A stretch of 48,194 nucleotides of DNA from Oscillospiraceae bacterium. GTDB taxonomy: Bacteria > Bacillota > Clostridia > Oscillospirales > Acutalibacteraceae. The stretch's first letter is position 1; each line of letters begins with the position of its first letter. The stretch lies in contig CADBBT010000008.1 in assembly GCA_902792985.1 (NCBI GenBank), positions 1-48,194 on the forward strand, in the 5' to 3' direction. Below, one piece after another: positions 1 to 48,194 of the stretch. Below the pieces are notes generated by a model, which had not been told where the DNA came from, made no database searches, and was given only the letters and a program-made list of their open reading frames with translations. Made by a program: the position numbers and the translations under genes.

Positions 1-11
1 TTTCTTCGTCT

Positions 12-45
12 ATTCTTTCTCTTTCGCAAGAGAAAGAGAAAGAAT
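12..45. repeat. Perfect 14-bp hairpin of pyrimidine/purine arms
   Basis: The arms at 12-25 and 32-45 are exact reverse complements around a six-base loop. One arm is almost all pyrimidine and the other almost all purine. It lies outside any gene and is followed by a GC-rich tract (CCGCCGGAGGCAC). The rest of 46-190 shows no gene. It resembles the other mosaic hairpins in this window (22605-22710, 48153-48179), so it is probably an intergenic palindromic repeat, not a terminator: no T-run follows. Confidence 0.6.
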
Positions 46-190
46 GGACCCGCCGGAGGCACCGTGCGAAAAAAGCGAAAGACAACGAACCATACACACA
101 GCCGCGAAAAAGGTTTGCCGCGAATCACACCCCCGCGAACGCAAAACCAAACCATCAACCGCAGCCGCATTTCTCGATTGAAAAAAGCAC

Positions 191-232
191 AAAAAAGAGA
201 CGGCGCGGCGTGTGCGTCACCGCCATCTCTTT
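191..232 (-). terminator. Rho-independent terminator of the DUF4358/SGNH operon
   Basis: On the minus strand an imperfect GC-rich stem (AAAGAGA-GGCGG pairing with CCG-CC-TCTCTTT) is followed by six T residues, 18 bases after the stop codon of the DUF4358 lipoprotein gene. Confidence 0.6.
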
Positions 233-249
233 CGAACACTCGGATTGGA

Positions 250-1029
250 TCAGCCGACAGCCGAACGGAAAGTGGATTCCATCGCGGCATGGGAGGGCGA
301 CACAAAGAGCGCCACATAATTGCCGGATGTGATGACCTTGCACTGGCGCGCCAGGGCATAATCCTCCGGGTCATAGTTCTGCGCCTGCACAAGCACGTCG
401 CTCAAACGGGTGTTCAGCGCGGAGACGATGCGGCTTTTGGCTGCGCTGTTCTTCGCTTCGATCATGATCGCCTCGTCCGGGAACGAGCCGTTCACGGTGA
501 TGAAACAGCCTGCAGACGCAATGTCGCCCTGGGCGATCCCGTAAAGGTCGGTCAAACGCTCCTTCGGCAGCGGCATGGCGCCCTGCACTCCGGCAGCGGA
601 GATGATCCTGTCGCGCAGCGCGGTCAGATCGACCGATTTTTCCGCCTGCGTCGTGGTCGGCTTGGTCGTCGGCGCCTTCGTCGTGGTCGGCTTCGTCGTT
701 GTGGGCTTTGCCGTTGTAGTCGGCGCTTTGGTCGTCGTCGGTTTCGCCGTCGTGGTCGGCGCTGCCGTTGTGGTCGGTTTTGTTGTTGTGGTCGTCGGCG
801 CCGCTGTGGTGGTCGGTTTTGCCGTTGTTGTCGGCGCTGTCGTTGTTTCGGTCGTGGTCGGTGCGGCAGTTGTGGTCGGCGCTTCGGTCAAATCGGCCGT
901 CTCGCTCTCCTGTGCCGCGACCGCGGCGGAGGGCTCGCTTGCCTGTTCATTTTCTTCCTTACCTTTGCAGGCACAAAGCGAGAGCGCCAAACAGGCGATC
1001 AGCAGCAGTGCCATCCATCTTTTTTTCAT
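250..1029 (-). CDS. DUF4358 domain-containing lipoprotein
   Basis: A 259-residue exported lipoprotein. The N-terminus has a short basic start, a hydrophobic stretch and a lipobox-like LCAC at about residues 18-21, so the mature protein should be anchored to the outer face of the membrane through a lipidated cysteine. Residues about 45-130 are a low-complexity linker of repeated APTTT/KPTTT units, probably an extended and perhaps glycosylated stalk. The C-terminal 125 residues match the DUF4358 pattern (a conserved PDE-hydrophobic-EAK stretch and an ISALNTRL-like helix), a family of unknown function common in clostridia. The start overlaps the stop of the upstream SGNH lipoprotein gene by four bases (ATGA), so the two are translationally coupled. 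The family call is from memory of its motifs. Confidence 0.8.
   Translation of the reverse strand: MKKRWMALLLIACLALSLCACKGKEENEQASEPSAAVAAQESETADLTEAPTTTAAPTTTETTTAPTTTAKPTTTAAPTTTTTKPTTTAAPTTTAKPTTTKAPTTTAKPTTTKPTTTKAPTTKPTTTQAEKSVDLTALRDRIISAAGVQGAMPLPKERLTDLYGIAQGDIASAGCFITVNGSFPDEAIMIEAKNSAAKSRIVSALNTRLSDVLVQAQNYDPEDYALARQCKVITSGNYVALFVSPSHAAMESTFRSAVG
648..893 (-). repeat. In-gene tandem repeat encoding Thr/Pro/Ala/Lys linker
   Basis: About 245 bp inside the DUF4358 lipoprotein gene consist of short repeated units (variants of GTCGTGGTCGGCGCT on the plus strand) that encode APTTT and KPTTT blocks. Such tracts change length by slippage, so the stalk length probably varies between strains. 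Confidence 0.8.
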
Positions 1030-1805
1030 GCGTCAATTCCCCCGTCCGTCAGTGTATGTGTATAAAGATAGTCGATCCAAGCCTCGCAGCCGCCGAAGGT
1101 CAGGTGCATGCCCATCCCGTTCGGATCGCTGCACAGATCGGTGCGCAGATAGCCGTCTGCGCCGCGCAGCGCTTCGGCAACGTTCAGATAATGCCAGCCG
1201 CGGTTCAGACACATCTCTTCCAGCAACGCGTTGTACTGCGAGATCGTCGCATTGTTCAGCGTGTGCTCACCGCTCGTTTTGCCCTCGCCGGCCAGCGGCG
1301 TCACAGATTCCACAAACAGCTCCACGTCGGGCGCATTTGTAAGGATCGCGTCGCACAGCTTTTCAAAGTTTGCCGCCGCCTTGTCCACACCGACGGCGAT
1401 GATGTCGTTCATGCCGAGCATGAGATAGACCTTTGTTGCGCCGGACAGTGCCACCGCACGTTCGACCTTCATTTTTTCGCCGCGATAGCGCGGGTGCACC
1501 GAACGGGAGGACACCTCCCACAGCGCGTTCGTTGCGCTCAGGCTCACAGAGGTCAAAAACTGCGCGCCGCCCATTTTATCTTCGGCCGCCTCGCAGTTGG
1601 ACAGCCCTTCGCTGATCGAATCGCCGATGAACACAACGTCGTCAAAATAGCTCACGTCCGCGCGTGCGCTTTCGGGCACAACAGCGGAAAGCGTGGTCGG
1701 TTCGGTCGATTCTTCTGTCACAACCGGTTCTTCATCTTTTTTGCAGGCATTGAGCGTCAGCAGCATGCAAAGCAGCAGAACCAGCGCAAGAATTCGTTTT
1801 TTCAA
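1026..1805 (-). CDS. SGNH/GDSL-family hydrolase lipoprotein
   Basis: A 259-residue lipoprotein with a signal peptide ending in a LNAC lipobox (Cys about 21), then a short acidic/Thr linker and an SGNH hydrolase domain. Block I is FIGDSISEGL with the nucleophilic Ser; the Gly/Asn oxyanion block is MLGMNDI; the catalytic His is probably in MGMHLTFGG near the C-terminus. The family includes esterases and carbohydrate O-deacetylases, so an extracellular deacetylase of cell-wall or dietary glycan is plausible, but the substrate is unknown. It lies 20 bases after the larger SGNH gene at 1826-3319 and is clearly its paralogue (shared SVHPR, GMND, ANF-KLC, VESVTP and CSDPNGMGMH blocks). It overlaps the next gene by four bases. 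Confidence 0.85.
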   Translation of the reverse strand: MKKRILALVLLLCMLLTLNACKKDEEPVVTEESTEPTTLSAVVPESARADVSYFDDVVFIGDSISEGLSNCEAAEDKMGGAQFLTSVSLSATNALWEVSSRSVHPRYRGEKMKVERAVALSGATKVYLMLGMNDIIAVGVDKAAANFEKLCDAILTNAPDVELFVESVTPLAGEGKTSGEHTLNNATISQYNALLEEMCLNRGWHYLNVAEALRGADGYLRTDLCSDPNGMGMHLTFGGCEAWIDYLYTHTLTDGGIDA

Positions 1806-1825
1806 GTGAAACTTCCTTTCCTAAA

Positions 1826-3319
1826 TCAAGCAGTATGCGTATAGAGGTAGTCCGCCCAGGCGGCACAGCCGGTGAATGAAAAATGCATGCCCATCCCGTT
1901 CGGGTCGCTGCAGTAGCTTTGCTTCAGGCAGCCCTCGCTGTCAAACATCGTTTCGGCGACGTTGACGAAGTACCAGCCGCGCTGCATGCAAAGATCGGCG
2001 AGCATCCCGTTGTATTTGGTGATATTCGTGTTGTTGAGCGTGCCGGGGTTGGATGTTTTTACGCGCGGCGTGACAGATTCCACATAGATCTGCACATCCG
2101 GCGCGGCGGCGAGGATGTTGCTGCAGAGCTTGTCGAAGTTCGCCTTTGCGCGGTCGAGCCCGACAGCGGCGAGGTCGTTCATGCCGAGCATGATATAGAC
2201 CTTCTTTGCGCCCGTCAGCGGCACGGACTGTTCCAGCTTCATCTTCTGGCCGTTCCAGCGCGGGTGCACGGAGCTTTCGCTCACCTTCCAAAGCGCGTTC
2301 GTTGCGCCCAGGCTGCCCGCCGAAAGGAACTTCGCCTTGCCGAACACGCCGTTTGCCATCTCGTAGTAGCGCAGGCCCTCCGTCACGGAGTCGCCGATGA
2401 ACACAACGTCGTCAAAATAGCTTTCCTTCACGCGCTTGCTCAGCGGCAGCTGGCCGTCGATGCGGTGCGCGATGTTCGTGATCGTTTTGATCGCCTTTGC
2501 CGCAGACCAGCCGGAGGCGAAGGTGCTCTTTTTCACCGTGCGCAGCACGCGGATGCGCACAAAATACGTCGTGTCGGCCTTCAGCCCGGTCAAAACGGTA
2601 TACGCGGTGTTTTTGCCGCCGAGTCTGACGGTCTTTGCGCCCTTTTTGAACGCTTTGTCGGTGCTGTACTGCACCTGATAGGCGTCCGCCTGCGCGTTCA
2701 CGGGTTTCCAGCGCAGGATCGCCTTGGTCACGCTCGGCAGCGCCTTGATGAGCTTTGTGCCCTGCGGCACGATGCAAAACGTGCGCGAGACAGTGAAGCG
2801 ATAGTTGCCTTTGCCGGAAACAAGTACAGTCGCTTTGCCGACGTTTTTGTTGTTCTTGAATTTAACGGTGTAATCTCTGCCGGCCTTCAGCGTTTTTCCG
2901 GCCTTGTCCTTCACGGTCACGCCGGTCGTCAGCGCCTTGCCGCTGTAGGTTTTTTCCTTGCGGCTCAAGGCAACCAAGGCCACGCGCGCAATTGTTTTGG
3001 TCTGCGCTTTGCCGCAAACGGTGCAGGTGCGCTTGAACACGCCGTTTTTCTTGTTCGACGCCGCGCGCGCAAGCATCCATTTGCCGAACGAATGCGTATG
3101 CGGCGCCTCGGTCGTCGGCTCTGTGACCGGCACAGTCGGCTCTGTGACCGGCGCCTCAGACGGTTCTTCATACGGTGCGCTCGTCGGTTCCTCCTGCGCA
3201 GCGATCAGCTCTTCGCCGGTCGGTTCAACGTCCTCGGCCGCTGCTGCGGGCAGGGCAAGGAAAAGGACCAGCAGCACGCTTAGCAGACCACTGATCCATC
3301 GCAATTGTTTTTTGCTCAT
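1826..3319 (-). CDS. Secreted modular SGNH hydrolase with Ig-like and fibronectin III domains
   Basis: A 497-residue secreted protein. The start is the ATG at 3319, preceded by GGGGGA; the reading frame stays open upstream but lacks a good ribosome site. A signal peptide (about residues 1-28) is followed by a Glu/Pro/Thr linker, an HTHSFGKW...CTVCGKA module (HxH and CxxC, common in clostridial surface proteins), an Ig-like repeat (YSGKAL...GRDYTVKFKNN...GKGNY), a fibronectin type III domain (about 195-285) and a C-terminal SGNH hydrolase domain with FIGDSVTEGL, MLGMNDL and MGMHFSFTG. It lacks a lipobox, unlike its paralogue at 1026-1805. It is first in a three-gene operon. The role is likely hydrolysis of ester groups on extracellular polymers; the substrate is not inferable. 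Confidence 0.85.
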   Translation of the reverse strand: MSKKQLRWISGLLSVLLVLFLALPAAAAEDVEPTGEELIAAQEEPTSAPYEEPSEAPVTEPTVPVTEPTTEAPHTHSFGKWMLARAASNKKNGVFKRTCTVCGKAQTKTIARVALVALSRKEKTYSGKALTTGVTVKDKAGKTLKAGRDYTVKFKNNKNVGKATVLVSGKGNYRFTVSRTFCIVPQGTKLIKALPSVTKAILRWKPVNAQADAYQVQYSTDKAFKKGAKTVRLGGKNTAYTVLTGLKADTTYFVRIRVLRTVKKSTFASGWSAAKAIKTITNIAHRIDGQLPLSKRVKESYFDDVVFIGDSVTEGLRYYEMANGVFGKAKFLSAGSLGATNALWKVSESSVHPRWNGQKMKLEQSVPLTGAKKVYIMLGMNDLAAVGLDRAKANFDKLCSNILAAAPDVQIYVESVTPRVKTSNPGTLNNTNITKYNGMLADLCMQRGWYFVNVAETMFDSEGCLKQSYCSDPNGMGMHFSFTGCAAWADYLYTHTA

Positions 3320-3356
3320 ACAACGTCCCCCAATATGCTCGAAAAAATCTGACACT

Positions 3357-3385
3357 ATTATAGGGTGCTTTTGTGAAAAAATCAA
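3357..3385 (-). promoter_or_regulatory. SigA-type promoter of the SGNH/DUF4358 operon
   Basis: On the minus strand a TTGATT box (3380-3385) and TATAAT box (3357-3362) are separated by 17 bases, 38 bases upstream of the start codon at 3319. The match to the housekeeping consensus is near perfect. Confidence 0.8.
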
Positions 3386-3534
3386 GACCTATTTCTTAAG
3401 ATTTTTACTTTTTTTTATAAAGTTTTTTTACGTTGACATTTGTCGAAAACAGGCGGTCAAAAATCGCCGTGTTTGCCCCTGCGCAGCGACGATTTTTCGG
3501 CGCGAAACGGCACAGAAAATGGTATTTGCAATTT

Positions 3535-3634
3535 GAAATTCGGAATTGCAGTCGCAGGAGAAACGATGCGGGGCATCGGTTCTCCGTCGCGATATAATCT
3601 TGACGCGGCAGCGTCAAGGCACTTTAAAGACGCG
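3535..3634 (+). repeat. Two-hairpin dispersed element, copy A
   Basis: About 100 bp matching the reverse complement of 19833-19937 nearly base for base. It contains one hairpin with arms GGAGAAACGATG (3557-3568) and a complementary arm at 3574-3585 with one mismatch. A second perfect 8-bp hairpin is CTTGACGC/GCGTCAAG (3599-3618). Between them is a TATAAT hexamer. It lies between the operon promoter at 3357 and the terminator at 3694. The remaining bases 3386-3534 hold nothing I recognise. Confidence 0.75.
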
Positions 3635-3690
3635 TGTTTATGGGTGTATGGAAAGGCCGTGTGCGCTGCGGCATTGGCGATCGCGCATTC

Positions 3691-3726
3691 AAAAACCCCG
3701 CCGCGATTTCCGACCACGGCGGGGTT
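3691..3726 (-). terminator. Rho-independent terminator of the isomerase-flavoprotein operon
   Basis: The stem AACCCCGCCG (3694-3703) pairs with CGGCGGGGTT (3717-3726). On the minus strand it ends in TTTTT, 31 bases past the stop of the 937-residue flavoprotein gene. The same stem sequence recurs in other terminators of the window. Confidence 0.85.
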
Positions 3727-3756
3727 CAACATCAAATTGCGACAATCAACGGTTAC

Positions 3757-6570
3757 TTACTGTTCCGACGGATACTCGCCCTTGCCCGTCACCTTGCGCT
3801 TGATGATCTTGCCCATGCGCTTGAGGGCGTAGGGACCGACGAGCTTCATCATCTCTTCCGCCGTGTGCATATCGGAGCACGCAGGCAGGTCACGGCGCAG
3901 ATGGATCGCGTCAAACTCGCAGCGCGTGGTGCAAAGGCCGCAGCCGACGCACATGTTGAAATCGACGGTTGTCGCGCCGCACTTCAGGCAGCGGGACGCT
4001 TCCGTTTTGATCTGCGCTTCTGTCAGCGGCAGACGCAGGTCCTCAAACGTCTTTCTCGGATCGCCCGGTTTCAGACCCGGCGCCTGACGGGTGGCGTTGT
4101 CATAGGAGTCGATGCGGATGTCGTCCTTGTCGAGCTCGATGAACTTGCGCAGATCGCGGCCGATGGTCAGCGACTGGCCGGGATGCACGAAACGGTTGAG
4201 CGAAACCATACCCTCACGGCCGTCGGCGATCGCGTCGATCGCGAAGCGCGCGCCGTGGAAGATGTCGCCGCCCACAAAGATGTCGGGCTCTGCCGTCTGC
4301 AGTGTGACCGCGTCGGCAACTGCCGTGCCGTTCGGACGCAGTTCCACTTTGCTGCCCTTGAGCAGCTCGCCCCATTCGGCGCTTTGGCCGATCGCCATCA
4401 GCACCTGACTGCACGGCACGGTGATCGTGTCGTTTTCGTCATACTGCGGCGCGAAGCGGTGGTTTTCATCAAATACGCGGGTGCATTTTTTGAATACAAC
4501 GCCCGTGACTTTGCCGTCTTCGGTGAGGATCTCCCTGGGACCCCAGCCGTTGTTGATCTCGATGTTTTCCGCAAGGATCTCGGCGACCTCGTCCTTGGCT
4601 GCCGGCATCTCATCGCGGCTTTCCAGACACAGCATGGTGACCTTGCCGTCGGTGCAGCGCAGCGCGGTACGCGCCACATCGGCTGCCACGTTGCCGCCGC
4701 CGATCACGACCACATCGCCGGAAAGCTTCACGTTGCCGTTCAGGTTGACGTCCTTGAGGAAGGCAACGCCGGACTGCACGCCCGCGGCGTCTTCTCCTGG
4801 CACGCCCGCAAGGCGGCCGCCCTGCAGACCGATGGCCACAAAGAAGCCCTTGTAGCCCTGCGCGCGCAGCTCGTCAAGGGTGATGTCCCTGCCGACTTCC
4901 ACGCCGCATCTGATCTCGGCGCCCATGCTTTCGATCAGCTCGATCTCCTTTTGCAGCACAGCCTTTTCCAGACGGAAGTTCGGGATGCCGTTCATGAGCA
5001 TACCGCCGGGCTTCGCTTCCTTTTCAAAAACGGTAACGGGGTAGCCCTCCGTGCGCAGATACCACGCGGCGGAAAGGCCGGCGGGGCCGGCGCCGATGAC
5101 GGCGATCTTGAAATCGTCCCACTGGTTGCCTTCGCCGTTTTCGCTGGGCACCATGCATTCGTTCGGGTTTTCCAGTTCCCATTGCGCAAGGAATTTTTTG
5201 ATCTCGTCAATGGCAACGGGCTTGTCGATCCTGCCGCGGGTGCACGCGTCTTCGCAGCGGCGGTTGCAGACCGCGCCGCAGACCGCCGGGAACGGGTTGT
5301 CCTGACGGATGAGCTTGAGCGCGTCGGCATAGCGGCCTTCGCCCGCCATTTTGACATAGCCCTGCACGGCAATGTGCGCAGGACACGCGGTCTTGCACGG
5401 AGAGGTGCCGCTGTCGTAGCAGTTGATCTTGTTGGAATCGCGGTAGTTTTTATCCCATTTGTCCTCGCCCCAGACATGATCGTCCGGCAAATCGTGAACG
5501 GGATACATGACTTTGCTGCCGTCCTTTTTGCAAAGCTTCTGGCCGAGCTTTGCCGCACCGGCGGGGCAGACCTCCACGCATTTGCCGCAGGCGACGCATT
5601 TTTCCGTGTCCACATGGGCGCGGTAGGCGCTGCGGCTCATGTTCGGGGTGTTGAACAGCTGGCTGGTGCGCAGACCGTAGCAGGAACCGGCGGAGCAGTT
5701 GCAGATGCCGACGATGCGGTTCGGGCCGTCCAGGTTCGTGATCTGGTGCACATAGCCCTTGCGCTCGGCGCGCATGATGATGTCCATCGCCTCTTCCTTG
5801 GTGATGTATTCCGCGTCCTTGCCGCTTTCCACCAAAAATTCCGCAATGTCGTCCACGCCGATGCACATCTTGCCCTCAATGTCGCCCACACCTTCGCCGC
5901 GCACACGCTGCGCCTTGCGGCAGGCGCAAACCATTTTGCACAGCTTGTGCGATTTGTTGATCCAGTGCGACAGATGCTCCACACTGACGCTCTCGCTCTG
6001 CGGGTCGATGGCCTTTTCCACGGGGATGACGTGCATACCGATGCCGGCGCCGCCCGGGGGAACCAGCTTTGCCGCCAGTTCCAGCGGCTCCTGCGGCGCA
6101 AGGTTGAACATCGTTGCAACTTCGGGGTTCGTGTCGGTGAGGGTCGGGTGTTCGACCATGTATTCGCCGGAGCCGACGACCCATTTCGGGATCCAGTACT
6201 GGATATGCTGGTCGGCGTTGTCGCGGTTCTGCTCCAGGATGCCGATCCAGATCAGGTGGTCAATGATCTTCTGTGCCTCCTGCTCGCTCATGTTGTTGCG
6301 TTCGGCAAGCTCCTTCGTCGTCAGACCGAAGCGGCGCTTTTTGAACGAAAGCAGAAAGAGGACTTCCTCCTTGGTCAGCAGACGGTCGAGGATCCAGAAA
6401 TCCATATGGTTTTCCTTCATGCCGCCGGGGAGCTTGCGGGGGATGGAGTCCGTGATCAGAACGGCAAGCTTTTTGACGAGCTTCGCTTTTTCCGGGTCGG
6501 CGCAATGGTGGCCGTCCACGGGATAGTCCGTCTCATTGACATGGATGTTGGGGTTGACTTCTTTTACCAT
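3757..6570 (-). CDS. Large iron-sulfur flavoprotein, GltD-like NAD(P)H oxidoreductase (paralogue 1)
   Basis: A 937-residue soluble redox protein. The order of parts is: an N-terminal winged-helix-like region (about 65-110); a CACR...CNC Cys-rich segment (about 210-310); a 4Fe-4S motif CVACGKCVEVCP (about 325); a GltD/DPYD-type domain with CKTACPAH and CGAVCNRRCEDAC clusters; an FAD site GAGPAGLSAAW; an NAD(P) site GGGNVAADVA; and a C-terminal ferredoxin motif CVGCGLCTTRC. Proteins with this core (glutamate synthase small subunit, NfnB, DPYD) move electrons between NAD(P)H, FAD and Fe-S clusters. It is the last gene of the minus operon, 11 bases after the ferredoxin reductase-like gene, with an AGAGG ribosome site. 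A full-length paralogue sits at 14913-17693. The partner and substrate are unknown; I infer electron delivery to the flavoenzymes encoded upstream. Confidence 0.85.
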   Translation of the reverse strand: MVKEVNPNIHVNETDYPVDGHHCADPEKAKLVKKLAVLITDSIPRKLPGGMKENHMDFWILDRLLTKEEVLFLLSFKKRRFGLTTKELAERNNMSEQEAQKIIDHLIWIGILEQNRDNADQHIQYWIPKWVVGSGEYMVEHPTLTDTNPEVATMFNLAPQEPLELAAKLVPPGGAGIGMHVIPVEKAIDPQSESVSVEHLSHWINKSHKLCKMVCACRKAQRVRGEGVGDIEGKMCIGVDDIAEFLVESGKDAEYITKEEAMDIIMRAERKGYVHQITNLDGPNRIVGICNCSAGSCYGLRTSQLFNTPNMSRSAYRAHVDTEKCVACGKCVEVCPAGAAKLGQKLCKKDGSKVMYPVHDLPDDHVWGEDKWDKNYRDSNKINCYDSGTSPCKTACPAHIAVQGYVKMAGEGRYADALKLIRQDNPFPAVCGAVCNRRCEDACTRGRIDKPVAIDEIKKFLAQWELENPNECMVPSENGEGNQWDDFKIAVIGAGPAGLSAAWYLRTEGYPVTVFEKEAKPGGMLMNGIPNFRLEKAVLQKEIELIESMGAEIRCGVEVGRDITLDELRAQGYKGFFVAIGLQGGRLAGVPGEDAAGVQSGVAFLKDVNLNGNVKLSGDVVVIGGGNVAADVARTALRCTDGKVTMLCLESRDEMPAAKDEVAEILAENIEINNGWGPREILTEDGKVTGVVFKKCTRVFDENHRFAPQYDENDTITVPCSQVLMAIGQSAEWGELLKGSKVELRPNGTAVADAVTLQTAEPDIFVGGDIFHGARFAIDAIADGREGMVSLNRFVHPGQSLTIGRDLRKFIELDKDDIRIDSYDNATRQAPGLKPGDPRKTFEDLRLPLTEAQIKTEASRCLKCGATTVDFNMCVGCGLCTTRCEFDAIHLRRDLPACSDMHTAEEMMKLVGPYALKRMGKIIKRKVTGKGEYPSEQ

Positions 6571-6581
6571 AGAGATACCTC

Positions 6582-7766
6582 TTATTCGATCGGGATTTTA
6601 ATGGTCAGATCGCTCGTCGGGTAGGCGGCGCAGGCGTGCACATAGCCGAAATCCTTATCGGCGGCACGGCGGCCGTCGTTTTCCGGGCAGACATATACCG
6701 AGCCGGAGAGCACCTTTGTGCGGCAAAAGCCGCATTCGCCGCTGCGGCACGCCGTTTCAATGCGGATGCCGGCGCGCTCGAGCGCAACCACCAGACTTTC
6801 GGTCGCCTTGGCGGGAATCACATCCTCATGGATGCCGCGGCGTACCGTGAGGTTGAACACATGGTTCGTCAGCGCCACGGGGTAGCCGGAAAACTTGGTG
6901 ATGTCCTTCGCCTGACCGAACACTTCAAAGCGCACGCGGCGCGCGGGTGCGCCGAGCTTTTTCAGCTCTTCGCGCAAATACAGATACATCGCCTGCGGGC
7001 CGCAGATGAAGTAGGAGGTGTCGGGTGCGCTGTATTTTTTGATCAGCTCTGCGGAAAGGAAGCCGCGTTCGCCTTTCCAGTCCGGCTCGTCGCCGGAGAG
7101 GACATGGACCACATGGACCTTGTCGCTTTTGAGCGCGTCAAGCTCGTCTTTCAGAATGATGTCGTCGGACGCAACGGAGCCGTACAGGATCGTCAGATCG
7201 AAATCGAGCGTGCCGTTTGCGATTTCCTTGGCCATGGAGGCGAACGGCGTGATGCCGACGCCGCCGGCAAGCGCGACCACATGCTTTGCGTCGCGCAAGG
7301 GTTCATAATAGAACTGGCCGCAGCCCATCATCGCCTGCAGCGTGTCGCCGACCTTCAGCTCGGTGTTGACATAATCGGCAATGAAGCCGTCGCCCTTGCT
7401 GCGGCGCACGGTGATCTCTGCAAAGGAGTTTTCCATGCGCGCTTCGAACGGCGCGGAGGACAGGGAATACGGACGCGAGATGATGCTGTTTCCGATCTTG
7501 AAATCGAGCACGACGAACTGGCCGGCATAAAAGAACGGCAGCTTCTGGCCGTCGGCGCGCACAAAGCGCACGGTTTTGGCCGTGGGGCTCGCGTCGCGGA
7601 TGTCGACGATCTTCACATCGAACTTTTTCGGGTGCCACTGGGCGACCACGTCCGCGATGGGATCGTTCTTTTCGGGAACGGCAGACGCGTTTTCGAAGGC
7701 GCTCAGCCTTGCCTTGGTCACACGGGACGCACCCGTGACGTCTTTCAAAAAGCCTTTGATCTTCAT
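6582..7766 (-). CDS. Ferredoxin-NAD(P) reductase-like protein with C-terminal 2Fe-2S domain
   Basis: A 394-residue electron-transfer protein. It has an FNR-type FAD domain (RPYSLSSAP at about 98), an NAD(P) domain (GGVGITPFASMA at about 169 and FICGPQ at about 253) and a C-terminal plant-type ferredoxin domain with CRSGECGFC (about 337-345) and the fourth ligand in HACAAYP (about 376). This layout is that of PaaE, Hcr and the reductase components of oxygenases, where NAD(P)H electrons go through FAD to the 2Fe-2S cluster and then to a partner enzyme. Its start overlaps the stop of the upstream flavoprotein gene by four bases, which points to that protein (7763-9298) or the isomerase-like protein as the partner. 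The first 40 residues are an extra helical region. No oxygenase is nearby, so an anaerobic reductive role is inferred. Confidence 0.85.
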   Translation of the reverse strand: MKIKGFLKDVTGASRVTKARLSAFENASAVPEKNDPIADVVAQWHPKKFDVKIVDIRDASPTAKTVRFVRADGQKLPFFYAGQFVVLDFKIGNSIISRPYSLSSAPFEARMENSFAEITVRRSKGDGFIADYVNTELKVGDTLQAMMGCGQFYYEPLRDAKHVVALAGGVGITPFASMAKEIANGTLDFDLTILYGSVASDDIILKDELDALKSDKVHVVHVLSGDEPDWKGERGFLSAELIKKYSAPDTSYFICGPQAMYLYLREELKKLGAPARRVRFEVFGQAKDITKFSGYPVALTNHVFNLTVRRGIHEDVIPAKATESLVVALERAGIRIETACRSGECGFCRTKVLSGSVYVCPENDGRRAADKDFGYVHACAAYPTSDLTIKIPIE

Positions 7767-9298
7767 TGGTTCGCCGCCTCCTCTGCTGCCATGGAATCAA
7801 GCACGTTCTTTGCCGCTTTTCTGCCGTTGGTGACCGCCGGGCCCATACCGTCGCCGGAGATCGCGTGCGCGCCGGAGAATTCAAGATGCTTGATGAAGCT
7901 CTCCGCCTCGGCGGTCTGCAGACGAGCGATGATGTGGTCGTCCATCGTGTGCGCATAGCCGTAGATGCAGCCGTTCCATGCGTTCGTGTAGCGATTGATG
8001 GTCATCGGCGTTTCGATGACGATCTCCAGAATGTGATCGAGCAGATTCACGCCGAGATAGGCGGACATATCGTCGATCATCTGTTTCGCAACTTTGTGCT
8101 TGACTTTGTCGTAATCTTCGGCCTTGACCGTTTTCCAGCCGTCCACACGCGGCAGCGTCGTGATGGAATACGAGCAGGTGCCCTGCGGGGTGGCGGTGTC
8201 GTTGCCGAGGTTGTGGCAGATGCAGGTCAGATAGCGGTAGGGGCCGAGACCCGCAAGGTCGCGATACAGCGCGTCGGTGTCCATCGTGTCGCCGCGGAAA
8301 ACGCTGTAATCTTTGATGCCGAGATTTTCGGCGGTATCGTCAAGGATCATGATGACGGAAAACGCCGTCAGGCTCAGCCGGCGGCCGTTGACCATCTTGA
8401 TCGCCTTTGCGGGCACAGCCGAAGGCGGTTCGATCATGGAGGTGTACACCTTGTTCGGATAAGACGAGGAGATGACGTAATCGGCAAAGATCTCGTCGCC
8501 GCGCGCGGTGCGCACACCGTAGGCCTTGCCGTCCTTGACAAGGATCTTATCCACATGCTGGCGGTATTCGATCTGCACGCCCATCGCTTCGGCGCGCTCC
8601 GCCATTTTCAGGCTCATTTCGTGGCTGAACTTGCGCGGGATGTAGGAGCCGTAGCCGACATAGTCCGCCATCAGCACGGAGTAGATCGTGAACGGCAGAT
8701 CGGAAAAGCCGGAGCCGACATAGATCCAGTACGGCGCAAGCAGATCCTGCGCCGCTTTTGGCAGATCGAACGAGTCGATGACCTCTTTCGTGGTGTAGCC
8801 GGCGGTCTTGACAAACGCTTCGTGTTTGAGCAGCATCTGCGCCTTGCTCATCGGGTGGATGGAAAGCTCGTTGACCGAATCGAACACGGTGTTGCAAAGG
8901 TTCAGCAGTCCCAGCACCTTTTCATAAGTGCCGGGCACCACGGCGTCGATCTCTTTGGAAAATGTTTCAAGGCCGGGGTGCAGCGTGACCTCCAGTCCGG
9001 GGAGCGAGGCGTGATACGCTTCGGGCACTTTGAGCCATTCGATGTCCACGCCCATATCGTCAAAGAATTTGCCGACCTTCAGGCGGTTGTCCTTTTCGCC
9101 GATGCTCATCATCTCGTGCAGCGCCGCTTCGATCTCGATGCCGCCGCGCACAAACGAGGACGCGATGCCGCCGGGGAGATTGTGGCGTTCCAGCACCAGC
9201 ACGTCCTTGCCCTTGTCGGCGAGCATGAGCGCCGAAGAAAGACCGGCCAGCGCGCCGCCGATGACGATGACGTCATAATGGTCTTTGTAAAATTTCAT
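7763..9298 (-). CDS. Phytoene desaturase/saturase-superfamily FAD oxidoreductase
   Basis: A 511-residue flavoprotein. The N-terminus carries the dinucleotide-binding motif VIGGALAGLSSALMLA, an acidic ribose-binding LERHNLPGG segment and the downstream GGIEIEAALHEM that is typical of the CrtI/RetSat superfamily. The C-terminus has the closing FAD contact GDGMGPAVTNGRKAAKNV. Members desaturate, isomerise or saturate conjugated polyenes (CrtI, CrtISO, retinol saturase). No carotenoid synthesis gene is near. Next to a fatty acid isomerase-like gene and a reductase, saturation or isomerisation of an acyl-chain double bond is the most economical inference. It starts 63 bases after the isomerase-like gene and overlaps the ferredoxin reductase-like gene by four bases. 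The exact reaction is not shown by the sequence. Confidence 0.75.
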   Translation of the reverse strand: MKFYKDHYDVIVIGGALAGLSSALMLADKGKDVLVLERHNLPGGIASSFVRGGIEIEAALHEMMSIGEKDNRLKVGKFFDDMGVDIEWLKVPEAYHASLPGLEVTLHPGLETFSKEIDAVVPGTYEKVLGLLNLCNTVFDSVNELSIHPMSKAQMLLKHEAFVKTAGYTTKEVIDSFDLPKAAQDLLAPYWIYVGSGFSDLPFTIYSVLMADYVGYGSYIPRKFSHEMSLKMAERAEAMGVQIEYRQHVDKILVKDGKAYGVRTARGDEIFADYVISSSYPNKVYTSMIEPPSAVPAKAIKMVNGRRLSLTAFSVIMILDDTAENLGIKDYSVFRGDTMDTDALYRDLAGLGPYRYLTCICHNLGNDTATPQGTCSYSITTLPRVDGWKTVKAEDYDKVKHKVAKQMIDDMSAYLGVNLLDHILEIVIETPMTINRYTNAWNGCIYGYAHTMDDHIIARLQTAEAESFIKHLEFSGAHAISGDGMGPAVTNGRKAAKNVLDSMAAEEAANQ

Positions 9299-9361
9299 AA
9301 ATTTACCCTCTCTGTTGAAGCAGGAGGGACACTGCTGCCCCTCCTGCCGGCGTTGATTACA

Positions 9362-10750
9362 TTAGAAGAAACGTTCCACAAGCTCACGGGAGTATTCCGC
9401 GGTCTCGTCCATATCGCCGAAGCTCATGATCTCACCGGCGTAATAGGTGTCATACTTGCCCTGCATCGCTTCCACTTTCTCATACCAGCCCGCCGCATAG
9501 TCTTCGGAGAAGACATGGGGGAAGTAATAGACGCTCCATTCGTTGATGACGTTGGAAGCGGGGTTGTGCATGGTCTTCAGATCGTCGAGGACCATCTTCT
9601 TGCAGGTCTCATACGGGATCTCCGCGCTGTTCTTGTGCTTACGCAGCGAATAGGTGGTGATGACCTGATCCTTCGTGTCCTTCCAGCGGCGATAGTACAC
9701 CATCAGATGGCCGAGCTTTTCGGGCACCATGTTGTCGAACACATAGTAGGAGATCTCCGGATGATCCTCCGGCTTGGTCTCCACGGCAAGCACGTCGTAG
9801 CGCTCGTAGTCGATCTTGGAGAACAGATCCTTTTCGTCCTGGCGGGCGTCGAAATAATCCACCATGCCGATCTGGCCGTCCGCACGCTTGTTGGGAATGT
9901 ACAGCGGCGCGGTGACGATGATCTTATCGTATTCTTCGACCTGGCCGTTGACGGTGACATAGACCTTGCCGTCCTTGCGCTCGACCTTTTCGATCTTGCT
10001 GTTCAGGCGGGCGGGGTTCTTCAGATGATCGTTCAGGCTTTCCCAGATGAACTGGGTGCCGTTCTTCCAGGTCCAAAGGTTGACCTTGACGAAGTTCATC
10101 GTGGTCTGGAAGTCCAGATATTTCAAAACATACGCTGCGGGGATCTCATCGAAATAGCCGTAACCGAAGGAGGTGTAGGGTCCGATCCAGACGTCCTGCG
10201 TCAGTTCGACGCCGTTCTTTTTGCAAAATTCGTTGAACGGCAGCGCAAGATCTTTCAGGTTCGGGTTCACGCCGGAGATGGGTTCACGCTTTGCGCTCTT
10301 TTGCGAAAAGCCTTCAAAACGGCCTTCGGAAACGCCGCGGTGACCGTTGACGTCATAGCCCTGATACTTGGTCTCCAGCAGTTCGCCGAGCTTTTTGATC
10401 TGCTTTTTCATTTTCAGCAGACGCGGAATCTTGAGGATGTTCTTTTTGGGCTCGAACGGCTCAATGACATTGCCTCTGCCGTCTTTGTAGTTGCGGTTGA
10501 GTTTCGGACCGTCGTGGGTGATGCCGCAGAACTCCTCCACGTCGTGCACGGCGTAGTAGGAAGGCACGCCCATGATGGCGCCCATTTCATAGCGTCTGCC
10601 GTTGTAATGCGGGGACCAGCATTTGCCGCCCACGCGGTCAAGACGTTCGAGAATGGTGTAGTTGGTGTAGCCCTTCTGCTCGAGATACATACCGGCGGAA
10701 AGACCGGCAGGGCCGCCGCCGACGATGCAGATGCGGATGTTTTTGTCCAT
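9362..10750 (-). CDS. Polyunsaturated fatty acid double-bond isomerase-like flavoprotein (PAI family)
   Basis: A 462-residue FAD protein. The motif IVGGGPAGLSAGMYLEQ (about 9-25), then ILERLDRVGGKC and GRRYEMGAIMGVPSY, and later AAYVLKYLDF, LWTWKNGTQ, YYFPHVFSEDY.AGWYEKVE.MQG and YAGEIMSFG, agree in order and wording with what I remember of the Cutibacterium acnes polyenoic fatty acid isomerase. That enzyme converts linoleate to trans-10,cis-12 conjugated linoleate with FAD. This protein is about 38 residues longer than the 424-residue PAI, partly through an insert at about residues 138-160. It is the first gene of the minus operon, with a strong GGAGG site and a consensus promoter. Substrate specificity could differ from PAI, and the substrate may be carrier-bound given the acyl carrier genes divergent from it. 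Confidence 0.8.
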   Translation of the reverse strand: MDKNIRICIVGGGPAGLSAGMYLEQKGYTNYTILERLDRVGGKCWSPHYNGRRYEMGAIMGVPSYYAVHDVEEFCGITHDGPKLNRNYKDGRGNVIEPFEPKKNILKIPRLLKMKKQIKKLGELLETKYQGYDVNGHRGVSEGRFEGFSQKSAKREPISGVNPNLKDLALPFNEFCKKNGVELTQDVWIGPYTSFGYGYFDEIPAAYVLKYLDFQTTMNFVKVNLWTWKNGTQFIWESLNDHLKNPARLNSKIEKVERKDGKVYVTVNGQVEEYDKIIVTAPLYIPNKRADGQIGMVDYFDARQDEKDLFSKIDYERYDVLAVETKPEDHPEISYYVFDNMVPEKLGHLMVYYRRWKDTKDQVITTYSLRKHKNSAEIPYETCKKMVLDDLKTMHNPASNVINEWSVYYFPHVFSEDYAAGWYEKVEAMQGKYDTYYAGEIMSFGDMDETAEYSRELVERFF

Positions 10751-11051
10751 ATAAATGCCTCCGTAAAAATTGGTATGGATAATTCTTGCCGCTTTCTATT
10801 ATACCGCTTGTAAATTCAAAAATCAACAATAAAATTAGGAATGATTAAATTTGATGAAAAAATTTGTCAAGGCAAGCAGTTCGGCAACAGATGTCGAAAA
10901 GCTCTTTTTCGGAAAAGCGACATTTTTTTGTTTTTGCATATTATCCGGTGCGGCAGCAGCCTTTTTCCCGTTCGCTCTTTCTTTTTTCTTTGCAGTATGT
11001 TAAAATATATGAAAGCAATCACTCAGCCGTGACGCTCAAGGGGGTACACAT
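10751..11051. other. Divergent control region of the fatty-acid/flavoprotein locus
   Basis: The 301 bases separate the two operons. They hold a strong minus-strand promoter (10798-10826), a weaker plus-strand -10 candidate TAAAAT at 11001-11006 with no clear -35, and the AAGGGGGT ribosome site of the acyl ligase gene. They also hold a dyad ATGTCG (10891-10896)/CGACAT (10918-10923) followed by seven T residues. The dyad could be an operator or a plus-strand terminator/attenuator. No small gene is evident. Confidence 0.6.
10798..10826 (-). promoter_or_regulatory. SigA-type promoter of the isomerase operon
   Basis: On the minus strand TTGATT (10821-10826) and TATAAT (10798-10803) are 17 bases apart. 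The predicted transcript start is about 40 bases upstream of the isomerase-like start codon. Confidence 0.8.
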
Positions 11052-12395
11052 ATGCGCTTTGCGTCGTTTGAAGAACTGCTGCGCCATTTTGCGCAAACAA
11101 CACCCGAAGCGCCCGCGCTCTGTTTTGAGGCGCACGGAGAAAAACAAACGCGCTCTTTCGCCGCGTTTTACGGCGATGTCTGCGCCCGCGCCGCAGTACT
11201 GGAAAAGAAAAGCTTTACCTGTCTCGGCGTTCTTTGCGACGGCTCGTTTGCCTGCGTCACAGAGATCTTTGCCGCTGTCAAAGCCGGCAAGCAGCTGGTG
11301 CTGCTGAACGAGGACTGCACGCCCGAACAGCTTGCCGCCGCGGACGCGGACGCGCTTTGGGGCGATGCGGAGCTGACAGAGGAGCTTTCGCCCGCGCTGA
11401 CAGGCGGCGTGACAGACGGCAGGGGCAAGCTGCTGTTTTTCACCTCGGGCACCACGGCGAAAAACAAGGCCGTGGTTTTGACCGAGCAAAGCCTTTGCAG
11501 CAGCGCGTTCAACGGCGGCGCGCTTCTGCCGCTGAAAAACGATGATGTGCTGCTGTGTATGCTGCCGCTCGACCATGTGTTCGGCTTTGTGTGCGGTCTG
11601 CTCTGGGGGCTTTCGTGCGGGGCGTGCGTTGCGCTGGGCAGAGGGCCGCGCCATTACTTTGACGACTGCACCTTCTTTGCGCCCACAGCGCTCTCTGCTG
11701 TGCCGCTGCTGCTGGGCTTTTTGCTGCAAAAAAATCTGCTCGGCTCCACGCTGCGGCTGGTGCTCATCGGCGCCGGCGACTGCCCGCAGGCGATCCCCGG
11801 CGCGCTGAAAGCAAAGGGCGTCCGCGTTTCGTTCGGCTACGGGCTGACGGAGACAAGCTCCGGCGTGGCGCTTTCGCTCGGCGACGACCCCTACGCCATG
11901 ACGGTCTGCCCGGACGACGAGATCACGCTCGACGCCGACGGGGAGATTTTGATCAAAGCCGACACCTGCATGATGCAGGGCTACTATAAAGACAAAACAG
12001 CCACTGCCGCAGTGCTGCAAAACGGCGTGCTGCGCACCGGCGACCTGGGCGCGTTCGATGCACAGGGTCTGCTGCACATCCGCGGCAGAAAAAAAGAGAT
12101 CCTCGTGCTGCGCGACGGCACAAAGATCTTTTTGCCGGAATATGAAGCGGCGCTGCAGCCGCTGCTGCCGGGGCGCGATTTTGCCGTGACGGAACAAAGC
12201 GGCGCACCGGTGCTGATGATCTTCGGCGAAGAAAGCGAACGCGAAACGCTCACCCGCGCGCTGGAAGGCCACATGCGCACACTGCCGCGCGGGCAGCAGC
12301 TCAAAACCATCCGATTTGTCAACTCTCCGCTGCCGCGCACGGCAACGGGTAAAATCAAGCGTTGGTCGATCCAACAGAAAGAGGAAGCAACATGA
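11052..12395 (+). CDS. AMP-forming acyl ligase (acyl-CoA/acyl-ACP synthetase)
   Basis: A 447-residue member of the ANL adenylating superfamily. Visible core motifs are FFTSGTTAKNKAVVLT (A3, about 129-144), YGLTET (A5, about 263), RTGDLG (A7, about 328), GRKKEILV (A8) and PRTATGKIKR (A10, with the catalytic Lys, about 428-437). It should activate a carboxylic acid as acyl-AMP and pass it to a thiol. It is shorter than usual (500-550 residues), mainly at the N-terminus. The gene overlaps the acyl carrier protein gene by four bases (ATGA), which suggests that the thiol acceptor is the carrier and not free CoA. It is the first gene of the plus operon. The acid is not identifiable; a fatty acid is likely given the thioesterase and the divergent isomerase-like gene. 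Confidence 0.85.
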   Translation: MRFASFEELLRHFAQTTPEAPALCFEAHGEKQTRSFAAFYGDVCARAAVLEKKSFTCLGVLCDGSFACVTEIFAAVKAGKQLVLLNEDCTPEQLAAADADALWGDAELTEELSPALTGGVTDGRGKLLFFTSGTTAKNKAVVLTEQSLCSSAFNGGALLPLKNDDVLLCMLPLDHVFGFVCGLLWGLSCGACVALGRGPRHYFDDCTFFAPTALSAVPLLLGFLLQKNLLGSTLRLVLIGAGDCPQAIPGALKAKGVRVSFGYGLTETSSGVALSLGDDPYAMTVCPDDEITLDADGEILIKADTCMMQGYYKDKTATAAVLQNGVLRTGDLGAFDAQGLLHIRGRKKEILVLRDGTKIFLPEYEAALQPLLPGRDFAVTEQSGAPVLMIFGEESERETLTRALEGHMRTLPRGQQLKTIRFVNSPLPRTATGKIKRWSIQQKEEAT

Positions 12396-12637
12396 CCAGA
12401 CAGGACATCATGAACAAAACGATCGAGATCGTCTATGAGTGCGTACCGGAGATCGAGGGGCAAACGCTGGAGGAAAGCACGGTCATCAACACCGACACCG
12501 GCATCGATTCCATGGGCTTCACGCTCATCATCTGCCGACTGGAGGCAGCGTTCGATGTGAAGATCCCCGACCGCCAGTGGAAAAAGCTCTATACCCTCGG
12601 CGACGTGGTCACGGCGATCGAAAAGAGACTGAAATAA
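12392..12637 (+). CDS. Acyl carrier protein
   Basis: An 81-residue acidic helical protein with the phosphopantetheine attachment site in DTGIDSMGF (Ser40). The start is the ATG at 12392 that overlaps the stop of the acyl ligase gene, preceded by GAGGAAG. It would carry the acyl chain as a thioester. The pairing with a ligase on one side and an acyl-ACP thioesterase on the other suggests a dedicated carrier and not the main fatty acid synthesis ACP, which usually sits with fab genes. Confidence 0.9.
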   Translation: MTRQDIMNKTIEIVYECVPEIEGQTLEESTVINTDTGIDSMGFTLIICRLEAAFDVKIPDRQWKKLYTLGDVVTAIEKRLK

Positions 12638-12639
12638 AG

Positions 12640-13353
12640 ATGGAACCCTACCGCAAAACCTACCGCATCCTCGCCTCGGACACCGACTGCTTCCGCCGCC
12701 TGCGATTGAGCCGTTTGTTCACCTTTTTGCAGGAGGCCGCCATCGCGCACACGGAAGCGCTCGGCATGGGCCGCGCGATGACGCTCGACAAAGGGCTGCT
12801 CTGGGTCGTGACGCTGCAGCAGGCAAAGATCACGCGGCTGCCGGAATATGACGAACGCGTGACCCTCACGTCGCTGCCGGGCGAAACGATGCACACCTTT
12901 TTCCCGCGCTATTACCGTTTGACCGACGAAAACGAAAACGAGCTCGTGAACGCGTCGGCGCTTTGGGCGCTGATGGACTGCAAAACGCGCAAAATGGTCT
13001 TTCCCGAACAGCACGGCGTGCACATCGAAGGAGAAAACCCGCCGTGGAGCTCGTTTTTGCCGCGCCCGCCGAAGCTGCCGGAAGAAGCGCAGGAAAGCGC
13101 ATTCACCGTGCCGTACAGCTATGTCGATCTCAACGGCCACATGAACAACACGCGCTACTTCGACCTTGCCGAAGATCTGCTGCCGCAGGAAATGCGCGGC
13201 AAAGCTGTGCGCGAGATCCTGACCGAATACACCGGCGAAGCAAAAACGGGCGAAACGCTGCGCCTTGCGCTGAGCGTCAAAGACGGCGAAGTGCGCCTTT
13301 CCGGCACGGGACAAAAGCGGCTGTTCCGCATCTCCATGCAATATGACAGGTGA
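12640..13353 (+). CDS. Acyl-ACP thioesterase (FatA/FatB-like, double hotdog)
   Basis: A 237-residue protein that matches bacterial acyl-ACP thioesterases. The N-terminal hotdog begins with YRILASDTDCFRRLRLSRLF and contains the LLWVVTLQQAKITRLP strand. The second hotdog contains VDLNGHMNNTRYFD (about 162-175), the Asp-Asn-His catalytic block of this family. The reaction is release of a free fatty acid from acyl carrier protein. The start is the ATG two bases after the carrier stop codon. Together with the ligase and carrier it would form a load-and-release cycle. No fatty acid synthesis gene is present, so the acyl chain is probably an imported acid and not a newly made one; this is inference. 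Confidence 0.85.
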   Translation: MEPYRKTYRILASDTDCFRRLRLSRLFTFLQEAAIAHTEALGMGRAMTLDKGLLWVVTLQQAKITRLPEYDERVTLTSLPGETMHTFFPRYYRLTDENENELVNASALWALMDCKTRKMVFPEQHGVHIEGENPPWSSFLPRPPKLPEEAQESAFTVPYSYVDLNGHMNNTRYFDLAEDLLPQEMRGKAVREILTEYTGEAKTGETLRLALSVKDGEVRLSGTGQKRLFRISMQYDR

Positions 13354-13358
13354 TACCG

Positions 13359-14030
13359 ATGGACTATAAGATCATAGAAACCAAAGAGCGTGTGCAGGCC
13401 GATAACGAAAAAGCCGCCGCGCTTACCAGAGAACAACTGAAACAAAGCGGCGCGCTGCTTGTGAATCTGATGGGCTCCCCCGGCGCGGGCAAAACGACCA
13501 CGCTGCTGCAGCTCATCCGGCGGCTCGGCAGCGACTATCGCATCGGCGTGATGGAGGCCGACGTGGACTCCGACGTGGACGCGAAAACGATTGCCGAAAC
13601 AGGCACGCGCGTCATCCAACTGCACACAGCGGGACTGTGCCACATGGACGCGGATATGACGATGCGCGGACTCGACGCGCTGCAGACAGACGGGCTGGAC
13701 CTGATCTTTTTGGAAAACATCGGCAACCTCGTCTGCCCGGCGGAATTCGAGATCGGCGCCGACGTGCGGCTGATGCTGCTTTCCGCGCCCGAGGGCGACG
13801 ACAAGCCGCTGAAATATCCGCTGATGTTCCAGATCAGCGACATCTGCCTGCTGACCAAGATCGACACGGCGGCCGTGTTTGATTTTGACAAAGAAAAAGC
13901 CACGGCGCGTGCCAAAGCGCTCAACGAAAAGCTGACGGTGATCCCGGTCTCGGCCGTCACCGGCGAAGGCTATGACGCGGCGGCGGCGCTGCTCCGGGAA
14001 AAACTGGACGCGAGGAGGAACGCACAATGA
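13359..14030 (+). CDS. hypB: HypB-type nickel-insertion GTPase (first copy)
   Basis: A 223-residue SIMIBI-class GTPase. The P-loop is GSPGAGKTT (39-47), and the metal site of the G domain is preserved: CHMDA (Cys94-His95) and NLVCPAE (Cys126). The N-terminal CxxCGC high-affinity nickel motif and His-rich stretches of some HypB proteins are absent. HypB delivers nickel to hydrogenase with HypA, driven by GTP. The ATG at 13359 is chosen over an in-frame GTG at 13350 because AGGTG lies six bases upstream. It follows the thioesterase gene by five bases and overlaps the second copy by four. No hydrogenase genes are in the window, so the client is unclear. Confidence 0.85.
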   Translation: MDYKIIETKERVQADNEKAAALTREQLKQSGALLVNLMGSPGAGKTTTLLQLIRRLGSDYRIGVMEADVDSDVDAKTIAETGTRVIQLHTAGLCHMDADMTMRGLDALQTDGLDLIFLENIGNLVCPAEFEIGADVRLMLLSAPEGDDKPLKYPLMFQISDICLLTKIDTAAVFDFDKEKATARAKALNEKLTVIPVSAVTGEGYDAAAALLREKLDARRNAQ

Positions 14031-14677
14031 AGATCATTGAACTCGGCGCGTCTGTGACCGCGTCCAACGACCGCGACGCCGAAGCTTTACGCGCAAGGTT
14101 AAAAGCGCAGGGCATTTTGCTTGTCAACGTCATGAGCGCGGCAGGTTCGGGCAAAACGACGCTGCTCTCGCGCATCATCCGGGACATGGACGATCTGCGC
14201 TTTGCCGTGCTCGAGGCAGACATCGCCTCGGATGTGGATGCAAAAGCGATCGAAGCGCTCGGCGCAAAAGCGGTGCAGGTCCACACGGGCGGCATGTGCC
14301 ACATGGACGCGGGCATGACTGCCGCGGCGTTTGATGCGCTGGAAACAACAAACATCGACATCGCCTTTCTTGAAAACGTGGGCAATCTGATCTGCCCGGC
14401 GGAATACGACACCGGCGCTTCGCTCAAGCTGATGATCCTCTCCGTGCCGGAGGGCGACGACAAGCCGCTGAAGTATCCGCTGATGTTCGCCGAAAGCGAC
14501 ATCCTCGTGATCTCCAAGACCGACGCCCTGCCCTATTTCAATTTTGACGTTGCAAAATGCACCGCCCGCGCAAAAAAGCTGAACCCGGCAATCAAGGTCT
14601 TCCCCGTTTCGGCAAAGACCGGCGATGGCATGGCGGCGCTGGAGGCGGAGCTGCACAAAGCGCAATGCGCTTTGTGA
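14027..14677 (+). CDS. hypB: HypB-type GTPase (second, divergent copy)
   Basis: A 216-residue paralogue of the preceding gene. Cys91-His92 (MCHMDAGMT) and Cys123 (NLICPAE) of the metal site are kept. The P-loop reads SAAGSGKTT (37-45), so the first Gly of the usual GxxGxGK pattern is Ser; the Lys and Thr that contact phosphate remain. It starts within the stop codon of the first copy (ATGA). HypB works as a dimer, so the pair could form a heterodimer; alternatively each copy serves one of the two large iron-sulfur flavoproteins. Both ideas are inference. It is followed by 235 bases of repeat-like intergenic sequence before the next gene. Confidence 0.8.
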   Translation: MKIIELGASVTASNDRDAEALRARLKAQGILLVNVMSAAGSGKTTLLSRIIRDMDDLRFAVLEADIASDVDAKAIEALGAKAVQVHTGGMCHMDAGMTAAAFDALETTNIDIAFLENVGNLICPAEYDTGASLKLMILSVPEGDDKPLKYPLMFAESDILVISKTDALPYFNFDVAKCTARAKKLNPAIKVFPVSAKTGDGMAALEAELHKAQCAL

Positions 14678-14912
14678 GCAATTCGCAATGAGCAATGCGC
14701 AATTGAGGTCGCGGGAAGCGATGGCAAACCTTTGAACGAAGCAACCGCGACGAAAAGAGCCTTTCACTTTTATACCCGTAGATTTTTATATATCCGTAGT
14801 TTTTAAAAACCATCTTTTCCACAACATTTCGGCGCATCGCGCTTTGCGCGGCGCCCCATAATTCCGAATTCATAATTCCGAATTCAGAATTCGTATAAAA
14901 GGAGTTGTAAAA
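14678..14912. repeat. Repeat-rich spacer between hypB2 and the second flavoprotein gene
   Basis: This spacer contains short direct repeats (GCAATTCGCAATGAGCAATGCGCAATTG type), an inverted pair GTCGCGG (14708-14714)/CCGCGAC (14745-14751), and AATTCCGAATTCATAATTCC-type repeats up to 14903. An AAGGAG ribosome site of the downstream gene is at about 14899. The part starting AATTGAGGTCGCGGGAAGCGATG vaguely resembles the left part of the two-hairpin element. An internal promoter may lie in the AT-rich 14769-14815 stretch, but I see no convincing match. Confidence 0.5.
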
Positions 14913-17693
14913 ATGAAACAGCAAAAAAACCGTATGTTCAATGAGCGCGACTTCGTGCAGGATCCGAATTACGTTGCGCCCGACAAGGAAAAGGAGGCGC
15001 TCGTGCTCAAGCTCGGCACGATGATCACCGACCGTTACCTTGTCAAGTACACCCGTTCCATGAAGACCGACGACCCCGAATACTGGGCGCTGGACGAAGT
15101 GCTCACCAAGGACGAGGTCAAGTTCCTGCTCAGCTTTGAAAAGACCCGCGTGCCCTACACGCCTGAGCAGATCGCCGAGCGCAGCGGCCTTTCCATGGAA
15201 GAAACCAAAAAGATGATCGACCACCTGTGCTGGGTCGGCGTTTTGGAGATGACCCGCGAGGGCGAAAACAAGGAAAAGCACTACAATGTGCCCATCTTCG
15301 TGCCCGGCTCGGCAGAGTTCATGATGATGAACGACGAGCTGACGGCCCAGCATCCCAACCTTGCGACCTTCTTCAACCTGATGACGCAGATGCCGCTGGA
15401 AAACATCACCCAGATGGTGCCGCCGGGAGGCGCGGGCGTCGGCATGCATGTCATCCCCGTGGAAAAGGCGATCGAGCACGAAAACAATTCTGCCCCGGTG
15501 GAGCACATCTCCCACTGGCTGAAAAAGTATGACAAATATTCCGTCGGTCAGTGCACCTGCCGCAAGCAGCAGACCATGCGCGGCGAAGGCAGCGGCGAGA
15601 TCAACGGAGAGTTCTGCATGGGCGTGGGCGACATGGCGGAATACTGCGTGGACCGCGGCATGGGACGCTACATCACCTATGATGAAGCGATCGAAATTTT
15701 GGAGCGCGCGGAGCGTCACGGCTTTGTGCACCAGACCACGAACATCGACGGCGAGGACAAGATCGTCGCCATCTGCAACTGCGCGCCCGGCGTGTGCAAC
15801 GCGCTGCGCACCAGCCAGCTTTATAACACCCCGAACATGAGCCGCAGCGCGTATCGCGCCCATGTGGAAAAAAGCAAGTGCGTCGCCTGCGGAAAATGTG
15901 TGGAGGTCTGCCCCGTCGGTGCGGCAAAGCTCGGCCAAAAGCTCTGCACCAAGCACGGCGAACAGAAATATCCGCTCTCCGAGCTGCCCAACGGCACCAA
16001 ATGGGGCGCCGACAAATGGAACCCCAACTACCGTGAGGACGCGAAGATCAACTGCTATGACACCGGCACGGCGCCGTGCAAAACCGCCTGCCCGGCCCAC
16101 CTTGCCGTGCAGGGCTATGTGAAGATGGCCGCCGAGGGACGCTATCTTGACGCGCTCAAGCTCATCAAGCAGGACAATCCCTTCCCGGCCGTTTGCGGCG
16201 CGGTCTGCAACCGCCGCTGCGAAGACGCCTGCACCCGCGGCACGGTCGATGCGCCGATCGCCATCGACGAGATCAAAAAGTTCATCGCCGCGCAGGAGCT
16301 GCACGCCGACAAGCGCTTTGTGCCGATCTGCGAAAAGGACGACGGCGGCATGTGGGGCCCGGATTATAAAATGGCCATCATCGGCGGCGGACCGGCCGGC
16401 CTTTCCTGCGCATATTATCTGCGCACGCGCGGCTATGATGTGACGGTGTTTGAAAAAGAGCAGCGCCCGGGCGGCATGCTTGTTTACGGCATTCCGAACT
16501 TCCGTCTGGAAAAGGATGTCATCGACGCCGAGATCGACGTGCTGCGCCAGATGGGCGTGGAGTTCCGCTGCGGCGTGGAGGTCGGCAAGGACGTGACGAT
16601 CCAGTCGCTGCGCGAAGAGGGCTACAAGGCGTTCTATCTTGCCATCGGTATGCAGGGCGGACGCAAAGCCGGCGTGCCCGGCGAGGACGCCAAGGGCGTG
16701 CAGTCCGGCGTGGAATTCCTGCGTGACATCAACGCCGACAGCAAAAAGAAGCTGAAGGGCGACGTGGTCGTCATCGGCGGCGGCAACGTCGCGGTGGACG
16801 TTGCGCGTTCCGCGGTGCGCGCAACGAACGGCAAAGTGACCATGCTCTGTCTGGAGGGCGAAAACGAAATGCCGGCGGCGGACGACGAGGTTGCCGAAGC
16901 GAAGGCGGAGGGCATCACCGTTTGCAACGGCTGGGGCCCGAAGGAAATTCTCACGAAAAACGGCAAAGTGGTCGGCGTGGTGTTCAAAAAATGCGTGCGC
17001 GTCTTTGACGAAAATCACCGCTTTGCGCCGCAGTATGACGAAAACGAAACGATCACGATCGACTGCGCAAATGTTTTGCAGGCCATCGGTCAAAGCGCCG
17101 TCTGGGGCGATCTGCTCAAGGGCACCAACGTCCAGCTCAAGCCCAACGGCACGGTCGACCACGACCCGCTGACCTTTGAAACGGCGGAGCCCGACATCTT
17201 TGTGGGCGGCGACATCGGCCACGGCGCACGCTTTGCGATCGACGCGATCGCAGACGGCAAAAAGGGGTGCGAGAGCATGCACCGCTCCGTGCACGAAGGC
17301 CAGTCGCAGCGCATTGCCCGCGACAAGCGCGAATTCATCGAGCTTGACAAGGACGACATCATTCTGGAATCCTTTGACAACGCAAAGCGCCAGGTGCCCG
17401 GACACAAGGCCGGCAAGGCGACGGAGACGTTTGAAGATCTGCGTCTGCCGCTGACGGAGGAACAGGTCAAGATCGAAGCCGCGCGCTGCCTCGGCTGCGG
17501 CGCAACGGTCGTTGACATCAACCGCTGCGTGGGCTGCGGTCTTTGCACAACGCGCTGCGAATTCGACGCGATCCACCTGAGCCGCGATCTGCCGGAATGC
17601 ACAAACATGATCCGCTGCGAAGACAAGCTGCTCAAGGTCGGTCCCTACGCCCTCAAGCGCATGGGCAAGATCGCGCTCGGCAGAAAGAAGTAA
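14913..17693 (+). CDS. Large iron-sulfur flavoprotein, GltD-like NAD(P)H oxidoreductase (paralogue 2)
   Basis: A 926-residue paralogue of the protein at 3757-6570, collinear over its whole length. It has the helix-turn-helix-like N-terminal region, CTCRK (about 213) and ICNC (about 289) cysteines, the 4Fe-4S motif CVACGKCVEVCP (about 323), the GltD-type cluster domain (CKTACPAH at about 388 and CGAVCNRRCEDAC), FAD site GGGPAGLSCAYY (about 490), NAD(P) site GGGNVAVDVA (about 621), and the C-terminal CLGCG...CVGCGLCTTRC (about 858-878). It sits between hypB2 and hypA, three bases before hypA. It probably passes electrons from NAD(P)H through FAD and several Fe-S clusters. Why the locus keeps two is unknown: different donors, different acceptors, or a heteromer. 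Confidence 0.85.
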   Translation: MKQQKNRMFNERDFVQDPNYVAPDKEKEALVLKLGTMITDRYLVKYTRSMKTDDPEYWALDEVLTKDEVKFLLSFEKTRVPYTPEQIAERSGLSMEETKKMIDHLCWVGVLEMTREGENKEKHYNVPIFVPGSAEFMMMNDELTAQHPNLATFFNLMTQMPLENITQMVPPGGAGVGMHVIPVEKAIEHENNSAPVEHISHWLKKYDKYSVGQCTCRKQQTMRGEGSGEINGEFCMGVGDMAEYCVDRGMGRYITYDEAIEILERAERHGFVHQTTNIDGEDKIVAICNCAPGVCNALRTSQLYNTPNMSRSAYRAHVEKSKCVACGKCVEVCPVGAAKLGQKLCTKHGEQKYPLSELPNGTKWGADKWNPNYREDAKINCYDTGTAPCKTACPAHLAVQGYVKMAAEGRYLDALKLIKQDNPFPAVCGAVCNRRCEDACTRGTVDAPIAIDEIKKFIAAQELHADKRFVPICEKDDGGMWGPDYKMAIIGGGPAGLSCAYYLRTRGYDVTVFEKEQRPGGMLVYGIPNFRLEKDVIDAEIDVLRQMGVEFRCGVEVGKDVTIQSLREEGYKAFYLAIGMQGGRKAGVPGEDAKGVQSGVEFLRDINADSKKKLKGDVVVIGGGNVAVDVARSAVRATNGKVTMLCLEGENEMPAADDEVAEAKAEGITVCNGWGPKEILTKNGKVVGVVFKKCVRVFDENHRFAPQYDENETITIDCANVLQAIGQSAVWGDLLKGTNVQLKPNGTVDHDPLTFETAEPDIFVGGDIGHGARFAIDAIADGKKGCESMHRSVHEGQSQRIARDKREFIELDKDDIILESFDNAKRQVPGHKAGKATETFEDLRLPLTEEQVKIEAARCLGCGATVVDINRCVGCGLCTTRCEFDAIHLSRDLPECTNMIRCEDKLLKVGPYALKRMGKIALGRKK

Positions 17694-17696
17694 GCC

Positions 17697-18041
17697 ATGC
17701 ACGAGATGGGGATCGTTTTGCACCTTGCAAAAACGCTGGACGAGACCGCCGCGCAGGAGCATCTGACAAAGATCGGCAAGGTCGTTTTGCAGGTCGGCGA
17801 GGTGTCGGGCATCATGACCGACCTGTTCACCGACGCGTGGGACTACTTCAAAGGCCGCCATCCGGTGCTCAAGGACAGCGAGCTGGTGCTGGAACAAATT
17901 CCGGCCGTGACCTACTGCGACAACTGCAAGGGCACCTATGAGACCGTCAAATACGGCAAGGAGTGCCCGTTTTGCCACAGCGGCGAGACCTGGCTGCTGA
18001 AGGGAAACGAGTGCATCATCAAGGAGATCGAAGCGGAATAA
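17697..18041 (+). CDS. hypA: HypA-like nickel metallochaperone
   Basis: A 114-residue protein that begins MHEMGI, the Met-His-Glu nickel-binding N-terminus of HypA. It contains two zinc-knuckle pairs, CDNC (about 80) and CPFC (about 97). HypA hands nickel to hydrogenase with HypB. It starts three bases after the second flavoprotein gene, so the two are surely co-transcribed. The length is normal for the family. The sequence around the second pair ends in an acidic tail. In this locus there is no hydrogenase large subunit, endopeptidase, HypC, D, E or F, so it either acts on a hydrogenase encoded elsewhere or on a new client in the operon. Confidence 0.9.
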   Translation: MHEMGIVLHLAKTLDETAAQEHLTKIGKVVLQVGEVSGIMTDLFTDAWDYFKGRHPVLKDSELVLEQIPAVTYCDNCKGTYETVKYGKECPFCHSGETWLLKGNECIIKEIEAE

Positions 18042-18044
18042 ATA

Positions 18045-18083
18045 CAGTCGTTAGTCGATAGCTGTCAGCTGTCAGCAGACAGG
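18045..18083 (+). repeat. Short heptamer-type repeat (AGTCG/AGCTGTC family)
   Basis: The tract contains GTCGTTAGTCGATAGCTGTC and a second CAGCTGTCAGC run, members of the same family seen at 19968-20005, 29155-29210 and 32581-32620. It lies just before a shared terminator. Confidence 0.6.
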
Positions 18084-18085
18084 AA

Positions 18086-18118
18086 AACCCCGCCGTGGTG
18101 ATGTGCCACGGCGGGGTT
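18086..18118. terminator. Shared bidirectional terminator between hypA and the metalloprotease gene
   Basis: The arms AACCCCGCCGTGG (18086-18098) and CCACGGCGGGGTT (18106-18118) form a perfect 13-bp stem with a seven-base loop. The minus strand continues with TTTTCC and the plus strand with GGTTTAT. Convergent genes end on both sides (18041 plus, 18134 minus). Confidence 0.85.
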
Positions 18119-18133
18119 GGTTTATACTTCTCT

Positions 18134-19612
18134 TTAATCCAGGTAATCCGCCTGGCGGCTGACGGTGCCGTCAGAATTGAGCAAGCAGACAAAGATCACG
18201 CCATAATCCATAGAATCTGTAAAAGTTTCAATCATGCGCGGCTTGCCGTTCTGCAGGAAGAACGTATACTCTGTCTGAGCGATCGTCGGCGGAAGATACG
18301 CGCCGAACTCGTAACTGGTTTCATAAGGGAACAAGTCCACATACAGCATTTCGGTGAGCGCCTGACGGTTCATTTCCTTGTCTTTGAATAAAACGGGCAG
18401 CGCCTTGGACGCGATGATCTTGTCCACGAGACAGGCGTCTGTGATCCCCCAGTCTCCGTAACGCACCGGATTGAATTCTTCACCGTCATATACAAAGCGG
18501 TCAGCCAGCACCTTCATTTTGATGTTGCGGTAGACGTCCATGAATTTGCGAATTTTCTCCGGCTGTTTTTTATCGAGCTTTTTGATATCCCTTTTGACGC
18601 GCAGCATCAGCAGGCTGAAAATGGTGTTGACCGCGTGATATGCTTTTTTGGATTCCACAATATCGTCGTCTGCCATAAGCGGCAGATTCTGAAGCAGGCC
18701 CCAAAGCTTTTGGGAAGTATCGGAATCATAGTTTTTGAGGACCGCCGTTTTGATCGTTTCAAGACTCTTGCCCATGCCGACAGCGTTCACGACGTTATAG
18801 CCGGCGAGATACACAAGCACATCGTAAATTGTCTGATAATAAGGATACACCGAGTTTCTGTCGCACTTGAAAATGAACATAGAGTCATCATATCCAACCA
18901 CTTGCGCCGTTCCGCCGAAGGATGTTTCGATCGGCAGGGCAAAACGCTCATGAAAACTTGCGGCGCCCTCAAGAATGATTTTGCGCAGCGCCTTGGTCGG
19001 AAAGCTTGTTTTCTTTGAACATGCGCGGTCATGCACATGACGCAGCTCATGGGCAAAGGTTCCGAGCTGGTCAGCCTTTTCATATTCGTCCAGCTTCTTC
19101 GGGTCGCGGTAAAGAACGACCATATTGCTCTTCTTTCCGTCGATGGTCGTGCGGCCTTCAAAGCCGCTTTTTTTCACATAGACACGACCTTCGGGCGAGT
19201 CGGCATCGATCAGCTTGAGCTTGCCAATCAGCGGGATGACATTGATCAGGTTTTCGCGGATGTAACTTTTCGGCGCAGGCAGATCTTTATAGACCGTTCT
19301 CCACTGCGGGTAGTTTTCCACCTCCAGCTTGAGCAGCTCGCGGAAAAAGCTGTTGGCTTTTTTTGAAAACTTTTTCGTTTCAAGCTGGGCGTCCAGTTCT
19401 TTCAGCAGCGCGTTGTAAAGCTTTTTGTCAAACTTTTTCTCATACGTCGGCGCCACACTCACAACGGCAAGGTCCTCTTCGGCGTGCGCCTGCACCGCAA
19501 GCTGCAGGACGCTGCAATCCGCAAACGACAGAACAGAAAAGAAGGTAATGAGGCACAACAAAAAAGCAACTGTCCGTTTCACCATTCGATTGATATACAT
19601 GTTCGTGTTCAT
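18134..19612 (-). CDS. Exported HExxH metalloprotease-like protein
   Basis: A 492-residue protein. I chose the ATG at 19612 because AAGGAG lies nine bases upstream; the frame is open further upstream only through repeat DNA. The N-terminus has basic residues and a hydrophobic segment (about 13-35), a signal peptide. The motif TFAHELRHVHD (about residue 195) is an HExxH zinc site, and EGAASFHE about 25 residues later could give the third ligand in a gluzincin arrangement. Two tracts rich in Lys precede the motif. I do not recognise a named family; secreted or membrane-tethered peptidase is the inference. It is monocistronic, convergent with hypA, and shares its terminator. Confidence 0.6.
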   Translation of the reverse strand: MNTNMYINRMVKRTVAFLLCLITFFSVLSFADCSVLQLAVQAHAEEDLAVVSVAPTYEKKFDKKLYNALLKELDAQLETKKFSKKANSFFRELLKLEVENYPQWRTVYKDLPAPKSYIRENLINVIPLIGKLKLIDADSPEGRVYVKKSGFEGRTTIDGKKSNMVVLYRDPKKLDEYEKADQLGTFAHELRHVHDRACSKKTSFPTKALRKIILEGAASFHERFALPIETSFGGTAQVVGYDDSMFIFKCDRNSVYPYYQTIYDVLVYLAGYNVVNAVGMGKSLETIKTAVLKNYDSDTSQKLWGLLQNLPLMADDDIVESKKAYHAVNTIFSLLMLRVKRDIKKLDKKQPEKIRKFMDVYRNIKMKVLADRFVYDGEEFNPVRYGDWGITDACLVDKIIASKALPVLFKDKEMNRQALTEMLYVDLFPYETSYEFGAYLPPTIAQTEYTFFLQNGKPRMIETFTDSMDYGVIFVCLLNSDGTVSRQADYLD

Positions 19613-19730
19613 TTTTTTCGTCTCCTTCATTGTTTTGATTGTGACTCTATGATACACATTTGGTCTGTGAACCTGTAATTTCCGTTTTCCTGCAGCAAAA
19701 AATTGCGCACGACGAATGCCGTGCACATCG

Positions 19731-19750
19731 GGCCAATGGCCGCCCCTACG
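19731..19750 (+). repeat. Short dispersed repeat with GGCCAATGGCC core, copy 1
   Basis: The 20 bases GGCCAATGGCCGCCCCTACG occur identically at 32512-32531. The core GGCCAATGGCC is nearly self-complementary. Both copies lie in intergenic DNA. Immediately upstream here is another dyad, GCACGACGAATGCCGTGC. Confidence 0.7.
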
Positions 19751-19832
19751 GTTTCTTATACAATTGACGAACGTACTGTTATCCTCACGCCCCGTCGCGG
19801 CGCGCACGTTCTTTCCATTTGCACATAACCCC

Positions 19833-19937
19833 GCGTCTTTAAAGTGCCTTGACGCTGTCGCGTCAAGATTATATCGCGACGGAGAAACGATGCCCCACAT
19901 CGTTTCTCCTGCGACTTCAATTCCGCATTCCGAATTT
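19833..19937 (-). repeat. Two-hairpin dispersed element, copy B
   Basis: This is the inverted counterpart of 3535-3634. Its large hairpin is perfect here: GGAGAAACGATG (19881-19892) pairs with CATCGTTTCTCC (19898-19909). The second hairpin is CTTGACGC (19848-19855) with GCGTCAAG (19860-19867). The element is bracketed by ACCCCGC (about 19827) and GGCGGGGTT (about 19960), the arms of the recurrent terminator stem, as though it had been placed inside a terminator loop. The remaining spacer bases 19613-19730 show no gene. Confidence 0.75.
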
Positions 19938-19967
19938 GAAAACATCCACGGCGGGGTTTTCCTGTCC

Positions 19968-20005
19968 GCTGACAGCTAACAGCTAACAGCTATCGACTGC
20001 CGACT
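19968..20005 (+). repeat. Heptamer-type repeat (CAGCTAA family) running into the end of tadA
   Basis: GACAGCTAACAGCTAACAGC and the following TATCGACTGCCGACTC are the reverse-complement version of the repeats at 18045 and 29155. The stop codon and last few codons of tadA (19990 onwards) are made from this repeat. Confidence 0.65.
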
Positions 20006-20445
20006 CTCTTTTTCCGAAACATCTCCTGCAGCAGCGCGGCGCACTCCTTTGCCATGAACCCGCCGAGCAGCTTCGGCAGCACGGCGTGCGGCAGATCCTG
20101 CAGCGCAACGGTGCTCACGCACGCGCCCGCGTCCGGATCAAACGCGCCGAACACCACCTGCCCGACCCGCGCAGCGAGGATCGCGCCGCAGCACATTGCG
20201 CACGGTTCCAGCGTCACATACAGCGTGCAGTCCGTCAGCCGCCAGTCGCCCAAAACAGCGCACGCCGCCTCGATCGCCGCGATCTCCGCGTGGCCGAGCG
20301 GCGTTTTTTTTCGTTCGCGGCTGTTGCGGCCGCTGCCGATGATCCTGCCGTCCTTGACGATCACGGCGCCCACCGGCACTTCGCCCTCCTCGCCGGCCTG
20401 TTTTGCCAGCGCGAGCGCGGCTTGCATAAATGTTCGATGTTCCAT
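19990..20445 (-). CDS. tadA: tRNA-specific adenosine-34 deaminase
   Basis: A 151-residue zinc deaminase that converts adenosine to inosine at the wobble position of tRNA-Arg(ACG). The zinc site is complete: HAEIAAIEAA (His and catalytic Glu) and PCAMCCGAI (PCxxC). The length and order match TadA, and the other nucleoside deaminases lack this combination. The start is the ATG at 20445, five bases after the CPBP protease gene; a longer open frame upstream overlaps that gene and is not coding. The last four residues come from intergenic repeat sequence, so the C-terminus was probably altered by repeat insertion. Confidence 0.92.
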   Translation of the reverse strand: MEHRTFMQAALALAKQAGEEGEVPVGAVIVKDGRIIGSGRNSRERKKTPLGHAEIAAIEAACAVLGDWRLTDCTLYVTLEPCAMCCGAILAARVGQVVFGAFDPDAGACVSTVALQDLPHAVLPKLLGGFMAKECAALLQEMFRKKRVGSR

Positions 20446-20450
20446 GGCGC

Positions 20451-21458
20451 TCAGCTCAGTCCGACATAGCGCGACGTGAAATACAGCATGGCGCAGACGG
20501 CGATGACCATGGTCGGTGCGGAAAAGAACGCCGCATATTTGCTGCGGGCGGGAAGCGCCGTCCGATCGCCCCAAAGCTTTGCGTCCTCTTTTTTCCGGTA
20601 AAGATACACAAGAAAGCAGATCGCACCGCAGCCGAAAAGCGCGCCCTGCACGAACGTGTAGCAAAGGTTCAGCGTCTGCACGGGCAACATGTCGGAAAGA
20701 TAGGAAAACACCAGCGAGATGCTGTTGTTGAGCGCGTGGATGAGGATCGCCGGCCAGAGCGAGCCGGTCTGCAGCACAAAATAGCCCAGCGCAAGCCCGA
20801 CAACAAAGGCGAACGGCGTTTGAATGAGATTGCAGTGCATCAGACCGAAGCACAGCGCCGAGGTAATGACCGCAAACCAGCCGCCGAAAGCACGCAGATT
20901 CTGCATCACCACGCCGCGCAGACAGAGCTCTTCTACAAGGGCCGGCATGAGCACCACGCGGATCACGCTGCTCAAAATGCCGAGCGCGCCTGTGGGCAGC
21001 GCCATGTCGGGCGAAGACAGCTCCACGCCGAACGCGGAGACCGCCGTGACCATCAGATCGGTCAACAGGTTCGCCGCCATGCAGAACATCAGCCCCGCCG
21101 GAATGGTCAGCAGCACATCCGAGCCGCCCTGCGGCTTTTCCAGCGGCAGCGGATCTGACTGGTAGGTGATCTTGCGCATCGGTTTGGACAGCAGCAAAAA
21201 CGGCGGGAGCATGCTCGCCATGATCACAAGGATGTCCACCCCGTTCTGGAACAGGGCGTCGGTCTGGTATTTGCTGTGCAGCGCAGGGAGCGCCAGCGGC
21301 AGCGTCAAAAGATTTTGCAGCAGAATATACAGCAGGATCGCTCCGCCGACGTAAAAGCCGAGTCTGTGCAGCTGAACGCGCTGCATTGCGGCAAAATCGG
21401 CGGTGAACTCCTCCAGCGTCGGGCGTCTGTTTTGTTGTTCAAAATCGTAACCGTTCAT
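20451..21458 (-). CDS. CPBP-family intramembrane metalloprotease
   Basis: A 335-residue polytopic membrane protein with about eight hydrophobic segments. The three CPBP (Abi/CAAX protease-like) motifs are present: EELCLRG (EExxxR), FGLMH (FxxxH) and HALNN (HxxxN), which bind zinc in the membrane. The family cleaves membrane-embedded or prenylated substrates and includes bacteriocin self-immunity proteins. The start at 21458 has an AGAGGAAAG site. It sits between an SDR gene (10-base gap) and tadA (5-base gap), so it is in a three-gene operon without an obvious functional theme. Confidence 0.85.
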   Translation of the reverse strand: MNGYDFEQQNRRPTLEEFTADFAAMQRVQLHRLGFYVGGAILLYILLQNLLTLPLALPALHSKYQTDALFQNGVDILVIMASMLPPFLLLSKPMRKITYQSDPLPLEKPQGGSDVLLTIPAGLMFCMAANLLTDLMVTAVSAFGVELSSPDMALPTGALGILSSVIRVVLMPALVEELCLRGVVMQNLRAFGGWFAVITSALCFGLMHCNLIQTPFAFVVGLALGYFVLQTGSLWPAILIHALNNSISLVFSYLSDMLPVQTLNLCYTFVQGALFGCGAICFLVYLYRKKEDAKLWGDRTALPARSKYAAFFSAPTMVIAVCAMLYFTSRYVGLS

Positions 21459-21468
21459 ATCTTTCCTC

Positions 21469-22260
21469 TTACTTTGCGTAAATTTCGCCGACGATGCGGT
21501 TGACCAGCGACGCCGGCAACGCTTTTTGCAGCAGCGCAAACACATGATACTGCGCGCCGGCGGTCGAAAGCGGGCGCGGTCTTTTTTGCTGCGACAATCG
21601 CCAGATCGCTTTGGCGAGCGCGCGCGGCGGCATCCCGTTTTGTTCGTCGTGCTCCATCACGGCAACGCTGTTTTGCAGCGTTTCACCGTAAACGCCGCAC
21701 GGATCCTGCGATTTTTCGCGCACAGCGGTAAAGCCGGTTTTCACATCGCCGGGCATCAGCGCGCAGACCCGGATGCCGAAGGGCTTCACCTCATTGGCCA
21801 GAGCCAGTGTAAGCGCGTTGATCGCGCTTTTGGACGCCGAATAAAACGATTGGAACGGAATGGACAGCACTGCCGCCATGGAGCTGACGTTGACGATCAC
21901 GCCGTGGCCGGTTCTGCGCATGAGGGGCACAGCGGCTTTGCAGCAATGGAAGCAGCCGAAAAAGTTGACGTCGAACTGCTTTTTCGCCTGCGCGTCGTCG
22001 GTGAGCTCCACCGCGCCGGAGATGCCGAAGCCCGCATTGTTGACAAGCACGTCGATCTGCCCGTGGCGCGCAAAAATTTCGGCAAACACATCGTGCACCT
22101 GCGCTTCGTTCGTCACGTCGCAGACCAGATGCCGGACATTGCCGCTGCTTTCTCCGCCGCGGCGGGAAAGCGCATAGACAAGATAGCCTTTTTCGGCAAA
22201 GAGTTCGGCGGTCGCAAGGCCAATGCCGCTGCTCCCGCCTGTGATCACTGCAATTTTCAT
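21469..22260 (-). CDS. Short-chain dehydrogenase/reductase
   Basis: A 263-residue classical SDR. The cofactor site is TGGSSGIG (residues about 7-14), followed by the NNAG motif, the catalytic Ser in VNVSSMAAV and YSASK (YxxxK). These proteins reduce or oxidise a carbonyl or hydroxyl group with NAD(P)H. The start at 22260 has GGGAG eight bases upstream; a longer frame starting at 22311 lacks a site. It leads the operon SDR-CPBP-tadA. The substrate is not evident. The segment after the YxxxK resembles SDRs that act on acyl or steroid-like substrates, but I cannot support a call. Confidence 0.85.
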   Translation of the reverse strand: MKIAVITGGSSGIGLATAELFAEKGYLVYALSRRGGESSGNVRHLVCDVTNEAQVHDVFAEIFARHGQIDVLVNNAGFGISGAVELTDDAQAKKQFDVNFFGCFHCCKAAVPLMRRTGHGVIVNVSSMAAVLSIPFQSFYSASKSAINALTLALANEVKPFGIRVCALMPGDVKTGFTAVREKSQDPCGVYGETLQNSVAVMEHDEQNGMPPRALAKAIWRLSQQKRPRPLSTAGAQYHVFALLQKALPASLVNRIVGEIYAK

Positions 22261-22312
22261 GATGGTTCTCCCGAATGTGCCGCAAAAAAGCGGCAGCGGT
22301 TTATTGTTCACA

Positions 22313-22341
22313 CGCTTTGCGGTTCACGACCTCACCCGTCA
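22313..22341 (-). repeat. 29-bp dispersed repeat upstream of the SDR gene (copy 1)
   Basis: The 29 bases (starting CGCTTTGCGGTTCACGACC on the plus strand) are identical to 27079-27107. Both copies lie in the 5' region of a minus-strand gene, 53 bases before the SDR start here and 61 bases before the GH27 start there. Confidence 0.8.
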
Positions 22342-22579
22342 GCGACGGCCCTACCATTTCGCCGATTGAATATCAACCGAAAAGTGCACGTTTCACCCTT
22401 TTGGTACCCGCTGATTCATTCGATGCGTAAAGATTGGCGAGGAAATTTTTCGTCAGATGTAACAGAAATCGCGCAGCCAACCTGCCGGTTTGCAAGCGGT
22501 TTCTGTGCAAAATGACGGAAAATTTACCGTCAAGATTTGCACATCTGAGTGAATCAGTGGGTACTTTGCGCCCAGCGTT

Positions 22580-22710
22580 GCTGCGCGCACGGGGGCGGCG
22601 GAACGAACCGTGCTGCAGCACGGTTCAAAAACGAAGCGCTGCTTCGTTTTTCGCGCGGCATCTGCCGCGCGGTTCTGCCGCCGGTCTGCGCACGGCGAAT
22701 GCCGTGCGCA
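22580..22710. repeat. Array of four different adjacent hairpins inside a larger inverted repeat
   Basis: Four palindromes stand almost end to end: 22605-22626 (perfect, 11-bp arms), 22627-22651 (11-bp arms, AAAAACGAAGC), 22652-22671 (CGCGCGGCA/TGCCGCGCG) and 22687-22710 (TGCGCACGGC/GCCGTGCGCA, loop GAAT). The first three are framed by GGCGGCGGAAC (22595-22605) and GTTCTGCCGCC (22672-22682), which are near reverse complements. Confidence 0.8.
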
Positions 22711-22876
22711 AAGCGTTGCAAGAAGCGCCTGTTGAAAGACATTTTTTCGCGGGTCAAAGCAATCATCGGGCGGCCGCTGAGTGCCTCTGCGAATGCCATT
22801 GTAATCGACGGCCGTCCCGTTTCGCCGCACGCACTGCCGCGGCTCGCCCGTTCTTTCCCCGCTACGTCAACCCGTG

Positions 22877-22915
22877 ACATTCAATTCCACATTCCAAATT
22901 CCACATTCCACATTA
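22877..22915 (+). repeat. AATTCCACATTCC-type tandem repeat
   Basis: A tract of variants of CAATTCCACATTCCAAATTC. Related tracts are at 14857-14903, 27449-27590 and 42929-42966. Confidence 0.65.
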
Positions 22916-22931
22916 TGCGCAAAGCGCAAAT

Positions 22932-24299
22932 TTACTTTTTCCGCGCCGCCGTGCGCTGGTCGGCGTCCACACCCTCTGTGCTGGAAGGCACAAACAGGAT
23001 CTTGAACGTCATGAGCATCAGCCGCAGATCTTCGATGAGCGACTGGTTCGCCACATAGATCAGGTCCATCTGCACCTTGTCGTAGGGCGTGGTGTTGTAT
23101 TTTCCGTAGACCTGCGCATAGCCGGTCAGTCCGGCCTTCACCTGCAGCCGCAGCGCGAATTCCGGCATCTCGTCCTCATATTCCTTTGCGATCTCCGGCC
23201 GCTCGGGACGCGGGCCGACCATGGACATATCGCCCAGGAAGATGTTGAACACCTGCGGCAGCTCGTCGATCCGGCAGGCGCGGATGATCTTGCCCACACG
23301 GGTGATGCGGTCGTCGTCCTCGGCGGCAAGGCGTGCCACGCCGTCTTTTTCGGCGTCGCAGCGCATGGAGCGGAACTTGATGATCTTGAACTGCTTGCCG
23401 TTGAGCGTCAGACGCGTCTGCTTATAGAACACGGGACCGCGGTCGTCCAGCTTGATCGCCAGCGCGGTCAGCAGCATGATCGGCGAAGAGATCACGATCG
23501 CGATCGCCGACAGCAAAATGTCAAAGCCGCGCTTGAGGAATTTATACAGCAGGCTGGTGTTGCTGCGCTTGCAGCGATAGACCGGCACATCCATGAGCTG
23601 AATGGTGCGCCCGCCGCGGATGATCGTGTCTGAGATCTTCGGCTTGATATAGGCCACCTTGGAGTTTGCGATGCAGTATTTGACGACCTCGTTGCGATAA
23701 TCTGCCGGCACGCCGCAAAGAAACACGGCGTCGAGCTTGTCGATGATCCGGAACAGCCGCTCCAGATCGGTCTTGTCGGCGTTGACCGTGCGCACCACCT
23801 TGAAACGCTTGTCCATCGTGCGGATGCCCTTGAGCGAAACATAGGCGTCCACATTCTGAAACACCACAACGGTGCGCTTGGGCGCGTGGAGCTTGAAATA
23901 GATCGCGTCGATCACAACGACCCACACGGCAGCAAACAGCGAAAACGCGACAAACAGTCCCAAAAACGGCCAGGGCGCCACCAGACGGTAGCTGATGAGC
24001 GAAAAGATGATGTAGCTCACGCCCTGCAGGAACATGATGGCGATGGTCTGCGAAAAAATGAGGTCGATCACCGTGGCGGTGCCCACCATGAAGCCGCCGT
24101 AAACCTTGACGAACGCAACATAGATCACGGCAAAGAGCACCAGCAGCAGATAGTTGCCCCAACGGTAAAACGGCGTGGGCGCCTTATCATTGTAAAATTC
24201 GATCCACACGCCGTACATCACTATGGAGAACACGGCGGTGATCATGATCTTGAACAGATACAGGATCGTCTGTTCCTTGATATATTTTTTTCCGTTCAT
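22932..24299 (-). CDS. Polyprenyl-phosphate sugar-1-phosphate transferase (exopolysaccharide initiation)
   Basis: A 455-residue membrane protein with four to five N-terminal hydrophobic segments (to about 140), a central Rossmann-like region and a C-terminal bacterial sugar transferase domain (about 250-455). The domain shows KRGFDILLS, GPVFYKQTR, FKIIKFRSM, DELPQVFNIFLGDMSMVGPRPERPE and KAGLTGYAQVYGKYN. The family (WbaP, WcaJ, CpsE) transfers hexose-1-phosphate from a UDP-sugar to undecaprenyl phosphate at the inner face of the membrane, the first step of surface polysaccharide assembly. It begins 10 bases after the geranylgeranyl-reductase-like gene and so shares its transcript. Other glycan genes in the window (41399-45627) are in a separate cluster. 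Confidence 0.9.
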   Translation of the reverse strand: MNGKKYIKEQTILYLFKIMITAVFSIVMYGVWIEFYNDKAPTPFYRWGNYLLLVLFAVIYVAFVKVYGGFMVGTATVIDLIFSQTIAIMFLQGVSYIIFSLISYRLVAPWPFLGLFVAFSLFAAVWVVVIDAIYFKLHAPKRTVVVFQNVDAYVSLKGIRTMDKRFKVVRTVNADKTDLERLFRIIDKLDAVFLCGVPADYRNEVVKYCIANSKVAYIKPKISDTIIRGGRTIQLMDVPVYRCKRSNTSLLYKFLKRGFDILLSAIAIVISSPIMLLTALAIKLDDRGPVFYKQTRLTLNGKQFKIIKFRSMRCDAEKDGVARLAAEDDDRITRVGKIIRACRIDELPQVFNIFLGDMSMVGPRPERPEIAKEYEDEMPEFALRLQVKAGLTGYAQVYGKYNTTPYDKVQMDLIYVANQSLIEDLRLMLMTFKILFVPSSTEGVDADQRTAARKK

Positions 24300-24309
24300 A
24301 TCGGTGTCC

Positions 24310-25629
24310 TCAGCGCTTCATCAGCGTCGTTGCCGCCAGCACGTCGTCCTTCCATTTCAGAACAGCCGGCTCATCATAAACTTCCGGAATGGACTGATAA
24401 ACCTTTTTCACGTTGTCGCCCTTGGTCAGCGCACCGGCCGTGCGCAGCAGCACCGGCAGATTGCCGACGCCGCGCAGACCGCGCGAGAGCACCTCGGTAA
24501 AGCTCATGCCGCCGTCGCTGGCGCCCTTGCCGAAGCTGATGTCGTTTTCGGTGATGATCTGCTTGTCAAACAGGAAGTTGACGCCTTCGACCTCAGTGCA
24601 GAGCATGACGTTTTTGAGAATGTCGATCGCGGCAAAGTTCTGGCCGAAATGCAGGATATATTTGCGGTTGTAGTTCCAGAGCGTCTCTTTGGTGTAGCGC
24701 TCCTCCTTGTCCTCAAGCACCGTGTCGGCCAGCATCACACCGGCGCGCATCGACGCGCAGATGCCGGAGCCGGTCATCGGCATGGTCATAAAGGCGGAAT
24801 CGCCCACAGCGGCGTAGCCGTCGCAGACCATCACGGCCAGCGGACGGCGCACGGGGATCTGTTCCTGCGTGCCGCCGCGCAGCAGCGTTTGTCCGATCTG
24901 CGGACTGAATTCACGCATCTCTTTGACGGTTGCTTCGATTTTTTCGTCGCTCATCGGCGCCATCCGGCCGATCAGCACATCGACATAAGTCTCCTTGGTC
25001 ACGACCCAGGAGATGCCGCGCTCGCCCTGATGCAGCAAAAAGATCTCATACGGCACATCGGGTTCGTGCCCTTCCACTTTATCAAAATAGGCGCGATACG
25101 CATACAGGCATTCGCCGTAGCCGTAGTCGCGGTCCACATTGCAGCACACCGGAAGATTGCGGCGCAAAGGCGAATTGATGCCCGCCGCGTCGATCACAAG
25201 ATCGGCGTTCACCACACCGTCGGAGGTGCGGATGCCCGTCACGCGCAAGCCGTTCATCACAGGCGCGATGATCTCGGTGCTGTAAATGATCTTCACGCCG
25301 CTTTTTTCCGCCGCGTCGATCAGCACGTCATAGATCTCGCTGCGCTCAAACACCGCGGAGCCTTTGCCGTTGGCAGACACCACGACCGGCGCTTTCAGGT
25401 TGGGATTATAAAATTTCATGTCGCCGTTGAAGCTGTATTCCTCTTTCTTCGGCGGCTCCAGACCGCAATCGGCAAACACGCGGAAATCGATCGCATCCTC
25501 CCAGTCGTAGCCGAGCTGGGAACGGATCTTGCGCTCATAAACAGTCACATCATAGCCTGCCGCCGCAAGCTTTCTTCCGGCGACCAGACCGCCGTGCCCC
25601 GCACCGGCAATGACAATCTTTTTTCCCAT
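24310..25629 (-). CDS. Geranylgeranyl-reductase-like FAD-dependent oxidoreductase
   Basis: A 439-residue flavoprotein. The FAD motif is IAGAGHGGLVAGRKLAAAG (about 6-24), followed by the family's second motif DLVIDAAGINSPLRR (about 148-162) and the GDSAFMTMPMTGSGICASMRAG block (about 270-290). Geranylgeranyl reductases saturate isoprenoid chains; relatives act on other polyenes or halogenate. It has its own promoter, and the sugar transferase gene follows within 10 bases. A role in polyprenyl lipid modification is plausible because the partner uses a polyprenyl phosphate, but that is inference. An alternative is a general FAD monooxygenase-fold enzyme of unknown substrate. Confidence 0.7.
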   Translation of the reverse strand: MGKKIVIAGAGHGGLVAGRKLAAAGYDVTVYERKIRSQLGYDWEDAIDFRVFADCGLEPPKKEEYSFNGDMKFYNPNLKAPVVVSANGKGSAVFERSEIYDVLIDAAEKSGVKIIYSTEIIAPVMNGLRVTGIRTSDGVVNADLVIDAAGINSPLRRNLPVCCNVDRDYGYGECLYAYRAYFDKVEGHEPDVPYEIFLLHQGERGISWVVTKETYVDVLIGRMAPMSDEKIEATVKEMREFSPQIGQTLLRGGTQEQIPVRRPLAVMVCDGYAAVGDSAFMTMPMTGSGICASMRAGVMLADTVLEDKEERYTKETLWNYNRKYILHFGQNFAAIDILKNVMLCTEVEGVNFLFDKQIITENDISFGKGASDGGMSFTEVLSRGLRGVGNLPVLLRTAGALTKGDNVKKVYQSIPEVYDEPAVLKWKDDVLAATTLMKR

Positions 25630-25692
25630 AAGCTGCTCCTTTCTCGCTGTATCAGGCTGTTTCGTTTCGAATCCTTTGGGTTACGATATATT

Positions 25693-25721
25693 ATTATACC
25701 ATAAAAGGGAAACATTGTAAA
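25693..25721 (-). promoter_or_regulatory. SigA-type promoter of the reductase/sugar transferase operon
   Basis: On the minus strand TTTACA (25716-25721) and TATAAT (25693-25698) are 17 bases apart, with an extended TGG before the -10 box. It lies in the 105-base gap after the GH27 gene, which has no visible terminator, so read-through is also possible. Confidence 0.8.
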
Positions 25722-25734
25722 GACTAAAATGCCC

Positions 25735-27018
25735 TTATCCTTCCAACCGATAAACGCCGCTCGCGTGCGCCGCAAGCGTCGCACCAAACGTTCCCTGCAC
25801 CGGCGAAAGCCGCGCTTTGCTCCAAAGGTCCACAGGCGTGTACGTTTTCAAAAAGCCGAAGTGCCGCAGATCGACCGTCACGCGCTGCGCTTCGTCGGCA
25901 AGGTTGAACAGCGCGAGCACGAGCGCGCCGTTTTCATCGCGGCAGCACCAGGCCGCTTCGCGTTCGGTGCGGAAGAGCTGGCGGTTGTCTTTTGAACGCT
26001 GATCGAGCGCGAGCAGCTCGGCGTTTTGCAGCAGCGCGAGATCCTCCGGCCGGTTTTCGGGGAGATTGCCGCCGAGAAACAGCGGCGAGCGGAAGACGCA
26101 CCAGAGATTCAGCATGGTTTTTTGCTCATCGGGCGTGAAATTCGTGTAGCGGTCTTGTTCGCCGAGGTAGGCGCAGGTTTTGGAAATTTTTCCCAGCGGC
26201 AGCATATCGCAGTCCGGCCAGCAGCCGGCGGCGCGGTGATCGTTCCACTGCTCGCAGCGTTCGAACATGGCATACAGCTTGTCCCAGCGGTCCCAGAAAT
26301 CGCCCGTCATGCGCCACATATTGGCGTTTTGCGAAAGATGGAACGCGTCGCAGGTGCGTGCAGGTCCCGGAGAGAGCGAAAGCACCATCTCTCTGCCGCA
26401 GCGGTCGATGGCGCGGCGGATCAGCTCGATCTCCGCTTTGGCGCTGTAAGGCGCATCGGGTCGAAATTCCGTCACGGCGATGTCGTCCGCCTTCACAAAA
26501 TCCACGCCCCAGGAGGCATACATGGAAAACAAACTGTCATAATAGCACTGCGCGCCCTCCTGCGCCGCGTCCACGCCGTACATATCCGTGTTCCACGCGC
26601 AAATCGAATAGGGGTGCGCAATGTCGCGCGCGGTCTGTGCGCAGCCGAAAATAGGCGTGTTCCGGTGCACCGCCTGCCGGGGAATACCGCGCAAGATGTG
26701 GATGCCGAACTTCAGACCCAGCGCGTGGATCTCGTCGGCGATCGGCCGAAAGCCGCGCGGAAAGCGGTTCGGCGCGGGCACAAGGCGCGACCATGCATCC
26801 ATGCACAGGTCGGCGAATTTATGGTAGTTGTTGCTGTCGGCCGTCGGCTCAAACCACTGGATGTCGCACACGATGTACTGCCAGCCGCAGTCCTTGAGAT
26901 GTTCGGCAACGTAGCGTGCGTTTTCAAGCAGCTGCGCTTCGTTGACAGCGGCGCCGAAGCAGTCCCAACTGTTCCAGCCCATCGGCGGCGTCAGGGCAGC
27001 ATAATCTTTGTTCAGCAT
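25735..27018 (-). CDS. Glycoside hydrolase family 27 (alpha-galactosidase-like)
   Basis: A 427-residue cytoplasmic enzyme without a signal peptide. The N-terminal TPPMGWNSWDCFG is the hallmark of GH27. The nucleophile Asp is in VDFVKADDIA (about residue 180) and WPDCDMLPLGK corresponds to the conserved WNDPDML block. The fold is a TIM barrel (to about 330) followed by a beta-sandwich domain. GH27 enzymes retain configuration and remove terminal alpha-galactose, or alpha-N-acetylgalactosamine or beta-L-arabinopyranose in some members. The start has a GGAGGTGC site. It probably processes imported oligosaccharides. It is flanked by a 29-bp repeat in its 5' region. Confidence 0.88.
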   Translation of the reverse strand: MLNKDYAALTPPMGWNSWDCFGAAVNEAQLLENARYVAEHLKDCGWQYIVCDIQWFEPTADSNNYHKFADLCMDAWSRLVPAPNRFPRGFRPIADEIHALGLKFGIHILRGIPRQAVHRNTPIFGCAQTARDIAHPYSICAWNTDMYGVDAAQEGAQCYYDSLFSMYASWGVDFVKADDIAVTEFRPDAPYSAKAEIELIRRAIDRCGREMVLSLSPGPARTCDAFHLSQNANMWRMTGDFWDRWDKLYAMFERCEQWNDHRAAGCWPDCDMLPLGKISKTCAYLGEQDRYTNFTPDEQKTMLNLWCVFRSPLFLGGNLPENRPEDLALLQNAELLALDQRSKDNRQLFRTEREAAWCCRDENGALVLALFNLADEAQRVTVDLRHFGFLKTYTPVDLWSKARLSPVQGTFGATLAAHASGVYRLEG

Positions 27019-27078
27019 AAAAGCACCTCCGAAAAAAGTTTGTCAGGCGGCTGCGGCGCGCCGCTTTGCTTTGACACG

Positions 27079-27107
27079 CGCTTTGCGGTTCACGACCTCA
27101 CCCGTCA
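27079..27107 (-). repeat. 29-bp dispersed repeat upstream of the GH27 gene (copy 2)
   Basis: Identical over 29 bases to 22313-22341. In both places CGCGC- or CAC-type sequence flanks it and a minus-strand gene follows. Confidence 0.8.
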
Positions 27108-27169
27108 TCGCGCAAATCTGCGCGCGCCCTTTTCATCTGCGTGCGCCGCGCGATGCCACCCTCCCCAAA

Positions 27170-27284
27170 GGGGAGGGCAAGATCAGTTCACGTTTATAGA
27201 TAGGTTCGTTTTAAAATGAAAATCGTACAACGAGTATTTTCATAACGAACCTATCTATAAAAGCGAACCCAACTTGCCTTCCCC
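27170..27284. repeat. 115-bp near-palindrome (MITE-like long inverted repeat)
   Basis: Arms of 41 bases (27170-27210 and 27244-27284) are reverse complements at 35 of 41 positions; the inner 18 bases (TTTATAGATAGGTTCGTT) match exactly. Within the 33-base centre, ATGAAAAT and ATTTTCAT also pair. Left of it CCCTCCCC (27159-27166) forms a competing hairpin with GGGGAGGG (27170-27177). No transposase is encoded. The centre is AT-rich, unlike the flanks. Confidence 0.8.
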
Positions 27285-27342
27285 GAATGCGGCAATGTCG
27301 TCAATTTAAGGGCAAAGCCTTTCCTGCTTCAGCGGGGCGCGG

Positions 27343-27381
27343 GTCTCCTGCGGAGACTTCTCAAGGCTCCGCCTTGAGAAG
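27343..27381. repeat. Two adjacent perfect hairpins
   Basis: GTCTCC-TGC-GGAGAC (27343-27357) is followed directly by CTTCTCAAGGC-TCC-GCCTTGAGAAG (27357-27381), an 11-bp perfect stem. No T-run follows, so this is a palindromic repeat of the same kind as 22605-22710. Confidence 0.75.
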
Positions 27382-27448
27382 CGCCGACCGAGGCGGGAGC
27401 CGAGACTGAAGGGGGACCGGCGAATGCCGGTGGAAGGGGTGAAAGAAG

Positions 27449-27590
27449 TCCCACAATTCCAAATTTTCCGCAATTGCGAATTTCTCATTGCGAATTGCGA
27501 ATTATGCGCTTTAGCGCATCCGACGCATCGCGCACCGCGCGGCGTCCATCAATTCCAAATTCCAAATTCCACATTCCAAATTCATTTTAA
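27449..27590 (+). repeat. AATTCC and GCGAATT tandem repeat tracts
   Basis: The tract comprises CACAATTCCAAATTTTCCGC, then GCGAATTTCTCATTGCGAATTGCGAATT, a GCGCTTTAGCGC hairpin, and a second run of AATTCCAAATTCCAAATTCC units. Units are seven to eight bases. Confidence 0.6.
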
Positions 27591-27699
27591 CAAGCGCACC
27601 GTAGAAAGTCAACGCCCTTTATTCATTTTTCCCATTTTTCCATCCGCCGAACAGCACTTCTGCTGCAGTTTTTCCATAGCATTTTTCAGAAAAATCGGG

Positions 27700-27705
27700 T
27701 ATAAT
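27700..27705 (+). promoter_or_regulatory. -10 box of the pyruvate kinase gene
   Basis: TATAAT preceded by GGG lies 31 bases upstream of the start codon. The -35 region is T-rich without a clear TTGACA. Confidence 0.55.
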
Positions 27706-27735
27706 GAAAGCATCAAGGACATTGGAAGTGACACT

Positions 27736-29148
27736 ATGAGAAAAACAAAGATCATCTGCACCATCGGTCCCGCCAGCGAATCGAAAGAAACGCTGCGGGA
27801 AATGTGCCTTGCCGGCATGAATGTCGCGCGGTTGAATTTTTCCCACGGCACCCATCCGGAGCATCTGAAAAAAATACAGGCCATCAAGCAAGTGCGCGAA
27901 GAGCTCTCTCTTCCCATCGCCATCCTGCTTGACACCAAAGGCCCCGAGTATCGCATCCGCACGTTCAAAAACGGCAAAATCAACCTGCAGGACGGCGATG
28001 AATTCACCTTCACGACCGCAGACGTGATCGGCGACGAAAGCCGCGTTTCCGTGAGCTATCCCGATCTGCATAAGGAGATGCACCCGGGCGACCGCATCCT
28101 TGTGAACAACGGGCTGCTGATTTTTGAAGTCACCGCCGTAAAGGGCAAGGACATCCACTGCAAAACGCTTGCCGGCGGCGAAATGAGCGACCGCAAGAGC
28201 ATGAGCTTTCCCAACAAGGTGCTGCACAGCGTCTATCTCAGCGAGCAGGACAAAGCGGACCTGCTGTTCGGCATTGAAAACGACGTGGACTTCGTGGCGT
28301 GCTCCTTTGTTTCGCAGGCACAGGATCTGCGCGACGTCAAAGCCTTCCTTGCAGCCAACGGCGGCAGCGACATCAGCCTGATCGCGAAGATTGAAAACCG
28401 CAGCGGCGTGGACAACATCGTTTCCATCTGCGACGAGTGCGACGGCATCATGATCGGCCGCGGCGACATGGGCGTGGAGATCCCCTATGAGCAGCTCCCC
28501 GCGATCCAGAAAGAGCTGATCACAAAATGCCGCCTGCTCGGCAAACGCGTCATCACCGCCACGGAGATGCTCGAATCCATGATCGAAAAACCGCGTCCCA
28601 CACGCGCCGAGATCTCCGACGTGGCGAACGCGGTCTATGACGGCACCAGCGCCGTCATGCTCTCCGGCGAAACGGCGGCGGGCAAATTCCCGGTGGAAAC
28701 CATCCGCGCCATGGCAAAGATCTGCGAGGAGACCGAGCGCAGCATCAACTACATCAAGCGCTTTCGCACGAACGATTTCAAGATCAAAAACACCGTGGAC
28801 GCGATCTCCCACGCAACGTGCGGCATGGCGATCGACATCGGCGCCAAAGCGATCGTGGCCTGCTCGCTCTCCGGCGGCACGGCGCGCATGATCTCGCGCT
28901 TTCGCCCGCCGGTGGACATCATCGGTCTGACCGTGCGCGAAAAGACCTACCGCCAGCTTGCACTGTCGTGGGGCGTGATCCCGACGATGTGCGAGGTGTT
29001 CAGCTCGGTGGACGTGCTGTTTTACACCGGCAGCAAGGTTGCCAAAAACGCGCTTTCCCTGCCCGACGGCGCGCGCATCGTCATCACCGGCGGCCTGACG
29101 AACGGCATTTCGGGGAATACGAATCTGATCAAAGTGGAGACGGTGTAG
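27736..29148 (+). CDS. pyk: Pyruvate kinase
   Basis: A 470-residue enzyme that converts phosphoenolpyruvate and ADP to pyruvate and ATP, the last step of glycolysis. Landmark blocks are MNVARLNFSHG, LLDTKGPEYR, ACSFVSQAQD, KIENRSGVDN (catalytic Lys), GIMIGRGDMGVEIPYEQLP and VITATEMLESMIEKPRPTRAEISDVANAV-type signature, then SGETAAGKFPVE. The length is that of a single-chain enzyme without the extra PEP-utilising C-terminal domain found in Bacillus. The start at 27736 has GGAAG upstream; a longer open frame before it runs through repeats and is not coding. It is monocistronic, convergent with the large surface protein gene. Confidence 0.95.
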   Translation: MRKTKIICTIGPASESKETLREMCLAGMNVARLNFSHGTHPEHLKKIQAIKQVREELSLPIAILLDTKGPEYRIRTFKNGKINLQDGDEFTFTTADVIGDESRVSVSYPDLHKEMHPGDRILVNNGLLIFEVTAVKGKDIHCKTLAGGEMSDRKSMSFPNKVLHSVYLSEQDKADLLFGIENDVDFVACSFVSQAQDLRDVKAFLAANGGSDISLIAKIENRSGVDNIVSICDECDGIMIGRGDMGVEIPYEQLPAIQKELITKCRLLGKRVITATEMLESMIEKPRPTRAEISDVANAVYDGTSAVMLSGETAAGKFPVETIRAMAKICEETERSINYIKRFRTNDFKIKNTVDAISHATCGMAIDIGAKAIVACSLSGGTARMISRFRPPVDIIGLTVREKTYRQLALSWGVIPTMCEVFSSVDVLFYTGSKVAKNALSLPDGARIVITGGLTNGISGNTNLIKVETV

Positions 29149-29154
29149 GCGACC

Positions 29155-29213
29155 GTTGGTCGCAGTCGGTAGTCGATAGTCGGTAGTCGGTAGCTGTTAG
29201 CTGTTAGCGAATA
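29155..29213 (+). repeat. Heptamer-type repeat (AGTCGGT and AGCTGTT families)
   Basis: Units GTCGGTAGTCGATAGTCGGT and then GTAGCTGTTAGCTGTTAGC follow the pyruvate kinase stop codon and precede the terminator. Confidence 0.75.
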
Positions 29214-29218
29214 GAAAA

Positions 29219-29252
29219 GCCCCGCCGTGGAGGTGAAAATCTACGGCGGGGC
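29219..29252. terminator. Shared bidirectional terminator after pyk and the surface protein gene
   Basis: GCCCCGCCGT (29219-29228) pairs with ACGGCGGGGC (29243-29252). The minus strand continues with TTTTC and the plus strand with AAGTGTTTTTT. Convergent genes end at 29148 and 29268. Confidence 0.85.
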
Positions 29253-29267
29253 AAGTGTTTTTTGGGG

Positions 29268-32165
29268 TTATTCTTTGACAAACAGGCTCTTGATGCGGTA
29301 GAGGATGCTGTGGAAGAACGCAATAATTTTTCCGAAGAAGCCCTCATGGACTTCGCCACAGTAGGGGCAGGCGTCGATCCATTCAACGCTAATTTTTTTG
29401 CTGTCTTCATCTATAGAGACAATGGCCGGCGTACCATCACTGTCTGTTATAGCTTTTGCAATCACCTTGTCATCAATGGCAACAGTCACTGCCATATCTT
29501 TCAGGCCGGAAACTTGTAGACCGGCTGAAGTCTGATAAACAGTAATATCCGAAGTAGCCACACCAGAAACAGTCATTGCCTTTTCTTTTTCACTATCTGT
29601 AGTCGTAGTTGCAGTGACCTTTGCATCCTTTCCGTTCATACCGGTAACTGTCAGTCGTTCGTCGCCACTGCTTGTACAGACAGTCGCGTGATCGCCCTTG
29701 TTCAGCGTTATATCATATTTTATAGTTGAACTTGCAATACTAAAGGTTTGGTTGTCTTTGGTTGCGTTCAAGTCAACCATGTGATTCTCAGGAATCCAAT
29801 ACCAATGAGGACTGTTCGTCGTGGTTGAAATCTTCTTCTGGGTCGATTCAACCATTGAACTCAGTTCAATCAAACTATTATCACTCAACATCTCTTCGCT
29901 GCCAATCAAATCGTAGCCAGTATTTAATTCTGGCAATTTTTCATTGCTCTTTTTTCCGAGTATTAAACCGACCTGATAAAATGTGTCAATTATTGAAACA
30001 GGATAGTACGTGACCCAGCAATTTACAGAAGTATACTTTTTTACTCCCTCTGTGTAAGTTCCTTCATAGGTCCATTCATTGAGAATTTTTGAATATTCAA
30101 ATTTTTGTGGACGCAGATTTACATCACTGTCATCTGTGTAAATAATGTAGGATGTTGAAGTTTCAGCATAGCCCACAGCAATCACAGCATGTTTTTCAGT
30201 TCCATCATTATTTCCAAACGAAAGAATCACCGGATGATTGGCATTAATAGATTTTTTTACAACAGACCAAATATCAGAAATCTTATTTCGATGCTCAACT
30301 GCAAAATTCATATACTCTGTTCCATATTGCGAAATAGAACAGTATTTTATATAATCCTTCCATTCCAAATTAAAATCACGAGATACAGCAGAACCTTCTG
30401 CAAATTTAATTTTGCCGACAGGACAATTTTCGTCCCCTCCGATAAAAATATTATTAATTAATTCACGATGAGCTAATAAAACACCTGTTGCAAGTGCAAT
30501 GCCCATACACATTCCGTGCTTTTCCTTGTTTAAATCTTTCGCGTAATAAACAAACTTATCTAAAAATTCTCCGCAAAAACCAAATAGCGATTTATAAATT
30601 TTTTTATCGACATAATCTTCATAATTTGCAACGCCTTTATCGTTCTCATATTCATATCCGGCCAAATAGCGCTCTTGACCGTCCGGCTGTTCCGGCTGAT
30701 CTTCTTTTGAAACCACTACAGTACAGGTTGCCGATCCGCCGGCAGAGGTTGAAACGCTGATTTGATAGGTTCCGGCAGTCGGAAACTTTGCGTAAACAAG
30801 AAACGTTGCTTCTTTTGTTGTATAAGCCGATTGAATTACACGCGCCGGAAGCGTCAGAACGGAGTTGACATTTGCACCGACAACAGACCAGTTCAAGGTG
30901 ACATTTTGCACATTCTGATTCGATTTGATGGTGCCGTCCAATGAAATTGTTTCGTTTTCTTTGCATTCAAATTGTGCTTTGGAAAAGCTGACAGTTGTTT
31001 GCGGCTGTGGCTGTGAGTTGCCAGAGCTCAGATTGGAAATTACGCAAGCGGGACGAACACCATAGTCGGTGCCAACGACATTGCTGAAGATGCCCGCGTA
31101 GCCACCGTAACGGACAGCGCACGCATCAACGGAATCGTTGCCGGGGGAGCGCAGCCACCACCAGGAAATGCCGTTATAGCTATCGCCATTATAGACATAA
31201 AGTCCTTGACATTTTGCATAGTCTGTTCCCTTTGCTCGCCGCCCCGTATCGAATGCAGAGTAAGCAGCCGAGAAGCCATACGACGAATTGAGCACTTCAT
31301 CATAAGACAGCAGGAAGATTTTGTCGTTCGTCGGGTTACTGTCATAATCCATGTAGTTTGTATTGCCGGTCAGTGTACAGTATCCGTCGTTGTTCTGATG
31401 ATTGTGATCTATTGCAATGCGGTTTTGCTGGCTTTCTGTAAAGGCTGTGGCATAGAATGTTTCGTTCAGCCATTGACGCAACGAACTGTTTTCATAGTCG
31501 TTCGCGTAATGATTCTTTCCGGCATCACCCCAGTAAGCGGTAAAACCATGTGGGTCTGTGCCGCTTTCAAGGATATAGTTGTTATAAGGCTGGCTGTCAA
31601 TCAGGCTGGCGCACATGGCTAAGCCCTCGGATGGTTCAATCACTTTCCATTGCAGCGGTTCATATTTGAACCAGTAGGTCGTTCGCGTGGTATAACCGTT
31701 ATCGTCTTGATGTGAAAAACTTGCAGAAGATGTGGAACCGGTATAATATGGACGGTACTGTGAGAACGTGACGCCGCGGTATTTGCTACCGCCGTATTTG
31801 ACATCACAATACATCATATAATCCTTTGCGGTCATTTGGCCGTCCCAATTGCCTGTGCCGCTGTAATAGCCATACGACTGCCAACCGCTCGCACGGCTGT
31901 TCAGCGCGGAAATCGTTGCGCTGTCGGTTTCTTTTGTCTGCGGATATGCGCCGAATTGGATGATTCCGCCTTGCGTGCCGCCGTTTGAAAGGTCATCGGC
32001 GGAGCCCGTGCCGTCAGCCGAACCCATAGAGGACCAATCAAACTCCGGTGCCGCAGCCAAAGCTTCCAGCCCCGCAAACCCCGCCACCGGCACAGCCAGC
32101 ACGACCATCACCACCGCCAGCAAAACAGACAGCGCTCTTTTTGTTTGTGTTCGGACTTTTTTCAT
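29268..32165 (-). CDS. Large secreted protein: DUF6273, Ig-like and papain-like cysteine peptidase domains
   Basis: A 965-residue exported protein (start 32165, GGGGAAG six bases upstream; the frame is open to 32270 but without a site). A signal peptide (1-38) precedes a DUF6273 domain (about 60-375, starting IIQFGAYPQTK and ending WWWLRSPG...YGVRPACVI). An Ig-like segment follows (about 390-490). Then a region resembling C39/papain-like peptidases has GMCMGIALATG (Cys553), KHAVIAVGY (His659) and IIYTDDSD (about 676-683), a possible Cys-His-Asp triad. The C-terminus (about 933-965) is CPYCGEVHEGFFG followed by a hydrophobic, basic tail. The DNA for the peptidase part (about 29700-30640) is strikingly AT-rich compared with the rest. 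It is probably a surface or secreted adhesin/protease; function unknown. Confidence 0.7.
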   Translation of the reverse strand: MKKVRTQTKRALSVLLAVVMVVLAVPVAGFAGLEALAAAPEFDWSSMGSADGTGSADDLSNGGTQGGIIQFGAYPQTKETDSATISALNSRASGWQSYGYYSGTGNWDGQMTAKDYMMYCDVKYGGSKYRGVTFSQYRPYYTGSTSSASFSHQDDNGYTTRTTYWFKYEPLQWKVIEPSEGLAMCASLIDSQPYNNYILESGTDPHGFTAYWGDAGKNHYANDYENSSLRQWLNETFYATAFTESQQNRIAIDHNHQNNDGYCTLTGNTNYMDYDSNPTNDKIFLLSYDEVLNSSYGFSAAYSAFDTGRRAKGTDYAKCQGLYVYNGDSYNGISWWWLRSPGNDSVDACAVRYGGYAGIFSNVVGTDYGVRPACVISNLSSGNSQPQPQTTVSFSKAQFECKENETISLDGTIKSNQNVQNVTLNWSVVGANVNSVLTLPARVIQSAYTTKEATFLVYAKFPTAGTYQISVSTSAGGSATCTVVVSKEDQPEQPDGQERYLAGYEYENDKGVANYEDYVDKKIYKSLFGFCGEFLDKFVYYAKDLNKEKHGMCMGIALATGVLLAHRELINNIFIGGDENCPVGKIKFAEGSAVSRDFNLEWKDYIKYCSISQYGTEYMNFAVEHRNKISDIWSVVKKSINANHPVILSFGNNDGTEKHAVIAVGYAETSTSYIIYTDDSDVNLRPQKFEYSKILNEWTYEGTYTEGVKKYTSVNCWVTYYPVSIIDTFYQVGLILGKKSNEKLPELNTGYDLIGSEEMLSDNSLIELSSMVESTQKKISTTTNSPHWYWIPENHMVDLNATKDNQTFSIASSTIKYDITLNKGDHATVCTSSGDERLTVTGMNGKDAKVTATTTTDSEKEKAMTVSGVATSDITVYQTSAGLQVSGLKDMAVTVAIDDKVIAKAITDSDGTPAIVSIDEDSKKISVEWIDACPYCGEVHEGFFGKIIAFFHSILYRIKSLFVKE

Positions 32166-32373
32166 GTTGATCTTCCCCTTTCGGAATAAAATGTGGTTTT
32201 GGGCAACAAAAAAATGCGCCCAAGACGGACGCATAAAAAATGCCGTCCTCTTGTCGCCAAACATAACCACCTATTTCCCAAAACCAAAAAGAGGAGTTGC
32301 GGACGCACTTTTTTATAAAGTGAGCCCTCTTTTGGCCTTGGAATGACTGAAAAATATTCGGTTATTGTTTGGC
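32166..32373 (-). promoter_or_regulatory. Long structured 5' leader of the surface protein gene (candidate cis-regulatory RNA)
   Basis: On the minus strand the leader has several mutually compatible stems: CCAAAAGAGG with CCTCTTTTTGG enclosing CACTT/AAGTG; GGTTTTGGG with CCCAAAACC enclosing a branch CAAGAGGACG/CGTCCGTCTTG; and GGGC/GCCC. Two copies of TGCGTCCG occur. I cannot match it to a named riboswitch. Confidence 0.5.
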
Positions 32374-32379
32374 TTTTTC

Positions 32380-32408
32380 ACTCTACCACATACCACCAAA
32401 AAAATCAA
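32380..32408 (-). promoter_or_regulatory. Candidate promoter of the surface protein gene
   Basis: On the minus strand TTGATT (32403-32408) and TAGAGT (32380-32385) are 17 bases apart, with a TGG before the -10. The -10 is a weak match. Transcription from here would give a leader of about 210 bases. Confidence 0.5.
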
Positions 32409-32480
32409 GCATCTGCGCATAAAAACCGGGCGTCTTGAACGTGCGTTATTGCTGCCGCAACAAAACTGGAACCGCAACGA

Positions 32481-32507
32481 AAAAAAGCCCCTCCCCGGAG
32501 CTTTTTT
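32481..32507. terminator. Terminator-like hairpin after the dCMP deaminase operon
   Basis: AAAAAAGC (32481-32488) and GCTTTTTT (32500-32507) flank a GC-rich imperfect stem, giving T-runs on both strands. It lies about 155 bases downstream of the minus-strand operon ending at 32663. Confidence 0.55.
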
Positions 32508-32511
32508 CTGC

Positions 32512-32531
32512 GGCCAATGGCCGCCCCTACG
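32512..32531 (+). repeat. Short dispersed repeat with GGCCAATGGCC core, copy 2
   Basis: Identical over 20 bases to 19731-19750. It is followed at 32560-32576 by a lone half of the recurrent terminator stem (CCACGGCGGGGTT). Confidence 0.7.
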
Positions 32532-32580
32532 ATTTCGATATTTTCGCGCCGCCGCGGTTCACATCCACGGCGGGGTTCCC

Positions 32581-32659
32581 TGTCCGCTAACAGCTAACAG
32601 CTAACTGCTAACAGCTGTCCCCTGTCCCCTGTTCCCTGTTCCCTGTTCCCTGTTCCCTG
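32581..32659 (+). repeat. CAGCTAA and CCCTGTT heptamer tandem repeats
   Basis: Tandem CTAACAG units (32587-32615) pass directly into CCCCTGT and CCCTGTT heptamers up to the stop codon of the dCMP deaminase gene. Two repeat families are joined end to end. Confidence 0.8.
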
Positions 32660-32662
32660 CGA

Positions 32663-33160
32663 TCACACCTTCGACTCGTCCAGCGGGATCACGATGCTTT
32701 CACGTCGGGGGCTGAGCTTGCGCAGACGCACGCCCGCCGCGTTGAACATCCGCTTGCTCGCGCGGGTCATCGGCGTGTCGGCATATTTGTCGGACAGGTA
32801 CACGACCTCCTTGATGCCGCTTTGAATGATCGCCTTCGCGCACTCGTTGCACGGAAACAGCGCAACGTAGATGCGGCAGCCCGCAAGGGACGCGCCGGCG
32901 TTGTTGAGGATCGCGTTCAGCTCCGCGTGGCAGACATAAGGATACTTCGTGTCATACGGCTCGCCCTCGCGCTCCCACGGGAATTCGTCGTCGCTGCAGC
33001 CGGCCGGAAAGCCGTTGTAGCCGACCGACATGATCTTGTTGTGCTCGTTTACGATGCAGGCGCCCACCTGCGTGTTCGGGTCCTTGCTGCGGAAGGACGA
33101 AAGCAGGGCCACGCCCATGAAGTATTCATCCCAGGTCAGATAATCGCTGCGCTTTGCCAT
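32663..33160 (-). CDS. dCMP deaminase (late competence ComEB-type)
   Basis: A 165-residue zinc deaminase. The zinc/catalytic motifs are [10 protein letters not shown] (His and Glu) and [10 protein letters not shown] (PCxxC). The N-terminal [28 protein letters not shown] matches deoxycytidylate deaminases, which convert dCMP to dUMP for thymidylate synthesis. It is distinct from TadA by its N-terminal block and insert. It starts 20 bases after the U32 gene (AAGGGG site), third in the zapA-U32-dCMP deaminase operon. The stop lies against a heptamer repeat tract. Confidence 0.9.
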
Positions 33161-33180
33161 CGGGATTCCCCTTTCGTTTT

Positions 33181-35325
33181 TTATTCCACGCCGCGGTAGT
33201 AAAGTCCGCGGGTAAACGGTTCGTTCGCTTTCGCGCCGGTACGGTAGGCCTGCAAAACGGCGTCGGCCTCTGCGCGCGATTCCGTTGTGAAGCTCAGGGC
33301 AAGAAAGTCCATGTCGGAAAATTCCGCCATCCGGTCGGACAGCACGATCGGCCGCGAGTTGAACACCTCGCTGCAGCCGAAATTGCAGCGCACCGGGAAC
33401 TTGACGCCCAGCCGATCGGTCAGGTCGCTTTGCCCTTTGCAGTCGCTGCAGCGCTTCACATTGGCGACCGGGCAGTTGCGCGTGAGCATCAACGGCAGAC
33501 GGCCGTAGGCAAATATGCCGCGAGGAACGTGCGAGCGGATCTGCCGCAGCTGCGCCAAAGTCAGTTCGGGTGACAAGGTGATTGACTTTACATCGAGATT
33601 TTCCAGCACAGACACCGAAGCGCTGTTAAAAACGTTCATGGAAAAGCCCGTATGAATTTCCATATCGCATTTTTGCGCGATCGCAACCGCGTCGAGCGTG
33701 AAACAAAGCGCCGTTTGAATGCCTTGCGCCTTTGCGCGGCGCAGCGCGGCTTTGACAGCCTCGGTTTTTCCGAAAATTCCGCGCGAAAGTGAAATTCCCA
33801 CGCATTTGACGCGGTTTTTCACATTTTCCACGGAGTTTTCCTTGAAATTTAACGGCAAATACAAGTTTTCCACATTGGAAAGATCGTTCGGGATCTGGTG
33901 ATCATTTTCCACATAAACATGAAACGTCGGGGTTTTATCTGCCGTTTGCGGCAAGTTTTTCGACGTTTTTTCCAAATCGGAAAGCGTGAAACACTGCGTG
34001 TTTTCCGCAGGCGGTATGCCGGAAGAATTTTTCCCGTTTAAGAAATTGATCGCATATGTAAAGTCAATTGGCTTTACATCGGAAAGCGCTTTTTCCAACC
34101 GCTCCAGCGCGTCTCTGCGCAGCGCGTTGAGCACAGACGCCGGCAAAGACAGCCCGTCGTCAAGGTCGATCTCCATGCGTGAAACATAAAACGGGGTCCC
34201 GCCGCATTTTTGCAGCCGCTCGCGCAACGCGTCTTCGGTCAGCGGCTTTGTGCGCGCCGGTTCCGGCACAACATCCGCCGCCGCAAACACCGTTTTTCCC
34301 GCCGCCTTTGCTGTCAGCGAGGGCGGTTCGTTTTTGAGCACAGAGAGGAAAAATTCCACCGACACGCGCGGCGTCTCCTTATCATACAGTCGTGCCAGAG
34401 CGGATAGGACCTTGCCCGTTGCGGCGGTCACGTCCTCCTTGCGGCGGATGCCGAACATCTCCTTGCCGCGGCGGTCGTCATAGTAGCCGGATGTGAAGCC
34501 GGAACGTGAAAACACCGCTTCGAGTGCCGCCGTCAGTGCCGGGTCACGTTCGCCGTTCATCGCATTGCGTGCCGCCTTTACGGCAGCCGCAACGTACTCC
34601 GGCCGCTTCATCCGCCCTTCGATCTTGAACGATTCCACGCCGAGTCCGGCGAGTTCCTGCAGCCGGTCCATCAGCGAAAGATCGCGCAGGCTCAAATCAT
34701 GCCGTCCGGGCGCACCGGCGGAAAACGCCAGCCGGCAGGGTTGGGCACAAAGCCCGCGATTGCCGCTGCGTGCGCCGAGCATCGCGCTCATATAGCACTG
34801 GCCGGACACGCACATACACTGCGCGCCGTGGATGAACACTTCCAGCTCCAGATCGGTGCTTTTGCGCAAGGTTTCGATCTCGCCCTTCGTCAGCTCGCGC
34901 GGCAGTACCGCACGGCAGTAACCGAGCTTTTTCAGCAGCGCGACCCCATCGGGCGTCTGCACCGACATCTGCGTTGACGCATGGCGCGGCAGCCCGGGCG
35001 CACAGGCGCGGCACAGCGCGGCCAGACCGAGGTCCTGCAAAATCAGCACGTCTGCGCCGAGCGCACAAACGTGCCGAAGCGTTTCCAGCGCGCGCGGCAG
35101 CTCTTCGTCGCTGACGAGCGTGTTCAGGGTGATATGCACACGGACGCCGCGGGCGTGACAATATCCCACGGCGGTTTTCAGAGTCTCTTCATCAAAATTT
35201 TCCGCACCGCGGCGCGCATTGAAATCCTGCGTGCCGAGATAGACCGCGTCGGCGCCGGCGCGCACGGCGGCGATCACCGCCTGCATGGAACCGGCAGGCG
35301 CGAGCAGTTCCGGTTGTGCTGCCAT
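33181..35325 (-). CDS. Peptidase U32-family protein (RlhA-like RNA hydroxylation enzyme)
   Basis: A 714-residue protein beginning [14 protein letters not shown], the usual U32 start; a TTG further upstream lies inside zapA and is not used here. The first about 300 residues form the U32 TIM-like domain, with the [17 protein letters not shown] and GLCAQPCR cysteines that bind an iron-sulfur cluster and later CSDCKG. A C-terminal DUF3656-like part follows. U32 proteins annotated as collagenase-like peptidases include RlhA and TrhP, which hydroxylate 23S rRNA and tRNA with prephenate. The length with DUF3656 fits the RlhA branch. It begins one base after the zapA stop, so it is coupled to zapA. 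Confidence 0.82.
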
Positions 35326-35326
35326 C

Positions 35327-35719
35327 TTATTTCTTGCCGATCTGTTCAAGCACAGAGGCAAGCTGCGCCTTCAGACGGTCGATCTCAAGGTTGGCGTTTT
35401 CCAGTTCACGCTTTGCCTTTTCCGTCTCGTGGCGGGCAAAGTCGGCCTTGCTCTTGGCGCTGGACGCGTCGTCGAGGTAATCCTTGATCTGTTCGCGCAG
35501 ATGGTCGGCAGTGGTGCTGGCCTTTTTGTATTCATCCGCATAATTCAACGTGGTGAGCACAGCGGCCTGCGTGACAGAGATGCGCGGGTTTTCCTTCATA
35601 GTTTTCGCGATGGCGCGGTCCACATCCTTGCCGAGCTCGGCAACGTATTTGACATCGTCCTCGGTAATGACGGAATACTCCGCCCCGGCGATAGAGAGCT
35701 TCACTTTGTTACGATCCAT
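35327..35719 (-). CDS. zapA: Cell division protein ZapA
   Basis: A 130-residue cytoplasmic protein. The N-terminal region (VKLSIAGAEYSVITEDDVKYVAELGKDVD) is the ZapA globular head that binds FtsZ. The second half (about 60-128) is a long coiled coil rich in Ala, Lys and Glu. ZapA cross-links FtsZ filaments and stabilises the division ring. I chose the ATG at 35719 because AAAGGA is eight bases upstream; an ATG at 35728 sits too close to it. It heads the operon with the U32 and dCMP deaminase genes, the usual Firmicutes order of zapA before a U32 gene. Confidence 0.9.
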   Translation of the reverse strand: MDRNKVKLSIAGAEYSVITEDDVKYVAELGKDVDRAIAKTMKENPRISVTQAAVLTTLNYADEYKKASTTADHLREQIKDYLDDASSAKSKADFARHETEKAKRELENANLEIDRLKAQLASVLEQIGKK

Positions 35720-35765
35720 AACATTCATCCTTTCCGTTTACGTTCGGTGGGGTATATTCGTTTTT

Positions 35766-35794
35766 ATTATACAATACTTTGTGATGATTATCAA
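35766..35794 (-). promoter_or_regulatory. SigA-type promoter of the zapA operon
   Basis: On the minus strand TTGATA (35789-35794) and TATAAT (35766-35771) are 17 bases apart with an extended TTG before the -10. It lies 47 bases before the zapA start. Confidence 0.85.
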
Positions 35795-35835
35795 GCGTTT
35801 TGGAGAAAAAAGTGAGAGGCAGGGGGAAGGGGGGG

Positions 35836-35990
35836 TAGGGAACAGGGAACAGGGAATAAGGGAACAGGGATTAAGGGATTAAGGGATTGAGGGATTGAGG
35901 GAATGAGGGAATGAGGGAATGAGGGGAGTGTGGAGAAAGTACGAGGGAGCAGGGAATAAGGGATTGAGGGGTGTAAGAAATAGAGAATGG
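35836..35990 (+). repeat. GGGAACA heptamer and GGGATTAA/GGGAATGA octamer tandem repeats
   Basis: The tract begins with GGGAACAGGGAACAGGGAAT, then GGGATTAA and GGGATTGA octamers, then three GGGAATGA octamers, and ends with irregular units. It faces the opposite way to the tract at 36447-36545. Confidence 0.85.
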
Positions 35991-36015
35991 AGTTTAACCC
36001 CTTAAAAATCCAAAC

Positions 36016-36044
36016 AAAAAAAGCAACCGAAATGGCTGCTTTTT
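36016..36044 (-). terminator. Terminator of the small low-GC gene
   Basis: On the minus strand AAAAAGCAGCC pairs with GGTTGCTTTTT, with a loop ATTTC and continuing T residues. It lies 37 bases past the stop of the small frame. Confidence 0.7.
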
Positions 36045-36080
36045 CGCTAACGTTTTCTTGTTTTTCAATCTAACTCTACG

Positions 36081-36236
36081 CTATTTCCTTTCGTACATAA
36101 CTTCTAGCCCTTTGTCCGGGTGATATGTCCAACTGATCCTGTATTGTCCGTTTTCCTCCGTTTGTCTTCCCATTAGCGATGTCGTCTGCATCATTTTTTT
36201 ATAAAGTGCAGATGAAAAACCAAGTTTTTCATTCAT
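36081..36236 (-). CDS. Small low-GC hypothetical protein or gene remnant
   Basis: A 51-codon frame. It starts at ATG 36236 (MNEKLGFSSALYKKMM) and ends HPDKGLEVMYERK, with codon use that looks protein-like. The frame continues upstream for about 15 more sense codons (VYRKEAKDTLDGIRF) to a TAA at 36282-36284 without a start codon, so it is likely the 3' end of a longer gene that has been cut. It ends in its own terminator (36016-36044). The base composition is clearly lower in GC than the flanking genes, consistent with acquisition. I do not recognise the protein. Confidence 0.45.
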   Translation of the reverse strand: MNEKLGFSSALYKKMMQTTSLMGRQTEENGQYRISWTYHPDKGLEVMYERK

Positions 36237-36406
36237 GAAACGGATTCCATCCAACGTATCTTTTGCTTCTTTTCTGTAGACTTATGCACGATATGAGCGT
36301 GGAGCAAATGAATTACCCATTCACCATCTCATCACACTTTCCAACCTTTATCATTGTTCCACGGACTATATATTATGTCTGCATCATGAAAATAAAAGCA
36401 TTTAAG

Positions 36407-36438
36407 CCTCGAACTGTTTCTAAAGTCGAGGTTTTTTT
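36407..36438 (+). terminator. Plus-strand terminator-like hairpin
   Basis: CCTCGA (36407-36412) pairs with TCGAGG (36426-36431), followed by a run of T residues. No plus-strand gene is recognised before it, so it may mark the end of a lost gene. Confidence 0.55.
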
Positions 36439-36446
36439 TATTATGC

Positions 36447-36545
36447 TCCTCATTCCCTTATTCCCTTATTCCCTTATTCCCTTATTCCCTCATTCCCTCA
36501 TTCCCTGCCCCCTGCCCCCTGTCCCCTGTCCCCTGTTCCCTGTCA
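36447..36545 (+). repeat. ATTCCCTT octamer and CCCTGTT heptamer tandem repeats
   Basis: Four or more ATTCCCTT octamers, then ATTCCCTC, then CCCCTGC and CCCCTGT heptamers. It is the reverse complement family of 35836-35990 in the mirrored order. Confidence 0.85.
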
Positions 36546-36601
36546 TCTCTCCACTCTCCACTCAGTCCCTCATCCCCTCTCTCCTTCTCCGCTAAAAAAG
36601 G

Positions 36602-36630
36602 TTGCCTTTTTTGCGCAATTATGGTAAAAT
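36602..36630 (+). promoter_or_regulatory. SigA-type promoter of the sirtuin-fumC-acyltransferase-mutY operon
   Basis: TTGCCT (36602-36607) and TAAAAT (36625-36630) are 17 bases apart with an extended TGG, 31 bases upstream of the start codon. Confidence 0.75.
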
Positions 36631-36660
36631 AAAAAGACCATGACCGAAAGAGGTGGTTCC

Positions 36661-37398
36661 ATGACAGACATCGAACGTCTGGCGAACATTTTGAAGGCCA
36701 GCCGCCGTCTTGTTGTTTTTACCGGCGCCGGGATCAGCGTCCCGAGCGGCATTCCGGATTTTCGCTCCGCCGACGGGCTATATAACCGCGACAGCGGCCG
36801 CAGCGTGCCGCCCGAACAGATCATTTCGCGCTCGTTTTTCGACCGCGACCCCGCCGCGTTTTATGAATTCTACCGCGGCGCCATGCTTTATGAAAACGCA
36901 AAGCCGAACAAGGCGCACCGCTTCTTTGCCGCATTGGAAAAAGACGGGCGCGACGTCGCCGTTGTCACGCAAAACATCGACGGGCTGCATCAGGCGGCCG
37001 GGTCCACGCGCGTGTTTGAGCTGCACGGCTCCGTCAAGCGCAACAACTGCATGCGCTGCGGCGCGTTTTACGGCACAGATGCGATCCTCACGGATGAGGC
37101 GGTGCCGCACTGCCCGCGCTGCGGCGGGATCATCAAGCCCGACGTGGTGCTTTATGAAGAGCCGCTGGACATGGATGTGGTAAGCGGCGCGGTGGACGCG
37201 ATTGAAAAGGCCGACGTGCTTGTTGTTGTGGGCACGTCGCTTGTGGTGTATCCCGCGGCGTCTTATCTGCGCTATTTTCGCGGCGGCAATCTGATTCTCA
37301 TCAACAAAAGCAGTACCGACTATGACGTGCAGGCCGACCTCGCGTTCCACCGCGACGTGATCGACGTTGTAACAGAACTTGAACAGCTTGGAGTGTAA
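36661..37398 (+). CDS. Sirtuin-type NAD-dependent protein deacylase
   Basis: A 245-residue Sir2-family enzyme. It has the NAD motif FTGAGISVPSGIPDFRSADG (about 20-39), TQNIDGLHQAAG with the catalytic His in ELHGS (about 121), and a Zn knuckle with CMRCG and CPRCG. The reaction removes acetyl or other acyl groups from lysine and produces O-acyl-ADP-ribose and nicotinamide. The start is ATG 36661 with AGAGGTGG upstream. It precedes fumC by two bases, so both should be translated from one transcript. The substrate is unknown; sirtuins often regulate central metabolism enzymes. Confidence 0.9.
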   Translation: MTDIERLANILKASRRLVVFTGAGISVPSGIPDFRSADGLYNRDSGRSVPPEQIISRSFFDRDPAAFYEFYRGAMLYENAKPNKAHRFFAALEKDGRDVAVVTQNIDGLHQAAGSTRVFELHGSVKRNNCMRCGAFYGTDAILTDEAVPHCPRCGGIIKPDVVLYEEPLDMDVVSGAVDAIEKADVLVVVGTSLVVYPAASYLRYFRGGNLILINKSSTDYDVQADLAFHRDVIDVVTELEQLGV

Positions 37399-37400
37399 CG

Positions 37401-38771
37401 ATGCAATACAGAACAGAACACGATTCCATGGGCGAAATGCAGGTGCCCGCAGAGAAATACTGGGCCGCACAGACCCAGCGCAGCTTTCAAAATTTCAAGA
37501 TCGGCACGGAGACGATGCCGCAGGAGATCATCCGCGCGTTCGGCATCCTCAAAAAGGCCGCGGCTTTAGCAAACCATGCCCTGCAGCCCGCGCGCATGAC
37601 CGATGAAAAATGCGATTATATCTGCCGCGCGGCGGATGAAGTGATCTCCGGCGCGCTGCACGAACATTTTCCGCTTGTGGTCTGGCAGACCGGTAGCGGC
37701 ACCCAGAGCAACATGAACGCCAACGAGGTCATCGCCGGACGCGGCAACGCGCTGGCGGGTAAAAAGCTGCTGCACCCGAACGACGACGTGAATATGTCGC
37801 AAAGCTCGAACGATACCTTCCCCACCGCGATGCACATTGCGGCCGTCTGCGCTGTGGAGGACGCGGTTTTGCCCGCGCTGCAAAAGCTCACCGCGGCGTT
37901 TCGCACGCTGGAGGAGGAAAACGCCGGCATCGTCAAGAGCGGCCGCACCCATTTGCAGGACGCAGTGCCCATCGCCTTTTCGCAGGAGATCTCCGGCTGG
38001 CGCGGCATGCTGGAGGAAAGCGAACAGATGCTGCGTTCTTCGCTGCCGTTTCTCAAAAAGCTCGCCCTCGGCGGCACAGCCGTCGGCACGGGGCTCAACT
38101 GCCCGGATGGGTTTGCCGAACGTGCAGCCGCAGAGGTGTCCGCATTGACAGGAAAAGCATTTTGCAGCGAAAAGAACAAGTTCCACGCGCTGACCAGCAA
38201 GGACGCCCTCGTTTTTGCCCACGGCGCGCTCAAGGCACTGGCGGCGAACCTTTGGAAGATCGCCAACGATGTGCGCCATCTCTCCTCCGGTCCGCGCTGC
38301 GGTCTGGGCGAGATCTTTATTCCTGAAAATGAGCCGGGGTCGTCCATTATGCCCGGCAAGGTCAACCCCACGCAGTGCGAAGCGGTGACAATGGTCGCCG
38401 CGCAGGTGCTGGGCAACGACGCGACGATCGGCATGGCAGCTTCGCAGGGCAACTTTGAACTGAACGTGTTCATGCCTGTGATCGCGTATAACTTCCTGCA
38501 GTCCGCGCGCCTGCTCGCCGATGTGATGCATTCCTTCTGCGACAACTGCGTGGTCGGCATCAAGGCGAACAAAGAAAAAATGCACCGCAACCTGCACGAT
38601 TCGCTCATGCTCGTGACGGCGCTGAACCCCTATATCGGCTATGAAAACGCGGCCAAGACCGCGAAAAAAGCCTATCGGGAAAACATCTCACTGAAAGAAG
38701 CGTGCGTTTCGCTCGGCTTTTTGAGCGCGGAGCGCTTTGATGAGGTGTTCCACCCGGAGACGATGATCTGA
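37401..38771 (+). CDS. fumC: Class II fumarate hydratase
   Basis: A 456-residue enzyme of the fumarase/aspartase superfamily that hydrates fumarate to malate. Signature blocks are TGSGTQSNMNANEVIAGR, GRTHLQDAVPIAFSQE and GSSIMPGKVNPTQCE (mobile catalytic loop with Ser). The length is normal for FumC. The class II, iron-independent enzyme is the oxygen-stable form; anaerobic clostridia more often carry class I, so this choice is of mild note. It lies two bases after the sirtuin gene (GGAG site) and 9 bases before the acyltransferase. Confidence 0.93.
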   Translation: MQYRTEHDSMGEMQVPAEKYWAAQTQRSFQNFKIGTETMPQEIIRAFGILKKAAALANHALQPARMTDEKCDYICRAADEVISGALHEHFPLVVWQTGSGTQSNMNANEVIAGRGNALAGKKLLHPNDDVNMSQSSNDTFPTAMHIAAVCAVEDAVLPALQKLTAAFRTLEEENAGIVKSGRTHLQDAVPIAFSQEISGWRGMLEESEQMLRSSLPFLKKLALGGTAVGTGLNCPDGFAERAAAEVSALTGKAFCSEKNKFHALTSKDALVFAHGALKALAANLWKIANDVRHLSSGPRCGLGEIFIPENEPGSSIMPGKVNPTQCEAVTMVAAQVLGNDATIGMAASQGNFELNVFMPVIAYNFLQSARLLADVMHSFCDNCVVGIKANKEKMHRNLHDSLMLVTALNPYIGYENAAKTAKKAYRENISLKEACVSLGFLSAERFDEVFHPETMI

Positions 38772-38780
38772 GGTGATGTG

Positions 38781-40031
38781 ATGCGACCGAACAATGCTTT
38801 GCAGCCGCACGGCGAAAGGATCGTCTGGATCGACCAGCTCAAAGGGATCGCGTTCTTCTTTGTGATCCTCGGCCATCTGTCGCTCGCGCCGCTTTTCAAA
38901 TCGTGGGTCTTTTCGTTCCACATGCCGGTCTTTTTCTTCGCCACCGGCTGCACATATAACATTGAAAAAATTCTGCGCACCCCGTTTTCGGACTATCTGC
39001 GCAAGCTCAGCCGCCGGATGCTGATCCCCTATGTGTGGATGCAGCTTTTATGCGTAACGCTGCGCTATCTGGCGCTCGCACGCATCAAACACAAAGAAGT
39101 GCCCGTGGGCACCTATCTGCTGGGCATCCTCGCCGGCGACAGCAATCTTGCCGACGCGCCGAGCAATCCGCTTTATTTTGTGTTGCTGCTGTTTGCGGCG
39201 GAAGTGGTGCTGTTTTTGCTTGTCAAGCTCACGCAGGGCGACTTCAAAAGAATTGCGCTCTTCAGCGCGGTGCTGCTGCCGTTCAGCCTGCTTTCGCAAA
39301 AGGTCCACACCCCGTGGCACCTGAATGCCGTGCCCGCCGTGATCGTCATGATCCTGCTCGGTCATCTGCTGATGCGCCTGTACCTTGCGCAGCGCGAAAA
39401 GCTGGAAACGCTCGCCCCTGTGCAGTACATCGCCCTCATCGCCGCGCTGTTTTCCGTCGGCGTGCTGCTTTGGTATTTCAACGGCCGCTTCGGTCTGCAC
39501 GGCAACCGCTACGGCAAGGATTTTCTTTGCTCCATCGCTGCCGCCGTGAGCACAAGCATCGCCTTTGCGCTGGTGCTCATGAAACTGCCAAAGCTTTCCG
39601 TGCTGACTTTTATCGGACAGAACACCCTGCTTTACATGGGTCTGCACAAGCCGATCCTGCTGGTTTTTGAAGCGCTCTTTCCGGCATGGAAGGAACGGCA
39701 GTGGTTCGTTTGGGTCACCGCCGTGCTTTGCTATGTTCTGCTCATCCCGATCACTCTGCTGGCAGAAAAGTTCGCGCCCTTTGTACTCGGTAAGGAATCT
39801 TTGCGCAGCGATCTTGTTTCGCGCGTGTGCGAGGTGCTTTGCGTCATCGGCGCAACATGCGTGCCCTATCTGTCCTTTGTCAACCATTTCCACGGCGGCA
39901 TCCTGCGTTCGGGCGTTTTGATGCTTTTGCTTGCCGCTGTGCTCTATCTTTTGCTCGTCGCCGGGCTTTGGTATGTTTGCCGGAACGTGCTGCGCTTCCC
40001 GTTTTTGCCGAAGCAGGAGCGTTCTGCATGA
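38781..40031 (+). CDS. Acyltransferase 3-family membrane protein
   Basis: A 416-residue polytopic protein with about ten hydrophobic segments. It begins ERIVWIDQLKGIAFFFVILGHLSLAP, where the His in the first membrane segment matches the acyltransferase 3 family, and continues SFHMPVFFFATG. These enzymes move acetyl or other acyl groups onto surface sugars, often as part of polysaccharide or peptidoglycan modification. I chose ATG 38781 over the preceding GTG because AGGTGA sits four bases before. It overlaps mutY by four bases (ATGA). Confidence 0.85.
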   Translation: MRPNNALQPHGERIVWIDQLKGIAFFFVILGHLSLAPLFKSWVFSFHMPVFFFATGCTYNIEKILRTPFSDYLRKLSRRMLIPYVWMQLLCVTLRYLALARIKHKEVPVGTYLLGILAGDSNLADAPSNPLYFVLLLFAAEVVLFLLVKLTQGDFKRIALFSAVLLPFSLLSQKVHTPWHLNAVPAVIVMILLGHLLMRLYLAQREKLETLAPVQYIALIAALFSVGVLLWYFNGRFGLHGNRYGKDFLCSIAAAVSTSIAFALVLMKLPKLSVLTFIGQNTLLYMGLHKPILLVFEALFPAWKERQWFVWVTAVLCYVLLIPITLLAEKFAPFVLGKESLRSDLVSRVCEVLCVIGATCVPYLSFVNHFHGGILRSGVLMLLLAAVLYLLLVAGLWYVCRNVLRFPFLPKQERSA

Positions 40032-41101
40032 CGGGCGCGCTGCTTGATCTGCCGGAAAAGCTGCTGCCCTGGTATGCGGCAAACAAACGCGATCTTCCCT
40101 GGCGCAGAACGCGAGATCCCTATCGCGTCTGGATCTCGGAGATCATGCTGCAGCAAACGCGGGTCGAAGCCGTGATCGGCTATTACGAGCGCTTTCTTTC
40201 TGCGCTGCCGGATGTACAGTCGCTCGCAGAAGTGCAAGACGACGTTCTGCTCAAGCTTTGGGAGGGACTCGGCTATTACAACCGCGCGCGTAATTTAAAA
40301 AAGGCGGCGCAGGTGATCGTGAATGACCACGGCGGCGTGTTTCCGCAAACGTATGACGCGCTGCGCGCCCTGCCCGGCATCGGTCCGTATACCGCCGGCG
40401 CCATCGGCTCGATCTGCTTTGATCTGCCAACGCCAGCCGTGGACGGCAATGTGCTGCGTGTGATCGCGCGCTTGACCGCGCTGCGCGAAAGCATTGACAA
40501 AGACAAAACAAAAAAAGACGTGACCGCCGCGCTGCGGGACGTTTATCAAAAAAGCGGCGCGTGCGCCGCGCTCACGCAAAGTCTGATGGAGCTCGGCGCG
40601 TGCGTGTGTGTGCCGAATGGCGCGCCAAAATGCGAACGCTGTCCCCTGCGCGCGGAATGCAAAGCGCAAAAAGACGGCAGTTGGACTGCGTTTCCGGTGC
40701 GCGATGAAAAGAAGGGGCGCAGGATCGAACACCGCGCCGCGGTGCTGCTTCGCTGCGGCGACCGGTTCGCACTGCGGCAGCGGCCGAAAAACGGACTGCT
40801 CGCCGGGCTGTGGGAATTTCCGCATACGCTGCTTGCAGCCGGCGCAAAGGATGACGACGCGCTGAAAGCCGCTCTTTCGTTTGCCGAAACCTGCGGCGCA
40901 AAACCGCGCGAGCTGATCCGCGAGACGGCCTACACGCACATTTTCACCCATATCGAATGGCACATGCACGCGTTTTTGCTCGATTGTGCCGCCATGCCGG
41001 ACAGCTTCACCTGGGCAACGCGAAACGAACTGGAAAGCACGTTCGCCCTGCCCTCAGCCTTCCGCCCCTGCGTGGACAAGCTGCTGACGGAACTGAACTG
41101 A
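40028..41101 (+). CDS. mutY: A/G-specific adenine DNA glycosylase
   Basis: A 357-residue base-excision repair enzyme that removes adenine mispaired with 8-oxoguanine. It shows the catalytic Glu block WISEIMLQQTRVEAV, the helix-hairpin-helix LPGIGPYTAGAI, the active-site Asp in VDGNVLRVIARL, and a four-Cys iron-sulfur cluster region CVPNGAPKCERCPLRAEC. The C-terminal third is a NUDIX-like domain that reads 8-oxoguanine. The start at 40028 overlaps the stop of the acyltransferase gene (ATGA). It ends at 41101 against a long repeat tract, without a visible terminator. Confidence 0.93.
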   Translation: MTGALLDLPEKLLPWYAANKRDLPWRRTRDPYRVWISEIMLQQTRVEAVIGYYERFLSALPDVQSLAEVQDDVLLKLWEGLGYYNRARNLKKAAQVIVNDHGGVFPQTYDALRALPGIGPYTAGAIGSICFDLPTPAVDGNVLRVIARLTALRESIDKDKTKKDVTAALRDVYQKSGACAALTQSLMELGACVCVPNGAPKCERCPLRAECKAQKDGSWTAFPVRDEKKGRRIEHRAAVLLRCGDRFALRQRPKNGLLAGLWEFPHTLLAAGAKDDDALKAALSFAETCGAKPRELIRETAYTHIFTHIEWHMHAFLLDCAAMPDSFTWATRNELESTFALPSAFRPCVDKLLTELN

Positions 41102-41390
41102 GGAAAGAGTGGAGTGTGGAGTGTGGAGATAAGGGACTGAGGGATTAAGGGATTAAGGAATTAAGGGATTGAGAAAAAGATTCCTGTAACCTGTAACCTG
41201 TTCTCTGTGCTCTGTTCCCTGTCCCCTGTTCCCTGTTCCCTGTTCCCTGTTCCCTGTCCCCTGTTTCCTGTCCCCTGTCCCCTGTTCTCTGTCCCCTGTT
41301 CCCCTGTTTCCTCGCGCTCTCTCCACTCTCAACACTCCACGCTCCACTCAATCCCTTAATCCCTCAATCCCTAATCCATAACTACCCGGA
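41102..41390 (+). repeat. Long composite heptamer/octamer repeat tract
   Basis: The tract holds AGTGTGGAGTGTGGAG, AGGGATTA octamers, then about fifteen CCCTGTT/CCCCTGT heptamers (41200-41305), and finally CACTC and CCCTTAATCCCTCAATCCCT units. It fills the whole spacer between mutY and the first glycosyltransferase. Confidence 0.85.
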
Positions 41391-41398
41391 GGTATCCC

Positions 41399-42100
41399 AT
41401 GATCTCAGTTGCGCTTGCCGCCTATGAGGGCGAACGCTATATTGAAGAACAACTGCGTTCCATTTTGCCGCAGCTTGCAAAGGAAGATGAAATCATCGTC
41501 TCCGACGACAAGCCGGGCGGCATGACCGAAATAATCGTGCGCCGTCTGGCCGAAGAGGACGCACGCGTGCGCTATGTGGAAGGCCCTGGCAAGGGCGTTG
41601 CCGCAAACTTCATCAACGCCATCCGCCACAGCAAGGGTGACAAGATCTTCCTTGCCGACCAGGACGACGTCTGGCTGCCCGACAAGGTGCAGCACGTGAT
41701 GGAGGCGTTTGAAAACGGCGCGTCGCTCGTGCTGCACAACGCCTATGTGACGGACGAAAACCTGCAGATCACGCATCCCTCGTTTTTTGCTCTGCGCGGC
41801 AGCAAGCCCGGACTGGTGCACAACCTGCTCAAGAACTCCTACATGGGCTGCTGCATGGCGTTTGACCGGAAGCTGCTCAAGAAGATCATGCCCATGCCGA
41901 AAGCCGTACCGATGCATGACCAGTGGATCGGTCTGATCGCGGAAATCTACGGCAAGCCTGTGTTTCTGGATGTGCCGCTGCTGTATTACCGCCGCCACGA
42001 AGGAAACGTCACCGGCGGGCAGACCGACACAAAACAAAAGCTGCGCTGGCGCGAGTATCTTTTAAAAAAGCTGATCGGCAGAGTATTTTTCGGAAGGTGA
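41399..42100 (+). CDS. GT2-family glycosyltransferase (rhamnosyltransferase-like)
   Basis: A 233-residue GT-A glycosyltransferase. It begins ISVALAAYEGERYIEEQLRSI and has EIIVSDDKPGG and the metal-binding FLADQDDVWLP, a block typical of rhamnosyltransferases and teichuronic acid type enzymes. It is short, ending soon after the catalytic part without membrane segments. A strong GGAGG site precedes ATG 41399. It is first of four glycan genes; the next starts four bases after its stop. Confidence 0.85.
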   Translation: MISVALAAYEGERYIEEQLRSILPQLAKEDEIIVSDDKPGGMTEIIVRRLAEEDARVRYVEGPGKGVAANFINAIRHSKGDKIFLADQDDVWLPDKVQHVMEAFENGASLVLHNAYVTDENLQITHPSFFALRGSKPGLVHNLLKNSYMGCCMAFDRKLLKKIMPMPKAVPMHDQWIGLIAEIYGKPVFLDVPLLYYRRHEGNVTGGQTDTKQKLRWREYLLKKLIGRVFFGR

Positions 42101-42104
42101 ACTT

Positions 42105-42881
42105 ATGAAAGCATATACGGTTTCCGGCTGCATCGTGACCTACAACAACAAAGACAAGATCGCAAGAACGATCGAAAGCGTGCTCAAACAGACGCAGGGC
42201 GTGCCGTTCACGCTCTATGTGGTGGACAACGCTTCCACAGACGGCACGGCGCAGTTCATCAAAGAGACATTTCCGTCGGTCACGGTGATCGAAAGCGCAC
42301 ACAACCGCGGCTTCGGCGCCGGCCACAATCAGGTGCTCCCCTTTTTGGAAAGCAAGTACCATGTGGTCATCAACCCCGACATTTTGCTGCAAAGCGACGT
42401 GATCTCGGAGCTTTGCGCCTATGCCGACGCACACGAAAACGTCGGCCTGCTTTCGCCGCGCATCGTCTTTGAGGATGGCCGTGAACAGTATCTCGGCAAA
42501 CGCAGCCCCACCGTGCGCTATCTCGGCGACCACTGGTTCCACAAGGGCGACACACCTTCAAAAACGATGATCGACTACTGTATGCTCGATCAGCCGCAGG
42601 ACAAGCCCTTCCCGATCACCAACGCGACGGGCTGCTTCATGTTCTTCCGCACCGAAACGTTTCGTGCGCTCGGCGGCTTTGACGAACGGTTTTTCATGTA
42701 TCTGGAGGACTGCGACATCGCCCGCCGCGTCAGCGAAAGCGCACAGTATGAGGCGCTGCACTATCCGATGGCGACCGTGACCCACCTTTGGGAGCGCGCA
42801 AGCAAGCGCAGCAAAAAGCTGCTGCTCATCCACATCAAGTCGATTCTGACCTACTTTCTCAAATGGGGGATCCGGTTTTAA
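42105..42881 (+). CDS. GT2-family glycosyltransferase
   Basis: A 258-residue GT2 enzyme. Motifs are GCIVTYNNKDKI at the start, YVVDNASTDGT (the nucleotide-sugar block), HNRGFGAGHN, INPDI (divergent DxD), NATGCFMFFRTETF and GGFDERFFMYLEDCDIARR (the GT2 rhamnosyltransferase block with catalytic Asp). It likely adds a deoxysugar or hexose to a surface polymer. It follows the previous gene by four bases with a GGAAGGTG site. A 353-base repeat region separates it from the next gene. Confidence 0.88.
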   Translation: MKAYTVSGCIVTYNNKDKIARTIESVLKQTQGVPFTLYVVDNASTDGTAQFIKETFPSVTVIESAHNRGFGAGHNQVLPFLESKYHVVINPDILLQSDVISELCAYADAHENVGLLSPRIVFEDGREQYLGKRSPTVRYLGDHWFHKGDTPSKTMIDYCMLDQPQDKPFPITNATGCFMFFRTETFRALGGFDERFFMYLEDCDIARRVSESAQYEALHYPMATVTHLWERASKRSKKLLLIHIKSILTYFLKWGIRF

Positions 42882-42904
42882 TGTGTAATTGTGATTGAAG
42901 GAAA

Positions 42905-43215
42905 AAGAGAAGAAGGGATTGAGCGTGGAGTGTGGAATTTGGAATTTGGAGTGTGGAACAGGGAACGTGGAGCCGTTGAGCGGACTGCACATTTCTGGCA
43001 TTACCACCGACTTACCTATGTGCTGATCACACACCCTGCACATCTCCACTCTTCACACTTCACTCTTCACTCAATCCCTCAACCCCTCAATCCCTTAATC
43101 CCTGTCCCCCTGTTCCCTGCCCCCCTGCTCCCTGTCCCCTGTTCCCTGTCCCCTGTTCCCTGTCCCCTGTCCCCTGTTCCCTGTCCCCTCACCCCTCATC
43201 TCCACTCTCCACATT
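42905..43215 (+). repeat. Composite repeat tract between glycosyltransferase genes
   Basis: It contains GTGTGGAATTTGGAATTTGG units (42929-42960), CACTCTTCACACTTCACTC units (43041-43075), CAATCCCTCAACCCC and then about a dozen CCCTGTT/CCCCTGT heptamers (43105-43190). No gene lies in this 353-base spacer. Confidence 0.85.
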
Positions 43216-43234
43216 GTCCCCGAAAGGAGCCTTT

Positions 43235-44518
43235 ATGACCGTTTCCGTCATCATCCCCGCCTATAACAGCGCGGCGTTCCTTCCGCAGACGCTCGACAGC
43301 CTGCTTGCGCAAAAGCTGCAGGCCTGGGAAGCTGTGGTCGTTGACGACGGCTCCACCGACAGCACGCGCGAACTGGCCGAAGCTTATTGCGAAAAGGACA
43401 GCCGCATCCGCTGCATCACGCAGAAAAACGCAGGCGTTTCCGCTGCGCGCAACCGCGGTCTTGAAGAAGCAACGGGCGATTATGTGGCCTTTCTCGACGC
43501 GGACGATCTCTATGAACCCGATGCCCTGCGTGCCTTTGTCGAAACAGCGGAGCACAGCGGCGCGGATATCATCCTCGGACGGCTGCGCTTTTTTGAAAAC
43601 GGGAAAAAGGGCGCGTTTCATGCCGCCGCCGACACGCTTGCCGCGTGCGACACAGTCAAAACCTTTGACAAGCGCCTGCTGTGGAACTTTTTGGTTTGCA
43701 ACAAATGCTACCGCCGCAGTTTGCTGAACGAGCACGCCGTCCGTTTCCCGGCCTCCGGCTTCTCCGAAGAGGGCGCATTTTTCATGGATGCCGTTTACAC
43801 CGGCGCACGCATGGCCGGCACAATGGGAAGTGTTGCGCTCTATCGCCGCCACACGGCAGCAGAGGGCGCATCTGTGAGCCAGACGGCGAACGAAAAGAAC
43901 CTGCAAAGCCTCGCGGTGTCCATGACGCACATCTATGACGCAGCGCAAAAAGCACTGCAAAACGCCGAAAAACAGGACGAAGACTACCTGCAGGAGATTT
44001 TATATAAGCATCTGCACATTCTCGCCTCGCAGTTTTACCGTGCGCTTTGGCACATGACTGCGGACGCTGCCGCGCTTTGCGCCGAACAGATCCGTACGCT
44101 GCTGCCGGGATTGGACAACGCGCATGTCGCGCTTCTTTGCGGGCAGCATCCCGATTTGAACCTGACCGCGCCCTGTGCAACAAAGGCGGAGGCTGCCGCC
44201 CATCCAACGGTTTCCGTTGTTGTATCGCGGCGCTGTTCGCCGCAAGCGGCCGCAGCGCTGGTTGACCAAACCTGCCCGCTGTTTGAGTTGCTGCTGACGC
44301 CCAGGGCCGCCAAAGGGCTGCCCGCGCTGCTGTTTTCCATGCCGAACGTCCATGTGGCCGAAACGCCGTCACCCGCCGGAAGCAAAGTTTTACGTCTCGG
44401 CAAGCTGCCGGTGCTCGACCCCGGCACACTGCAAACGCTTTTCCGCACCGGACCGCTGCCTGCCGGTCTTGCCGTGCGGGCGGTCAACCGGCTTTTGAAA
44501 TGGAGGCACAGGACATGA
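43235..44518 (+). CDS. GT2-family glycosyltransferase with a degenerate second GT-like module
   Basis: A 427-residue protein. The N-terminal 220 residues form a complete GT2 domain: VSVIIPAYNSAAFLPQTLDSL, VVVDDGSTDST, NAGVSAARNRGLEEATGDYVAFLDADD (DxD) and a later GFSEEGAFFMD block. The rest is helical (about 225-325), then a stretch TVSVVVSRRCSPQAAAALVDQTCPLFELLL (about 335-365) that looks like a second GT2 Rossmann start without DDGS or DxD residues. The start at 43235 has AAAGGAG six bases upstream. It overlaps the next gene by four bases (ATGA). It probably makes a glycosyl or polyol-phosphate linkage in a surface polymer. Confidence 0.85.
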   Translation: MTVSVIIPAYNSAAFLPQTLDSLLAQKLQAWEAVVVDDGSTDSTRELAEAYCEKDSRIRCITQKNAGVSAARNRGLEEATGDYVAFLDADDLYEPDALRAFVETAEHSGADIILGRLRFFENGKKGAFHAAADTLAACDTVKTFDKRLLWNFLVCNKCYRRSLLNEHAVRFPASGFSEEGAFFMDAVYTGARMAGTMGSVALYRRHTAAEGASVSQTANEKNLQSLAVSMTHIYDAAQKALQNAEKQDEDYLQEILYKHLHILASQFYRALWHMTADAAALCAEQIRTLLPGLDNAHVALLCGQHPDLNLTAPCATKAEAAAHPTVSVVVSRRCSPQAAAALVDQTCPLFELLLTPRAAKGLPALLFSMPNVHVAETPSPAGSKVLRLGKLPVLDPGTLQTLFRTGPLPAGLAVRAVNRLLKWRHRT

Positions 44519-45627
44519 AGCGACTGCTCTATGCTTTTTTTGCGCTGCTGTTCAATCTCAGCCGCGCGGTGTTTCCGCTGAAAAAGGGACGCGTGGCCTT
44601 TCTTTCCATGCACAACGAGGCGCTGCACGACAGCCTTGGCGCAGTGATGGAAGAAACAGCAAAACGCGGCTTTGAAACCGTGCTGCTCACACGGCGCGAT
44701 CTGGAACAGGCGCGTTCCCACCCGCTGCACGCACTGCGCTTTTTCTTTGTCGGTGCGCGCAAGCTCGCCACCGCAGAAGCGGTTTTTCTCAACGATAACT
44801 TTATGCCGATGGGCACGCTGCGCTTTCGCAAAGAAGTGCGCGTCACCCAGCTTTGGCACGCCGAAGGGGTGTTCAAAAAGTTCGGGCTGTCCATGCCGCA
44901 GCCGGAGGACGTGCGCGCAAGAGAGCTGGCCGGCAACCGCAAGCTGACGTGGGTGGTCTGCTCGTCCCGCGCTGTCGCGCCCTACTATGCCGAAGCGTTC
45001 GGCGTAACCCCGGCGCAGGTGCTGCCGCTGGGTGCGCCGCGTGCCGACTGTTTGCTGCAGCCGGGCGCAAAACAAGCGGCACAAAGAAAGCTCTTTTCTG
45101 CCTTTCCGCTTCTTTCCGGAAAACGGCTGATCCTTTACGCGCCGACGTTTCGTGACACCGACACGGAAAACGCCGCACTCATCCGCAAAATCGACACAGC
45201 GGCGTTTCGTGCGCGCTTCGGTGCAGACGCCGCCCTGCTCGTTCGGCTGCATCCGCAGATCCATCCTGCCGAGCGTCAGTTCGCGGACGTGACGGATGTG
45301 ACCGATTTTGACGATGTGCTTTCGCTCGTGCTCGCCTGCGACGCGCTGATCACCGATTATTCCTCGATCTGCATGGACTTTGCGCTGCTGGAAAAACCCT
45401 GTGTGTTCTTTGCGTTTGACCTTGAACGCTATCAGGCAAGCCGCGATTTTTATTTTGATTACGCATCCTATGTGCCTGGGCCGGTCGCTGAAACCTTCGA
45501 CGCTGCACTGGACGCGCTGAAAGCGCCGGCGAACAGGGAAAAGCTGCAGGCGTTTCGCAGTTTCAACTTTGACTATTTTGACTGCGAAAATGCAAAACGG
45601 GTCGCCGACCGGTGTTTGCCGCACTGA
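44515..45627 (+). CDS. CDP-glycerol glycerophosphotransferase-family protein (TagB/TagF-like)
   Basis: A 370-residue GT-B-like enzyme. Motifs of the family are TQLWHAEGVFKKFG (about 115-128), LYAPTFRD (about 206) and DALITDYSSICMDFALL (about 280-296). Members transfer glycerol phosphate or other polyol phosphates from CDP-linked donors in teichoic acid synthesis at the inner membrane face. I chose ATG 44515, which overlaps the stop of the GT2 gene and has GGAGG eight bases upstream; an in-frame ATG at 44500 is less likely. It closes the glycan operon, followed at 45643 by a terminator. Confidence 0.88.
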   Translation: MKRLLYAFFALLFNLSRAVFPLKKGRVAFLSMHNEALHDSLGAVMEETAKRGFETVLLTRRDLEQARSHPLHALRFFFVGARKLATAEAVFLNDNFMPMGTLRFRKEVRVTQLWHAEGVFKKFGLSMPQPEDVRARELAGNRKLTWVVCSSRAVAPYYAEAFGVTPAQVLPLGAPRADCLLQPGAKQAAQRKLFSAFPLLSGKRLILYAPTFRDTDTENAALIRKIDTAAFRARFGADAALLVRLHPQIHPAERQFADVTDVTDFDDVLSLVLACDALITDYSSICMDFALLEKPCVFFAFDLERYQASRDFYFDYASYVPGPVAETFDAALDALKAPANREKLQAFRSFNFDYFDCENAKRVADRCLPH

Positions 45628-45642
45628 AAAAAGCATAGAAAA

Positions 45643-45676
45643 ACTCCGCTGTACGTTTTTACAGCGGAGTCTTTTT
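45643..45676. terminator. Shared bidirectional terminator after the glycan operon and the MATE gene
   Basis: ACTCCGCTGTA (45643-45653) pairs with TACAGCGGAGT (45660-45670), a perfect 11-bp stem with T-runs on both strands. Convergent genes end at 45627 and 45677. Confidence 0.9.
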
Positions 45677-47110
45677 TCACTTTTCCGCAGCCTGCCGCTG
45701 CATTCGGCGGCAGAAGCGCAGTTCCAGCAGCAAGGTAAACAGCAGCCCGCGCACGCACAGTTCAATGCACATCGCGCTCCAGACGCCTGCCAGCCCGTAG
45801 CGCGGCGCAAGGAACGCCGCCAGCGGAATGCGCACGCCCCACATGCTGATCAGGCTCAGCACGCTCGGCACCACGGTATCGCCCGCCCCGCGGAACACGC
45901 CGGACGCAACGATCGACGCGGCATAAAACGGTTCGGCGAACGCTTCAATGCGCAGCACCTGCGTGCCGAGGGCGCGAATTTGCGCATCGACCGACAGCAC
46001 ACCGATCATCTGCGGCGCAAAACAGTACATCAGCGCCCCGCTCGCCGCCATCACAAGCGCGCCGAACACCGTTGTCAATCGCCCGAAATGCTTCGTCAGC
46101 CGGAACTGCTTTGCGCCGATCGCCTGCCCGATGATCGTCGTCGCCGCAGCGCCGATGCCGTACCCGGGCATATAACACAGGCTCTCGGCCGTGATGGAAA
46201 AGGAGTTCGCCGCAATGGCGATGCTGCCCAGCGGCGCAACGATGCGCGTAAACGCGATATAGGCGGAACAGGTAATGATCTGTTCCACCGCCACGGGAAC
46301 GGCGATCTTCAGCGCGCGGCGAAGATCGCCTTTTTCAAACTGAAACGGCTCGTTTTTGCGCAGATGCAGCGCTTCGGAGCGGCGCAGCAAAAAGAACAGC
46401 ATCAGCCCCGCCGTGACGACTTCAGACAGCGCGGTGCCGAGCGCGGCGCCCAAAATGCCGAGTCCCGCGCCCCAGAGGTGCACTTGCACACCGAAGAAAT
46501 CGTAGGTAGCCGAAGGGAAGATCAGCAGCGCGTTGAACACCACGTCGAGCAGACACATGAGCACCTCCAGCAGCCCCGGTGTGCGCATGTTGCCGCTGCA
46601 TTGCAGCATGCCCGCCGCCGCAGAGTTGAGCTGCACGAAAGGCAGTGACAGCGCGAACACGAGGAAATACTGCCCCGCCTTGCTTTGGATGTCCGCTGCG
46701 CCGCCGAGCCATATCGGCAACCGGAAGCTGAGCAGTGCGGCGATTGCCGCCAGAACAAGGCTGAACAGCAGTACCGCGCGCAGGCCGAGTTTGACCAGTG
46801 TGCGCGCTTGTTGCAGCTCATTTGCACCCGTTCGGTTCGCGATCTGGACCGTGAAGCCCGTGCTTGCCGCCATGCAAAGCCCGCCGAGCAGCCAGGTGCT
46901 TGATGAAACCAGCCCGATCGCCGCGCCGTCGCCGGGACTCAGCCGGCCGATCATCGACGCGTCGATGTATTGCATAATGATACTTGAGATTTGCGCAAGA
47001 ATGGCCGGGATGCTCAGCCGCACGATCAAAGAAAGCTGCTGCGGCGTTGTGAGCGCTGCGCCGTTTCGCATCTGCGCGAGCAGGTGATCGTTCTTTGTTT
47101 TTTCGTTCAA
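45677..47110 (-). CDS. MATE-family efflux transporter
   Basis: A 477-residue membrane protein with twelve hydrophobic segments in two repeats. The N-terminal half starts LIVRLSIPAILAQISSIIMQYIDASMIGRLSPG, typical of the multidrug and toxin extrusion family. It exports cations or drugs against Na+ or H+. The start codon appears to be TTG at 47110, with AAGGTGG six bases upstream; the next in-frame ATG would cut off the N-terminal region. It is monocistronic and divergent from the DUF3737 gene. The substrate is not inferable. Confidence 0.9.
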   Translation of the reverse strand: MNEKTKNDHLLAQMRNGAALTTPQQLSLIVRLSIPAILAQISSIIMQYIDASMIGRLSPGDGAAIGLVSSSTWLLGGLCMAASTGFTVQIANRTGANELQQARTLVKLGLRAVLLFSLVLAAIAALLSFRLPIWLGGAADIQSKAGQYFLVFALSLPFVQLNSAAAGMLQCSGNMRTPGLLEVLMCLLDVVFNALLIFPSATYDFFGVQVHLWGAGLGILGAALGTALSEVVTAGLMLFFLLRRSEALHLRKNEPFQFEKGDLRRALKIAVPVAVEQIITCSAYIAFTRIVAPLGSIAIAANSFSITAESLCYMPGYGIGAAATTIIGQAIGAKQFRLTKHFGRLTTVFGALVMAASGALMYCFAPQMIGVLSVDAQIRALGTQVLRIEAFAEPFYAASIVASGVFRGAGDTVVPSVLSLISMWGVRIPLAAFLAPRYGLAGVWSAMCIELCVRGLLFTLLLELRFCRRMQRQAAEK

Positions 47111-47140
47111 GTTGATGCCACCTTTGGATCAGGTTTCTTC

Positions 47141-47169
47141 ATTATATCAAAAAGGCAGACGAATAGCAA
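47141..47169 (-). promoter_or_regulatory. SigA-type promoter of the MATE gene
   Basis: On the minus strand TTGCTA (47164-47169) and TATAAT (47141-47146) are 17 bases apart, 31 bases upstream of the TTG start codon. Confidence 0.8.
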
Positions 47170-47198
47170 ACATTTTTTCTGTTTTTCATCATTCTTCA

Positions 47199-47227
47199 TT
47201 GCATCTTTCCGCATTTTCTGTTATAAT
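47199..47227 (+). promoter_or_regulatory. SigA-type promoter of the DUF3737 gene
   Basis: TTGCAT (47199-47204) and TATAAT (47222-47227) are 17 bases apart, 25 bases upstream of the start codon. Confidence 0.8.
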
Positions 47228-47251
47228 ACCGTGCAGAAATGAGGTAGATCC

Positions 47252-48097
47252 ATGAGAACCCGAATCGCAAACCAAACCTTTGACGCCGAGCGCGCACTGT
47301 ATCATGCGCTGCATGCCGATTTGGAAAACATCACCTTTGCCGGCCCGGCCGACGGTGAATCCGCGCTCAAAGAAGCGCACGACGTCACACTGCAAAACTG
47401 CACGTTTTCCCTGCGCTATCCTCTGTGGCACACCACGGATTTTGTGATGCGCAACAGTCAGATGGACGACAAAACACGCGCCGCGATCTGGTATGCGAAA
47501 AACGGCGTGATCGAACACAGTGTGCTCAACGGGATCAAAGCCGTGCGCGAATGCGAAGACATCCGCCTGCTGGACTGCGACATCCATTCACCGGAATTTG
47601 GCTGGAAATCGCAACATCTGACGCTGGAGCGCATGCAACTCACCGCGGAATATCCCTTCTTTGATTCTGCGCACCTGCGTCTGCACGAAGTGGAACTGCA
47701 CGGAAAATACTCCTTTCAGTATGTCAGCGATGTTCAGATCACAAACAGCAACCTCGACACAAAAGATGCATTCTGGCACAGCAAAAACGTCACCGTCACC
47801 GACAGCATCGTCAAAGGCGAATACCTCGGCTGGTACTCTGACGCACTGACCCTTGTGCGCTGCAGGATCATCGGCACGCAGCCGCTGTGCTACTGCAAAA
47901 ACCTCCGGCTGATCGAATGTGAGATGATCGATACGGACCTTTCGTTTGAATACTCCGACGTCACCGCCGACATCCGCGGGCACGTCGATTCCATCAAAAA
48001 CCCGAAAAGCGGGTGCATCACGGCGGATTCCGTCGGCGAGATCATCCGTGAGGATGCGGTTATGCCGTGCGAGGCAAAGATCGTGCTGCGCGGCTGA
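47252..48097 (+). CDS. DUF3737 family protein, right-handed beta-helix
   Basis: A 281-residue protein with regularly spaced short strands (about 20 residues per turn, such as LQNCTFSLRYPLWHT, MRNSQMDDKTRAAIWYAKN, LLDCDIHSPEFGWKSQHL, VTDSIVKGEYLGWYSDAL). It matches the DUF3737 pattern, a widespread beta-helix family in gut Firmicutes and enteric bacteria, with unknown function. There is no signal peptide, so it is cytoplasmic. The GAGGT site precedes ATG 47252, and a strong terminator follows, so it is monocistronic. Confidence 0.9.
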   Translation: MRTRIANQTFDAERALYHALHADLENITFAGPADGESALKEAHDVTLQNCTFSLRYPLWHTTDFVMRNSQMDDKTRAAIWYAKNGVIEHSVLNGIKAVRECEDIRLLDCDIHSPEFGWKSQHLTLERMQLTAEYPFFDSAHLRLHEVELHGKYSFQYVSDVQITNSNLDTKDAFWHSKNVTVTDSIVKGEYLGWYSDALTLVRCRIIGTQPLCYCKNLRLIECEMIDTDLSFEYSDVTADIRGHVDSIKNPKSGCITADSVGEIIREDAVMPCEAKIVLRG

Positions 48098-48121
48098 AAT
48101 AATATATACGGCTGCTTCCCC

Positions 48122-48155
48122 AGGCTGTTCTGCAAACGCAGAACAGCCTTTTTTT
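48122..48155 (+). terminator. Rho-independent terminator of the DUF3737 gene
   Basis: AGGCTGTTCTGC (48122-48133) pairs with GCAGAACAGCCT (48138-48149), a perfect 12-bp stem with loop AAAC, followed by seven T residues. Confidence 0.95.
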
Positions 48156-48179
48156 CGGCGCAGCTTCGCTGCGCCGAAA
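48153..48179. repeat. Perfect 12-bp hairpin after the terminator
   Basis: TTTCGGCGCAGC and GCTGCGCCGAAA are exact reverse complements around TTC. The following GGCGGCGGCGGAAC resembles the left frame of the hairpin array at 22595. The window ends within this unit. Confidence 0.75.
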
Positions 48180-48194
48180 GGCGGCGGCGGAACT

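Follow-up and report, generated by a model that had tools for sequence, protein, structure and literature searches.

A divergent eleven-gene locus of an Oscillospiraceae bacterium as a probable anaerobic system for biohydrogenation of polyunsaturated fatty acids

Eleven genes of an Oscillospiraceae bacterium, arranged as two divergent operons, probably encode an anaerobic system for the biohydrogenation of polyunsaturated fatty acids (PUFA). They occupy positions 3757-18041 of the window, i.e., the whole stretch of 48,194 nucleotides that was analyzed. The reading is based on the identity of the genes, the fold of a PAI-type isomerase and the conservation of its presumed active-site residues, a recurrent six-gene cassette, the co-occurrence of IsrA in the same genomes, and the cysteine pattern of the IsrA-like proteins.

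Organization of the locus and identity of its products

All eleven genes were found open and intact, in two tightly packed divergent operons read from one control region as proposed in the first-pass annotation:

3757..6570, minus strand: IsrA-like Fe-S flavoprotein A, 937 aa; candidate diene reductase from domain and cysteine evidence
6582..7766, minus strand: FNR-type reductase with C-terminal 2Fe-2S domain, 394 aa (Pfam/NCBIfam); likely electron donor of the saturase-like protein
7763..9298, minus strand: CrtI/CrtISO/retinol-saturase-like FAD protein, 511 aa (Pfam/NCBIfam)
9362..10750, minus strand: PAI-type polyunsaturated fatty acid isomerase, 462 aa (profile, fold, pocket residues)
10751..11051, no strand: divergent control region, 301 nt, between isomerase and ligase
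11052..12395, plus strand: AMP-forming acyl ligase, 447 aa, presumed acyl-ACP synthetase (Pfam/NCBIfam)
12392..12637, plus strand: dedicated acyl carrier protein (ACP), 81 aa from ATG (Pfam/NCBIfam)
12640..13353, plus strand: acyl-ACP thioesterase (TE), 237 aa (Pfam)
13350..14030, plus strand: HypB1, nickel GTPase, 226 aa, GTG start (TIGR00073, 211.9 bits, cut-off 121.2)
14027..14677, plus strand: HypB2, nickel GTPase paralogue, 216 aa (Pfam cobW/HypB/UreG)
14913..17693, plus strand: IsrA-like Fe-S flavoprotein B, 926 aa; domain and cysteine evidence
17697..18041, plus strand: HypA nickel metallochaperone, 114 aa (Pfam HypA, 98 bits, cut-off 29)

The close spacing described earlier was also recovered, with 4-nt overlaps at FNR/saturase, ligase/ACP, TE/HypB1 and HypB1/HypB2 and remaining gaps of 2, 3, 11 and 63 nt inside both gene runs, the exception being 235 nt ahead of IsrA-like B. 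For the ACP, the most likely start codon is ATG 12392 (81 aa) and not the mechanically called TTG 12362. Four promoter-like sites were found in the control region against 0.9 expected, and a sigma-70-like match directed toward the isomerase lies at 10798-10826 on the minus strand (TTGATT-17-TATAAT, 10/12). A known RNA element at the locus was rejected, as no Rfam family reached the gathering threshold across the whole window, and a pattern search for a flanking repeat, run with a poorly guessed pattern, gave no match. The family names first given to the products agreed with Pfam and NCBIfam, HypB2 being assigned by the Pfam scan only and HypA, although over the Pfam cut-off, scoring 67 bits against the 88 required for the NCBIfam HypA equivalog.

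According to profile and fold comparisons, the isomerase is closely related to Cutibacterium acnes PAI and lies nearer to 2b9w than to amine oxidases; the earlier designation as PAI-like can be sharpened to a genuine PAI type. Its profile match to 2b9w had an E-value of 5.6e-179 (next match 2.3e-14), and its model superposed on this structure with TM 0.86/0.94 at 50% identity, the next best fold being 16% identical. Both proteins are of similar length save for an insertion at about residues 137-166. The equivalents of Arg88, Phe168 and Phe193 of PAI, which we take to be substrate-site residues, were kept as R86 in 11/12, F195 in 12/12 and F220 in 12/12 aligned proteins (hand numbering from the alignment). 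Recent lateral spread was rejected as the origin of the high isomerase identity, since synonymous sites were far diverged (pS 0.72 vs pN 0.07 for L082), and so was plasmid-borne spread, relatives being present on only three plasmids, at 24-28% identity.

By its profile scores, the saturase-like protein is a superfamily relative only of the CrtISO/CrtI carotenoid enzymes, as it fell under both NCBIfam cut-offs (TIGR02730, 104 of 587 bits; TIGR02734, 88 of 238 bits). The FNR is its likely electron donor.

The IsrA-like proteins A and B are 63% identical. They had initially been described as Fe-S flavoproteins supplying NAD(P)H electrons in the manner of GltD; their Fe-S flavoprotein nature and NAD(P)H-type domains stood, but both resemble IsrA in architecture and HypA/HypB context, which makes them candidates for C=C reduction and not only electron suppliers. 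Protein A consists of an N-terminal domain with CxC motifs, Fer4, DPD-II Fer4_20, Pyr_redox_2 and a C-terminal Fer4, and the IsrA order (Fer4, DPD-II Fer4_20, Pyr_redox_2, C-terminal Fer4; about 900 aa) was found in it and in a distant homologue (L166). Cysteines C323-C333, C428-C440 and C859-C882 were kept in 17/17 aligned rows. Among the additional N-terminal cysteines, which include two CxC motifs, C214, C216 and C235 were kept in 17/17 rows and C288, C290 and C295 in 16/17, the exception (L073) having a gap at that place; these six residues would form a putative six-cysteine site as in the clade 9 IsrA homologues of PMC10134865. Confidence in the structural model is modest (mean pLDDT 66) and too low in the N-terminal domain to judge cysteine geometry, and only the GltD/Nfn/DPD part was matched among the 50 matches listed in the fold search. 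In the available text, IsrA is presented as a putative conjugated-diene (isoprene) reductase, perhaps acting on terpenes (PMC10134865).

Conservation of the cassette and its association with IsrA and HypA/HypB

Conservation was assessed at the best 80 of 455 isomerase relatives in species genomes, a locus being eligible when enough flank had been fetched. The divergent order thioesterase-ACP-ligase/isomerase-saturase-FNR was complete in 58/61 such loci of these best 80 of 455. In the same best 80 of 455, the saturase adjoined PAI in 76/76 eligible loci, the FNR lay on the isomerase side in 72/72, and ligase, ACP and TE were present in 70/74, 70/74 and 65/69, respectively. The six genes were also together in 8/15 neighborhoods fetched from genome samples and, at 42-61% identity, in genome G621, where no IsrA was found within the 16 kb fetched. 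Three further saturase loci (L150, L156 and L157; 31-50% identity) had the FNR after the saturase in each case inspected. Elsewhere the parts were scattered or partly missing: G321 carries one PAI by itself and another with ligase-ACP-TE only, G368 a PAI by itself and G420 a PAI fragment only, while three distant PAI loci of the class sample were found without the cassette.

Thirteen other genes of the window served as controls at the best 80 of 455 loci. The five within about 10 kb of the isomerase recurred in 1, 1, 0, 0 and 0 of 80; the other eight recurred in 0-3 of 80 and are weak controls, being partly or wholly outside the 10-kb flanks. Neighboring GDSL genes, each at 1/80 of the best 80 of 455 loci, seemingly stand outside the system. 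For the eleven genes, dN/dS was 0.07-0.22 against L053 and 0.08-0.38 against the more distant L072, apart from 0.53 for IsrA-like B, which was probably paired there with another paralogue. Judged by low dN/dS, the cassette in dozens of genomes and controls that rarely recur, the locus is more than a chance arrangement.

IsrA was inside the fetched flank in 54/80 PAI loci of the best 80 of 455. Of the 26 loci lacking it there, 25 belong to genomes with IsrA elsewhere (E 1e-100), which brings the total to 79/80 when flank and genome searches are combined. In the order sample (E 1e-150), IsrA was present in 6/6 PAI-positive vs 8/339 PAI-negative genomes (Fisher 1.3e-9, kinship ignored), and among 59 relatives in 5/5 vs 7/54. 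IsrA is therefore not strictly tied to PAI, as 7/54 relatives and 8/339 order members carry it without PAI; genome G054 has a stand-alone IsrA-HypB-HypB-HypA set. Among eight distant PAI-like genes (24-32% identity; class and phylum samples), seven sit with IsrA and HypA in a different layout, with no saturase in the fetched 20 kb, and the eighth (G753) has no IsrA nearby. The one such protein checked still had 2b9w as its best solved structure (E 9e-42).

From these comparisons, the gene set falls into two parts, a six-gene cassette that hardly varies and a separable IsrA-HypA/HypB module, the latter being sited elsewhere in the genomes of many species. The first-pass annotation had proposed one complete pathway and named gene conservation in related genomes as its check; the six-gene cassette does stay together, mostly in ruminant-gut anaerobes, whereas the module is separable and the parts are scattered in G321 and G368. 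Among the titles of the best 80 of 455, read by eye, a ruminant host appears in 31/80 and a further 33 belong to RUG isolates, giving 64/80.

HypB1 and HypB2 are 54% identical. A role of HypA/HypB as a hydrogenase maturation set was rejected, since neither a [NiFe]-hydrogenase large subunit (PF00374) nor HypD (PF01924) was found in the bacterium's own genome (89% complete); hence HypA/HypB probably serve something else. Although first described as orphans, they are to be expected beside IsrA homologues, as a 2023 publication had already linked the two (PMC10134865): in the available text, Kronen et al. give 73% and 56% as the shares of 988 IsrA homologues with HypA and HypB nearby, respectively. 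Within the fetched flanks of the best 80 of 455 PAI loci, HypA was present in only 24/80 and HypB in 21/80, indicating that the cassette does not generally come with its own nickel supply.

Proposed pathway and alternative readings

We infer the substrate, the order of steps, the division of labor, the use of the carrier, the nickel and the products as follows. Starting from linoleate or alpha-linolenate, whose cis,cis double bonds are methylene-interrupted, the PAI relative would form a conjugated diene with the help of its FAD. This product would most likely be of the trans-10 type, because the C. acnes enzyme makes a product of that type; trans-11 is also possible. The ligase would activate the acid and transfer it to the dedicated ACP, either ahead of isomerization or following it; the first of these, as initially proposed, is only one possible order, and C. 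acnes PAI works on free acids. Electrons from NAD(P)H would reach the saturase-like flavoprotein through the FNR (FAD, 2Fe-2S) and, in the IsrA-like enzymes, would pass from FAD along a chain of 4Fe-4S clusters to the six-cysteine site, where nickel may be inserted by HypB and HypA. In the likeliest split, the conjugated diene would become a monoene through reduction by the IsrA-like enzymes, in the way that isoprene has been proposed to yield methylbutene, and the saturase-FNR pair would perform another reduction or a cis/trans isomerization by reduced flavin. The thioesterase would then free the more saturated acid for excretion, and the cell would benefit from the removal of toxic PUFA and the disposal of electrons.

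A less probable but serious alternative keeps the pathway and assigns all C=C reduction to the saturase-FNR pair, the IsrA-like proteins being a separate diene (terpene) reductase or redox hub merely present in the same anaerobes. Indeed, saturase (76/76) and FNR (72/72) are the most constant neighbors of PAI in the best 80 of 455 loci, where IsrA is in the flank of 54/80 only, and the FNR also follows the saturase in L150, L156 and L157, as expected of an enzyme and its reductant. Such an alternative sits poorly, however, with IsrA in the genome at 79/80 of the same best 80 of 455 loci vs 8/339 PAI-negative genomes, and with the seven of eight distant PAI-like loci where IsrA and HypA are present and the fetched 20 kb showed no saturase.

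A biosynthetic use, in which a special conjugated or trans fatty acid would be made for the cell's own lipids or for secretion and the saturase-like protein would be a desaturase or isomerase, appears unlikely. Ligase, ACP and thioesterase would suit a small acyl-modifying pathway and CrtI-type enzymes are often desaturases, but the FNR accompanies the saturase at every eligible locus of the best 80 of 455, which points to reduction, and PUFA are abundant where most hosts live. Besides, an IsrA-type cluster has been linked to diene reduction in the available text of PMC10134865 and PMC12509576. Least probable, by a further step, is another polyene as substrate (terpenoid, carotenoid fragment or plant unsaturated acid) instead of linoleate or linolenate. 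Isoprene, and perhaps terpenes, are the substrates put forward for IsrA (PMC10134865, available text), and the saturase-like protein is a member of the superfamily of carotenoid enzymes, its 104 bits for TIGR02730 lying far under the 587-bit cut-off; against this, the PAI relative is specifically near a fatty-acid isomerase (50% identity, kept pocket positions), and acyl chains are the business of a ligase, an ACP and a Fat-type thioesterase.

Relation to known systems and significance

C. acnes PAI is known as a lone isomerase whose product stops at conjugated linoleate, and we know of no reductase set of this kind accompanying it; in the present locus, by contrast, the isomerase is embedded with ligase-ACP-thioesterase, saturase-FNR and IsrA. 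In the saturation system of Lactobacillus plantarum, PUFA are isomerized and the product is reduced to a monoene via hydration by oleate hydratase, so that PUFA isomerization and reduction would be common to that system and the pathway proposed here. To our knowledge, the two have no enzyme in common. Hydratase-type saturation, relying on an enzyme of the CLA-HY type in the L. plantarum set (CLA-HY, CLA-DH, CLA-DC and CLA-ER; names from the available text of PMC13365329), was rejected for this bacterium, as no oleate/linoleate hydratase (PF06100) was found in its own genome (89% complete).

The isr operon of Acetobacterium wieringae comprises IsrA, two HypA, HypB and a ferredoxin, and shares with this locus a flavoprotein of about 900 residues with Fe-S clusters, the same domain order, two CxC motifs, extra cysteines and HypA/HypB neighbors; in the available text it is without isomerase, saturase, acyl ligase, ACP and thioesterase (PMC10134865). 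Conversely, IsrA and HypB paralogues are each present twice among the eleven genes, which include no separate ferredoxin gene. PAI homologues (40% identity cut-off) have been reported in 7/228 rumen MAGs, including Lachnospiraceae and Oscillospiraceae, by a study that sought lipases and isomerases and that, in its available text, mentions no reductases and describes no cluster (PMC10019597). The claim that the gene set is undescribed holds in part: no account of the combined system was found in the literature searched, a weak negative as most subscription journals and preprints were outside its scope, but both the occurrence of PAI in rumen MAGs and the connection of IsrA with HypAB are already in print.

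Rumen biohydrogenation has been known in cows for decades, its enzymes and main bacteria being largely unidentified. It sets the saturation of milk and beef fat, and one of its intermediates, the trans-10,cis-12 form, lowers milk fat. The main biohydrogenating species are still called unknown in the available text of PMC6037716, and among 28 rumen species tested only C. acnes gave trans-10 products, although it was judged unlikely to be the sole or main one in vivo (PMC7339423, available text). A cassette conserved in many uncultured ruminant-gut Clostridia provides marker genes, candidate organisms and enzymes, including candidate reductases. For the orphan IsrA family it also suggests a possible acyl-chain substrate, and for the otherwise unexplained HypA/HypB a possible target.

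Two divergent runs of genes

The divergent organization proposed by the first-pass annotation was borne out, with eleven genes, all intact and assigned to families using Pfam and NCBIfam, forming two runs at 3757-18041 of the window:

Minus strand: PAI-like isomerase (PAI being the polyunsaturated fatty acid, PUFA, isomerase of Cutibacterium acnes), saturase-like FAD protein, FNR with 2Fe-2S, IsrA-like Fe-S flavoprotein A
Plus strand: acyl ligase, ACP, acyl-ACP thioesterase (TE), HypB1, HypB2, IsrA-like B, HypA

A 4-nt overlap is seen at four adjoining gene pairs, and spacers of 2-63 nt separate most of the others. The start of IsrA-like B lies 235 nt from the end of HypB2, and this gene may have its own promoter. 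Purifying selection acts on all eleven genes, as illustrated by dN/dS values of 0.07-0.22 against a related locus (L053). Just outside the block and flanking it, inverted copies of a 146-bp element, 87% alike (3525-3670 and 19796-19941), possibly represent a small dispersed mobile element that is not part of the eleven-gene set. Arrays of a CTGTTCC-like 7-nt unit were also observed at 32580-32692, 36470-36589, 41170-41338 and 43090-43230.

Conservation of the six-gene cassette

When the isomerase alignment was run against the species-genome collection, 455 relatives were obtained, of which the best 80 were used for the following counts. A ruminant host appeared in 31 of the 80 titles and a RUG isolate name, which we take to designate rumen uncultured genomes, in 33 more, while 16 had neither (by eye). 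Among the loci of this set with enough flank, the saturase was found in 76/76, the FNR in 72/72, the ligase and the ACP each in 70/74 and the TE in 65/69, and the divergent TE-ACP-ligase/PAI-saturase-FNR order was complete in 58 of 61 (exceptions: L098, L105 and L109). Five control genes less than about 10 kb from the window isomerase recurred in 1, 1, 0, 0 and 0 of the 80 loci, and eight farther ones, which the fetched flanks would cover only in part or not at all, in 0-3. Two contigs bearing cassette genes are titled Sphaerochaetaceae (L067, L105), reflecting either transfer or wrong binning. Besides, a tandem gene pair with a mutual similarity of 59% over 209 residues is located at 1026-3385 of the window (minus strand), the longer gene encoding a GDSL lipase/acylhydrolase with an fn3 domain. 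Relatives of both genes adjoin the cassette in genome G004 (L038, L053), but on the opposite side, and none was found in any other of the 80 loci.

In the genome samples, the six genes stood together in 8 of the 15 neighbourhoods fetched, i.e., four of the window's own genus, G272, G106, G372 and G621. The latter keeps the cassette at 42-61% identity, adjoined by a TetR-type regulator. Its congener G420 retains the saturase, FNR, IsrA, HypA and HypB, whereas the isomerase and thioesterase were found as fragments only. G321 carries one PAI alone, another with ligase-ACP-TE only, and the saturase-FNR pair on a separate contig; in G368, a PAI was present and the other cassette genes were not found nearby.

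Isomerase, saturase and IsrA-like proteins

A profile built from 12 isomerase homologues matched the C. acnes PUFA isomerase structure 2b9w at E 5.6e-179, the next chain being at 2.3e-14. The predicted structure (pLDDT 78) was superposed on 2b9w with a TM of 0.94 (0.86 by query length), an rmsd of 2.7 and 50% identity, compared with an identity of 16% for the second-best fold. Positions that presumably form the substrate site of PAI are conserved in the alignment. An insertion at about residues 137-166, found in the window isomerase and most relatives and absent from 2b9w and the L046 protein, is a possible candidate for ACP docking. The isomerase is unusually conserved, and its pS of 0.72 with a pN of only 0.07 against locus L082 points to constraint, not recent transfer, as the source of the high identity.

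The saturase-like protein falls far short of the curated carotenoid family cut-offs. A stand-alone saturase-FNR pair was found in all three further loci examined, at 49-51% identity in G321 and 31-38% in G366 and the window's own genome:

G000:C30:6764-9482 (L156, in the own genome): an additional saturase-FNR pair, with identities of 32% and 38%

That the saturase is so constantly paired with a reductase speaks for a reaction that is reductive or uses reduced flavin. Plant CRTISO catalyzes a redox-neutral isomerisation that depends on reduced FAD, and an analogous reaction would fit the saturase-FNR pairing.

IsrA-like A and B are 63% identical; their C-terminal two thirds resemble Nfn/GltD/DPD, and they possess, in addition to the 4Fe-4S cysteines, six further conserved cysteines including two CxC motifs. 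In length, domain order and both sets of cysteines, they agree with the description of IsrA, a putative isoprene reductase of Acetobacterium wieringae (PMC10134865). The same paper proposes the six-cysteine cluster as a possible nickel site and lists DUF5692 among frequent neighbours; of its 988 IsrA homologues, 73% are reported to have HypA nearby and 56% HypB (PMC10134865). An IsrA-type cluster is also reported in strains reducing isoprene or 1,3-butadiene (PMC12509576). Neither a [NiFe]-hydrogenase large subunit nor HypD was found in the own genome (89% complete).

IsrA lies inside the fetched flank in 54 of the best 80 isomerase loci, and 25 of the 26 other genomes carry it elsewhere (whole-genome search, E 1e-100 or better); HypA (24/80) and HypB (21/80) are less constant. 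In the order sample, where the isomerase, IsrA and saturase searches are taken from their handles to cover the same 345 genomes, the isomerase occurred in 6. IsrA (E 1e-150) was found in 6/6 of these versus 8/339 others, and a saturase with 50% identity or more in 5/6 versus 0/339 (Fisher tests uncorrected for kinship, 1.3e-9 and 1.5e-10, respectively), 12 further genomes having saturase relatives of 28-33% identity only. Among 59 relatives, IsrA was present in all 5 with a full-length isomerase and in 7 of the remaining 54; 19 others were matched by a short FAD-binding motif only. Hence, PAI is nearly always accompanied by IsrA, which also occurs without PAI; in G054, for example, IsrA is grouped with HypA and two HypB genes.

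Distant PAI-like genes (24-32% identity) were found in three class-sample genomes (G583, G638, G664) and five phylum-sample genomes, with IsrA and HypA in 7/8 and HypB in 5/8. The sole protein tested, from L050, had 2b9w as best solved relative (E 9e-42). This layout also includes a DUF5692 gene (Pfam check of L165 and L166) and, beside the PAI-like gene in L048-L050 and L165-L169, a roughly 350-aa open frame with a helix-turn-helix in the one checked (L166); both may belong to the distant version of the system. In G753, DUF5692 was present and IsrA was not found in the fetched 20 kb. The recurrence of this pairing in a second operon of different build is the strongest indication that the isomerase and IsrA share a substrate.

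A candidate PUFA hydrogenation system

Taken as a whole, the gene set is probably a dedicated system for PUFA isomerisation and hydrogenation, with much less confidence in the assignment of steps to particular reductases. The ligase, ACP and thioesterase genes would imply carrier-bound intermediates. PAI and the association of IsrA with HypA/B are already known. Among the literature matches listed, nothing joined these with saturase-FNR and ligase-ACP-thioesterase genes, and the window system would therefore be a further version of microbial fatty-acid biohydrogenation. It is built of different enzymes from the hydratase-based route of lactobacilli; a search of the 89% complete own genome found no member of the hydratase family used in that route. 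Two purposes are plausible for such a system, namely the removal of toxic PUFA and the disposal of electrons.
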